Shown: positions 1-64,000 of the stretch, in pieces
Position numbering within the stretch: position 1 is the first letter of the stretch
Layout: every line of letters starts with the position of its first letter
NCBI GenBank assembly: GCA_030737835.1
Contig: CM060847.1
Coordinates: 24,687,384-24,751,383 of the forward strand
Length of the DNA: 64,000 bases
Reading direction: 5' to 3'
From: Acorus gramineus
Taxonomy: Eukaryota; Streptophyta; Magnoliopsida; Acorales; Acoraceae
Made by a program: the position numbers and the translations under genes
The notes under the pieces: model-generated
What the model was told of the DNA's origin: nothing
The model's database searches: none
Seen by the model: the letters and a program-made list of their open reading frames with translations, nothing else

Positions 1-3000
1 GGTTTGGTTGTTGTTGTTTGTTCCCCTCTCTCTCAAGCTCCCTTTGCATGGATTTCCCCTCCCTGATTTTCGGCTGAAGAGGAGGCTGAGGAGGCAAGAG
101 GTGGTGGTGGTGGTGGTGGCGGTTCAGGTGGTCGCGGGTGCGTCGAGGGACCCCGAACCTCCCCCTTTTGTTCCCCCTCCAAGGTAAGCTCCTCCCCTTC
201 TTTTCTTGATTTTAATGGCTAAAGGGGATGTTGGGGAGGTCATGCATGCTAGGTAGAGGTGTTAGGGTGTGTGTGAGGAGTTGGGAGGGGTTAAAATGGG
301 TTTAGGGCAAGGTGGGCGCGCGTTGGGGGCTGTCTGCGCGCGCGCAGGCGGGCGCTAGCAAGCGCGCGAACGCGCGCGAGTGCGCAGGTGCGCGCAGGAG
401 TGCGCGCGGACGCGCGCGGGTGCGGGCGCTAGCGGGGGTGCGCGCGGGAGTGCGCGCGAGCGCGCGCGGGTGTGTGCGCGCGAGGGAAGGGCGCCTCGGC
501 ATGTGCCTGGGCGCGGGCAGGGGACCGGTGCGCGCGCGTGCGTGCGTGCGCGTGCGTGCGCATGTTGGGGCGTGCGCGGGGTGCTGCGCGGGGGGCGCAG
601 TGCTCGGGGGGTGCGCAGGGCTGGACTCGCGGTGCGCGCACGTGCGCGCGAGCGTGCGCGTGCGTGCGGCAGCACGTCTGGGCGCGCGGGCAGGCGTGCG
701 GCAGTGCGCCAAGGGTGCTGGGGTGCGTGCGTGCGTGCGCATTCGTGCGTGCGCGTGCGGGGGGCCATGCGTGTGGCTGCCCAAGTGTTCGGGGAGGTGT
801 TGGGGCACTCGGACTCGCGTGCGTACGTGCGTGCTCGCATGCGTGCGAGCCCGTATGCATGCTTGTCCGAGTATTGGGTATTTCTAATGTTTTCTATGTG
901 TAAATTGTGTTGTTTCTCACCAGTTGGATGCCCCTACCTTGCAGATCTCGTCGGATGGGATGCGCGAGGTCCCGGGTCGTAAGGTGAGTGGTTTGATTCC
1001 AATCCCCCCCCCCTTTCTAGGGATGCGCTCGACCCGCGTAGACGCGCGTCGCGCATCGATGGGGGCCCCTAGCTAAATTATGTAGACACCTGTGCATGCA
1101 TGATTAATATGATATATCCATGCCACCTTAGACCTTGCATGCTAGGGATATACACCCATACATCATGTATAGAGGCCCGTACATGCCTGGACACCATGTC
1201 CTGTACTTAAGAGCCTTGATCTATGCATGCTTTGCTATGATGTATCCATGCCACCTTAGACTTTGTATGCTAGGGATATACACCCATACATCATGTATAG
1301 AGGCCCGTACATGCCTGGACACCATGTCCTGTACTTAAGAGCCTTGATCTATGCATGTTTTGATATGATGTATCCATGCCACCTTAGACTTAGTATGCTA
1401 GGGATATGCACCTTTATATCATGTATAGCGGCCTATGCATGTTTAGTCATCTTGTCCTTAATTGGAAAACCCCGGCTATGCATGTTCCCATTTAGTTTAA
1501 TTTATTTAAATCGAGATGGGATTTTGGGATTATATTGTTATTAGCATGTCTTAGAGAATATTATAACCTTGTGGTTATAATATATGGTTCCCCGCATCTT
1601 AGTTATGCGCCCTGGAGGAATTCTGAAGAATTCATGACATTAGTAGAGTTGCAATCGGTGTCGGCGGATCCAACTGGATCGTATCCGTGTGGGTAGGCTG
1701 TTTCTCTCCCCTTCATTGGATCCGTGTATAGACTCCTCAGCGTTAGACAGGCCGTCCTGACAGAGGGCTCCCATCAGTAGGTACCTCCTTATTTGGTTTC
1801 GGACTGTGCTGAATCGTGGGAGTAGACCAGGCGAGCTACGGAGTGGAGGAGGGACTATTAGTGGACCGAGGGTGATTAACAGCCTAATCAGTCCCAAAAG
1901 ACCATGTCATCAGCTTGAGGGTGAGGGTCAGGGTGTGGTGGGTCGGCGATGTAGCGACCCATTGGATTGTGTTGGTTGTTGTTATGCATGTGGGTGATAT
2001 CTCGCTGAGCGAGTATCGAGAGTGGTTGTTTTCCATTGGGTTTCGCTTTGCGAACATGGGATCGTTCTCCCCTTCGTTGGATCCGTGTAGTGACATCCCC
2101 GGCGTTAGACAGGCTATCCTGACAGAGGGCTCCCATTAGTAGGTACCTCCTGATGTGTTTCGGACAGTGCTGAATCGTGGGAGTATACCAGGTAAGCTAC
2201 GGAGCGGGGAGAGGCTACCGGTGGACCAGGGGTGTAGAGCAGTCTAAGTCTCTCCCAAAGTCCCAAGATGCCTCCTTTCAGGAGTGAGGGTGTGGATGAG
2301 GCGAAGACGCGTCGCCTCGTGACCCATTTGTTGTTCGACCGTTCCCATAGATGTTGGGTCCGGTCTCGTGATGGATGTTGAAGGACATCGATGGGCGATT
2401 ATCTAGATGTAGATGATCCAGTAGTGTTGAGTAGACCAGTAAATCCGGGTCTCTTCGACCGACGGCATGGTCTCTAGACCAGTAAATCCGGGTCTCTTCG
2501 ACCGACGGTATGGTCTCTCCCCATAAGTCCCAAAAGACTCCCTCCGGGAGTGAGGGTGGGGGTGAGGTTGGTCGCGCCGCCTGACCTAGTGATCATTGGG
2601 TTTCTACCCATGTTTTTACTTGAAAAAGGGAACTGATTATGTTTTGAACTGTAGAATGGTGATTGGTTGCCCGCCACTCACTGAGCTTGTAGCTCACCCC
2701 TCGCATACTGTTTCTTTTCAGGGGCAGTGTTGGGCGTGGAGCTGGAGCTTCCTGTGGCGCGGTCTTATGGGCGTGGAGCGTTCTGCCGGCGGGTGGCGTG
2801 TGCGAGGCTGTCAGCATTCCTAGAGTCTTTTATGCTTTGTAAATCGTGCATGTGGCACAGGTTGTATTTTTCTTTGGTCTAAACTTGGCTTCCACAGGAC
2901 ATTGATTGTGTATTCGAGTCTGTAACAATGTTTTTGATTTACAGACATTGTTATATATTATGCTTCCGCTTTTCAGTCAGTTATCTTTATCTTGCTTTGT

Positions 3001-3100
3001 CGCCTTGTGTATTGTTGTTGGTGTCCTTATTGATCTCAGGTATTGATAGCTGATATTATATTTTATTTTGCCACGTCTCGGGGATGCCTGGGGTGTGACA
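1..3100 (+). mobile_element. Partial LTR (3' part) of a Tekay/Del-type chromovirus
   Basis: The segment ends in the GTGACA terminus shared by the other LTRs of this family and aligns over its last kilobase with 5700-6164. The left end lies outside the window. It contains a splice-like cassette: donor GT at 184, acceptor AG at 943-944, a 39-nt mini-exon at 945-983, a second donor at 984, and a late acceptor at 2720-2721. The first 'intron' holds a GCGC-rich tract at about 312-860. The LTR stops exactly where the next LTR sequence resumes in mid-element at 3101, so it probably inserted into that LTR. The target duplication cannot be tested because the left end is missing. Confidence 0.75.
312..860. 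repeat. CpG-dense GCGCGC tract inside LTR
   Basis: Roughly 550 bp consist largely of alternating G and C with GTGCGC and GCGTGC runs. All six frames are open only because the composition has few stop codons, and the conceptual peptides are low-complexity Arg/Ala/Cys. Comparable tracts sit at the same LTR position at 8810-9390, 51640-52210 and 61530-62300. I regard it as intron-like LTR sequence, not as coding sequence. Confidence 0.85.
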
Positions 3101-6100
3101 GCTTGTGTGTGTGTGTGTTGTTGTTTCTTTCCCTTCTCCATCTCCAACCCTCTCATGCCTCCCCTCATGTTTTCCTCTGTTTTTCAGCCAAGAAGGGCTG
3201 GTCGAGAGGCTGAAGAGATGGTGGTAGTAGTGGTGGTGGTTGAGGTGGTCGTGGGTGTGTCGGTAACCCCGCATCTCCCCATTTCCCTCCCCCTGTTTCG
3301 GTAAGGCAGCTCACTGTCTCTTAAAGATCTCAGTGAATCTAGTATTTAGAGGCATATTTTTAGGATTATGTCTGCTTATGATATGATCATCTATGTGTCT
3401 AGTTGTTATATATGAAATTTGGGGTCATTATGACATCTTGGTGTAAGTTAGAAACAATTTTTCATGACCTATCCAGATTCGCGTAGGAATTGATCTGCTT
3501 CGGAAAATGATTTGTTTCGGGCTTGTAGAGGCAAAATTAGGTTCTAATGTCTTCATGGATTATGATCCCAGCATATCATAGAATGTGCATGATTTATTTC
3601 ATAATTTTTGGAAGTGTATTGGGTGCTGTGAAGACCAATTAGTAGGGCTGGTTGCAGCAGGTTTAGTAGTTTTGCTTGGTTGAGTGTCAAGGAGTTGGTT
3701 GCATGTGTCTTGGGTGATAATATGGAAGTATCAGGGGTTAGGGTCTTCATGAAGTAAGCTTATATGTGTGATAGGAGGTTCCATAATTTAATTATGGATC
3801 ATTGGTTGTGTTTTGCAGATCTCGTAGACCGGACGCGCGGTGATCCTGGTATCGGTGAGTGGTTCGATCCAATCCCCCCCCCCCCTCGAGATGCGCTCGA
3901 TGGGGCTCCCTAACTATACTACTTGTGTAGATAAGTAGTATGACCATGCTTAAGCTATAATATGTAGATATCTTGCATGCTAGGCTTATATACATGTATT
4001 GTATTCATGTATGAATGATTGTGTTGCATGAGCCCCTCTAGTATGGGCATGTATTTGTGTAATGTGTATGGATGTATAGAATATGGCATGCCTTAGGTAG
4101 TATTGTAATACTACTCCCACCATATTAATTGGAATATCGAACATGAATAAGTCTGGGTTAATAACGGGCACCTGCCTAATATTCCCTTGCAATAAGACTC
4201 GAGGGCGTGGTGTAGTTGTTGCACCCATGCTAATGGGGCAAAGCTATGACCAGCTTCATGAGATGATGATCTCCCCCGCCCTCTCCCTCTAAACGAACTG
4301 AGTAAGTAGATGCGATTTCCTATTAGACTTAGGTTCGTTTGGAATATTGGCATGCACCTGTTAGTGCGCGAGATCGCGCTTGCCCCTTTCTTTTAAGTTG
4401 GCGATATCCAACGGATGTTAGAGTATATTTTGTATGTTTATGTGATTAATGACTATGTATGCATGTTGTATGAATTATTATGATGTAAATCCATGTTAGG
4501 GAGTGTCCCTATAATTATTAGATGATTGTGCATATGGTTCATGCACATAGCTGATATAAAATTCTCCTGGATATATTTATATGCGCATGTTAAAAGCTGA
4601 TTATGCCTATCTGGAATAGGCGTGGGTATGACCCGCTGTCAGGTTGTACCTTATTAGTTAGAGCGCTAGCGATGTAATCGCCCCATGCATCCGAGCGATG
4701 CACTCGTTTGGAATTCAGGAGAATTCATTATCTTATCGGATTGTTAAGCCGGTAGTTGGGGCGTGACACCCCCCTTGTGTCCGAGCGACACAACGGTGTG
4801 GGAGTACAGTAGTATTCGATATCTCGATAAGTGATTATCGAGAGTAGTTGTTTTCCATTGGGTTCGCTTTGCGAACATGGAATGTTTACTCCCAATGTCG
4901 TCCGTGTTGAAGAGGGCCGGGTTGTAGCTGTCCTGACAGAGGGCTCCCATCCGTAGGTACCACCGATGCGTTCGGGAGCGTACTGATCGTGGGAGTGTAC
5001 CAGGTAGAGGCTACCCGGGAGAGGGCTAACGAATGATATTGCGAGTGTGGAATCGTTCTCCCCTTCGTTGGATCCGATGTAGGAACTCCCCGGCGTTGGA
5101 AAAGCTGTCCTGACAGAGGGCTCCCATCCGTAGGTACCACCGATGTGTTCGAAAGCGTACTGATCGTGGGAGTATACCAGGTAGAGGCTACGTGGGAAAA
5201 GGGCTACCGGTGGACCAAGGGTGTAGAGCAGTCTAAGTCTCTTCCAAAAGTCCCAAGAGTCTCCCTCCGGGAGTGAGGGTGAGGATGAGGTGAAGACACG
5301 TCGTCTCGTGACCCATTCGTTGTTCGTCCGTTCTCATAGTTGTTGGGTCCGGTCTCGTATCGATGTTTAAAGACATCGTTGGGCAGTTATCTCGATGTAG
5401 ATGATCCAGTAGTGTTGCATAGACCAGTAATCCCGGGTCTCCTCGACCAACGGTATGGTCTCTCCCCAAAAGTCCCAAGAGTTTCCCTTTGGGAGTGTGG
5501 GTGAGGGTGAAGTTGATGATCCAATAGTGTTGCGTAGACCAGTAATCTCGGGTCTCCTCGACCAACGGTATGGTCTCTCCCCAAAAGTCCCAAGAGTCTC
5601 CCTCCGGGAGTGAGGGTGTGGGTGAGGTTGGTCGCGCCATCGCGTGACCCTGTTATCCATGGGTTTCCACCCATGTTTACCTGGAAAGGAAATTGTTTAT
5701 GTATTGAACTATTGTATGGTGATTGGTTTCCAGCCACTCACTGAGCTTGTAGCTCACCCCTCGCATACTGTTTCTTTTCAGGGGCAGTGTTGGGCGTGGA
5801 GCTGGAGCTTTCCTGTGGCGTTGTCTTATGGGCGTGGAGCGTTCTTCCGGCGGGTGGCGAGTGCGAGGCTGTCAGCAGTCCTAGAGTCATTGTATGTATT
5901 GTAAATCGTGCATGTGGCACAGGTTGTATTTTCTTTGGTCTAGACTTGGCTCTCACAGGACAGTGATTGTGTATTCGAGTCTGTAATAATGTTTTTGGTT
6001 TACAGACATTGTTTATATATTATGGTTCCGCTTTTCAGTCAGTTATCATTATCCTTGCTTTGCCACATTGTGTGTTGTTGTTGGAGTCTTTATTGACCTC

Positions 6101-6164
6101 AGGTATTGATGGCTGATATTTTATTATTGCCACGTCTCGGGGACGGCCGCCCTGGGGCGTGATA
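3101..6164 (+). mobile_element. 5' LTR of element A, truncated on the left
   Basis: This segment aligns almost base for base with 12441-15531, the 3' LTR of the same element. It ends at 6164 (GTGATA, the family terminus GTGACA with one change) and a PBS follows at once. The first ~600 bp of the LTR are missing at the junction with the LTR ending at 3100. Splice-like cassette: donor 3301, acceptor 3817-3818, 36-nt mini-exon 3819-3854, donor 3855, late acceptor 5780-5781. Unlike some relatives, its first intron is not GC-rich. Two local tandem duplications are visible: a ~177-bp unit at about 4930-5200 and a ~115-bp unit at 5400-5633. Confidence 0.85.
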
Positions 6165-6169
6165 AAAGT

Positions 6170-6182
6170 TGGTATCAGAGCC
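6170..6182 (+). other. Primer-binding site of element A (tRNA-iMet)
   Basis: TGGTATCAGAGCC lies five bases after the 5' LTR end. It is the standard plant PBS complementary to the 3' end of initiator methionine tRNA. The same motif follows the element B LTR at 53582. Confidence 0.9.
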
Positions 6183-6279
6183 TGGTCCTGTCAGAGCCTA
6201 AGTCTAGTCATATAGATGATGAGTCGTAGGATTGTCATCCGAGTACTCTTGTTTCAGAAGTTATCTTAGGTTGCTGACA

Positions 6280-8022
6280 TGCCTCCTCGCATCCGTTGAC
6301 GTGGATGTGACCCCCCTAGACCCACCCTTAAGTTGTCGAGTGGTTAGGCTCAATTGTTGGATCATTTGTTGTGGGATTAAGGCTTGGGTAGGAGATTCCA
6401 GCCCGGTAGTATGATAGTGATGAAGTGGTCACAATTTCTAAGGTATGTATTGCGTCTCAATAATGGAGCTCTTTCCCGTGCATCGGTATTGCTGGTAACC
6501 ATTGAGTTCGCGTGCGGTGCCAGTTTCAAGTGTTGAGGATGTGGCGTATTGCTCATTAAGGGATGATGTCTTCTTCCAACCTTCCTACTCAGGATTAAGG
6601 GGCCTTGCGGGGTCATCGTTGAGACCCGGGCTAGGGTACTCCGTGTTCCTTGTTTGGTTGTCGGGATATCCTATATCGGTCCCTCATAGTAACCTTCTAA
6701 GGTTCTTTTCCCAGTCAAAGAATACCTTTGAAGCATCAAAATGATGATGGATTTTTCCTCTCACTTGGAAGGTGCTGTAGCGAGTGGTGATGCATACGAT
6801 CAAGATTGGGTGCATCCTATTGCAGCTTGGTGGGCGATTGCTTGTGGACTGGGTTCCATAGTGGCATCTAGAGTCGCTTTGATATATCATTGTGCGTTGT
6901 AGCTGCCCGGTTGAGGCCAGAGCCCTGTGAGGTGCTCCCAGATACTATGCTTGTTGGTGCGCCCATATGGCAGAGATAGTGGGCTTGGGAGGCTATCAGG
7001 TATAGGCCACACCGGGAGAGTGCTACTGGATTATGTCAAGAGCGTGGACGCCTTGTGATGAATCTGCCCATGGAGTGCAGGATGCTGGAGTTCCAATGGT
7101 TATAGATGAGCGACCTATCTCTGGCGGCATGTGAAGCACAGTTGTGGATATTGTCGTGTTTGCCTCACATTGGTCACAAATGAGGAGACGTGATGCTAAC
7201 GTTCGTGACGGGACTCAATCGCCTTATCAGATAGATGACGTCGCATAGGCATTGTCGAGGTTCGACGACCCCCCCTTATTGCGTGTCTTGCTGATTAAGT
7301 GCGGTTGAACGACTTACCAAGCGTGTAAGTGTCATCATGAGCGCCAGCCATGCTCAAGGAGCAGAATCTGGACTTAATTGTTCGAGGTGTTGTTTTGATC
7401 TTTCCGTGAGGATTGAAGATCAGGTACCCCCCTTGCTATGAATTGATGATCTATTTGACCAGCTCTGGGAGCGAGTGTCTTCTGTTAGATCAATCTTCAC
7501 ACAAGGGTACCACAAGTTGGAGATCCAGGAGTTGGACATCCTGTAGATGGCCTTTCGTGACCGTTTCGGGCACTACGAGTTTTAAGTACTGCTGTCGGGG
7601 TTGACGAATGTGCCGGATGCCTTCATGGATCTCAAAAGTTTTATTGGGCTTCCATGGACTACTTTGAGGTAGTCTTCATAGAGATTGCTAGTAGTGCGAT
7701 GAAAAGGTGATGTGGGTGACCTTGTTTCCCTAGGTTGGCATGCCCTCAGGCAAAGTTCAAGAATCATCATTGCGTTGGAAAGCGTCAGTCCATGGAGATT
7801 CCTCAGTGGACGTGGGAGTGGGTTATCAGGGATTGTCGCGGACTTGCTAATGTCATGTTCGGGTCACGACGCCGTCTAGGTGATCATTGACCGACTGACT
7901 AAGTCCGCGCTTCCTTCCCTATCCGACTGATTGAGTCTCTGGACGCCTTGACGTGAGTTTTCAACTTCACAATTGTTCGTCTTCATGGCACTCTGGTCGG
8001 CGCTATTTTCGGTTGAGACGCG
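6280..8022 (+). pseudogene. Decayed gag-pol interior of element A, first part
   Basis: At 6280 the sequence ATGCCTCCTCGCA matches the gag start of element B (53696), but frame is lost at once. At about 7400-7630 broken frames give reverse transcriptase motifs: a DDLFDQL block, a GYHKLEI block and an FGHYEF block. At about 7780-8017 integrase core sequence equivalent to 55800-56030 is present with stops. Protease, most of reverse transcriptase and RNase H are missing. The interior, excluding the nested LTR, is only ~2.7 kb. A copy of a ~117-bp module also found in LTRs lies at 6597-6713. Confidence 0.75.
8018..8022 (+). repeat. Target-site duplication (left) of solo LTR
   Basis: ACGCG directly precedes the TG start of the solo LTR. 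The same five bases follow its CA end at 10938-10942. Confidence 0.9.
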
Positions 8023-8286
8023 TGTTATATATGTGTCACTTTTTGGCCTATTGGCAACCATTGGAGCATTTTTAGCAGTTTTAAAATTTTTGTGTTTTTC
8101 GATCGGAACCGCATAATTTCAGACTGTTAGCTATTGTCTGAGTTAGAGGACTCTGATTGAAAATCTAACTGCATATTATGTGTCCTGGTGCCGTTTTAAG
8201 CCACTCATGAAAATTTCATCGAATTCCGGCATCGTTTCCAAAAATTTCACAGTTCCGGGGCGTATCCGGGTTTTTAAGTCGCACAC

Positions 8287-8296
8287 TATATAAAAG
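8287..8296 (+). promoter_or_regulatory. TATA box of the solo LTR
   Basis: TATATAAAAG sits ~265 bp into the LTR, where a plant LTR core promoter is expected. Transcription would start near 8320, giving a short U3 and a very long R/U5. In element B the corresponding place has a weaker TTAAATAAAA at about 51159. Confidence 0.6.
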
Positions 8297-8809
8297 GAAT
8301 AAAAAATATCTAATCACACTATTCATCATCCCTACGACTTGCTTTTCTCTCTCCCCTCTCTCTTTTTCTCACTTTCAAGCCTCCTAGACCCCTCAAACCA
8401 AGAAACCTAAAGCACGGGAAGTGTAGAACGGGTCCCGATCTACGCTCCGGTGTCTTCAAATCCGAGTTCCGACGATCCTAGCCTCCCCGACCTCCCCTTT
8501 TCGTCCTCTGATTTGGCCCATTTCGAAGGCCAAGCTAGATCGGGGCGTGAGAAGGCCGTTGTGAAGGGTTTCGGTGCGTGGAGAGCACCCGGTCACCTCT
8601 TCCTCCCCTTGGTAAGCTTCTTTTCCCCGTTTTTCTTGTCTAGATGATTGCTAGGGGGGGTTTTGTGTTTGGGAGGTGGTCGACGGCAGTGGGGGTCGTC
8701 GAAGGGTGGTCGGAGGCGGTTGGAGGTGGTCGGCGGCAGTGGGAGGGGTGGTTGGAGGTGCTCGGCAGGCAGGGGCACTGTCCCGGGCAGCAGGCAGCGG
8801 CGGCAGCAG

Positions 8810-9390
8810 CCCAGGCCGCGCGTAGGCTGGGCGCGTGCGCGCGCGGGCGTGCGTGCGCGCGGCATGCGCGCGGGTGTGCGCGGTCTGGGGCTGGCAGTGC
8901 TGGTCGTGCTGGGTATGCTGGAGGGGCTGGCAGTGCTGGCGAGTGGGCTGGTGGCCTCGGGTAGCCCAGGCGCAGGAGCTGGCGGGGCGCGCGCGGGCGT
9001 GCGCTCGGGAAGAGCTGGAGGCCAGCTAGGGAGCTGCGCGCGAGGTGCTGGTCGCGCTGGTCTGCGCGCGAGGTGCTGGTCGCGCTGGACTGGGCACGAG
9101 GAGCTGGTCGCGCGGGGTGCTAGTCGTGCGGACAGTGGCGGTGCGTGCGCGAGGTGCAGGCGGACAGTGGGGGGCCGTGCGGGGTGCTCGCGGGGCGGCG
9201 CGAGGTGTTTGGAGCGCTTGGGCTACTGCTGCGGGGCGCAGTGGATGCGCGGAGCCCCGGGGGCGGTGCGGTGGCGTGTCCAGGCGGCGGGCAGAGGGTC
9301 CGGCGGAGCACGGGATGTGCGGGCTGAAGCGCGGCGGTGCACCCGGGCGGTCGGGGGCCGTGCGGGTGGTTGCCGAGGGTGTTGGGTGTT
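8810..9390. repeat. CpG-dense tract in the solo LTR
   Basis: This is a second GCGCGC-rich tract, lying between the donor at 8612 and the acceptor at 9470. Open frames of up to 260 codons run through it on both strands, but their products are low-complexity and are not conserved with the tracts in other LTR copies. Confidence 0.8.
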
Positions 9391-10942
9391 TGTTGTGGGT
9401 TTTGGGTATTTATTGTGTATTATTGGATAGTGGTGGATTTATTCTAACCAGTTAATAACTTGTCTTGCAGATCCCGATGGACGGTCGCGCGTCGACCCGA
9501 TTTCCGGTGAGTGGGACAACCCAACCCAGCGTGGGAGGCGCTACATGCTTTGGGCGTGTACCGTCCTCCCCTGGGGCTTATAGTTAGTATTAACTGCTTG
9601 TTGTAATCCATGTATGCATGATGTGTGTGTAGAATTGCATGCCACCCTAGATTTTGTGATAGGGACTTGCACCCTTAGGTTTGTGCATGAGCCGTACATC
9701 CTGTCACCTCGCTATCATGCTAGGAAAGCCTGACCTGTGCATGCGTCCTATTAGTTTGGTTTATTTAATTAAATGCGAACTGTAATAATAGATATCATGT
9801 TTAGGGAAAATAAGGGGGGCCTTGCGAGGTTAACATTGAGACCCGGGTTAGGGCACTATGTGTTCCTCGTTTGGTTGTCGGATGTCCTGCATCGGGACCT
9901 CAGGTTATCCTCCCAAGGTCTCTTTTTCCCATATTGGTCTTATTTATTTCCCCGCATCCTGGTTATGCGCGCTGGAGGAATTCTGAGGAATTCGAGACAT
10001 TAGAGTCGTAGAGATGTGCTGTCAGCGGATCCGAGTGGATCATATGCGATGGATAGGCTGTTATGTTCCCCTCGTCGGATCCGTGTAGAGACTACCTCGG
10101 CGTTAGACAGGTTGTCCCGTGCAGGGGCTCCCACTAGTAGGCGCCTCCTGATTTGGTGAAGGACTGTGCTGAACATGGGAGTGGCCAAACAACCACGGAG
10201 TGAGGAGAGACTATCGGTGGACCAAGGGTAACCAACAGCCTAGTCCGTCCCAAAAGCCTAGGTCACCTGTTGAGAGGTGAGGGTGAGGGTATGGTGGGCC
10301 GGCAATGCGACGACCCACAGGATTATGTATGGATGATTATCTACCCACTAAGTCCCAATATCCTAGGTCACCTGTGGAGGGTGAGGGTGAGGGTGAGGGT
10401 ATGGGGTTCGGCGATGAACGAACCCCCGGATTGTGATGCTATGCCACTTGTGGCTTATGAATTGCTTAAATGTGGTTAATATGAACCGTATGCATGGGTT
10501 GTGCTATTCACTGAGCGTGTGGCTCACCCCTCGCATATTGTCTTTTCAGTGATCCCTGAGGGAGGAGCTTCCCGAGCGACTACACCGGCAGAGGGTAGCG
10601 CCGCGTCCCACGAGTTTTGAGGCCATCAGCACCCTTCTTTCTGTTGTACGTATATGTTCTGTGCTTGGGCACTTAGTTGGATTATGTTGGGACTTTATTT
10701 GTGTATATATGGGCATGTTGGCTCTCACAGGACTTATGATTATGTATCGGGTCTGTAGTATGTTTTGACTACAGACTCAGTCTTTTAGCTTCCGCATTTG
10801 GTGTATATATTATGTCAGCCCTGCTTTTACCTGTGTTGTCATATTATTTGTTGTTTGTGGTATATTATTGAACTCTTGTTACTGATATCATATATACACT
10901 TGCCGCGTTCCGGGGACGGCCGCCCTGGGGCGTGACAACGCG

Positions 10943-11761
10943 AGGGTTACTTTGAGGTTGTGGTGCAGCCTTGGCAGGCTTTGGCGCGAGCCTCCATTTA
11001 AGTATAGCGTTTCATCGCCGATGGACAGCCAGACAAAGAGGACGATTCAGACCTTGGAGGACATGCTAAGTGCCTGCATGCTCGATGATGAGGGCAGTTG
11101 GGTGAGGCATCACCCATTTGTTGGGGTATGCCTGCAAGACGACTGCCATTCGAGCATCCTGATGGTACTGTGAAAGGCACTCTACAGGCGCAGTTTTATA
11201 CCTCCCTTGTGTTGGGATAGTTGGGGAGCGCCATTGGAGGGACCACAAATTATTTATTTGACCTTGCAGTGGCCAGGTTGGTTCATGTGTGCATCCACAC
11301 CTCCCAGAACCGACAAAAGGGCTACGCAGGTCATCGTCGCCAGGATGCTTACCTTTGGGTTTGGCGACCAAGTTTTCATGAAGGTGTCCCAGTTTAAGGG
11401 CATCCTATGTTTCGACGTTTCGGGGCAAGCTGAGTTGGCTCTTTAATGGAACTGTTTCTCGTCATTGAGTGGATTGGGGAGGTGGCTTGTCATGTAGCCT
11501 TCCCCCACAGCTGGCTCATGCCCACGACGTCGTCCTTGTCTCATGGCCGAGGCGTTATGTCCAAGATCCTGCTCATGTCACTCCGTTCGACCGTCTCATC
11601 CTTGAGCTGGATTGGTCGTTCGTGGAGCAGTGGATCGAGGTCAATGACCAACATGAGAAGCGGCTCCACGCTAAGACCGTTCTTTTGATTAGAGTGTGTC
11701 GGTAGCGGCAGAATGGTGCATGGACCACTTGGGAGCAAAAGGTCTATGCGAGATACTTGCT
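10943..11761 (+). pseudogene. Integrase and chromodomain relic of element A, second part
   Basis: This resumes the integrase exactly where the solo LTR interrupted it and aligns with 56050-56870 of element B. Recognisable pieces are the IQTLEDML helix at about 11046, the stretch corresponding to LPPQLAHAHDV at about 11505, and the chromodomain-like tail near 11600-11740. Frameshifts and stops break it throughout, so it cannot encode a working integrase. Confidence 0.8.
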
Positions 11762-11812
11762 ATATGCGGTTTTCCCTTTGGGTTTCCTTAAATTTTGAGG
11801 ACTAAATTTCCT

Positions 11813-11825
11813 AAGGGGGGAAGAA
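11813..11825 (+). other. Polypurine tract of element A
   Basis: AAGGGGGGAAGAA directly precedes the TG of the 3' LTR. It is identical to the tract before the 3' LTR of element B (56918-56930). Confidence 0.85.
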
Positions 11826-14800
11826 TGTTATGCCTGTGTCATTTGGAGCCATTTCGGTTAAGCCTTGGTCACTTCTGGGTCATTCAGGGCCTTTTTAATT
11901 TTTCGATCGGAACCGCTAAAATTTTGGCTTTTAGCCACCTGCGGGAGTTAAAGTACTCTGATTGGAAATCTGATTCCATATTATGGATCCTGGTACCGTT
12001 TAGTACTACCCATAAAAATTTCATCGAATTCCGGTAACGTTTGAAAAAATATGCAGTTCCGAATCGTATTCGGGTTTTCGAGAGTTCCTGGTTGGGCGAA
12101 TAGTGTGAGATATTTTGGGGATGTGGTGACCCTTGGTAACCTTACCCCCACCTTGCTTAGGGGTGAAGAAACCTTTGGTTATTGGTTATGTGAGTGGGTG
12201 AGCCTAACCCTAACCTCACCCCCCCTTAAGGTCACCCCTAGGCACTATTTGGGCATGAAAAAGACCTTTTTGGCCTCTCTCTCTCTCCCCCTCTCTCCCA
12301 ACTCGTGGATCTCTCTTTCTCTCCCTCTCTTGGTCTCTTTTTCATCTCTTTGTGTGTGGAGAAGGAGGAGGAAGAAGCAAAGGAAGGAGAAGGTGAAGGA
12401 GAAGATGAATAGTGTATGAAGGGATGATCTAGCTAGGGTGAGTTTGTGTGTGTGTATGTGTTGTTGTTTCTTTCCCTTCTCCATCTCCAACCCTCTCATG
12501 CCTCCCCTCATGTTTTCCTCTGCTTTTTAGCCAAGAAGGGCTGGTGGAGAGGCTGACGAGATGGTGGTAGTAGTGGTGGTGGTTGAGGTGGTCGTGGGTG
12601 TGTCGATAACCCCGCATCTCCCCATTTCCCTCCCCCTGTTTCGGTAAGGCAGCTCACTGTCTCTTAAAGATCTCAGTGAATCTAGTATTTAGAGGCATAT
12701 TTTTACGATTATGTCTTCTTATGATTTGATCAGCTATGTGTCTAGATGTTATATATGAAATTTGGGGTCATTATGATATCTGTGGTGTAAGTTAGAACCA
12801 GTTTTGCATGACCTGTCCAGATTCGCGTAGGAATTGACCTGCTTTGGGAAATGATTTGTTTCGGGCTTGTAGAGGCAAAATTAGGTTCTAATGTCTTCAT
12901 GGATTATGATCCCAGCATATCATAGAATGTGCATGATTTATTTAAAAATTTTCGGAAGTGTATTGGGTGCTATGAAGACAAATTAGTAGGGCTGGTTGCA
13001 GCCGGTTTAGCAGTTTTGCTTGGTTGAGTGTCAAGGAGTTGGTTGCATGTGTCTTGGGTGATAATATGGAAGTATCAGGGGTTAGGGTCTTCATGAAGTA
13101 AGCTTATATGTGTGATAGGAGGTTCCATAATTTAATTATGGATCATTGGTTGTGTTTTGCAGATCTCGTAGACCGGACGCGCGGCGATCCGGATATCGGT
13201 GAGTGGTTCGATCCAATCCCCCCCCCTCGGGATGCGCTCGACGCGCGTAGACGCATGTCGCGCATCGATGGGGCTCCCTAACTATAATACTTGTGTAGAT
13301 AAGTAGTATGACCATGCTTAAGCTATAATATGTAGATATCTTACATGCTAGGCTTATATACATGTATTGTATTCATGTATGAATGATTGTGTTGCATGAG
13401 CCCCTCTAGTATGGGCATGTATTTGTGTAATGTGTATGGATGTATAGAATATGACATGCCTTAGGTAGTATTGTAATACTACTCCCACCATATTAATTGG
13501 AATATCGAACATGATTAAGTCTGGGTTAATAACGGGCACCTGCCTAATATTCCCTTGCGATAAGACTCGAGGGCGTGGTGTAGTTGTTGCACCCATGCTA
13601 ATAGGGCAAAGCTATGACCAGCTTCATGAGATGATGATCTCCCCCGCCCTCTCTCTGAACGAACTGAGTAAGTAGATGCAATTTCCTACTAGACTTAGGT
13701 TCGTTTGGAATATTGGCATGCACCTGTTACTGAGCGAGATCGCGCTTGACCCTTTCTTTTAAGTTGGCGATATCCAACGGATGTTAGAGTATATTTTGTA
13801 TGTTTATGTGATTAATGACCATGTATGCATGTTGTATGAATTTTTATGATGTAAATCCATGTTAGGGAGTGTCCCTATAATTATTAGATGATTGTGCATA
13901 TGGTTCATGCACATAGCTGATATAAAATTCTCCTGGATATATTTATATGCGCATGTTAAAAGCTGATTAGGCCTATCTGGAATAGGCGTGGGTATGACCC
14001 GCTGTCGGGTTGTACTTTATTAGTTAGAGCGCTAGCGATGTAATCGCCCCATGCATCTGAGCGATGCACTCATTTAGAATTCAGGAGAATTCATTATCTT
14101 ATCGGATTGTTAAGCCGGTAGTTGGGGCGTGACACCCCCCTTGTGTCCGAGCGACGCAACGGTGTGGGAGTACAGTAGTATTCGATATCTCGATAAGTGA
14201 TTATCGAGAGTAGTTGTTTTTCCATTGGGTTCGCTTTGCGAACATGGAATGTTTACTCCCAATGTCGTCCGTGTTGAAGAGGGCCGGGTTGTAGCTGTCC
14301 TGACAGAGGGCTCCCATCCGTAGGTACCACCGATGCGTTCGGGAGCGTACTGATCGTGGGAGTGTACCAGGTAGAGGCTACCCGGGAGAGGGCTAACGAA
14401 TGATATTGCGAGTGTGGAATCGTTCTCCCCTTCGTTGGATCCGATGTAGGAACTCCCCGGCGTTGGAAAAGCTGTCCTGACAGAGGGCTCCCATCCGTAG
14501 GTACCACCGATGTGTTCGAAAGCGTACTGATCGTGGGAGTATACCAGGTAGAGGCTACGTGGGAAAAGGGCTACCGGTGGACCAAGGGTGTAGAGCAGTC
14601 TAAGTCTCTTCCAAAAGTCCCAAGAGTCTCCCTCCGGGAGTGAGGGTGAGGATGAGGTGAAGACACGTTGTCTCGTGACCCATTCGTTGTTCGTCCGTTC
14701 CCATAGTTGTTGGGTCCGGTCTCGTATCGATGTTTAAAGACATCGTTGGGCAGTTATCTCGATGTAGATGATCCAATAGTATTGCGTACACCAATAATCC

Positions 14801-15531
14801 CGGGTCTCCTCGACCAACGGTATGGTCTCTCCCCAAAAGTCCCAAGAGTCTCCCTTTGGGAGTGAGGGTGAGGGTGAGGTTGATGATCCAATAGTGTTCG
14901 TAGACCAGTAATCCTGGGTCTCCTCGACCAACGGTATGGTCTCTCCCTAAAAGTCCCAAGAGTCTCCCTCCGGGGGTGAGGGTGAGGGTGAGGTTGGTCG
15001 CGCCGCCGCGTGACCCTGTTATCCATGGGTTTCCACCCATGTTTACCTGGAAAGGAAATTGTTTATGTATTGAACTATTGTATGGTGATTGGTTTCCAGC
15101 CACTCACTGAGCTTGTAGCTCACCCCTCGCATATTGTTTCATTTTCAAGGGCAGTGTTGGGCGTGGAGATGGAGCTTTCCTGTGGCGTGGTCTTATGGGT
15201 GTGGAGAGTTCTTCCGGCGGGTGACGAGTGCGAGGCTGTCAGCAGTCCTAGAGTCATTGTATGTATTGTAAATCATGCATGTGGCACAGGTTGTATTTTA
15301 TTTGGACTAGACTTAGCTCTCAGAGGACAGTGATTGTGTATTCGAGTCTGTAATAATGTTTTTGGTTTACAGACATTGTTTATATATTATGGTTCCGCTT
15401 TTCAGTCAGTTATCATTATCCTTGCTTTGACACCTTGTGTGTTGTTGTTGGAGTCTTTATTGACCTCAGGTATTGATAGCTGATATTTTATTATTGCCAC
15501 GTCTCGGGGATGGCCGCCCTGGGGCGTGACA
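11826..15531 (+). mobile_element. 3' LTR of element A
   Basis: It starts TGTTATGCC after the PPT and ends GGGCGTGACA, 3706 bp. Its last 3.09 kb are nearly identical to 3101-6164, which defines the LTR pair. Splice-like cassette: donor 12644, acceptor 13161-13162, 36-nt mini-exon 13163-13198, donor 13199. The late acceptor region near 15145 has drifted (TTTTCAAG). The first 600 bp give the U3 sequence missing from the truncated 5' LTR, including a family-wide motif CGATCGGAACCGCTAAAATT near 11902. Confidence 0.88.
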
Positions 15532-16790
15532 TGTACTATCTTTAATGCATGACCATGATTGATTATTGTTAACTCCTACATATTAAATTATGTTTTCAGT
15601 ATGTTTTATGATTCTTTTTTTTTATAATCCAGTTAAGTCATTGCTAGGGATAGGGGGTCTGATCGTATGGGTCGATCCCGTTACCAATTATGGGTTATCT
15701 CATAAGGCCTCGACCGGTGTGTGTCAAGCCTGTTTGGGATAATCTCAATTATGATGCTTCGTGTGAGTTGAGTGCGCACCTATAATTGAGGCGAGGATAA
15801 AATCTAGGTGTCCTCCACGAGAGATAATTTTTTAGGTTCATCCTGGACGCCCACGGTTTCCGGTAGATCAAATCGGCCACACGTCAGAGTGGTTGGATGA
15901 CGGAGAGCTTTAGCCAATATTGTGGGTTTGACGACCCTGTTCGCAAAGTGATGATGCCTAAGGCGGGTTCCATTGGTGCGGTTTAGGTTGCAGTCGGGCT
16001 TTGGTGGACTTAACGGGTGGAGTGGTACTCCCTGTATTGGCCTAGCTGATGCAATTGCATAAATGGATCGCCTAGGAGAAGTCACTGCGCGACAGGAGAA
16101 AATGTGAGACGTTTGTGTGTAGTGACATTTCAATCACTAGAATATATATATATATATATAGCATTGCTAACATGGGATGGATCCCCTGTGGTATGGGACG
16201 CAGACGAATCTGTCTTTATGTTAGGGACATAATGAGGTAAGTGTGGGTTGGCCTCCTGTGGTATGGGACACAGGTTGGTCGGCTTGTGCTAAACCATTCA
16301 TTCATAAAATTATTTATGGATATCGTGAGAACTGTACCTTGAGGTGTCTTGTAGTTAGTTCCATTCACTAGGCCTTCACCGGCTTACCCCCCATTGTTAT
16401 GGGTTTTCTTTTAGGTGCTGCGTAGGGCGGGGGACTGGATCGGTGAGTTTGGGATGTTGTGATAGCTTTTGTGCGGCTCCCAGTGATCTAGTTAGTGCTT
16501 GTCAGCTGTTTTGTAATCCTTTCTGGTCACGTGTTTTGTAGCTTTTGTTGGTATGTATCGTGTAATTTTTATAATTATGACTTATGTTCACACGGAACGG
16601 TGATTGTGAATTCTTTTGAGAGCCAACTATATCTGCTCCTTGGCCTTATACTGTTTATATGTGTATATACTCTTCTGCTGCTATCTCTTGCCCTTCAGTC
16701 CTTTGATATCATGTGATTTACTCTAATTATGATATACTCGGTATCATATAGTTGTCACTCCTTGGAAACGGCCGCTCTAGGGGCATGATA
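15532..16790 (+). mobile_element. Diverged LTR tail (older relative)
   Basis: No coding sequence is seen. The segment ends in a decayed copy of the family terminus (GGCCGCTCTAGGGGCATGATA) and shares the preceding T-rich pattern. It contains a TA microsatellite at about 16142-16160 and a duplicated stretch ending CCCTGTGGTATGGGAC at about 16185 and 16255. Element A may have inserted into this older LTR, whose other half would then lie left of the window. Confidence 0.45.
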
Positions 16791-18108
16791 GCTGCAATTG
16801 CTCAATGTTTGAATAAATAACCTGTAGACCTGTAATCAAATGCTGCTGCTCCACGTCCTGGATTGAAGTGCATCAGACCAGTCTCAACAATTAGCCAAAA
16901 ACATTCTCACATTCATGCATACCAACCAAACATAACATTAAACATATGATCTAAATTGCTTACATAGATAGCACTAAACAGACATGACATTATCATAATT
17001 ATCCTCGCATACAAACCAAACAAACTTTTGAAACTAACAAACCAAACTTATTGATCCAAATACACAACCCAAACACACAACTCAAACAAACAGTCCTTGT
17101 ACACAAATCATACAAACATCCAACAACACAATTTATGCTCCTTGTAGTCCAAACAAAAATTGAAGTCCATTTTAAATTTGAAATTATAATATGTTAGGGA
17201 GTTTTCAACAATCATAAGACACAATATTACTAGATTGGGTTCTAATGTAATTGTATTCAATTATACACAAAATAAATTATGGTAATTTACTGTTGATCCT
17301 TAATTATTACTAGATTGAGTTCAAAAGATTTGTATACCTCCCTACCACCCCTTTCTTCTTCATATTTCCCTCTTTTCCTTGGTGTTTTGAGAATACCCTT
17401 CCTTGGTGGTCTAACTCTCAAAGATCTATCTCTCCTATTGGCTTGACTGATAAACATGCATCACATATGTCAAACATTTTCATAATGCAAACCATACAAT
17501 AAAGTCAAAGACACACATTATGATATTTCATATACTTGCTTGACCCACATATACTTGCTCGGTCCATTTTCATGACACACATTATGATATTTCAAAAGAT
17601 TTTGTTTTGTTGATTACTGTTGAATTGCACTCAAAACTCATGAAAAACTTTAGTTGACGATTAGAAGAAGATGGTAAAAATACTTCCCCCATACTATAAG
17701 AGATTTATTTATTTATTTACTTGAAATTTTAATGTGCAGACATTGATGATCAAATGGATATGGACCTGCCACAATTTGCACACATATTTACATATTGTTA
17801 TCAACCCAGATCTTCCTATCCATTCAAAAGATAGGGTTACTACATGCCTTTGTTTATGAGACAACTGTGCTGTTGATTGAGCAGATGAAAAACTCATTCT
17901 CTTAGAGGTTTATGCCTTTGTTGGAATTCATAGGGAGCTATAGTTGTTGAACTGAACAACATATTCTGTAGAGGTGTTTTGAAATGCTATAGGACAATTG
18001 CTGCTAAGGGACAATAGCATCACTCGTGAAATTGATTGATTATGAGAGTTTGTCTGGCCAGGAAGACAACTCCGCCTTTCATAATTATATTATAGTAGAC
18101 TATGAGAA
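16791..18108. other. AT-rich stretch without a recognisable gene
   Basis: Only short, unsupported frames are seen on either strand. The stretch lies downstream of the transposase relic at 18110-18900 on its strand and may be the 3' non-coding part of that element. I could not identify a terminal inverted repeat. Confidence 0.4.
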
Positions 18109-18900
18109 CTACATAATGAGTTTGTAAGACCCTGCAGGTTTTCCATGCATCAACTCAAGAGCATTTCCTTTGGCTTTCAGAACTCTTAAATAAGATACAA
18201 TGAGGTTGTACTTATTTTGGATATCATTATTCAGCTTAGATGCACCCAACTCTGGAGTTTTGTGGAGGGTAGGGATGATTTTGTTAGTAAGCCATCTAGA
18301 TGTGGCCATCTCATTCTCCACCTTATTCACACTTGTGTACATGTGGATATCTTTCAAAGTCTTCACCGTGAACATCACTCAATCTTGTAATTCTGAAACA
18401 TGAATGCGCCAAGTACAATTCCTCACTCTACATTGTGTTATGACATGATATCTCTCATTTTTTTTTATATATTTGACGGCCAATTCATTGATGACATAAT
18501 GCTGTCTAAGAGCATATCTAAAGTGGTCCACAGTGGGAAACCTTGGTCCCACACACATTTTGGGTCTTTCACTGTCAACTTCTATGAATCGACCTTCATA
18601 TTGTTCTGATGACAGCTCATGCTCACCGAATGAACCACTATTGAATTGTGCAAACAATTCATCCGGCTTATTCTCCTCTTCTAGCCTCCTAGGACACCTT
18701 CTAATGGCTTGGAATCTCCCTCTTCCTCGGAATCATGATTTCCTTTAAAATTACTCCTCCTCAATCTCCAGTAGTTGCATTTGTTCTTGCCCCCCACATA
18801 CAACTCATCAACTACTTGAAGGTCATGAACTGCACCATGTGTTTCTTGTTGGAAGTTTTGAATGTCACCTCTTTCAAACTCTATATGGGAGGTAGGGTAT
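18109..18900 (-). pseudogene. Mutator-like (MuDR) transposase fragment
   Basis: Two adjacent reverse-strand frames (18379-18657 upstream, 18109-18378 downstream) make up the N-terminal part of a MULE transposase. The first carries FRYALRQHYVINELAVKYIK and then a C-x4-CTWRI pattern, typical of the MuDR DNA-binding region. The second continues with TLKDIHMYTSV, the position of the TxxxxH zinc-finger tail, and a WLTNKI helix. A stop separates the two. Weaker open sequence continues upstream to about 18900. The catalytic DDE region is absent, so this is a broken remnant. Confidence 0.7.
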
Positions 18901-18990
18901 GATAGATGCTTAGAGGTGGGGCATCATCCTTGTTCTTGACTATATACAATAAATTTTTTGTGGTTTTTCAATTCTCCCTGCAGATTTCTA

Positions 18991-19600
18991 GAAGCTTAGC
19001 ATCACTGGCCACCTTAACATACGATAGTATGTACATGAATGTGACTCATGCAGCGTGTATATGAACGTTATCGTGTAGGGTTGCTCCTCTTGGACCAAGG
19101 ACCAATGTCCTCTCATAAATAAATCATTGCAATTTTATCTGTATCTAGAGTTTGTGTGAGCTGCCTCCCTTCAACATATTTTTGCCATTGATTGAATTAA
19201 CTGGCTTTCAATACCTATCATGGAAAAAAATGTCCTATAAATAATGTCATCCATGCTCTACGTACAAGAAAAATAATATAGTTGTTCACAATTCAAGTAT
19301 TTCAACAACCAACAAATTGAAGAATGTACAACATCAACGATTCATAAAGTGACCATATTGTTACATATTTGAAGCTCTAAAACAAAAGGGAAATTTGTGA
19401 TTTATCATGCATAAAATATTGAGAAACAAAAAACATGAAAAGCTACACATTATATGTTTCGATGTCATGAAGAGACTACTATGGACCATTAGTGAAACCC
19501 TAAATCAAAAGGAAAAACTAAGTAAACCATCACAAAATGCTATATCAAGAAATACAAAGTCATACCAACTGATCTATTGCGCGAATCAACCAAAAATCGA
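18991..19600. other. No gene recognised
   Basis: This is AT-rich sequence upstream of the transposase relic on its strand. It shows only short chance frames and is probably the 5' part of the same decayed Mutator-type element. Confidence 0.35.
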
Positions 19601-19735
19601 AGGGATTACAGGGGGTCGGAATAGAGGATGGGTTGGAGAGACATGGTTATAAATGTATTGCCTTCACTGGAGAGAGATGAAGTACTATTAGGCAGCCATC
19701 ATCGGAGGGTGAGCAGGTTCAATTGGAGATGCGTC

Positions 19736-20165
19736 GAAGGGATTATAGGGGGTTGAAGTGGACAATGGGTTGGGGGGTCTCGATTAATGTATTGGCTTCA
19801 CCGGAGAGAGACGTAAGTGCTATCGGGTAGCCATCACCAAAGATGAAGTGATGCCGTAGATGCGGAGATTTAGTCGGTGCAAAAACGAAGGTAAAGTTAT
19901 ATGGAGAGAGAGAGAAAGAGAGGTGAGAATGCAGGTTCAATTGGAGATGAAATGTTGTTGGAGATGCGTCGAAGGGATTATAGGGGGTTGAAGTGGACAA
20001 TGGGTTGGGTGGTCTCGATTAATGTATTGGCTTCACCGGAGAGAGACGTAAGTGCTATCGGGCAGCCATCACCAAAGATGAAGTGATGCCGTAGATGCAA
20101 AGATTTAGTCGGTGCAAAAACGAAGGTAAAGTTATATGGAGAGAGAGAGAAAGAGAGGTGAGAAT
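19736..20165. repeat. Tandem duplication, ~235-bp unit
   Basis: The block starting GAAGGGATTATAGGGGGTTG at 19736 recurs at 19971. Both copies run through ATGAAGTGATGCCGTAGATG and a GAGAGAGAGAAAGAG run. A shorter, more diverged version lies at about 19600-19735, so about 2.5 units are present. No coding potential is convincing. Confidence 0.85.
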
Positions 20166-20174
20166 GCAGGGTTT

Positions 20175-21819
20175 AATATTTCATGTAGGAGTAAAATAAA
20201 CATTTCGCATGTAAGGTTAACAGAATGTTAAGTTGACAGGCATAAAGGATTATTTGCATTTATGGTGTGTTTATATGGGGTTATATGGATATATTAAAAG
20301 TACAGGAGGCCATTTGAATTTTTCCTTATAATGCATATATATATATATTAATGTGAGTATATGTTTTGGTGATTTAATATCAATGTCTATGAGATTGAAT
20401 TAGGACCGCAAAAAACAAGCTGTGTAACAAATTGAATTAGGATGACTATTTTTTTTAAATGAAATGATATATGCTAACTATTTTTTTGTATTAGGAACAA
20501 ACAGAGTACAAGCTTAGGGGGGCATAAATAACAAAAGAACGAAGGGAAAAAAACATAATTAAGGGTAAAAAAAGGAAGGGAGGATAGATTAACCCCTCGT
20601 TTGAGGTGTGACATAGGGTTATTCGCCCCTCGTAGCTATACTTGGATAGATAACAATTCATGCTGAATAAATAAATTTTTGTTTAATTGCATTTTATGTT
20701 ATTTTAATTGAAAAACGTAAAATTGATCTTTTTTTTGTTTGGTTCACCATGCATAAAGTAATGATAAATGATAGATAAGAGATGAATAAAAGTTTATGAC
20801 TTTTTAAATGACAACTATTCCCCTGCATAAATTATTTGTGTTTGGGAATGAGTGTGAGAGATGTGTGTGATATGATAGATGTGATAATTTTTGGAATGTA
20901 TGCAGAGTGTTAAGTGAGATAATTTTTTTAAAATGACAGAGAAAAATAATTTTATCCATTAGCATTGATAAGCCCTGATAAACAATTTCAGTCATTTTTT
21001 AAAATAGTTATTAGATCTTATCCAAACTTATCCAAACATAATTATTAATGTTTATTCTTATAAAATAAACAACTTTTTAGGGCTATTCTTTTCTATTTTC
21101 TCTATTCTTGACTTATACTCCACGCCTACAATAATATTTTATCAATATTTTTTTCAAAATAATTATATTTAAATTTTAAAATTACAAAAAATATTTTAAT
21201 GATAATATTTTATTTTTTATATCGTAACTGTCATATTTAAACAGCTATATTGAGATGACCTGGAGGGTTGAGTGGAATATTCACCAGATAGATCAAAAGA
21301 GTATTCATTGTTAAGAAGATCGTGGTAAAATGCATTACCACGAGGATCCATCTGCACAAAAATAATTAAAATAAATTAATAAAAATAATACTTAAAAAAA
21401 TAAAATGATAACAAATGAGAAATTTAGATCAAATGTAAAATTTAGAGAGAAGAAGACCTTAATTTTGGAACAATAAAACTTGTAGATTGAGAGTGTAAAA
21501 ATTGTATGAATGAGAATGTGATTAAATAGATGAGTTATTATATCCGTTGAGATATAACTGTTACAAATATACAAACATAACAATTTTTTTAAAATTTTAT
21601 GTGGAACTTATCAAAATTCAAATGCAAAAAGTATTATTTTTTTTTTATTGTGGGGGCCACGTTTAGGAGCTCTTTGTGGCCTCCAACGTTTGTTGAGTGG
21701 GCTCTCTCGTCTGTCTAAATTGTTGAGCGACGAGGAGTCCGTTGGAGCTGATTTTCTTCTCGTGCTCGTCAAGTTGGTTGAAGGAGTCGAATTTATTTCC
21801 ACCCTTGGAGATGCTCTAA
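20175..21819. other. Intergenic, AT-rich, no gene seen
   Basis: The stretch has poly-A/T runs and short open frames only. A segment from about 20600 (CCCCTCGTTTGAGGTGTG) to about 21030 (TCCAAACATAATTA) has MITE-like ends, but I could not pair them convincingly. Confidence 0.35.
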
Positions 21820-22215
21820 GCCCTTGTTTGGAATGAGAATAAACCCTGGATAACCTCGGATAGAAATTTTGTTGTGTTTGAAAAGCCCGGATAACCCCAG
21901 ATAAAGTATGCTAGAATAAACTGGTATAAAGTGGTATATAGATTCCAATCAACCCCTAAAATAAAAGTTATCATAGGTTATTCCACCCAAAGAATATGTG
22001 GACCCACTGTCAAATTAACTATCATTTTTTTTTATCTTTTATAAATCCTTATCCATACTTTATTCACATTTTACTCAAATAACAAAACATTTATTCTTAC
22101 GTTTACCAATGAAAATAATTCAAAATACAACCAAATACAAAATCACTTTATCATTATTAATATTCACTTAAATGTATATCCCCGAATAAATTCTATCCCT
22201 TTTTCAAACGTAGGC
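21820..22215 (+). mobile_element. Tourist-like MITE in the RCC1 gene promoter/5' UTR
   Basis: The ends GCCCTTGTTTGGAA and TTTCAAACGTAGGC form imperfect inverted repeats. TAA flanks both sides (21817-21819 and 22216-22218), as expected for PIF/Harbinger-type MITEs. The interior, including AAAGAATATGTGGACCC, matches 45996-46451 in the opposite orientation. The right end is 48 bp before the ATG of the RCC1 gene. Confidence 0.75.
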
Positions 22216-22262
22216 TAAAAGAATTTAGGATCCAAAACCCTCCGTCGCCACTCTCGAAAACA

Positions 22263-25200
22263 ATGTCCCGCAGCCCAATCCGCCGCTCCCCTCCAATTCT
22301 CCGCCGCCTCTTTCACGCCCCTCCTCCCCCCTCCGTCCCCCTCCTCCTCCACAAAACCCAAACCCCCGGCCCAACCTCAACCCTCCACCTCCTCTCATGG
22401 GGCCGCGGCGCCTCCGGCCAACTAGGCGGCGGCGTCGAGGACATCCGCCTCTACCCCACCTCTGTCGCCTCCCTCCTCCTCCCCCTCTCCTTCCGCCTCT
22501 CCCCTGTCTCCGGCCTCCTCTCCCCCGACGACGAAGCGGCGGCGGCGGTGGTGGAGGAGGTCGGCATCTCGTGCGGGCTCTTCCACTCGGCCTTGCTCGT
22601 CAGCGGGAGGTTCTGGATATGGGGGAAGGGGGATGGGGGGAGGCTCGGGCTCGGGAATGAGAGTTATGTTTTCGAGCCAGTTCTGAACCTGAATCTTGAT
22701 CGGGTCCGGAGCGTGGTCCTTGGTGGGATCCATTCGGCCGCTCTGACTATCGACGGAGAGGTTTATACATGGTCTGTGGTTTTTCTTCTTCTTCTTCTTC
22801 TTCTTCTTCTTCTTTTTCTTGTGTTTTTTTTTTTTTTGGGATCTTGCTTACCTTTGGTGGTTCTCGTTATTTGGATTATTGTTGTTGTTTTTGTGTTGAA
22901 ATTGGTGTTTTGGTGTGGGATTGTGTGAGAATTGTCTCTTTCATCTGTTGTATATGATGCTTATCGTATAATGTGACGAGCTTTGATACACGCAGTCCCC
23001 CCTTTTGCACTGCCAGAGGTATGTAGCTTCGTATTGGTGTTTATAGATTAATAAGAAAGTACATTCATTTGTATATGCATTTCATATAAACTATATAGGT
23101 ATATACCGTTGAGACTAAAGGTTGGGCAATCTTTGTTCGTAATGTGAAATGTTGGAGCAATGAATGTCTTTTCTTGATGATTTACTGTTGGCTGATTAGG
23201 TGGTCACGAGGGATTGGATCTTTAATGAATGGATCAAACCAATGTTGTAAAAAGCGGTAGGCGCTAGTTGGGCAATTGATGACCGACTAGTGATTAATCG
23301 GTGAGTTGGGGATTAGTCGAGTTTTTATCAATAAATATAATACATATACATATTATACATATAATAGTTAAAATTTTAGATTGCAAAATAATAACAAAGT
23401 AACATCAGAACAAATTGATAATATAAGCATATTATGGATAACATACCAATTTTTTTTAATAGATTATAACATGTATGACAACTGAACTAGGGATTAATTA
23501 GAAAGATGGTTATACACTAAGTATTGTGGGTTGGGACTGCCTAGACCTAAGCGAGGGATTACTCGGCGCTTAGAAGGGATTTTTAGAACACTGGATCAAA
23601 TTGAAATGGGTGACATAATGAAAATTTAATGAACACTTGGTGAAAATCGGTGCAGAAAAAGTTTTGTGAGGCAATGAAATGGGGCGACGAAAGTTTGGTT
23701 AATCAGTGTTGATTTTGAGGAGTTATGTTGAGTTCACAAATTATAGTTTGTCAGTACAAAGAGCTATAAGATAGGTGAGTAGGACTATCAATTGGTTGGG
23801 TGTGGTTGAGAGTTGCCACTTCAAGGCTATGTGATTGTTGAGTACTAAAAAAATTACAAGCACCACTTATTAGGAGGAGTAGAGTTGTAAATCTTAGCCG
23901 GTTAGTATGAAGTGGTGTGAGATTGGCGAAGGCTATAAATTTGCTGATGTCTTTGATGTTTGACTATGTGCTGCTTTGTGATTGTAGAATACTAGATGAA
24001 TTATGAGAGGAACTTCTTTAAAGAAGATTTAGGGCTATGAATAGTGAAATTGAGTTATAGACACTCATAAGCAGTGTACAAATAGGTACCTGGAACTCAG
24101 GCAGATGCTAACATGATGCAAATAGGAAGGATATTCATGGTAGCTTTAAAAAGGGGATTACGTGATGTAAAGAAGGGATGATAGTTAGGGTTGGACGTAT
24201 CAAGAAACATATAGAGGTGCACATGTGAACCACTTACCAACGTTGTAAACCTATTGATGCTGGACAGAGGAAGAAGAGAGAGAAAGCTAAAGAGGGAGAA
24301 AATAATAATTCTTCAAATTCATCAATGATCCCCCATTTGGGGTAAACCATGTGTTTAAATAACAAAACAAACTAAGTGATAACTAACCAAAACAAATCAA
24401 ATTTTAACTGACCAAAACAGATCTTATCCTAACCAATCATATCCAACCATATCCTAACAAATCAAATCTAAACAAATCTTCAAATTTAATCTAGTAAAAG
24501 ATTATCTTAAATCATCCATCTAATGGTGTCAATTACGTCTTGTGTATGTGCGAACTGAGAAGAACTCGTCTCTGGCGAGTTCTTGTGACGACACTGCTCC
24601 AGAAGGTTCGAATCGATATGGAGAAAATCATCCTTAGTGATCCACGTGGCATCTGTAACTGGCTTATTCCTCCACTTGATAAGATATCTCTGAAAAGTAC
24701 CATCTTGGGCAAGGATAGTTTGATCCTCGATCATATCTTCAATTTCGTCAATAAGTTGTGGTAGTGGTGGAAAAATCGGTGAAGGCGTTATGGTCTGTGC
24801 ATCTCGATCAGAAGATGTACATGTAGGTAGTGCAGGAGGCTCAAAGGTGCCTCGGTAAGTCAATCTGTCAAATGTCGTAGTGGTACGCCCTTTTTCTTGA
24901 AAATTCCAACGTCGATTGCTGAAGGATTTGAGATAGAGATAGTTTTCAACCTCTTAAGGATTTATGAAAAGCATCCTCCAACAATTCAACAGTGTCATGA
25001 AGATTGATTTCTCGTTTGATGTCTGGTCTCAATCCATTAATGAACCTTGCAGTGGATACCCAAGGCTCTTCAGTGAGGTCACATCTCATCATAGCTTCTT
25101 CGAACTTGTCCATATATTCAGTTACACTCAATGAGCCTTGACGTAAGTTCATTAATTGATCAAGCAATTGTTTACGATAATGAGATGGTAGATACTTTTC

Positions 25201-28200
25201 TTTAAGTTTTTGTTTCATCTCAGCCCATAAGTGGAGTGGTTCTTCACCTAAACGCTCAATATTGCGCTGCACGCTTTGCCAGTATCGCTTTGTAGACCCG
25301 GACAACTTCATTTTTGCAAAACGGATGCGACAATTATTTGGCATGTCCTACCACTCAAAATAGTCTTCTATGTCAGCTAACCAATCTAGAAATGCATTGG
25401 GATCCAATCTTCCATCAAAACTCGGGGCACCGACCTTAACTCTCTTGTTGATGTTGTCAATGTCATCTTGATAATTTCCATGGATCTCTTGGCGGGGTCT
25501 GTTAAATCCTTGTAGAGCACGTCTATCTTGGTACCTATTGGGTTGTCTGTGGATCCTAGGTGGTTGTAAATTATCCTCAAAGTCATTTTCTATCCCATTA
25601 TTTTGTCTTTGGTCGAAAGGAAATCTACGATCTCTTTGTGGATCATGCGGGGAAGTTGGGTGTGTACCGGCATTCGGAGGCAAATCTAAAGGAACTTCAG
25701 CATGAGACGAGGATGGGTCAACCCTAGGTCTAGGAGGAGTTGGGAGAAGTCCATCTTGAGGGTTCTGATTTGGAAGACTATTATCTGGCTGATTACTCAA
25801 GGTTCTCACTATTAGGGCAAATTGTTCAGATATTTTATCTATTTCATTACGTAACTCCCCTACAGATGTGTTCAAAGATGTGTTTAAATTGACAATAGAA
25901 TCCTCGGTTGTTTGAATCCTTTGTTCTAAGGTATTATATTTAGCTTGCAACTCATTATTGGACACCTTGCTGATATAAAACGAAGATCAACACTGAATAA
26001 ATATATTATATTATTGCAAATAAACACTCCCAGACGTCAAGAGCTTAGGGGAAAAAAAGAATAGACTGGATAATAGTGTATATATGTGGAAAATCAAGGT
26101 GTTTCAAAAGCTGACAAAGAACCTAACCAAATGACAAAATAAGCCAACAGATAAGATTATAATCCAATGCCAAAGTGTAATTTATTTACCTGTACCAACT
26201 TACCAATGACCCTGCTTGTCGTTGTGAACTGGACTGGGCTTGGTTGCTGGGCTTTCTTTTAACTCAGATCAGGTCTCTGTAATGGGTCAATGGGCTGAAT
26301 TCATCTCTTCCTTTCTTCGTAAATATGATGATGATGAAAATTTTCTTTCTTTCAACGTGTAGCTGAACCAAATCTGAACGGTAGTGATGTCTGTGTTGCA
26401 GTAGGTCTGGACAGCAGCTTTTTTTTTTTTTGCAATACAGGGGCTTGATGAAAAGGAGGATTAGGGTTTAGATAGAAAGAGAAGAGAAGAGATGTGAAAG
26501 GTAGAAAGGAAGAACCGTAGAGAAGAAATAATAGAAAGATAATGAAGAAAATAGAGAAAGAAAGGGGATTAGGGTTTGGCTCTGATACCAAATTGATGCC
26601 GGACAGAGGAAGAAGAGAGAGAAAGCTAAAGGGGGAGAAAATAATAATTCTTCAAATTCATCAATAATCCCCCATTCCGGGTAAACCATGTGTTTAAATA
26701 ATAAAACAAACTAAGTGATAACTAACCAAAACAAATCAAATGTTAACTGACCAAAACAGATCTTATCCTAACCAATCAAATCTAACCATATCCTAACAAA
26801 TCAAATCTAAACAAATCTTCAAATTTAATCTAGTAAAAGATTATCTTAAATCATCCATCTAATGGTGACGATTACGTCTTGTGTACGTGCGAATTGGGAG
26901 ATCCACATCACCTATTATGCAAAATGTAATTGTAGTTGTAACATTTTTTTAAATCTATGGATGTGCTTGGTTTTTAAGTAATCATTATGTAACTAATATT
27001 TATTTATTTCATCCCATCTTTGTTGTGTCCATGTCAAAAAATTTCAAACTTTTCCATGTTACTGTGTCTGTATCGTGTCATGTCCATGTCTAGTCCATGC
27101 TCCATTGGACTTAGCCACCGGTCTATGTTCTTTTGAAGACCTGCTTCGATTCAAATTCAGTTTACAATGCACCTCCTTTTCTTTTTAAGTAATATCTATG
27201 GTGGCTACACCTTATGAAGCTTGTTTGTTGCACTGTTCATTAGGCATGCATGAAATCCTTTTTTTTTTTATGTTCCATTTTCATTGTTGGAAACCATCTT
27301 GGCTACCATTTTGATGGGAGTTTCTCAGCTCTTTTACTACTCCATGGCTGAAGCTTGCAGGGGTTATGGTGGATTCGGGGCTCTTGGACATTCTGTCTAT
27401 CACAGAGAGTTGCTGCCTAGGAGGGTAAATGGTGCTTGGAAAGGGAAAATATGCCAGCTTGCAACCAGTGGTACTCATAGTGCAGCTGTTACTGATTCAG
27501 GTCAGTTCACAATCTATTTATTAATTTTGGTCTTGAGGGATCAATGGCAGTTGGATTTCGTTTTACATTGTTAATCATTTTTTTGACCACTCTTTTGTCC
27601 ATTACCATTTGCTATCCAAAGAATAATGTTGATCCTCTTTCTCTCTTATTTTATGTCTCCATTTATTTCTGTCTGCTTCAGGATTTCAGGAAATTTATGA
27701 AAATTCTTTAGGAGGTTTATCTGGGCTAGGATGCTAGCCACCAGAAAAGCCCTGCTGTATCTATTTCTTCGAGACTCAATCTATCCATTCAGACTTCACT
27801 ATTTTATTAAATCAATATTTATGGGTACATGTCCAGACCAAAGCAATGTGACCTCCAAAATCCATAAAAATCATTTATTTCTGTAGAAGGTTTATCTGGG
27901 CTAGCATACTATCTATATTGTAGACACTGTAGAAATAAAAAAGTGTGTGATGTTGTCTTGGAATCCTATCAGAAATAATGACGTTGCAATTAGCTAGGCT
28001 AATCAGACCATCTCTTCTTTGATGCTCATTTGGTTCAAAGATTTGGGTGAGGTGGATGTGGCCCTCGTGGTGCACTTTCAATGAGATTGAAGGAATGTCG
28101 CATTCGTTCCGGAAGAGGCGCAAGCAAGGTGATAGAAGCAATCTTGCTAAATTTCAATGGTTAGTTCCTCATGTGGTGTGTTGGTCTATGGCTCCCTAGG

Positions 28201-31200
28201 AATGAATGCATATTCCAACATAAGAGGTTTTATGGGGAAAACAATTGGGTGGCAATTTTTTCGAACCTCCAAGATTGGGTTTCTATGATATTAGGAGGGG
28301 ATACATCGTTCAACCATTATGGATAACTTTTGGTTTGAGAGATAATTGTTCAGGGAGATTTGTGGAAGGGCCCCCCTACTATGATTGTCCATCTTCACTT
28401 CTTTTTTTCCTCTACTTTTATATACAGAGATCTCTCATCTCCTTTGTTTTGGGTGCATCTTTCTTTAATAATAAAAACAAAATAAACACAAAAATTATAA
28501 GAAAGACAAGACCTTAACAAAAAGTTCCAAAAGCTGGAAAACTTGATACTGAGAACCAATGACCAACCATCTCCATAAATGAAGGGTATGTTGAACAAGT
28601 CCAAGCTTACCACTAACATTCCCATGAACTCGATCACATTTGTAACAAACCACCATTCTTTATAGCATCTGTAATAGTGTATAAATAGAATAATAAAATG
28701 AACCACCATATGTATGTTTGTGGTTTGCAAACCAATTCACTGTAACCAAAGTTCTTTATGGTATCAGAGCACAAAACGTCCACCGACTGGTAGAATCCTT
28801 TTCCTCTTGCTCACCACCCACTCTTCTTCTCTGCTCCTCCACCCACTTTTTCCATGGACAACTTGACAACCTCCGGCACTACTGTGCCTACTCTCACTGG
28901 CTTTCTGAAAATAAGCCTTGATCGGACTAACTACCCGTTGTGGTTAGCCCAAATTTCTCCCATCCTCAGCACGAAGGGATTGATGGGAATCGCCAATGGT
29001 GCCATTAAGTGTCCATTCCAATTCAAGGTCGGTGCTGACAACGTGGTGATCGCCGATCCCAACCCAGCTTGTGCAGACTGGATTCAAAAAGATGAACTTG
29101 TGTTGAGTTGGATCAACAACTCTCTCGTGCCGACATTTCTCTCCAACGTGGCTTGACCCCGATCGGCACATGAAACATGGGTATCTCTTGAGAAAAGATA
29201 TGCTTCCCAGTCCCACAATCGGATCATGCATTTACAAAATGAGCTGTTAAACATGAAGGGCGAGGGACTCTCCATCACGGACTTCGTCGATAAAATTAAT
29301 CACATTACGGACAACCTCGTGCTGGCTGGAAACCAGTCGACGATGATGATCTCGTTTCCATCATTGTCGGGCTGGTGTTCGAAGCCACTGTGAGCACCGC
29401 CGCGCAAGCTCGCGATAAGCTCGCGATACGTTGATTTCCTACGATGATCTCGTCGCTCTCCTCGGCGCATAAATGCGGTTGAAGGATTGATCCTACCCTG
29501 CCTTTGATGCCTCCTCGACTGCCCTTTCTGCACCAAAGCATCCCACCAGCTATGGCTCATCCGGTCGCAACAAAGGCAACACCGCCCAAGGGTGAGGACT
29601 TGCACACACCTTCGCTTCCTTTTCATATTCACTTGCCACTCCGTTGCCTCCCGGAACCCTGGTATGTCAGATTTGCAACCGCCCTCGTCACATGACCATC
29701 GACTTCTACCACCGCATGGACCAGCCTATGAAGGACGTGTTCCAACTAAACAGCTCTTGGCCATGATCGTCACAGGATCCGCCCCTGCATTAAGAACTTT
29801 GGTTACAGTGAATTGGTTTTTAAACCACACACACACACATGGTGGTCCATTTTATTATTCTATTTATACACTATTACATATGCTACAAAAGAGTGGTTAC
29901 AAGAGTTAGTGCTTAGTGGGGGTTTGTTACAGATGTGATTGAGTTCATGGAGATGTTAGTGGAAAGCTTGAACTTGTTCAACAGGCCCTTCATTTATGGG
30001 GACGGTTGATGACTGGTTGTCGCTATCACACCCCCACAAGTTAATGGGGCGCAATCGCAACATCAGCTTGTCAGATAAAAAGGCAAACCGACTAGAGGAC
30101 AAACCTTTGTGAAGATATCTGTGACTTGATCAACAATGTTGATGTAGCGGATGTCCAATTCTTGATGTACGACCTTGTCACGTACGTAATGGTAGCCGAC
30201 CTCCAGATGCTTCATTTTGGAATGGAACACAGGATTCGATGCTAAGGGGATGGAGCTGATGTTATCACACCAAATAATTGGAGTGGTGAGATGGACATGT
30301 AAGTCACGGAACAAGGAATGTAGCCATGAAATTTCTGCCGCGGTATATGGGGAAGATGCTTATCCATGGACCGAGTGACAACAGCCTCTACCCTATAACC
30401 ATCCACCATGAGATCACTAAAGCCAAGTGTCCCCCATTTGCTTTCCTTGGTGCTCGTGTCGCAGCTCAAGTCTCGCCTTGGACATCATGCCTCGGCAACA
30501 GTTTCCCAACTCTTATCAACTAAATGCTTGCCCACCAAAGGCTCCAATGTTATTTCTTTTTGTCACTCATGTCCACTCGACAAATGTTCTAAGTTGCCTT
30601 TTCAGTTATCTAGCTCTATTGCAAAGCATCCTCTTGAATTAATTCACGCTGATGTTTGGAGTTCTCCCTTAGCTTCTATGCATGGGTCAAAGTATTATGT
30701 TTTATTTGTTGATGATTTCTCAAGATATTCATGGATTTTTCCAATGCAATTAAAGAGTGAAGTTTTTGATATTTTTATTCGCTTTAAAAAGCTCGTTGAA
30801 AATATGTTTTCCTCCAAAATCAAAGCTCTACAATCTGATGGTGGTGGTGAGTACACCAAACATAGTTTTCAAAAATTCCTTGCCAATCATGGCATCCAGT
30901 TTTGATCTTTTTGTCCCCATCATCCTGAACAAAATGGTCTCGCTGAAAGAAAACATCACCACATTGTTGAGATTGGGCTCAAATTACACGCTCACGCTCA
31001 CGCTCATGCTCACATGCCCTTCTTATATTGGGTAGATGCTTTTAATACGGCTATCTATTTGATTAACCGACTGCCAACCCGTGTCATACAATCGTCCACT
31101 CCCTATACTAAATTGTTTAATCGTACTCCCCAATACGATTTCCTTCGGGTCTTTGGATGTTTGTGTTTAATCTTTGGCCACTTAATTCCAACAACTCCGG

Positions 31201-34200
31201 TTCTGTTCCAAAGCTTGTGTGTTTTTGGGCTACTCACTCAACCATGAGGGCTATCGTTGCCTTGATATTTCTTCAGGCCGTGTCTACCTATCTCATCACA
31301 TGGTTTTTGATGAACACACCTTCCCTTTCCACTCCCTTTCCAACATACCAAACCCTAATCACATAAGCCCCGACTCCTTTACACTTTTATTAAACCTTCC
31401 CCAACCAGCCCAACCCATAAATACACCTCCACTAATTGGAACTCCTCCCTCACCAATACCCAACTAAAACTCTCCACCACCATCTCCACCTGTAAACCAT
31501 GCACCAATACCCCTCGATGCACTACAACCTCCTACAGCAGCTCCACTTCACAATATGGTTACACGGGGGCGTGCTTGCGTGTTTAAGCCAAACCCCAAAT
31601 ATGCCTTGTTAGTGCACTTTGACAATGAAATTGAACCTACGTGTTTTGGCCGGGTAGTGAAATAGGTAGCTTGGGGAACGGCTATGTGTGATGAATTAAA
31701 TGCCCTACAGCACAACGGGACGTGGTCGCTAGTTCCCTCGAGGCCGACCATGAATATTTTACCAACCAAATGGGTGTTTTGGATTAAATGACGGGCAGAT
31801 GGTTCTATCGAGCGTTACAAAGCTCGTCTCGTTGCGAACGGGTTTCATAAAAAAGAAGAGCATGATTTCACCGAAATCCGCGGAGTTATTGCCTTGGCTG
31901 TCCATCATCATTGGCCTATTCATCAACTCGACGTTTAAAATGCCTTCCTCCATGGGTTCCTGGCCGAAGAGGTCTACATGCGCCAACAACAAGGGTTTCA
32001 AGGATCCCGCATTTCCACACCATGTTTGTCTCCTACACAAGTCCATCTATGGCTTGAAGCAAGCCCCATGAGCCTGGTTTAAATGGTTCTCCGATCTAGG
32101 ATTTCAAGAATCAAAGAGTGATTATTCTTTGTTTACCTTTCATTGCAAAGATATTGTTATTTTTTTACTCATTTACGTTGATGACATTCCAATTATCGGA
32201 AATAACTCTACTTATATTTCCTGGTTTATGAAAAAGCTTGGTCTGCCCTTCTCAATGAAGGATTTAGGCAAACTACATTACTTCCTAGGTGTCGAAGTGA
32301 GCTACGCCGATGGCGTTCTGTACCTTTCCCAACACAAATACATCACTGACTTGCTGGTTCGCACCAATTTCCAAGATGTCAAGCCAATGTCCAGTCCTGT
32401 ACCTGTTGGAAAGAAACTCAGCTGCCATGATGGAGACCCGTTGCCTGATGCGTCTGAGTATGTAGCATCATCGGAGTGCTCCAATATCTCACCATTACAC
32501 GTCCAGATCTCTCTTTTGCATTGAACCAAGTCTGTCAGTTTATGCATCAACCTACTACCTCCCACTGGACTAGCATCGAATCCCGTGTTCCATTCCAAAA
32601 TGAAACATTTGGAGGTCGACTACCATTTTGTATGTGACAAGGTTGTACATCAAGAATTGGACATCTGCTACATCAACACTACTGTTCGGGTCGCAGATTT
32701 TTTTTAACAAGGGTTTGTCTTCTAGTCGGTTTGCCTCTTTATCTGACAAGCTGATGTTGCGATCCTGCCCCATCAACTTGCGGGGTGTGATAGCGAAAAC
32801 CAGTCATCAACGTCTCCGTAAATGAAGGGCCTGTTGAACAAGTACAAGCTTCCCACTAACATTCCCATGAGTCACATCTGTAACAAACCACTCCGCACCA
32901 ACTCTTGTAACCACTCCTTTGTAGCAACGGTATTAGTGTATAAATAGAATAATAAAATGGACCACCATATGTATGTGTGTGGTTTTCAAACCAATTCACT
33001 GTAACCAAAGTTCTCTAAAACCTTATAACCATAGCCTTCCAAACCACTCAAACCAATTAAGGCAACACTTTGGTCTTGCGAATACTCTCACCCATGTAGT
33101 AATATCTTTCTATTTTGGTAATACAAACCCCCAATTAATGAAAAGAAAAGCCCTTAAGGAAAAGAGACAGGAGACCCTCCAAAAGAAAATAAGTAAACAA
33201 GGAAAATTGTGTAATGAAGAAACTAAATGAGGCCAAAGAGAGCCTCTTGCAAACTCAATAACGTCATCCGAATCAATCTACCAAATTATCCCAACTCCCT
33301 AACACATTCTTCTGACTTCCTAACAGTATTATTCTCAGATCCATTGACTAAAATCTATGGATATAGAAGGATATCTAGTCACCAAACTGATAAAACAAGT
33401 AACTAATTAATGATATGTTGGAGAATTTTCGGTAACCTTTATAAAATTTTTTGTGGTGCCTACACTGTGGCCCTGTCCCATTTTGTCGCTTTAATTTTCT
33501 TTTAAAAGGGTTAAGATCTCAGACATCGCTTATGTAGCAAGTGAGTGGACCTACTTGGTGGTCGAAAGTGGGGCATCTGCGGAGGCATCATTAGAAACAG
33601 AGTCTTTAATCCATATCAGCCAATGGTCACAATACTCCATGGTAATGAAGTGTTTGTAATTAAATTCTGTTCTTTGTTGGATCTGCTCTCATTTCCCAGG
33701 TTTGTATGGTATATGTTTGTTTAATATGAGATTCTCATGTGTTTTTGGGATAATTTCCATAATAAATTTGTAAGCTTGGATTGAGCTTAGAAATAACTGT
33801 ACTGTATATTGCTGAACTTAGTAATATGTTCACAATATATACATGTTTATGAATATATACTAAATAAAAATTGACTTTGATGTATGACTGAATTGTATCT
33901 ATTATAAAATAATGCAGATGGAAAAGAAAGAAATTCATGAATCAGACTTTTGTGTTGTGTACTTTTTTATCATCTAATATTTTTATCACATAACAGTTGA
34001 GGTTAAGTTTAATTATTTTTTTTTTATCTAAAAAAAGTGTTGACTTAATAAAATCTGTATGACATCAATTTGATATCTGACAATATTTCAAAGTCAACAG
34101 CCAATAAGAGAAAAAAGATTCTATATGAATTCTTGAATTTGTTTTAAAGAACTTAATGGATGAGATGAATAAATAGTGGTTTAGTGAAATTTGAGCATTG

Positions 34201-37200
34201 ATTAACTGGATGTGGGGTGTCCAATGTCTTATTAAGCTGAATAAACTTGACTTTTGAATTAGAGAAGAGGCATTTGATTTTCTATTGTTCAATTGGTATG
34301 GAAGGCATTGTGTGACCAACCATGTTTGGTGTTCATCGGCCATCCTTGAAAACTAAATGAATTGGCTACTACTGGTGTCAATCTACAGTCATGATCCATC
34401 CAGTGCTCCCGCAAATGTTGCCTAATTCTCCGGAGTTGTTAAAAAAGTGTCTACTTGTTGAGATTATTATTGTCTTACTGTAACATTGGTATCAAAGCTT
34501 GTGCATAATTTAAAGGGGCATTTTTTTTTTTTGGGGGGGGGGGGGTGGTGGGTTTTGTTTGTGAATATTTAAAATGAATTCATAATAGCTCTTTTTTCCA
34601 AATCAAATTTAATATCGAAGATTTATATCAGAGAATCAATTTTTGATGAAATTGCTTGAGTCTTTTTTGTTAGATATAATGGTTTTTAATTTTCATGTGA
34701 TGCATTAATTTATTAATTAATTATAAAGTTTTTTTATATTATATATATGTTCTTTTTTCTTCTTGAAATATATTCTGAAGGTTTGATAATTTAGAGTTTG
34801 TCCTAGTATCATCTTAGATTGTTCAAGTTGTGCATTTTATTACAGGTTTATTATTTTACTTTGAGGGGAATTTTCCAATTTTATTGTGGTTTTTGTACAT
34901 TTTGGATCTTGTTTACTATTAGGCACAAATACTTGTTGTAGGAGAACTTTACACTTGGGGTCGAGATGAAGGGGATGGCAGATTGGGTCTTGATATTGGC
35001 CGAGCCCCAGATGATGGTTTACTTGGTACTCCTACCAAAGTAGATGCGTTACCTGTACATGTAGCAGCTGTGGTTTGTGGTGGATTTTTCACAATGGCAT
35101 TAACTTCAGATGGCCAGCTCTGGAGCTGGGGAGGTATGTTATTGCATTTCATTTTTTCACTTTAGATTGCTTTCCTTTATGGTTATTCTCGTCATGTTAA
35201 TATATTAAAATCCAACATGATGGATCACTCCTGAGACCAGCGTGGCCTGGGCAAATATGCCACTAGGAAGAGACGGAAAAGTGCTTGCTGCCAATCATCA
35301 GTACAGAAAGAAAAGAGAGTGCATCAAATTCAAGCCAGAAACTGAAGTCTCAGTCAGCTCTCATCTTGCCACCCTCTAACTATCTCTTGTTTTCATTTTC
35401 ATTCTTTTGCTTTCTGCATTTCTTTTGTTAGTATATTGTGCGTTGTACTTATTATGATTTTGTAACTTACGTGTAAATGTTTCAAATAGAAATTGATTAA
35501 CTTCCTCATGTTCTTCATCTTTCCCTTTTGTTTATGAAGTTCATGGTTGTAGGACTTGTTTTCTAGTTGTTTTAGTGTAGTAGAATCACCCTTTACAGGA
35601 GCGTGAGAGGTGGTTCTCCATAGTTCTTTCCCCTCCATATCTGGTTGACTAGTTCAAACTCGAGCACATGATCTAGTGGCCTTGATTTGAAATAATTATA
35701 GTGCGGACTCAGTTTTTTTAGTGGATACTTATGTGTCCACAATTGTAATTTGGTCTATATAGGTGAAGCAACGGTCAGCTGGTTAGCCAAGTTTTGAGAG
35801 TTGGGGAGGGTAAAGATCTGTCAAAAATGGAGGCGAGCTTGCAAAAGACTTCTACTTGGAGGATGAGTCTATCTATTGAACAGGCCACGTATCGTGGTTA
35901 TAATACGTAAAAATTGAAATTATATCAGACACAAAATTATGGGTGACCGGACTCACAATGTCGTATGATTTTGTAGATGTTGACTCTGCTCAATTTAATC
36001 ATAAATTTTGATAATTTCACCAATTGCATCACGTGTCAGTCACTCATGTAATGCGATTTACAACATGGTCAAGCATCTAGTCCAATATGCTCAAATTCAC
36101 AACATGCTCCTAAGTTGGATTAGTTTAATTCCAAACTGTCATAGTCAGCCTACTTGCTAGTTGCTACATGGTTTCAGAAAGTGGGTCCTCATGAACTTCT
36201 GATTGTGGAGGTGTTGGCTTTTAATTTTTTTTTTGCCTCTTTTGTAGAAAATGATGTATTGTTCTATTGCTTTGACAATTGTCTTCCTTTTCTCTTTTTC
36301 TATTTCAGCAAATTCAAATTTTGAGCTAGGGAGGGGCAGTAAAATCAGTGATTGGAGGCCTCAACCAGTATCTGGTCTTCATGATGTTAATATCATACAA
36401 ATAGCAAGTGGTGGATATCATTCTCTAGCTTTAACTGGTATCATACTTAAGGCATCTTGTATTATATGAAAGCTTTAACAGCTAAGAGTTTGATTTTATT
36501 ATTTTAAGAATGAGACATGATTTTCTATAAAATTTCTGAAATCCTTGCTGTAGTTATTTCCTTAGATATTTTTGACATGAAATGCTATTTCTATAAGAAC
36601 ATAAAGACTCATCCTGATAGGTATGGCAGATGATGGGAAGGTGCTTTCATGGGGCCATGGGGGACATGGTCAATTAGGTCATTCTTCAACTCAGAATCAG
36701 AAAGTTCCACTAGTGATTGATGCTTTATCTGATAAACGAGTTGCGTATATTGCATGCGGAGGTTCCTCATCAGCTGCTGTTACAGGTACTTCTTAATCTG
36801 TGTTATGCTTTAAAAAATCATATTATTGTTATGTTGGAGGACTTTCATTTCATCATTAGAAATTCATTCAACCAATTATCTTGACTCAGGTTGTTGTTTT
36901 GTTCTGAGTGATAGAATATGAAAAGGATTCTGGGTGTGCAAAATGAGGAATTTACCCAATTTATATATCGCATTCCAACATAATCATATAATTCGAAGGT
37001 CTCTCATTTGCTTAATACTCCACCAGTCCCACAAAGATAGTCCTCTTTAAATTCTGCTTTCTTTTGTAGTTGAGCATCTATGGACTTAGGACATTGTATT
37101 AAGCAAGAACTTTAAATGAAACTCAAAAGTGTGATAATATTGGAGGTGCAAGTGACAGTTTCCTACTATGTGGCATCATATTTTCCATGTTTGTGTTAGT

Positions 37201-37526
37201 CTAGTACTGTAGTGAGAGCATCTTTTAATGTTTGTCAAAATATAGAATAATATTTACCACTGACTGTCTATGGGTTTTTTTTTTTTACTATGTATTTTTG
37301 CCCCTATATGTCAGACAAGGGGGAGCTGTACATGTGGGGAAATTCCAAGGACAACCAACTTGGTGTCCCAGGTCTCCCTGATGTTCAAACTTCACCTGTT
37401 GAGGTGAAGTTCCTTGTTGAAGATGAAGAGTTGGGACCCCATCACGTACTCTCGGTGTCGATTGGCGCATCCCATGCCATGTGCTTGGTTCTGAGGCCAG
37501 GAAAGTTGGTTGACCATTCATCGTGA
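22263..37526 (+). CDS. RUG3: RCC1-repeat protein, RUG3-like, six exons
   Basis: Exons are 22263-22771, 27361-27500, 34942-35133, 36309-36437, 36630-36785 (or from 36621) and 37315-37526. All introns are GT-AG, and introns 2-5 fall in the same phase. The product is 445 residues (448 with the alternative exon 5 acceptor) and is unbroken. It has seven RCC1 blades, marked by LLSWG, FWIWG, VYTWG, LYTWG, LWSWG, VLSWG and LYMWG. The N-terminus (RSPIRRSPPILRRLF) is arginine-rich with few acidic residues, as in mitochondrial presequences. From family knowledge, length and N-terminus best fit RUG3, a mitochondrial RCC1 protein linked to nad2 intron splicing. The symbol is inferred, and the RCC1 family call is much firmer. 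Introns 1 and 2 are enlarged by transposons. Confidence 0.85.
23231..23600. mobile_element. hAT-like MITE in RCC1 intron 1
   Basis: The element at 23239-23592 starts AATGTTGTAAAAA after CC and ends TTTTTAGAACACT, giving imperfect inverted repeats. The 8-bp duplication GGATCAAA flanks it at 23231-23238 and 23593-23600, the size typical of hAT elements. The subterminal stretches carry GGCGCTAG and CGGCGCTTAG in opposite orientation. Confidence 0.7.
24507..24863 (-). pseudogene. Chromodomain tail of the intron 1 gypsy element
   Basis: The frame contains RYLIKWRNKPVTDATWI, the aromatic and tryptophan pattern of the chromodomain at the C-terminus of Ty3/gypsy integrases. An acidic stretch (IDEIEDMIEDQ) precedes it. 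The C-terminus continues into the LTR. Nothing of integrase itself remains upstream. Confidence 0.75.
24946..25965 (-). pseudogene. gag of the intron 1 gypsy element, split by a stop
   Basis: The upstream frame (25348-25965) begins with a coiled-coil-like stretch (ELQAKYNTLEQRIQTTEDSI), followed by a Pro/Arg-rich linker and AFLDWLADIEDYFEW, the start of the capsid fold. The downstream frame (24946-25344) continues with RYWQSVQRNIERLGEEPLHL, MKQKLKEKYLP and LRQGSLSVTEYMDKFEEAMM, characteristic of the retrotransposon gag domain. One stop between the frames breaks an otherwise continuous protein. No zinc knuckle is seen, because the sequence jumps to the chromodomain. Confidence 0.8.
28150..28500 (+). 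pseudogene. Possible LINE 3' end remnant in RCC1 intron 2
   Basis: One frame at about 28165-28310 reads WFLMWCVGLWLPRNECIFQ followed by an NWVAIFSNLQDWV stretch. This resembles the region after the reverse transcriptase in plant L1 elements (WxxRN..IF). An A-rich stretch follows at 28465-28500. The similarity is short and I could not define the ends. Confidence 0.35.
28854..29500 (+). pseudogene. copia gag remnant
   Basis: After the ATG at 28854 the product reads LTGFLKISLDRTNYPLWL and later WIQKDELVLSWINNSL, the N-terminal pattern of plant copia gag (gag_3 type). A stop occurs at 29154. The same frame then continues with HETWVSLEKRYASQSHNRIM and SITDFVDKINHITDNL before decaying by frameshift near 29335. 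Confidence 0.8.
29797..30345 (-). mobile_element. Inverted fragment of a sister copia element (RNase H end + LTR)
   Basis: Read on the reverse strand, about 30345-30063 encodes the end of copia RNase H: an AEISWL motif, WCDNISSIPLASNPVFHSK and KHLEVGYHYVRD. Then comes an LTR (about 30037-29797) homologous to 32787-33017. It lies in opposite orientation to the surrounding copia element, between gag and the pre-integrase region. It is either a nested truncated insertion or an inversion involving a second copy. Confidence 0.75.
30346..31190 (+). pseudogene. copia pre-integrase and integrase remnant
   Basis: The sequence starts with MLIHGPSDNSLYPI (gag-pre-integrase motif). A frameshift leads to a frame with CHSCPLDKCSKLPF, HADVWSSPLASMHGSKYYV, FVDDFSRYSWIFPM and LQSDGGGEYTKHSF. 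These are the zinc finger and the first two catalytic aspartates of the copia integrase core. A stop follows at 30903. After a shift the frame continues through AERKHHHIVE, which holds the catalytic Glu, and PYTKLFNRTPQYDFLRVFGC. Confidence 0.85.
31660..32524 (+). pseudogene. copia reverse transcriptase remnant
   Basis: Broken frames give DELNALQHNGTWSLVPS, TKWVF, IERYKARLVANGFHKKE and, in a 131-codon frame at 32129-32524, LIYVDDIPIIG, which contains the catalytic YVDD. MKDLGKLHYFLGVEV and YLSQHKYITDLL follow. This order and spacing is standard for copia RT. Several stops (for example at 31789 and 31937) exclude function. Confidence 0.85.
33018..34941. other. Rest of RCC1 intron 2, no gene seen
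   Basis: This is AT-rich intron sequence with poly-T and poly-G runs (34525-34547). The acceptor AG at 34940-34941 closes the intron. I see no further coding or mobile element structure. Confidence 0.6.
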
Positions 37527-37625
37527 AATTATCGTATGAGGAAGAGAACCTATTGATCTTTTGTGTTAAGAGGAGACACACAAGGTGAGAGGAACGGACA
37601 TTCAGCCTTGTTAACAATTAACCAA

Positions 37626-37631
37626 AATAAA
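37626..37631 (+). terminator. Probable polyadenylation signal of the RCC1 gene
   Basis: AATAAA lies 100 bp after the stop codon at 37524-37526. It is the first canonical signal downstream. The true cleavage site cannot be read from sequence alone. Confidence 0.5.
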
Positions 37632-37699
37632 CGTTGGACTTGTTTTATGTCCATGTATCAATTGATTTTGTCAGAGCGCAACGGTTTCCTGATAGACTG

Positions 37700-37920
37700 A
37701 TGATGTATAATTGCGCCAGTGGTAGGGGACACCCCTCCACGTGAGAGGGCTGACTTCGAGCCTCACTGTCTGCATGTGAGGACTTGACAAAAAAGCCTGT
37801 TTGGGCTTGGTTTTTACTAGTTTGGACTTTGTCCATCGAAGTTTGTACTGTAATAGCCCTTTGGGCTGTCGTTCGTATGTGTTTGTATGTCCTGTGAACG
37901 TGTGTAAGAGTTTATCCTCT
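37700..37920 (+). mobile_element. Candidate tRNA-derived SINE
   Basis: TTGCGCCAGTGGTAGGGG (from 37713) fits an A box and GACTTCGAGCC (37753-37763) fits a B box of an RNA polymerase III promoter, about 35 bp apart as in tRNA-derived SINEs. There is no acceptor-stem pairing typical of a real tRNA gene. I could not find a clear target duplication or tail, so the ends are approximate. Confidence 0.5.
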
Positions 37921-38705
37921 ATACGAGATTTTGTTTTCATCATCCATGGATTGTTTCCTTTTAGGGCACTGTTACGCTGAGTCTTTTCTATAGTCACAAA
38001 TGTTTCCTTTTAAGGTGTTGTTATGTAATCCTTACAGTTTTAAATGCAGCGTATACCTTGTCAGTCATCAAAGAAAGTATCTCTCCTTAGACAAGGTGCA
38101 TATCTCTTTAAACTTTTTTACACAGTAAAAAATGAGTCTATTCAATTTGAAATGGGATAATATACACTTTTCATTTAGACGATGTCACTATTTAAAAAAA
38201 AAAATTGAAAATTCCTTTTAATATCAATTAAGCCTTGGCAAAACATTTTGTGAATCTCATGACACTTGTTCACGAGTGACTATCCTGGTTATCTTATCAA
38301 TTATCTGAAAAATATCCGTATCTGTTTGGAATTTGTATTTGAAAATTTTAAAAATAATCCGTATCTGTATCCAAAATAAAATGTCTATATTTGAAATATT
38401 TTGGATCGGATATGGATATGATGGTATAAAATCTGAAAAATATCCGTATCTAAAATATTGTTATATTATTATTTTTTATATTAATATATTTATATTTTTA
38501 GTGTTAGTAAGCGTTTGTTTTGTTTTGTTTTTTTTTTTAACCATGTAATGTTTTGTGTGTGGACTAATAATTTTATGTTTTATATTAGGTAATTGTTGAT
38601 TTTTTAAATATATTTTAGATATATGATCCTTCTTTTCGGAAATCAGACGTTGGAATATTTGAATCATATCTGTATGCATTTAAATTTTAGGATATTTAAG
38701 ATAAT
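37921..38705. other. AT-rich intergenic sequence with ATCCGTATCTG repeats
   Basis: Variants of AAATATCCGTATCTG recur at about 38308, 38358 and 38438 and continue after 43035. This shows that the 4.3-kb element between them was inserted into this repeat. No gene is seen. Confidence 0.6.
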
Positions 38706-39259
38706 AATAATGATTTTTGGGCCCCAAATGGTAGACCCCATTTTAAGCCCCATGAGGTGGTAAGTGTGAATTTTCTATATTACCCCCTCATAATTAATCT
38801 CTTCGTTGTTTTCATAACCGGTCCAATAATTACGGGGTTAGTTATGATATGGAGATCACTTCCTTTTCTGGAATATACAAATTCAATTGCACATTCAAGA
38901 AAATTAAAAATCACGAGTTTCATTTTTTGTTTTTGATTGTTCTCTCGCAACGAAAACAAACATCAAATTTTTTTTTCATTCATATTTGATCGGCGGAGAA
39001 GAGAAGAGAAAAACGAGTTTCGTTTTTGTTTTTGTGCGATCTGTTTGTGGTGCAAACATTCAGGTTAGGCCAATCGAAACACCAAAAAATTGATGATTTA
39101 GAATTTTTAGATCCAGTTTATTCGGTGAAAATGAAAACAAACATCGTAATCGTTATTTTTTTTCAGTTTGATCGGTTGAGAATATAAGAATTACACGATT
39201 GTGGTGGAAACAATGGCAATCCATTCAGGTTAGACTGTTTTTCGATCTGAATAATTAAA

Positions 39260-40210
39260 TTTGATCTGATTTTTTTAACTGTTCCTTTGAATCATCATAT
39301 AATTTTTTTTATACATAATTTAATTTAAATTAAGATACGTGTGGTGTATCTGAATTCTGATGCGTTCTTGTGTTTTACATTCAAGCCTGTATAATCAGTT
39401 TTTTAGTGGTGTGTATATGTATATTTATGCATATTAAGTCATTCAGCATATTTTATAGCTTTGAATGATTGGTATTCAACCCATTAGATTCAATCTTCGG
39501 TAGTATCAAATGTGTAGATGTTAATTCCAATTCCAGATACATGTGTATCTTGATGTTGTTTTCTAGCCCAATTGAAGTTTGATTTATTATTTATATAGAT
39601 TTGATTGATGCCTATCTGATTAATATTCAATTACTTATTGTCGTATGTATATAAAGGCTTGAATGACTTTCATTGAAAATCTATGTGTGTTTTGCTAATT
39701 AGCTTGTAGACCATGAAATTGTTTGTTTTTTATTTTATTGATTTTTCGTCATTACTTTGAATCATTATATACATTAATTGAATCTGAATTTTATTTTAAA
39801 TTCAGATACATGGGCTGTATCTTGATTTTCATGCATTGTTGTGTACCAAGTATGATCTGTACAATGATTTATGATTGTGTGTTTGTGTATAATTATGCAT
39901 AATGTGTCATTCATCATATTTTTTAGCTTTATATTAGTATTATTCGACTCATTCAGATTGAAGATTTTGAAATACACTAGACATTCACTTGTATAGGTAT
40001 TTGTTAATTCAAATTCTAGATACATCTGTATCTGAATTTGAATTCAGCCAATTTTTTTAAGGTTGTTATTTTTATTTTTATGGATTTGATTAATATATAA
40101 CTGATTAATATGTAATTGCTTATTGTTGGCATTTTGAAGACCTTTTATGAATTTTCTATACAGTTCTGAGTAGCATGTAGATCATATTTGTTCATTTGGA
40201 TTTTCAGATA
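39260..40210. repeat. Diverged tandem duplication, ~475-bp unit
   Basis: Copy 1 (about 39260-39735) and copy 2 (about 39736-40210) share in order TTTGAATCATCATATA/TTTGAATCATTATATA, AGATAC..TGTATCT, ATTATGCATAAT-type, a second AGATACAT..TGTATCT, and GATTAATAT. Both copies fall in the putative intron of the small ORF. Confidence 0.65.
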
Positions 40211-40322
40211 CATTATTGTATCTTAATTGATAACATGTGGTTGATGTTCTTTTTTTTCACCAGGCAATGATGGTGATTTTGTGGACACATGTGAAGACTC
40301 AATTCATTTGGATGACATCAAT

Positions 40323-41139
40323 GATCCATGCAGGGGCGGAGCCAGGAAATAATTTTGGGGTGGGCTGAATTAAATTTTGATAAAAAAAAAATTTATGCCT
40401 AATAAAAAGCACTAAGAAAATTTTTATATAAATAAATCAAATTTATAATCAAAATCTACTCAACCATCACATAGATATATAAAAAATTATATAAATAAAC
40501 ATTACTCTAAATAATCAATACCTTTCAGTGAAAAAAATGATAAAAATCCTCCTTATTTATTTTAAAAAACAAAACCATTGTCACACTTAGATATTGAAAT
40601 AGATATGCTAGAAAGAGAAAATAAAATTACTAAAAATCACACACAAAAAAGTGATTTTAGCTGCAGTTTTTTTGTGACAATAAAAAAAATGTCTTTAAAT
40701 GTTATGGCAATTTTATTATATGCCACAAAAAAATAAAAAACAAAGATCAAAATAATTTAATTAGCGGCACTTAGCAAAGTGTCACACCTATTGCAACTAA
40801 ATTAATCCATTTAAAATATTAAAACAATAATTTAAGTTTTAATTCAGCCATTATAGGAAACAAGTTAACTGTCCATATCTCTCACACCCTTATTTTGCTC
40901 CACCAAATTTGTTGCACACATCAATCCTAACGTCCCAACACCTTTTTTCCCTCAAAATCAACAAAACATCTCCCCCAAGAATCTGATCCAATGGACCAAA
41001 ATAAAATAAAATCTATGTTTGTTATAGATCAAGTTAATTAGGATATGGGCCTTAAGGGGAATATAGGGATTTTCTTGAAAAATCTGGGCCGGGCTATAGC
41101 CCGACCCAGTCTACCTATAGATCCGCCCCTGGATCCATG
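40323..41139. mobile_element. hAT-type non-autonomous element, 801 bp
   Basis: The 8-bp duplication GATCCATG flanks the element at 40323-40330 and 41132-41139. The element starts CAGGGGCGGAGCC and ends GGATCTATAGG-type sequence reading into CCGCCCCTG, so the outer ten bases are perfect inverted repeats. The terminal CAGGG with an 8-bp duplication is diagnostic of hAT elements. The AT-rich interior encodes nothing. A GGGCCGGGCTATAGCCCG palindrome lies near the right end. Confidence 0.9.
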
Positions 41140-43035
41140 TTATGTGAAAACCAGTTTGTTGAAGGAATTGTTTGTTGTGGCTGATCAGCAAAATGTAGAA
41201 GAGATTGTCTGAATGTCTGAATGCCTTTAGCTCAACTCTATTGCTGCAAATGTTTCAAATATTCCGTGCACTGTAGATCTGTACTCGGGATAGTATGCCC
41301 AGTTTCTTATTTGTTCAATAACTCCGTCTTTTTTTGCTTTTACATAATTTGTACAACATCCAGATGCAGTTAAAATGCCTAATATAGTATCATACACATG
41401 ACATTGTCTTTTCTATACAAATAGTGGACAAACATTGTCTTTTTGTGTATTAAGATACATGTGTATCTTAAAAATGAAATCAAGAGTTTCTAAACAAATA
41501 TAAGAGAGATCAAAACTATATATATCATCTATATTTCAAATACATATGAACAGCCAGATTGCACACAAATAAATGCTATCAAATGTTTGTTTTTTCAGAT
41601 ATAGCCAAAGGATTTAATCATGTTTTATATAACAATTTCAGATACAATTGATTCAGATACATACAATTTTTACAAGAGCATTAATCTATTTTCATCAAGG
41701 GATTTACAGAAACAGTTGAGTAATCCAAAATATAAGATTGAAGTTTTTAATACACAACACATTCTGATTCATGGCTACTTGTTAATAGCTTGTAATGTGA
41801 CTATTAGGTTATCTGTTACTACATAATTACTTCAGATTCATATTTATTTGATAACAGGTTTTCAGATACATGTACAGTTGATTAAGATACATGGATTGTT
41901 TACAAAAAAAATAAGATATATTCATCAAACAATGCATGTTAATTATCAAAGATAATATAATAATTCATGATCTACATGCATATGATATTTCAAACATTTC
42001 ATTTGGCTAATATTAATTGCTCAGTTAACCAGATTTTGTTTCACTGAATCATGAAACAATTGCACATTATATAAAATTTTCAGATACATGTATCTGACTT
42101 ATGTTTTTGTTTCATCAGAAGCGAAATATGCACACGAGAAAACCCTAAACAATCGAAAAATGTAATTTCATTTTTCCTTTAATCTTGATACATTGGCAGA
42201 CGAAGACAATGAATCAGAAAACAATCTCATAATATATTAGAGATTAATAACAATGTATCTTGATACACTTTTTTTTTTTTTTGATTCAGATGCATGTATC
42301 TGAATCACTGATTTCAAATCATTTTTTTTATTTCAGATGCAAGTATTTGAAACAATGATTCTTCAAATGGATATCAGATACAATCAGATTAACAGGAGTC
42401 GAGATAATCGAAGGAAATCGTTTTATATATTATTTTGAAAAAAAAAAGATTTCATCTAATAAGAAGTGCAAAAAAAAAAAAAAAAAAAAAAATGCGACCT
42501 CTTTATCGTATACAAACGACCTGTTTTTTTTTGTCAAAAAAAAAAAAAAACAAATACAAAGCGACAGTTAAGTTTCGATTGGCGGAAGAAATCTATCCTT
42601 TTTTATTCGCCATTGTTGACGGTTTGTTGGGGAAGAGAATCAGATGGATTGAAATCTTGATCGCCTAATTTTTTCCTTTTTTTTCATTCGTATGGTTTTG
42701 CCCAAATTGGAACCCTAACATTTAATTTTTTTTGAAATATGTTAATTCGAGGAGAGGAATTAATGGTGCCCCCATTTGTGGGATTCTGTTACGTTTTTTT
42801 GAAATATGTTAATTCGAGGAGAGGAATTAATGGTGATGAGATTCGGTTACGATTTTAATGAGGATATTAGCCAGTTGAAAGTTATTTTTTAAAATTATAA
42901 GAAGGGTAGTTTTGTCATTGACATTTTGGTGGTTTGAAAAAGTCAAATAGGGAACCAATAGAAGAGTGCCACCTATTGGGGCTCACAAATGGGGCTTAAT
43001 TTCTGGGGCCCAGGTAGCAGCACTGTTAAGATAAT

Positions 43036-45801
43036 TATCCGTATTTAGATTTTTGGATCGGATTCAAATATTTATTATGAATATCTATTGGATATTGGAT
43101 ACAAATATTTTTTGATATCCAGTTGAGATATGGATATGGATGTAGGCCTATCCGATCTGTATCCGCATTGAATTTGTAAATGTTGTACAAAATTATTTTC
43201 TTTGAAATTGTATTACGCCTAGTGTTTAGGGGCCTTCTCACGAATGAACAAAAAAAAAAAAAAAATCATATTGACAACTAAATAAAGTACATGTTTGTTC
43301 AAACTTATAAGCCGGAGATTAAAATTTTTAACTTAAAATAAACAGTTGTTGTATATTTGTTTAATTTTTTTAAATTTTATTTAAGCTAAAAACAGCTTAA
43401 AAAATCATAATCTATAAGCTGAGAAAGAGATGTTTTTAAGATTATAGCTTATAAAATGCTTTAATTTTTTTATTTATTTTGGACACTTATGCCAATCTTT
43501 TTTACTAATACGTATATCTATTTTTTACTATTAGACCAAAAATCAGCAAACCTCCTTTCATTTTCTCAATATTTTCTAATACAAATATTACATTATCAAG
43601 GTTTTTTATAATTCCATTTTTCATTCCATTTATTAAAATTCTAGAATGTAATATTTAAAAAATATTGTAGTGAATTTGATCTATTATTTATGTTACATTA
43701 AATTTTTTGAAAATATTTATAAAATTAAATTTATATGTAAAAATCAACTCATTTTATCAAATGTAAATCAAATTTTCACTTCTACAATTTAAGGTATTTT
43801 TGACAATTGTACAAAAAAAAAAAAACTGTTTTACAATTTATTAAACAAAAATCCTCTTCTACTTATTTTATGCTTTTATGAAATAGTTATAATAAACATG
43901 TCTATCATTTATCAGAAAAATTATAATCTATAAGTTTAATCTATAATCTGTAAATTTAAATTGTAACCGACATAATCAAAGTCTATCAGGTTCTAGTGTC
44001 AGGATAATTTTTCAATGAAATAAAAGACATTGTTGTTCCAACAAGCAAAACAAAAGAAAACTATAAAAAAAAAAAAAAAAAAAATTGGGCTTTCACAGCA
44101 ATGTCAGTAACAAAAAGGAAAATGGGGCTCCCCCCATCCTTGTCTCTCATTATTCTGTAATTAGGTGCTGATATATTTTTTACCATTCTTGTAATTTTAA
44201 CTCAGCATGTGAAATCTTTATCTATCACGATGAGAGGCTTGTTGACGTTCAACCGTCAGTGTCTATTGAGAGTCATGTGACACCATCCACAGGTCCATCA
44301 AGTTGAGGGATGCGAGTATAATAATCCTCCTTTGATATCGATACCATGACACCTATAATTCGTCGTTCTCCTGAATATCGATATCACATATAAGTCGATT
44401 AAATTCTAAGATATACTCAGTTTGCGTTTTGTTGTAGGATTGTAAAATTAATTTTAAAGAAAAATTAAATTTAAAACTGATTTTATAAGAAGTTGTTTCT
44501 CCACCGCTTTATAAAAACTCAGGTTATGAGTATTTTTTCATATAAATTTGTCTGTAATTTTTTTATCTCAATTTTTTTTTTTAATTTCAAAACCGTTTGA
44601 AAAAAAACAACTTTCTAAGAATCTATAAACTATCTAAACATATTTTTAAATTGAACCTCAACACAAATCTAACGTCCAAGATTTGTAAGGACCAAAAAGA
44701 AAATGAAGACAATTATATATCAAGGAGAAAAGAGTCTCTGTCTTATATTTTAGCTGATGGGATCTTTTCCATGTTGCTCTCGATCAACATTCATCATCAC
44801 CCACCATGAAGTGACGTCAAATGAAGTGGGTAGTGACAAGTCCAATCCGATGCTATGCAAAAACACCGAGAAACTTCTCAATTTGAAAGAGCTAGTCGAG
44901 AAAGTGGTTGTAGAGTCTCCTTGAAATCATAGACCATTCGATCAATGTTAGAGAATCATCAAAGAGATGACTATAGATGATTTGCACGCTCACTTATTAC
45001 GTATGAATAATGAAGATCAATTATTTTAATGATATCATTAGAATATGAATGTAGTTAGGATTCAGATGATTTGAGAGATTTATTGAGATCCTAGTTTGTT
45101 AGGATTCTCTCTTCTAAATATACATTATGTAATCGCAAATTTAATTTAAACTTTGATAATTTGAAATTCGGCTCTTTATTTTTTCATCATTTTTTTTTTG
45201 TTATACTTGATGGAATAACAGATGCATAGAAGTCCATCATTCTGATATTCTTTGTGAGGAATCAACAGATTCATCGAAGTTCATCGTTTTGACATTCTTT
45301 AAAAATAATCAACAGATTCGTTGAAGCTTGTAGATCTTATATTTCTTTGTGTGTGAAGGTTGATTGAATCCGTGGAAGAGCACTACGCTATATCATCCAG
45401 CTTGACAACTTTTTTTTAACACTCATTCTCATGTGTTAGGAGTGGTGACTCATCCTTCCGTCCTACAAGTTAGACCTTCCGTTTTGTTTGATTAATTTTG
45501 ACTGAAAATACAGTATTTCAACAACTCTCTACAACGTGTTACAAATGCGAAAAATTCTCTTTAAATGACAGAGAAAAAAAAAGTGGTGGAGAAGCAATGT
45601 TTTTAGGCGTTGGAAACTTGAGAAAAAAAAAAAACCTTTCAGACGCCACCATTCAATCAGAAATGGGAAGTTCCACCGTGTCTGCCACCTTTTCATTTGG
45701 ATTGGAGGTGGAGTTCCACCATGTCCGCTAGCGCAAACACGCCCCCGACACACACATAAATGGGCCCTTGAAAGTGAGATACCCGAACCCCATTTTGTAC
45801 A
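43036..45801. other. Intergenic, AT-rich, no gene seen
   Basis: The stretch has several poly-A runs (43248, 43815, 44066) and a region at about 43300-43960 where TATAAGCTGA- and ATCTATAAG-type motifs recur in both orientations, suggesting a decayed MITE. About three imperfect ~46-bp tandem units (AATCAACAGATTC..ATTCTTT) lie at about 45214-45353. Only short chance frames are present. Confidence 0.5.
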
Positions 45802-45995
45802 TATTAGAATAAGAGAGAGAAAATAATAATGAACCCCTTAAAACCCTTATTCTATTAGAGATGGCCTAAAATCCTTTATATAATAGTACATGATAGTATT
45901 ACACGTGTAACACACTAACAAACTAATATAATAACAAACTGATATATAATCTAAAACCTTTAACACCCCTTCCAAACTCTGAAGGGTAGTACCCC

Positions 45996-46451
45996 CCCCC
46001 TCGTGTTTGGATACAGAATATGACTTATTTTTTGTTATACATTTATTCCGACATAAGTGGGTATAGCAATGGAATAAGTGATTTTATATTTGGTTGTGTT
46101 TTAAATTATTCTCATTGGAAAATATAATAATAATTTTTTTGTTGTTTGGATAAAATGTGAATAAAGTATAGATAAGGATTTATAAAAGCTGAAAAAATAA
46201 TGATATTTGATTTGATAGGTGATTTATAAGAGGTGATAATAGTTGATTTGATAGTGGGTCCACATATTCTTTAGGTGGAATAACGTGGAATAACTTTAAT
46301 TCAAGGGGTTAGTTAGAATCCATATGCCCTTTTATATCAGTTTATTTTAGCATAGTATATCCTTGGGTATTCAAGGCTCCCAAACAACCAAAATCCATAA
46401 TTCCCATTTATTCTAGGATATTCTGACCCTTAGTCCACATCCAAACGGGGG
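45996..46451 (-). mobile_element. Tourist-like MITE, inverted relative of 21820-22215
   Basis: The ends CCCCCTCGTGTTTGGAT and ATCCAAACGGGGG are inverted repeats. The reverse complement of the interior aligns with the MITE upstream of the RCC1 gene, including AAAGAATATGTGGACCC and the ATAAAGTAT region. It sits inside the TRIM-like element and so is younger than it. The target duplication is unclear because of the poly-C run. Confidence 0.7.
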
Positions 46452-46754
46452 AGAGTTTGCATAAAACTGTGAAATTAAAATCCCAACAAACACCTCCAAT
46501 TATTAGATTAGAAAACCATTAGACTAGAGTCACTAAAATACCCCTAATACATATTTAACACTCCTCCCAAACTCTGAAGGGAACTTCTTAGTCATCGTTT
46601 ATCTTTTGGAATCCATCACTTTGTTCATGCTCTTCTTGAGTCTGTCAGAGTTTGTGATCCACTAGATCAGATATGTCACAATTTCTCTCAATAAACACAT
46701 AATAGGGGGTTTCATAAAGAAATATAAAAATAGAACGACGATGGCACGATGAAT

Positions 46755-46875
46755 GCAGATATCAAGGAAGAAGGAGATCCAAGGAAGAGAAGAATGGCGA
46801 CGGCGCGTGGAGAAGATGGTGGAACGAATGTGGATCTCAAGGAAGAAGGAGATCCAAGGAAGAGAAGAACGATGG
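46755..46875. repeat. Tandem repeat, 73-bp unit, two copies
   Basis: ATCTCAAGGAAGAAGGAGAT and its near copy (ATATCAAGG...) recur 73 bp apart, each followed by CCAAGGAAGAGAAGAA. Both lie in the non-coding interior of the TRIM-like element. Open frames through it on both strands are low-complexity and unsupported. Confidence 0.7.
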
Positions 46876-47372
46876 TGGCACAACGACGAACAACGACGTG
46901 GATGGCGTACGTTGAGAGGTGTGCAAACAGAGAAGAAGAAGAAACGTGACGCAGAAGTGGACGACGTGAGATGAGAGGCGCGCATACGGAGAAAAAGAAG
47001 AAATGCAAAGCGAATGGCGACGCGAACGGAGACGACAATGCGTGAATATGACATCGCGCAAGGATGATGGCGAAAAGTCCTGCCCCACTCTGATTGAAGA
47101 TTCCTCAATCGAAGTGGGGAAGAAGAAAGATAAGCTTTTGTGGATATATCTAGGGTTTTTGAGGTGGTTCTGATACCATGCTAGAATAAAAGAGAAAATA
47201 ATAATGAAACCCTTATTCTATTAGAGATAGAGTAAAATTATTATTCTATTATAGTATATGATAGTTTTACACGTGTATCACACTAATAAACTAATATAAT
47301 AACAAACTGATATGTAATCTAAACCATTTAACACAAGCGAACCTCTAAACTCTTCTTATGATGCCTTGCGAT

Positions 47373-48773
47373 TCATCTTCTCTTCCCATGGTTGCAAAGC
47401 TCCTCAATAAGCCTCCCAACCTCAGCAAAAGATGAACCCCCATCAGCCCCAACTCTTCTACTTACCCCACTCATCTCCCCAACCCTCTCCCTCACACTCC
47501 CATCTTCCATCAAACACCTCACCCCTCTCTCCACCTCCTCCGCCTTCACAACCCCTCCCTCCCCTCCATAATCCAATTCCATCCCCACCGCCACCCCAAT
47601 CACCTCCGTCACCACCACTGCATTGAACCTCTGCTCCGCGTACATCGGCCACGCCATCATCGGCACCCCGAACCACAACCCCTCCAACATAGAGTTCCAC
47701 CCGCAGTGCGTCACGAATCCACCTGTCCCCGGGTGAGCAAGTATCTCCTTCTGCGGTACCCACCCCTTCAAAATAAGCCCCCTCTCGGCAGTCCTCTCCA
47801 CGAACCCCTCTGGAAACACCGTCTCCATCTCTGCATCAGCCTCCAACGACAACCCAAACCTCTCCCCCTTGTCGTGCGCGCGCAGCGCCCAAAGGAACCT
47901 GTGCCCGCACCCCTCGAGTGCGCGCGCGATCTCCTTCGCCTGTTCCGCGTTGACTGCGCCCATGCTCCCGAAACAAAGGAACACCACCGAATTCTCCGGC
48001 TGTCGGTCGAGCCACTCTAGGCATGCATACCTCTCTTGTCGACGCGGATGCATGTCGATGATCGGTCCCACCATGAACAAAGGCGGCGCGTTCGCCTCCG
48101 ACAACGAATTTGATGCGTAGCTCTCGAGCTCGATGAAGCTGTTGATGATGATGCCGCGGAGGTCTTTCAACCTCCTCCCGTGATACATGAACCACTTGTA
48201 CGTGTCGTTGGCCTTGTCGAGCAGTGGAGAAGGCATCGCGAGTGGTTCCAACGGGACAGGGAGGGTTGGTACAGCCAGATCGTCCTCCTTGAAGTCCATG
48301 AAATCGGTCCCGTCGAGGGAAGGCAAGTGAAGCATGAGACCTAGGAAGGACGCACACGACGTGAAGAAGAGGTACGCGGGCGCGCCGAGCTCGTCCGCCA
48401 AATCAATGAGGGTGGTGGCGAAGAAGTCGATGATGATTGCGGAGATCGGACGGTTGAGGCTCTGTATGGATTGTTTGATGAGGGGCTTGTGGGACTGGAA
48501 GTAGAGGGAGATGATGGTCTCAACTTTTTGGGTTGTTGGGTCGAAGTGAAAGTTGGAGGGGGAGGGGAGGTCTATGAAGGTTATGTTGGGGGAGGAGATG
48601 TAAGAGGAGAGGGAGGAGGTGAGAGAGGGTCCACCGAGGGGGCACATGTTGAGGACGGTGATGGAGATGCGTGGGGAGCGGGAGCAGAGGAGCTGGGCCA
48701 TCTCCACTGTTGATATCAAGTGGCCCATGCCTGGGCAGGGGAGGAAGACCAGGTTCACCTTCTCTGCCTCCAT
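47373..48773 (-). CDS. Family 1 UDP-glycosyltransferase (UGT71/88-like)
   Basis: This intact single-exon gene encodes 466 residues, the usual size for plant UGTs. The N-terminal acceptor domain has PCPGMGHLIS with the catalytic His18. Its usual partner is Asp116 in IIIDFFAT. The linker region shows PPLFMVGPIID and SVVFLCFGSMG. The 44-residue PSPG sugar-donor box runs W338 to Q381 with HCGWNS at 356-361 and ends in E380-Q381, which favours UDP-glucose. No signal peptide or membrane segment is seen, so it is presumably cytosolic. Family members glucosylate hydroxyls of flavonoids, phenolics or hormones. The acceptor cannot be told from sequence. N-terminal and mid-region motifs are closest to group E (UGT71/88). 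It is very GC-rich compared with its AT-rich surroundings. Confidence 0.95.
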   Translation of the reverse strand: MEAEKVNLVFLPCPGMGHLISTVEMAQLLCSRSPRISITVLNMCPLGGPSLTSSLSSYISSPNITFIDLPSPSNFHFDPTTQKVETIISLYFQSHKPLIKQSIQSLNRPISAIIIDFFATTLIDLADELGAPAYLFFTSCASFLGLMLHLPSLDGTDFMDFKEDDLAVPTLPVPLEPLAMPSPLLDKANDTYKWFMYHGRRLKDLRGIIINSFIELESYASNSLSEANAPPLFMVGPIIDMHPRRQERYACLEWLDRQPENSVVFLCFGSMGAVNAEQAKEIARALEGCGHRFLWALRAHDKGERFGLSLEADAEMETVFPEGFVERTAERGLILKGWVPQKEILAHPGTGGFVTHCGWNSMLEGLWFGVPMMAWPMYAEQRFNAVVVTEVIGVAVGMELDYGGEGGVVKAEEVERGVRCLMEDGSVRERVGEMSGVSRRVGADGGSSFAEVGRLIEELCNHGKRR

Positions 48774-48775
48774 TG

Positions 48776-48776
48776 A

Positions 48777-48797
<21 letters not shown>
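48776..48797. repeat. CT microsatellite in the UGT 5' UTR
   Basis: CTCTCTCTCTCT lies three bases upstream of the start codon (GA on the coding strand) and is followed by CTAT repeats to about 48810. GA runs in 5' leaders are common in plants. Length variation may affect expression, but nothing here proves it. Confidence 0.8.
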
Positions 48798-48809
<12 letters not shown>

Positions 48810-48879
48810 TCAGAGGTGCTGAGATTTGAGGATTGGTGGGTTGTGGGGGTATTAACAGTGAGGAGCACCTTTATCCAAC

Positions 48880-48895
48880 AGATAAATAAATAAAA
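48880..48895 (-). promoter_or_regulatory. Possible TATA region of the UGT gene
   Basis: On the coding strand CTTTTATTTATTTATC lies ~110-120 bp before the ATG. It is the only T/A-rich box-like stretch near the start. It overlaps the target duplication of the adjacent MITE, so the insertion lies right behind the presumed core promoter. It is not a perfect TATA box. Confidence 0.35.
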
Positions 48896-49620
48896 GGGAT
48901 AATTGCGTATATCCCTATTAAAATTCAATATATGAAAATACCCCTGTTGAATTATCCCTTCAAAAACCTTTAGGTTGTGCAGCCATGTTCACTTTCGTCT
49001 ATCCAACTCGATTTTCACCATTTTCTCTCCATTTGAGGGTGGTAAATAACCCTTAAATCCTTATTCAATCGAGTTTTACATCTCAAATACAGCCCCCTCT
49101 TCAAAACCTCTCATCTTCTTCTTCTCTCTTGTACTCGTTTTTCAGCTCATCTCTCATCCTCTTCTTCTCAAACGGTCCTACAATGAGCACCTCTTCACAA
49201 ATTTTTTCAATGGTTGAAGGCCGACCGAATCTCGCTTGCCATTGTGGATTCCTTTGCAAGATGTGGACTTTTTCCATTGAATTGACGAAGGGGAAAGGCT
49301 TTGATTAGGGTTTTAGGGGAGAGTCTCTTCCATGGGGGACGGCTAGGGTTTCAGGGGAGAGAATTTTGAAGATTGAATGGAGGCTAGATTTAGGGTTGTA
49401 ACTTAGATTTTTTTCTTTAGGTAAATTAGGGCATTTAGGTCATTTTGTATGTTAGGTTAGGGTTTTTAACCATAGGTAAACCGGGGTTCGTAATGACGTC
49501 AATGATAGGTGTACGGTTGCACAATTTAAAGGTTTTTGAGAGGTATTTTTGCACTGTATAAATTAACAGAAATATTTTCATAATATTGAATTTTAATAGG
49601 GGTACGAATGCAAAAATACC
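48896..49620. mobile_element. Mutator-type MITE in the UGT promoter, 725 bp
   Basis: Terminal inverted repeats of more than 50 bp are visible. The left end reads GGGATAATTGCG, CCTATTAAAATTCAATAT and ATGAAAATA. The reverse complement of the right end reads GGTATTTTTGCA, CCTATTAAAATTCAATAT and ATGAAAATA in the same order. Flanks TAAATAAAA (48887-48895) and TAAATAATA (49621-49629) agree at 8 of 9 bases, the size expected for Mutator elements. The interior contains no transposase. Confidence 0.85.
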
Positions 49621-49629
49621 TAAATAATA

Positions 49630-50719
49630 CATCCAGTCCGGTCCCCAACCAATCTGATACTTTTCTTGAAGTGACATCAATGCATGTTTTTCTTTGAAAA
49701 AAATAAAATAAAATTATTTTTTGATAAATTATACTAGGGGATCAGATATTTCTCTAGAATACGTTTTAAAAAAGAAAGATATTACTCTAGAATAGTACAC
49801 TCTAGTTTGGGGATTGTCTCTAAACTTTTGACAATGCTGCAATATGCCAATATGGACTAATAGTGTAGCTCAAAAAGAAGAGGAAAAAAGAAGTGAGCAG
49901 AGTTTGTTTGTTTGTTGGAAAAATTAATTTCGAATCCCCTAGAGAACCCTTGAATTATTTAGATATTTGGAATATCTTGATTTATTTTTAGGTCACCAGA
50001 TTAGTTGGGGTATAATTTCAAGGTCCTTCCATACAACAGAGGTTATGTTTTACCCTTTTTTACTTTTGGCCATGCCTTCATCTACAGAAATGGCAACCCC
50101 TCCCGCTTCACACGTAGCTTCCGATCACCGCCTCCCACCCGTCTCCCCTCCACCTCATCTTAATAATATATCCAGATTTGTTAACAATGTACTCAGACCT
50201 GTTAACAATGTACACAGACTTGTTAACAGTGTATAGAATTGATGAAAGGGAGGAATAAAAATGAAAATGGTAAAGGTGAACTTAATAGTTGTTACTTAAA
50301 AGGACCTGAAAATAAAAGATAATCTGGTTTGGGGACTTAAAAAATAATTCTAGATCTTTCATGGACCTAATTGAGCCCCCCCCCCCCCCGGGACCAAAAT
50401 TTATTTTTTTTGTCTATTTTTTGTTTAGTAAGTAAATGCCAGTGTGAGATAAGAAGTTTTTCAAGGGAGCAGTTGAGAAGAGAAAATGAAGTTATGCTAC
50501 TTGACAGACGGAAATTCGAAGAAGAAGATGAGGATTCTAAAGTACCAATCTTTTAATCATTCTCATTCTTCTTTTGCCCGTGAACAGAGTTGGAGTCCTT
50601 CATTCGTATGATCATTCATCATTCCTTAGTTATCTGGGGAAAATTTTATCCGTTTCTCCTTTCTGTAGAATTGATCGATTCATGTAAAAGGGGAAATTCT
50701 CCTTCTAGGTCTAGGTTAC
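49630..50719. other. Intergenic, no gene recognised
   Basis: Short frames occur, such as 49967-50236, but none resembles a known protein. A poly-C run lies at 50377-50388 and a 21-bp minisatellite at 50174-50236. CTCTAGAATA occurs twice near 49750 and 49790. Confidence 0.5.
50174..50236 (+). repeat. Minisatellite, three 21-bp units
   Basis: AGATTTGTTAACAATGTACT and two near copies follow each other without gaps, each with a central GTTAACA. The period is a multiple of three, so a frame stays open through it, but the predicted peptide is not credible as a gene. Confidence 0.85.
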
Positions 50720-53576
50720 TGTTATATATGTGTCACTTTTTTTAGCCTCCTGGTAACCATTGGAGCATTCTGGTTGTTTTTCAACTTTTTCGTTTTTCGA
50801 TCGGAACCGCTAAAATTTTGGACTTTTGGCTATCACCCTGAGTTTGAGGGCTCCGATTGAAAATCTAACTGCATATTATGTGTCCTGGTACCATTTCAAG
50901 CCACTCATGAAAATTTCATCGAATTCCGGTAACGTTTCAGAATTTTGCAGTTCCGAATCGTATCCGGGTTTTGACCGAGCGAAAAGTCATTGGGAGACTT
51001 GACTTGGTCAAAGTTGACCTTGACTTGGTCAATGGGTTTTGGTTTTTAGTGTGGTTGGGTTGACTAAGGTCAAAGATCACCTAAACCTAACCTAAACCAA
51101 GCTTAACCTAATCTAATTTCAAGTGGGTGTGTGTGTGTGTGTGTGGTGTGTGTGTGCCTTAAATAAAACCCACGACCACAAATAGAGTTCCCCCACTATT
51201 CATCATCTCCTCCAACTCTCTCAAGCTCTCTCTCCCTCTCTTTAAATCCCCATTTGGACCTACTTAGAGTGTTCAAAAGAAGAAACCCTAGAAGGAGAAA
51301 AGAAAGGTAAGGACCCGATCTACCTTTGCATGGTCTCGGATTCGAGTTCCCTCATGTGTGACCCCCTCTCATGGCCCCTTTTCTCCTCAGATTTCAGCCA
51401 TTTTTAGGGCTGAAGGAGGGCTTGGTGGTGGTGGCCTTGGAGGTGGTGTTTCGGTGCACGAAGAGCACCCGATCTCCTTCCCTTCCCTTCCTCTCCTTTG
51501 GGTGAGCTTCCTTTCCTTCCATTCTTGTTTAGATGCATGTTTAGGAGGTGTTTTTGGGTGTGCATGGCTGTTGGGGAGTTGGAGGGGGCTGTTGGGGGCG
51601 GTTGGGAGTGGTAGAGTCGGCTCGGGCAGTGCGGGCTCATCGGGCCTGCGCGTGCAGAGCAGGCTGGCAGGCGCAAGGCAGGCGAGCTGGCAGGGGACGC
51701 GCGCTTGCGCGAGGGCGTGCGCGCGGGTGCTGCGCGCTGGGCGCAGTGCCGGGCGTGGGCGCGGGCACGCGTGCGGGTGCTGCGCGCTAGGTGCCGTGCG
51801 GGGGCGTGCGCGCGGAGCGCTGCGCAGAGGCGCAGTGCGTGCTGTGCGCGCAGTGAGGTGAGCGAGCGTGCGCGCGGGGTGCTCACGAGGTACTGCGCGG
51901 GGGCGTAGTGCGTTCGGGTGTGCGCGCGATGTGCTGCGCTGGGGCGCAGTGCGCGCGCGGTGCACCCGGGGCTGGACGCGCGGTGCGCGCGGGCGCGCTC
52001 GAGCGCGCAGCGTGTCTGGGCGTGCGGGCAGGGGCTCGACAGCGTGTCTGGGCGTGCGGCAGGGGCTCGACAGCTTGTCTGGGCGTGCGGGCAAGGGGCT
52101 CGGCAGTGCGTTTGGGTGCGCGGGCTGGGGCGCGGCTGTGCGCCCGGGGTGGGTGGCCGTGCGTATGGCTACCCGGGGGTTCGGGTGAGTCGGGGTGCTC
52201 GGACTCGCGTGCGTACGGGCCCTATGTACGCTGGTCCGAGTGTTGGGTATTTTTAGTGTATTTTTGTATGTATTTGTGTATTTTACTCACCATGTTGAAT
52301 GCCCTGTCTTGCAGATCTTGACGGACGGTCACGCGACGACCTGGGTATTGGTGAGTGGGACAATCCAGCCCAGTAGGGAGGCGTATATGCTTTTAGGCGT
52401 GTATCGTCCTCCCCCTGGGGCACCATAGTTTAATATTAACTTGTATAATATGTAATCCATGCAGGCATGATTATTTTGTAGTATGCATGTCACCCTAGAT
52501 CTTGTATGTTAGGGACTTGCACCCTTAGGATATGTGTAAGAGCCATGCATCCTGATACCATATTTTCATGCTAGGAAGCCTTGACCTGTGCATGTTCCCA
52601 TTTAGTTTAATTTATTTAAATCAAATGTGAGTTATTTAGTAATAAGCATGCTTAGTGAATATTATAACCATGAGGTTATAATACAGGCTTCCCCGCATCG
52701 TAGCTATGCGCCCTGAATGAATTCGCAAGAATTCATGACATTTAAATTGTTGGGAAGATGTTGCCGACGGATCCGATTGGATCGTATACGTGTGGGTAGG
52801 CTGTTTCTGTTCCCTTCGTTGGATCCGTATAGAGACTGCCCCAGCGTTAGAAAGGCTGTCCTGATAGAGGGCTCCCATCAGTAGGCACCTCCTGATTTGG
52901 TTTCGGACTGTGCTGAATTGTGGGAGTAGACCAGGCGGGCTACGGAGTGGAGGAGAGACTATCGGTGGACCAAGGGTGATTAACAGCCTAGTCAGTCCCA
53001 ATAGCCATGTCACCTATTGGAGGGTGAGGGTGAGGGTGTAGTGGGTCGCTACACCCACTGGATTGTGTAGTTCCTGCCACTTTGAGGCTTTGAATAATTT
53101 TGATGTTAATATGAATTGTGATGCATGGGTTGTGCTATTCACTGAGCGTGTGGCTCACCCCTCGCATAATTTTTCTCCAGTTATCACTGAGTCGGACCTG
53201 AAGGAGGAGCTCCCCGAGGGACTTCATCAGTAGCGGAGCAGCGCCACGTCCCGCGAGTGTTAGAGGCCATCAGCATCCCTTTTTGATTGTATGTATTATA
53301 TTTCTGTGCTTGGGCACCTGTTTGTATTATATTGGATGTCATTGTATATATTAACTCTCACAGGACAGTGATTATGTATCGAGTCTGTAATATGTTTTTG
53401 AATTACAGACTCAGTCTTTTAGCTTCCGCTATTTGTGTATATATCATGTCAGCCTTGCTTTTGTCTGTGTTGCCATTTTAGCTGTTGTTTAGAGTATGTT
53501 ATTGATCTCCTGTATAGACTGTTGATATCATATATACACTTGCCGCGTCCGGGGACGGCCGCCCTGGGGCGTGACA
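50720..53576 (+). mobile_element. 5' LTR of element B (Tekay/Del-type chromovirus)
   Basis: It starts TGTTATATATG and ends GGGCGTGACA, 2857 bp, followed by AAAGT and the PBS. Its first ~970 bp match the start of the 3' LTR at 56931 closely, indicating a fairly recent insertion. Splice-like cassette: donor 51502, acceptor 52313-52314, 36-nt mini-exon 52315-52350, donor 52351, late acceptor 53179-53180. The first intron contains the GC tract 51640-52210. The flank before the LTR is GTTAC. Its partner cannot be tested because the 3' LTR is cut short. Confidence 0.92.
51640..52210. repeat. CpG-dense tract in the element B 5' LTR
   Basis: GCGCGC-rich sequence fills the space between the donor at 51502 and the acceptor at 52314. 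GTGTCTGGGCGTGCGG recurs at about 52010-52090, showing local tandem growth. Open frames through it are low-complexity artefacts. Confidence 0.85.
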
Positions 53577-53581
53577 AAAGT

Positions 53582-53594
53582 TGGTATCAGAGCC
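53582..53594 (+). other. Primer-binding site of element B (tRNA-iMet)
   Basis: TGGTATCAGAGCC follows the 5' LTR after a five-base spacer, as in element A. Confidence 0.95.
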
Positions 53595-53695
53595 TGGTCC
53601 TGTCAGAGCCAATTGTTTTCTTTTCGTAGAGATGAGTCCTAGGATTTCTATATGAGTATTCTGATCCTAGTGTCTGGTTTTCTTAGGTTGCTGAT

Positions 53696-54922
53696 ATGCC
53701 TCCTCGCAGAGGACAGCGCGGACGTGGTCCCTCTCGACCTTTGGAGGTTTCTGGACCTGCCGGAGGTGAGGATGCTACTGGAGAGTCCTCGGCTGTGAGG
53801 CCAGGACTGGCGCAGGAGCCTCCTGCATGGGAGCGTGCTTTCGCTCGGATAGCAGATTTGGTGGAGACTCAGACCAGGGCACTGGAGGCCCAGACTAGAG
53901 TATTGGCTGAGCAGGCACGAGAGATTCAGGAGCTGAGGGCGGCCCGTGATGCAGTTCCACAGGTCCCCTTGGTGGCAGATCCGCCTGTGGTACCCGATGT
54001 ACCCCCAGTCCCTGTGGTGATTCTGACGGTGAGAGTTCAGGATCCCCAGGAGAGGGAGGTGGAGCTAGAGGCTGCAGCGCGAGTGCATCAGAGTGGCCTC
54101 AATGCCTTTCTGAAGCTCCACCCTCCCGAGTTCCATGGCCAGACGGTGGATCCCCTTGCCCTAGAGCGTTGGTTGATGGAGGTGGACACGATCTTCTCGA
54201 CCATGCATTGCACCGACCGCCAGCGAGTCTCCCTGGCCACCTTCATGCTGAAGGGTAGCACCGCCGACTGGTGGGCTACCCGATCGGTGGACATCCCCGA
54301 GGGAGTGGAGCAGCTTCTATGGGCGGGATTCCGGAGGTATTTCCTGGAGGAGTACTTCCCGTTCTCGATGCGCCAGATCGTGATGCAGGAGTTTGAGCAG
54401 CTGACGCAGGGCTCCATGTCTGTCGCTGACTACTCCACGCGTTTCATGAGGCTTTCCATATTTGCCCCAGCCTTGGTGATGGATGAGGAGACGCGGTGCC
54501 GTCGTTTTGAGCTTGATCTCAGTAGCGCCATTCGGGTGCATGTCACCTCCCAGGCTTTCACGAGGTACTCGGACTTGGTGTCTCGGGCGAAGACAGTCGA
54601 GCGAGACCTCGGGATCCTCGTGAGGGTTGCGACCCCTTCTGCAGACCAGAGACCTCCCAGGAGCCAGGACCAGGGACAACGCAAGAAGAAGAGGCCCTGC
54701 TTGGATCAGTTAGCGGTTGCCGCTCCTCCAGCAGATGTGGTGCCAGTGCAAGGTCCAGCACCCATTGCGGCGGTGCCAGTCCAAGCCAGGCGACCGGAGA
54801 CGCGGCGCTGTTACCACTGTCAGCGCATCGGGCATATCTTGTATAATTGCCCTGATGCTGGTCGACCCCGCGTGCTGCCTCCGCTGCAGCAGCAGCAGTT
54901 GCAGCAGCAGCCGTTCCAGTAG
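53696..54922 (+). CDS. gag: gag polyprotein of element B
   Basis: This intact frame of 408 residues starts at the ATG ~100 bp after the PBS. An Arg/Gly/Pro-rich N-terminus leads into a heptad-like stretch (residues ~40-85, [20 protein letters not shown]). The capsid domain (about 135-295) has [25 protein letters not shown] and [18 protein letters not shown], typical of the Ty3/gypsy gag family. A CCHC zinc knuckle uses C372, C375, H380 and C385 for RNA binding. The C-terminus is glutamine-rich and a stop falls in a CAG-rich run. In a complete element protease and RT would follow; here RNase H follows directly. The protein would form virus-like particles if expressed. Confidence 0.92.
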
Positions 54923-54945
54923 CAGTTTCAGTACCAGCAGTCTCA

Positions 54946-56881
54946 GCGCCAGTTCTTACCCTTCCGTCTGGGAGTGGTGGGTTCGCAGTATACTCCGATG
55001 CATCGCGGTTGGGTGTGGGTTGCGTCCTGATGCAGCACGGTAAGGTTGTGGCTTACGCGTCGCGTCAGTTGAAGCCCCTTGAATTACCCTACCCACGACC
55101 TTGAGTTGGCAGCGATCATCTTTGCGCTGAAGATGTGGAGGCACTACCTCTATGGCGAGGAGTTCGAGCTCTTTACCGATCATAAGAGCTTGACATATTT
55201 GCAGTCCCAGCCGGAGCTCAACATGCGTCAGAGACGTTGGGTCGAGTTCCTGAAGGACTATGATTGTGACATCGCTTACCATCCGGGTAAGGCGAATGTC
55301 GTGGCAGATGCTCTCAACAGGCAGCCCTTGGGCATGGCCGCCCACCTGGCTGTACGTCGTTGGAGGCTTCTGGAGGAGGCCGCTTGCTGGATCAGCGTTC
55401 GAGAGACTCCTGCGGGTGGCTTTTTGGCCAGGCTAGTGGTGCAGCCCGTTCTTCTCGACGAGATCCGCACGGCTCAGGGGCAGGATCCTCACTTTCTAGT
55501 CCTCTCTGAAGGCGTCGCCCGGGGCGAGCGTCCGGACTACAAGATTCACGAGGACGGGATCCTGCGGTTCAGAGGCCGAGTATGCATTCCTGACGACGCA
55601 GAGCTGAAGCAGAAGATCTTGGACAAGGCCCATCGTTCGAGGTACACAGTGCATCCTGGTGGCACGAAGATGTACAGGGGCCTTCGTCGTGGCTACTGGT
55701 GGCGCAGGATGAAGACGGATATTGCCCGTTTCGTTGCCCGATGCTTAGTATGCCAGCAGGTGAAGTCGGAGCATCAGCGTCCTGCGGGGAAGCTGCAGTC
55801 CATTGAGATCCCTCAGTGGAAGTGGGAGCAGATCACCATGGACTTCGTCTCGGGTTTGCCGAGGTCACGTTCGGGTCGCGATGCCATCTGGGTGATCGTC
55901 GACCAACTGACGAAGTCCGCTCATTTCCTCCCCATCCGACTCACCGATTCTCTGGACACCCTGGCGCAGTTGTTTGTCTCTGAGATTGTTCGTCTCCATG
56001 GCACTCCCGTCAGCATCATTTTCGATCGAGACGCGCGATTTACTTCGAGGTTCTGGCGTAGCCTCCAGCACGCCCTTGGTACAAACCTCCACTTCAGTAC
56101 AGCGTTTCATCCGCAGACGGACGGCCAGTCAGAGAGGACGATTCAGACCTTGGAGGACATGCTGCGAGCCTGCGTTCTCGATTTTGGGGGCAGTTGGGAG
56201 AGGCACCTTCCGTTGGTGGAGTTTGCCTACAACAACAGCTACCACTTGAGTATCAGGATGGCTCCTTACGAGGCGCTCTATGGCCGCAGCTGCAGGTCCC
56301 CCTTGTGTTGGGACGAGGTCGGGGAGCGCCAGTTGGAGGGACCAGAGATCATTCACCAGACCTCAGAGATGGTCAAGACGATTTGCGAGCGTATCCGAGT
56401 TGCTCAGAGCCGTCAGAAGAGCTACGCCGACCGTCGTCGCCGTGAGCTCGCCTTCAAGGTTGGTGACCATGTCTTCCTGAAGGTGTCCCCGATGAAGAGC
56501 ATCTTCCGTTTCGGTGTGCGGGGCAAGCTGAGTCCGCATTTCAAAGGGCCGTTCCTCATCCTCGAGGGAGTCGGGGAGGTGGCCTATCGCATAGCTCTTC
56601 CCCCACAGTTGGCTCATGCCCATGACGTCTTCCATGTCTCGCAGCCGAGGCATAATGTCCACGATCCTACACACGTCATCCTGTTCGAGCCGCTCGTCTT
56701 CGAGCCGGACTTGTCATTCGTGGAGCAGCCGATCGAGATCCTGGACCGCCGCGAGAAGAGGCTCCGCACCAAGACCGTCCAGTTGGTCAAGGTGCAATGG
56801 CAGCACCGTTCCGGTGCCGAGGCCACTTGGGAGCTCGAGGACGCCATGCGTGACGCGTATCCGCATCTTTTCCCTTCCTAG
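54946..56881 (+). pseudogene. pol: RNase H-integrase-chromodomain of element B, protease/RT deleted
   Basis: From 54946 one frame reads [20 protein letters not shown], the start of RNase H. A frameshift near 55075 leads to a 600-codon frame (55079-56881). In that frame RNase H continues (LFTDHKSLTYLQ 31-42; YHPGKANVVADALNR 67-81). The integrase zinc finger is H185/H192/C222/C225. The catalytic triad is D255, D316 and E352, a DD35E spacing. A GPY-like region follows (SPHFKGPFLILEGVGEVAYR), and the chromodomain-type tail includes WELEDAMRDAYP. Protease and nearly all of RT are missing between gag and this frame. The integrase and tail look undamaged. Confidence 0.9.
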
Positions 56882-56917
56882 ATGTTTTTGTATTTTATTT
56901 TGAGGACAAAATTTCCT

Positions 56918-56930
56918 AAGGGGGGAAGAA
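56918..56930 (+). other. Polypurine tract of element B
   Basis: AAGGGGGGAAGAA stands directly before the TG of the 3' LTR and primes plus-strand synthesis in this family. Confidence 0.9.
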
Positions 56931-57926
56931 TGTTATAAATGTGTCACTTTTTAGCCTTCTGGTAACCATTGGAGCATTCTGGCAGTTTTTCAGCTTTTTC
57001 ATTTTTCGATCGGAACCGCTAAAATTTTGGACTTTAGCTATCACCCTGAGTTTGAGGGCTCCGATTGAAAATCTAACTGCATATTATGTGTCCTGGTACC
57101 ATTTCAAGCCACTCACGAAAATTTCATCGAATTCCGGTAACGTTTCAGAATTTCGCAGTTCCGAATCGTATCCGGGTTTTGACCGAGCGAAAAGTCATTG
57201 GGAGACTTGACTTGGTCAAAGTTGACCTTGACTTGGTCAATGGGTTTTGGTTTTTAGTGTGGTTGGGTTGACTAAGGTCAAAGATCACCTAAACCTAACC
57301 TAAACCAAGCTTAACCTAATCTAATTTCAAGTGGGTGTGTGTGTGTGTGTGTGGTGTGTGTGTGCCTTAAATAAAACCCACGACCACAAATAGAGTTCCC
57401 CCACTATTCATCATCTCTTCCAACTCTCTCAAGCTCTCTCTCCCTCTCTTTAAATCCCCATTTGGACCTACTTAGAGTGTTCAAAAGAAGAAACCCTAGA
57501 AGGAGAAAAGAAAGGTAAGGACCCGATCTATCCTTCCATGGTTTCGTTTTCGAGTTCCCACTTATGTGACCCCCTCTCATGGCCCCTTTTCTCCATAGAT
57601 TTCAGCCATTTTTAGGGCTGAAGGAGGGCTTGGTGGTGGTGGCCTTGGAGGTGGTGTTTCGGTGCACGAAGAGCACCCGATCTCCTTCCCTTCCCTTCCT
57701 CTCCTTTGGGTGAGCTTCCTTTCCTTCCATTCTTGTTTAGATGCATGTTTAGAAGGTGTTTTTGGGTGTGCATGGCTGTTGGGGAGTTGGAGGGGGCTGT
57801 TGGGGGCGGTTGGGGGTGGTAGAGTCGGCTCGGGCAGTGCGGGCTCATCGGGCTTGCGCGCGCAGGGCAGGCTGGCAGGCGCAGGGCAGGCACGCTGTCG
57901 GGCGAGCTGGCAAGGGACGCGCGCAG
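56931..57926 (+). mobile_element. 3' LTR of element B, truncated in its GC tract
   Basis: This copy starts TGTTATAAATG and follows 50720-51693 closely, including the GGTGAGCTT donor near 57709. It then breaks off in a GGGACGCGCGC run at about 57926. Nearly 1.9 kb of LTR are missing. Reverse-oriented LTR sequence of another subfamily starts at the break. Confidence 0.88.
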
Positions 57927-58889
57927 ACAACGCCCAACATGCGCCCACTCTTCCCTAACCCCTTTTTAACCCTCCCCAACCCCTCACACACATTCTAACA
58001 CATCTACCCAACATGCATGACCTCCCAAACCATCCCTAAGCCATAAAAACCAAGAAAAGAAGGGGAAAGTCTCACCTTGGGAGGGGAAATGAAAAGGGGA
58101 GGTTCGGGGGCCCTCGACGCACCCGCGACCACCTCAACCACCACCACCACTACCACCACTTCCTCAGCCCTCCTCAGCCCTCCTTTGGCTGCAAATCAGG
58201 GGGGGAAAGTTCATGAAAAGGTTCTTGAGAGAGAGGAGATCAACAACTACAACAACACTTACCAAAACTTTTCTCTTCCTCCTTCACCTTCTCCAACTTT
58301 TCTCTTTGAGGAAATAAAACAAACACTTGGAGGGGGGGGTTGAAAGAGAGGAAGAGAGAGCCAAGAATGTTGACGTGGGGAATGGGAGGGGAAGAGAGAG
58401 AGATATTTCTTTGGGCACATAATAATATAAAAGAGGATACAAATGACCAATTCATCCTTGACTAGAAATTCTGTACATGCTTCACTAGAACAGCCATAAC
58501 TTCCTCAATATAGCTCCGAATTGTACAATTCAAAGTCCGTTGGAAATCCAAGAAGATTATCTACAACTTTCATGTTTATGCCCAGCACAAATAATCCCTC
58601 CAGCTAGCTAAACATAGAACAGGGCTGCTGCCATAATTTTTCATCCCCGGGGTATACTTGGAAAAATACCCATAACTTTTACTACAGGAATCCAGTTGAT
58701 CTAATTCCACTTTTGTATGAAAGCTAACTCGAAACTGAGCATCTCATAATAAACTCATATTTAAACCTCTTCATCTTGGATTTTAACAAAATCAAATCCA
58801 AATACCAAATTGAAAATACATAACTTCGAGGAGAAAAATTATGTAGCCAAATTTTCAATCAGAGCGCTCCAAATGACACAGGCATAACA
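57927..58889 (-). mobile_element. Inverted 5' portion of an LTR, head-to-head with element B
   Basis: The reverse complement of 57927-58210 matches 1-340 of the window, including the CAACCACC-type repeat, the donor region and the start of the GC tract. The outer end at 58889 reads TGTTATGCCTGTGTCATTTG on the reverse strand, as in the 3' LTR of element A. A run of T and C follows at 58890-58912 (AAAAAAAGGGGGAAACC on the reverse strand), a plausible PPT. This would make it the start of the 3' LTR of a minus-strand element. Confidence 0.75.
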
Positions 58890-58904
58890 TGTGGTTTCCC
58901 CCTT

Positions 58905-59410
58905 TTTTTGTTTTGGGAAAGCATGTAAACAAGTATGTGCATGAATGAGGAATGAAAGCTGATTAGCATTCTTGTTTGGATTTTTTATTTTATTTTATTT
59001 TGGAAAGCAAGGAAACAAATATGTACAAGATTTTGGAATGAAAGCTGATAAACAAATTTTTTTTTTTTTGTTTTGAAAGCATGTAAACAAATATGTACAA
59101 GAATCCAAAAGCATGAAAGCTGTTTACCATTGTATTTTTGGGATTTTTTTTTGGAAAGCATGGAAACAGATATGTACAGGATCGAGGAATGAAAGTTGGT
59201 TAGCATTCTTTTTTGGATTTTTTGTGTTTTGGAAAGCATGGAAACAGATATGTACAGGATTGAGGAATGAAAGCTGTTTAGCATTGTATTTTTGGGATTT
59301 TTTTTGGGTTTTGGAAAGCATGTAAACAAAAATTTGAAAGCATGTTTTTTTTTTTTGGGATTTTTGTTTTTGAAAGCAGATAAACAAATATGTACAGGAA
59401 TTTGGAAGCA
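58905..59410. repeat. Tandem repeat, seven units of ~60-90 bp
   Basis: GAAAGCATGTAAACAAATAT and variants recur at about 58918, 59004, 59075, 59153, 59231, 59313 and 59371. Each is usually followed by GTACA, GAATGAAAGCTG and a T-rich stretch. T-run length differences cause the variable spacing. Frames through it, such as 58985-59440 on the reverse strand, are repetitive and not convincing as coding. Confidence 0.85.
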
Positions 59411-59752
59411 TGAAGGCTTACTTGGGTGGATCAATCCCAAGCTTGTGGATTTGAACTACTTCTTTGAGCCGGCTAGCCTTTGTGGGCCTACTCATCTCTG
59501 GTGGAGGTTGTGCAGGCTCAGCTCCTTCTTCTTCCCTTGTTCTCTTGGGTTTTCACCCCTGACAGAGCATATCTTCGGGCGAATAATTCTTCATCCCATA
59601 TGAGTACATCTCCCACTTGATGTGCATGGCGCAGATGGTCTACTTGCGGACTCGCACTTCGTTGAAGCGTGCCTCTCCCCAAACAGATACCTCTTCTCCA
59701 TGATAAGGGAAGCGGAGGCATTGGTGCCGGGTTGAGGAGACAGCTTCGATAC
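59411..59752 (-). other. Interior remnant of the minus-strand LTR element
   Basis: The sequence lies between the PPT-like run at 58890 and the LTR that ends at 59753. Reverse-strand frames contain a stretch like GEEVSVWGEARFNEVRV and CAMHIKWEMYSYGM, which looks protein-coding in style, but I do not recognise a family and stops interrupt it. It may be a piece of a non-autonomous element's interior or a captured sequence. Confidence 0.3.
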
Positions 59753-62700
59753 TGTCACGCCCCAGGGCGGCCAACCCCGGGACGCGGCAAAATGTATATA
59801 TCATATCAGAAGCCTACACAGGAGGTCAATAATATATATCATACACAGACAACTATAATGACACACATGCAACAAAAGGGGCTGACATGATATATACACC
59901 AAATGCGGAAGCAAAAGACTGAATCTGTGAATAAACATTCTACAGACTCGATACTCAATCATCTGTCCTGTGAGAGCCAATATACACAAATACAACTGAA
60001 CATATATACAGACACGTGCCAAGCACGGAAATCAAATACATACAGTCAAGAAGGGATGCTGATAACCTCTGGCACTCGCGGAACGTGGCGCTGCTCCGCT
60101 ACTGAAGAAATCCCTCGAAAAGCTCCAACTGCTGCTCCGGCTCCAGCTCAGGCTCAGTGGCAACTGGGGAAAAACATATGCGAGGGGTGAGCCGCACGCT
60201 CAGTGAACAGCACAACCCATGCATCACAGACAATATTTACCAATATTCCATTATTTTATCCAGCCATCAATACATAACAACATAATCCAGTGGTTCGTAC
60301 TTCGCCGAACCACCACACCCTCACCCTCACCCATCAATGGGTGACATAGGCTATTGGGACTGATAATCATTCATTCACAAATCCAGTAGGTCGCTCATCG
60401 CCAACCCACTACACCCTCACCCTCACCCTCAACGGGTGACATAGGATTTTGGGACTGACTAGGCTGTTGGTCACCCTTGGTCCACCGATAGTCTCTCCCT
60501 CCACTCCGTAGGCCGCTTGGTCTCCACCCACAACTTCAGCACAGTCCGAAACCAAATCAGGAGGTGCCTACTGATGTGGGTCCTCCGAAGGACGGCCCTG
60601 TCTAACGCTGGGGGTAGCCTCTACCGAATCCAACGCAGGGAACAGAACAGCCTATCCATACGCATGTGATCCACTCGGATCCGCCGACAACATAACATTA
60701 CAACTCAAATGTCATGAATTCCTCTGAATTCAACCGGGTGCATCATCAAGATGCGGGAACATGTACAAAAATCAGTAAGGCTGGAATATCATTGGGGGAA
60801 AGAAACTCGGAAGGGCGGCGTGAGTTCCCGTTACAGGATACCCCGACAACCAAACAAGGAACACGGAGTACCCTAACCCGGGTCTCACCGCTGTCCTTGC
60901 AAGGCCCCTCCCCTATAATATCTACCAACTATACTGATAATTATACCAATCATACAATCATTACATATAATATTATTGGGACTAGAACCTTGGGAGGGCA
61001 GCCCGAGGTCCCGATACAGGACATCCTGACAACCAAACAAGGAACACGGAGTACCCTAACACGGGTCTCAGCGTTGACCTCGCAAGGCTCCTCCCTATAA
61101 TATTATCCTAAGGCATGCGATCTAACAGATACCAGCATTTAATTTAATAATTAAACTAGTAGGACGCATGCATAGGCCGGGGTTTCCTAGCATGAAAACC
61201 AGGGGACATGCTGCATGGCTCATACGCATATCCTATGGGTGCAAGTCCCTAACATAAAAGCCTAGGGTAGCATGCATTCTACACATAATCATACAAGCAT
61301 GGATTTCATATTATTGCAGGTTAATATAATCCATGTCGCCCCAGGAGAGGTCGGTATACGCCCAAGTGCGTATAACACCTCTCTACTGGGTTGGATTGTC
61401 CCACTCACCAGTATCTGGGTCGTCGCGCGACCGTCCGTCTAGATCTGCAAGACAGACAATCAATATGCTGAGTTAAAATCCATAAATATTACAAAATACA
61501 TAAACCCATAATTAAACTCCCAACACTCAGGCAAACGTGCATACGACCCGCACGCACGCTAGCCCGAGCACTCCGACAACCACCCGCACGGCCGGCCACC
61601 ACCCGCACGGCCACCCGACCGCCCGGACGCGCCGCCGCGCCTCAGCCCGCGCACTCCGCGCACCGCCCGGGGCTCCGCGCGTCCACCGAGCCCAGCCGCG
61701 GCAGCCTGCACGCGCCCCGCACGCCGTGCGCTGGCCCGCGAGCACCCCGCACGCCCCCGCGCGCGGTGCCTCGCCCCCGCGCACACCATCCCTGCCTTGC
61801 CGCGCCCCGCGCACGCCTCGCGCACGCCTCCTCGCCCCGCGCGCACCCCGCGCGCACCTCCGCCGCTCTGCCGCGCCTCGCGCGCACCACGGCCGCCTCG
61901 CCGCGCCCTCCGCGCGCACTCTGCACACCCGCGCGCACGCCTAGCACCTCTGCCACACCCCGCGCACGCCTAGCACCTCGGCCACCACCTCGCGCACGCC
62001 TAGCACCTCGGCCACCACCTCGCGCACGCCCTCCGCTGCCTCAGCCACCACCTCGCACCCGCGCGACCTGCTCCACGCGCACCAGCCCGCCCAGCACCAG
62101 CCGCCCAGCTCGCCCAGCACGCCCGCACGACCAGCACAGCACGGCCAGCTCTGCGCACAGCCGCCCGAGCAGCTCCCTGCACCAGACCCGCGCGCACTCG
62201 CGCGTACGCCGCGCGCACGCACGCCCGCGCATGCACGCGCGCGTGCCCGCGCGCGCCCGGCCTGCGCGCCGCCTGGGTCGCTGCCGCTGCTGCCTGCGCC
62301 CGAGGACGTCTCCCACCAGCCCGAGCACCACCAACCACCCCTCACACTGCCGCCACCACCTCCAACCACCTTCGACCACCCTCCGACGACCCCCACTGCC
62401 ACCGACCACCTCCCAACCACAAAACCCCCCCCTAGCAATCATCTAGACAAGAAAAAAGAGGGAAAGGAGGCTTACCGAGGGGAGGAAGAGGCGTCCGGTG
62501 GATCTCCACGCGCCGAAACCCTTCCCAAAAGCCTTCTCACGCCCCGATCTATCACGGCCCTCGATTTGGCTCGAAACAGAGGAGAGAGAGGGGAGGTCGG
62601 GGAGGCTAGGATCGTCGGAATTCGGATTTGAAGACACCGGAGCGTAGATCGGGACCCGATCTACACTTCCCGTGCTTTAGGTTTTTGATTTTGAGGGGTC

Positions 62701-63057
62701 TAGGGGGCTTGAAAGGAAGAAAAACGGAGAGGGGAGAGAGAGATCTCGACGAGGAAGACAATGAACAGTGCAGTGATTTAGATTCCTTTTAAGTAGAGCG
62801 CGACTTAAAAACCCGGATACGCCCCGGAACTGCGAAATTTTTGCAAACGATGCCGGAATTCGATGAAATTTTCGTGAGAGGTCTAAAATGGCACCAGGAC
62901 ACCAAATATGCAGTTAGATTTTCAATCGGAGTCCTCTAGCTCAGACGATAGCTAACAGTCTGAAAATAAGCGGTTCCGACCAAAAACCCTAAAAAATTTT
63001 AAAACTGCTAGGACGCTCTAACGGTTACCAGCAGGCTAAAAGTGACACAATATAACA
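59753..63057 (-). mobile_element. 3' LTR of a second minus-strand chromovirus
   Basis: On the reverse strand it begins TGTTATATTGTGTCAC at 63057, directly after a PPT, and ends GGGCGTGACA at 59753, 3305 bp. Reverse-strand splice-like cassette: donor at plus 62474-62475, GC tract about 61530-62300, acceptor at 61445-61446, a 36-nt mini-exon at 61409-61444, donor at 61407-61408, late acceptor near 60162-60163. CACCCTCACCCTCACCC repeats lie at about 60309-60330 and 60412-60430. Two copies of the ~117-bp module lie at 60794-60910 and 60979-61096. Confidence 0.88.
61530..62300. repeat. CpG-dense tract in the minus-strand LTR
   Basis: This is the counterpart of the tracts at 312, 8810 and 51640. 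GCACGCCTAGCACCTCGGCC recurs at about 61937, 61965 and 61997, again showing local tandem growth. Long frames on both strands (up to 226 codons) are compositional artefacts. Confidence 0.85.
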
Positions 63058-63070
63058 TTCTTCCCCCCTT
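63058..63070 (-). other. Polypurine tract of the minus-strand chromovirus
   Basis: TTCTTCCCCCCTT on the plus strand is the reverse complement of the AAGGGGGGAAGAA tract found in elements A and B. It places the coding interior of this element to the right. Confidence 0.9.
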
Positions 63071-63670
63071 AGGAAATTTTGTCCTCAAAATATGCAAAAA
63101 CATCTACGAGGGGAAAAGATGCGTCACACCTGGCATCCCTTGAGCTCCTAAGTGTCCTTAACACCGGAACGGTGCTGCCATCGCACCTCGACCAACTGGA
63201 CGGTCTTGGTGCAGAACCTCCTCACGCGGCGGTCCATGATCTCAATCGACTGCTCCACGAATGACTGTCCGGCTCAGAGACGAGCGGCTCGAACGGGATG
63301 ACGTGAGCAGGATCGCGGACACCTTTACCCAACTGCGAACCCACCACTCCAAGACGGAGAGGTAAGAATTGGCGCTGAGGTGAGCCTCCGATAAAACTCC
63401 AGGAAGCTCTCCTCGCAAGACGGGGACCACTCGAACCGGACATCCTTCCGAGTAAGGCGGTTAAGAGGAACAGCTATCTTCGAGAGTCCCTCGTCAAGCT
63501 TCCTACAATAACCCTCCAACTCGGGAAGCTCCGAATCCTTGCGGGGTTCGACGGCCTACGCCAATTCGACATAGCAAGCGTCTTACCCGGGTCCACAGAT
63601 ATGCCTTTACCAGAAACCACTCAACCCAAAAGGCCATAACCTCTAACCAAACTCGCACTTGATCTCTCAT
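63071..63670 (-). pseudogene. Relic of RT end and chromodomain (integrase deleted)
   Basis: Reading leftwards on the reverse strand, about 63665-63520 corresponds to the RT C-terminus, with several stops. The frame 63325-63519 gives SKIAVPLNRLTRKDVRFEWS and TSAPILT, the RT-RNase H border. Sequence then jumps near 63330 to the end of integrase (VRDPAHVIPFEPLV) and the chromodomain-type tail to about 63110. RNase H and nearly all of integrase are missing. A stop in the tail also shows decay. Confidence 0.75.
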
Positions 63671-63698
63671 CTATCTGATGTTTCCATGGCATCCCTTA

Positions 63699-64000
63699 CC
63701 TGGGAAAAGAAACCTCGGGAGGGCACCATGGAATCCCGATATAGGATACCCCGACAACCAAACAAGGAACACGAAGTACCCTAGCCCGGGTTCCAACGCC
63801 GACCTCACAAGGCCCCTTAATCCAGAAAGGAACACTGGAAGAAGACATCATTTAAAAGAACACCATTAACTCCTCCGGATCATCTACATCTAGATGATCA
63901 CCCAACGTTGTCATTCAACATCCTTTGCAAGACCGGACCCAACATCATTGGGAATGGTCCAACAGAACTTGGGTCACGAGCGACCCGCCTTCGCCTCATC
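63699..64000 (-). mobile_element. LTR-derived fragments upstream of the RT relic
   Basis: 63699-63822 is another reverse-strand copy of the ~117-bp module. 63860-64000 resembles, in reverse, the LTR part around 2280-2410 and 5280-5410. These pieces interrupt where more RT sequence would be expected. They run off the window edge. Confidence 0.5.

Follow-up and report, generated by a model that had tools for sequence, protein, structure and literature searches.

The window analyzed here is a 64,000-nucleotide stretch of Acorus gramineus DNA (contig CM060847.1). It is plant nuclear DNA in which nested Ty3/gypsy elements lie together with RCC1-like and UDP-glycosyltransferase reading frames, and no Rfam family was found in it at gathering score. 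The elements and long terminal repeats (LTRs) considered below are listed here by position in the window.

1..3100, + strand: L1, LTR, left-cut
3101..6162, + strand: L2, 5' LTR of element A, interrupted by the insertion of L1
8023..10937, + strand: L3, solo LTR with an ACGCG duplication
11826..15531, + strand: L4, 3' LTR of element A
50720..53576, + strand: L5, 5' LTR of element B, with TG...CA ends
53696..54922, + strand: gag reading frame of element B
55073..56881, + strand: RNase H, integrase and chromodomain-like reading frame of element B
56931..57924, + strand: 3' LTR of element B, cut off within intron 1
57925..58403, - strand: L7, LTR fragment absent from the first-pass annotation, cut off within intron 1
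59753..63057, - strand: L6, 3' LTR of element C

The six LTRs noted earlier (L1 to L6) are five insertions, with L2 and L4 as the two LTRs of element A (97% identical). L3 and L5 have the ends TGTTATA...GTGACA, and the primer-binding site (PBS), GGTATCAGAGC, follows L5 and L2, lying at 53582 in element B. The element B frames score 47.8 bits for Retrotrans_gag, 70.3 for RT_RNaseH and 63.2 for Integrase_H2C2, while rve, at 22.2, and Chromo, at 19.5, fall short of their Pfam cut-offs of 32.6 and 25.1, respectively; no reverse transcriptase family had a match in the two frames scanned. The LTR family is of the Ty3/gypsy chromovirus type, with a weak chromodomain call in element B because its Chromo score is under the cut-off, and by its long LTRs and gag start it may belong to the Tekay clade. 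Searches of viral and bacterial/archaeal contigs with patterns and an integrase query recovered no relatives. One viral contig that matched a degenerate pattern was judged a chance match in phage-like sequence, and three bacterial contigs that matched were also taken as chance.

Splice signals in the LTRs

The splice layout of L5 is listed first (a slash marks an exon border).

51307..51397, + strand: intron 0, 91 nt, AAAG/GTAAGG ... TTTCAG/CC
51398..51501, + strand: exon 1b, 104 nt
51502..52314, + strand: intron 1, 813 nt, 69% GC
52315..52350, + strand: exon 2, the mini-exon, 36 nt
52351..53180, + strand: intron 2 (predicted), 830 nt, with donor GTGAGTGG and a conserved CACTGAGC..GCTCACCCC block ahead of the acceptor
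52812..53043, + strand: block within intron 2 that is alignable across subfamilies
53181..53576, + strand: LTR part of exon 3, which runs on past the PBS (53582) to gag (53696)
53687..53695, + strand: possible alternative start of the last exon in element B, acceptor CTTAG/G right before the gag ATG

The corresponding parts of the other LTRs are as follows.

L1, + strand: intron 1 184-944; mini-exon 945-983 (39 nt); intron 2 984-2721; exon 3 2722-3100
L2, + strand: intron 1 3301-3818; mini-exon 3819-3854; intron 2 3855-5781; exon 3 5782-6162
L3, + strand: intron 1 8612-9470; mini-exon 9471-9506; intron 2 9507-10549; exon 3 10550-10937
L4, + strand: intron 0 12438-12530; intron 1 12644-13162; mini-exon 13163-13198; intron 2 from 13199, its acceptor AG lost near 15145
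L6, - strand: intron 1 62475-61445; mini-exon 61444-61409; intron 2 61408-60164; exon 3 60163-59753
Element B 3' LTR, + strand: intron 0 57515-57605; donor 1 at 57710
L7, - strand: intron 0 58262-58189; donor 1 at 58075

The pattern TGCAG/ATC-N(25-45)-GTGAGTGG has six matches on the two strands of the window, and these are exactly the six mini-exons listed earlier, with lengths of 36, 36, 36, 36, 36 and 39 nt. Donor 1 reads G/GTRAG in 6/6 of the listed LTRs; donor 1, acceptor 1, mini-exon and donor 2 are present in all six, and the AG of acceptor 2 is kept in five, having drifted to CAA in L4. The layout that the first-pass annotation had described as shared by the six LTRs is borne out at every listed donor, acceptor and mini-exon except this late acceptor of L4, which the annotation had itself called drifted. 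The late acceptor that it placed at 60162 on the reverse strand is present, about one base off, with exon 3 starting at 60163. Two more LTR pieces carry donor 1, at 57710 (+) and at 58075 (-), the latter in L7 with the sequence AAG/GTGAGA.

A branch-point-like CTCAC or CTAAC stands about 24-26 nt upstream of acceptor 1 in L1, L3 and L5, and CTCAG in L6; no such motif is evident before acceptor 1 in L2 and L4. By their GT..AG ends, branch-point-like motif and pyrimidine tract, the LTR introns are classed as U2-type spliceosomal introns, and for introns 0 and 1 the precise removal described below agrees with this. When GT sites were ranked by a weight matrix, donor 1 of L5 came only 36th of 231, and many other sites scored high. 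An upstream reading frame spliced across exons 1-3 was considered and rejected: one frame is open in places but, in the frames inspected, lacks an initial ATG, has a stop in L1, and would pass through a mini-exon whose lengths include 37 nt.

In blastn comparisons of L2 with L5, L3 and L6, the sole aligned piece ahead of the intron-2 block is a 63-91-nt island that spans acceptor 1, the mini-exon and donor 2 (E 5e-7, 4e-6 and 1.5e-9, respectively). Between L1 and L2, exon 1 aligns and intron 1 does not, after which come a 94-nt island (77%, E 1e-12) and a weak piece. The island between L4 and L5 is longer, with 188 columns, and extends into intron 2. The islands of L2 with L1, L3, L5 and L6 (E 1e-12 to 4e-6) agree with the earlier judgment that chance conservation is unlikely, and the splice cassette in the LTRs is real. 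The accompanying statement that intron 1 had been replaced by unrelated sequence between subfamilies is correct for element A, whose intron 1 is unalignable with that of the other LTRs while the mini-exon island is alignable, but it does not extend to L1, L3, L5 and L6, whose copies of intron 1 remain alignable with one another (about 60-73%; 64% for L1 vs L5).

Constraint on the splice sites across the genome

The genome searched was that of the window itself (398.6 Mb), where the LTR family is very abundant. A first sample comprised 28 L5-like LTRs, L5 and 27 others that are 83-94% identical to it, and retained the donor-1 GT in 28/28, the acceptor-1 AG in 27/28, the donor-2 GT in 28/28 and the acceptor-2 AG in 26 of the 27 covered. 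Its query held the mini-exon, which biases this sample at acceptor 1 and donor 2. A second sample does not have this bias: its 38 LTRs were selected from the genome by their 3' ends, which lie outside the cassette. Donor 2 is covered by 27 of these 38 LTRs and reads GTGAGTGG in all 27, and the mini-exons of the sample measure 36, 37 and 39 nt. The mini-exon of exactly 36 nt, as reported for five of the six window LTRs, is indeed found in those five and is not fixed in the genome; this length is a subfamily trait.

Rates of change at the splice sites were set against those of their flanks, the latter computed without sites that fall in a CpG of the reference. Donor 2 changed in 0/96, 0/120 and 0/224 cells, compared with 6.0, 9.1 and 3.3% in flanks (p 0.005, 3e-5 and 0.001), which amounts to no change in 440 cells in the two samples together. 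Donor 1 of the L5 type changed in 2/168 cells vs 8.8% in flanks (p 6e-5); outside the L5 type it changed in 3/66 and 0/24, which is not significant (p 0.05 and 0.10). Acceptor 1, with 1/72, 0/72 and 1/168 changes (p 0.13, 0.003 and 0.09), is not significant in two of three samples. Acceptor 0 changed in 1/150 cells vs 10.6% in flanks (p 3e-6), and donor 0 changed in 17/138, at the rate of its flanks; this is partly due to its third base, which switches between A and G. Taken alone, the acceptor-2 AG is no more constrained than its flanks; the block ahead of it is constrained (p 0.0015 and 6e-7). In these samples, along the lines of the genome-wide comparison that the first-pass annotation had proposed, most of the splice signals tested change less than their flanks, with several of the differences not significant.

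LTR copies without introns 0 and 1

Intron 0 (51307-51397 in L5) was absent from the earlier list. Among L5-like copies, its GT is present in 23/23 covered (as GTAAG, GTGAG or GTATT) and its AG in 25/25. It is exactly missing in copies L073, L077, L079, L081 and L082, where exon 1a ending in AAG or TAG is joined to CC, so intron 0 is real and common to the A and B types. L3 and L6 have neither intron 0 site at the aligned place, and the intron was probably lost in one lineage. Copies L075, L080 and L090 lack intron 1 and keep intron 0, and the intron 0 state of L074, L076 and L078 was not clear-cut.

In LTR L045 of the second sample (the same place as L079), exon 1 is fused straight to exon 2 and intron 2 is retained. 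A joint search from this copy found 203 places at up to three mismatches, and its reversed-pattern control found none. The joint CTTTTG/ATC is kept at 9 exact and 6 one-mismatch places and occurs in 19 of the 100 places listed of the 203. Six more among those 100, with CCCTTG, TCTTTG or ACCTTG before ATC, may also be joints and are left out of this count; the other listed places mostly have AG before ATC and are unspliced. All eight loci excised from this search show the joint, with exon 2 and the first part of intron 2 coming after it, and donor 2 is altered in three of these eight (L073, L074 and L075). A degenerate joint pattern for the L5, L3 and L6 types matched 50 places, again with a reversed-pattern control of 0. 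Judged by eye, 45 are exon 1/exon 2 joints and 5 are not, and the 45 divide into 17 with GG/ATC (L5 kind) and 28 with TTG or TCG before ATC (L3/L6 kind). When ten short stretches of 501 nt each were read, nine showed the joint; the tenth, L089, was unmatched by the script and has its joint in the pattern listing.

Intron-1-less LTRs are rare, with these 45 joints standing against an unspliced background of 11,041 acceptor 1/exon 2 places of the L5, L3 and L6 types, and joint counts refer to places and not to independent events, pairs and inherited losses being counted repeatedly. Seven pairs of joint-bearing places lie 5.1-7.5 kb apart on the same strand, the spacing of one element's two LTRs; four of the five pairs read carry the joint in both members, and identity within pairs is 93-99%. 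Judged from these sequences, some elements lack intron 1 in both LTRs. In a tree of 29 LTRs of one subfamily, built from exon 2 and 1.3 kb downstream and with an unsettled bootstrap, the eight intron-1-less copies need four changes, each forced by supported branches. L074 and L077 lie on long branches, and three origins are read without that pair.

Introns 0 and 1 are precisely missing in some copies and were therefore, almost certainly, spliced in RNA that was later reverse-transcribed, with the DNA copies as the evidence. Splicing followed by reverse transcription is the best account of this precise absence. It is highly improbable that plain descent suffices, that is, that the sites are conserved only by the youth of the copies and that the intron-1-less LTRs are chance deletions. 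The 94-98% identity of many copies over the query would fit such youth, but the losses stop exactly at the predicted splice joint, and do so with several kinds of exon 1 and at several positions in the tree, several sites change more slowly than their flanks, and the intron 1 of element A has become unalignable with the others where the island is still alignable. The spliced LTR leader proposed in the first-pass annotation thus gains support from the precise absence of introns 0 and 1 in genomic copies; a copy without intron 2 was not found with four joint patterns.

Intron 2

Four patterns (L5 type, 37-nt type, 39-nt type and general), which allowed 2-3 mismatches and left some exon-2/exon-3 variants outside their coverage, found 0 exon 2/exon 3 joints in the elements' own genome, vs 1,214 and 4,963 unspliced acceptor-2 places. 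For the L5 kind, 17 intron-1 joints, partly non-independent, compare with 0 intron-2 joints. These counts fit two readings. Either intron 2 is removed and the resulting RNA is not copied, or intron 2 is not removed. We favor the first because donor 2 and the block before acceptor 2 are constrained, and intron 2 is probably a real intron. Under the second, which we regard as unlikely, only introns 0 and 1 would be real, donor 2 would be kept to define exon 2 (U1 exon definition), and intron 2 would stay in all RNAs. The zero count of intron-2-less copies with the four patterns accords with this second reading, as does the AG of acceptor 2, which alone is no more constrained than its flanks. However, donor 2 did not change in any of the 440 cells, and the constrained CACTGAGC..GCTCACCCC with pyrimidines and CAG reads as a branch point plus acceptor.

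If intron 2 is removed from some RNAs, as we favor, the RNA without it would be message and not genome. In a variant of this reading, donor 2 would join the acceptor just before the gag start (53687 in element B; an equivalent pre-gag acceptor is found at 6270 in element A), and the PBS would be removed with the intron, so that copying would be forbidden. The block at 52812-53043 is a candidate cis element of the genomic RNA; conserved RNA structure in it received no support (folding z = 0.58, covariation term near zero). The earlier suggestion that unspliced RNA serves as the genome needs amending: RNA without introns 0 and 1 has served as genome repeatedly, and for RNA without intron 2 the four joint patterns recovered no copy.

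A proposed leader for gag expression and copying

If transcription of element B is assumed to start near 51195, its leader measures 2,501 nt before splicing and contains 43 upstream ATGs (MFE -1,032), and the leader without introns 1 and 2 is 858 nt long with 11 upstream ATGs left (MFE -252). The spliced leader is shorter and has fewer ATGs, and its splicing would therefore help gag translation. Overall, we lean toward a model in which the LTR provides a leader of spliceosomal introns, with intron 2 as the regulated step. The RNA would start in exon 1a, downstream of a TATA-like box, and continue through intron 0 (about 75-95 nt, in some subfamilies only), exon 1b, intron 1 (0.5-1.0 kb), and the 36-39-nt exon 2. 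Next would come intron 2 (0.8-1.9 kb) and, last, exon 3, extending beyond the LTR and past the PBS as far as gag. Introns 0 and 1 are precisely excised from RNA that later became DNA, and they probably serve the export and expression of a structured leader rich in upstream ATGs. RNA that keeps intron 2 could be packaged and reverse-transcribed, with or without introns 0 and 1, and removal of intron 2 would yield a short-leader gag message. This message would stay uncopied for one of two reasons: intron 2 would contain a cis element that the genome needs, or donor 2 would be spliced to the acceptor beyond the PBS. We put forward such a message/genome switch only tentatively. It is equally tentative that intron 2 acts as a cis-acting tag of genomic RNA, the removal of which gives a gag message that is never inherited, and that introns 0 and 1, although they can be lost, are continually restored from source copies that still bear them.

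Leader introns can also act in expression through intron-mediated enhancement. A somewhat unlikely alternative is that the LTR introns serve mainly for expression, by such enhancement and by U1 on donors near the start, which would keep 3' processing from occurring too early in the 5' LTR, the spliced product itself mattering little. The donors do lie near the presumed start, and foamy virus offers a precedent: according to PMC3694450, U1 at a leader donor upstream of the poly(A) signal suppresses premature 3' processing. However, a role of this kind predicts only that the donor is conserved; it does not predict that acceptor, mini-exon and donor are kept together as an island, and it leaves the asymmetry between intron 1 and intron 2 unpredicted.

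Comparison with known systems

In retroviruses whose packaging signal lies in an intron, intron-less RNA is message only. The leader model with intron 2 as the regulated step resembles these viruses in that no intron-2-less copies were found, with a putative packaging role for intron 2. Leader splicing is also said to occur in centromeric retrotransposons. We did not retain this as a parallel; PMC3059260 mentions neither splicing nor introns. The likeness to foamy virus, as that system is presented in PMC3694450, lies in a splice donor inside the LTR and upstream of the poly(A) signal. Unlike foamy virus, the Acorus LTRs also hold acceptors and a whole mini-exon, they belong to a plant chromovirus-type family, and intron-less LTR copies exist.

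Plant LTR elements are generally intron-free, with Ogre and EVADE as notable exceptions according to PMC12786077. The Acorus elements share with these two the presence of spliceosomal introns in a plant LTR retrotransposon, but the Ogre intron is placed between ORFs and that of EVADE in the protease region (PMC12786077, PMC6317226), whereas the Acorus introns are in the LTR, upstream of gag (53696). They thus differ from the Ogre, EVADE and BARE type, in which the intron is in or between gag-pol coding regions. BARE1 of barley, as described in PMC3735527, is similar in having separate message and genome RNA pools, one of them spliced. Its 104-nt intron lies near the gag end, unlike the LTR introns of Acorus, and in that report, DNA copies of the spliced RNA were not amplifiable from barley DNA, whereas copies spliced for introns 0 and 1 are present in Acorus. 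A sunflower long-read study describes spliced plant elements, with no Tekay elements in its expressed set (PMC7730604). Among the papers that searches of open-licence PubMed Central listed, judged by titles and abstract starts, none was recognized as describing introns inside plant LTRs.

PMC3735527 names as a standing question how retroelements divide a single transcript between translation and reverse transcription. In Acorus, the DNA itself records the copied RNAs: introns 0 and 1 are present in some copies and absent from others, and for intron 2 no such variation was found. What is telling is which of the introns a copy may lack. With this record, the question of message and genome can be tested by counts in genomes and needs no active element, and if the proposal is true, the genome preserves, like fossils that can be counted, the splicing state of each reverse-transcribed RNA. 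Annotation of plant LTRs should allow for introns within them, and host transcripts initiated in LTRs of this kind may be spliced at these sites.

Abundance and structure of the LTR family

The chromovirus-type LTR family is very abundant in the Acorus gramineus genome, since pattern searches of its 398.6 Mb returned 11,041 matching places for the junction of acceptor 1 with exon 2 (the mini-exon) of the L5/L3/L6 subfamily type and 4,963 for acceptor 2 of the A/L1 type. Within the window, a block inside the predicted intron 2 is common to the subfamilies and is present in two copies each in LTRs L1 and L2.

Intron-2 block in the window's LTRs
1735-1973 and 2048-2290, + strand, two copies, L1
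4860-5290, + strand, L2
10046-10300, + strand, L3
52812-53043, + strand, L5
60662-60400, reverse strand, L6

L1 and L2 directly adjoin at 3100/3101, and L2 lacks its start and its intron-0 donor. In our reading, the element of L1 inserted into the U3 of L2, and the two LTRs therefore abut.

Element B, which begins with L5, looks non-autonomous from its predicted coding content, because gag and RNase H-integrase are present but no match to any reverse transcriptase family occurred in the two reading frames scanned.

53577-56930, internal region of element B, gag and RNase H-integrase retained
58903-59305, tandem repeat of five ~80-nt copies with T-rich linkers, close to the reverse LTR fragment L7

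Intron 1 of L5 (51502-52314) has a GC content of 69%, and its CpG observed/expected ratio is 1.18, versus 0.32 in exon 1; this intron thus shows no CpG depletion despite its location within a transposon LTR.
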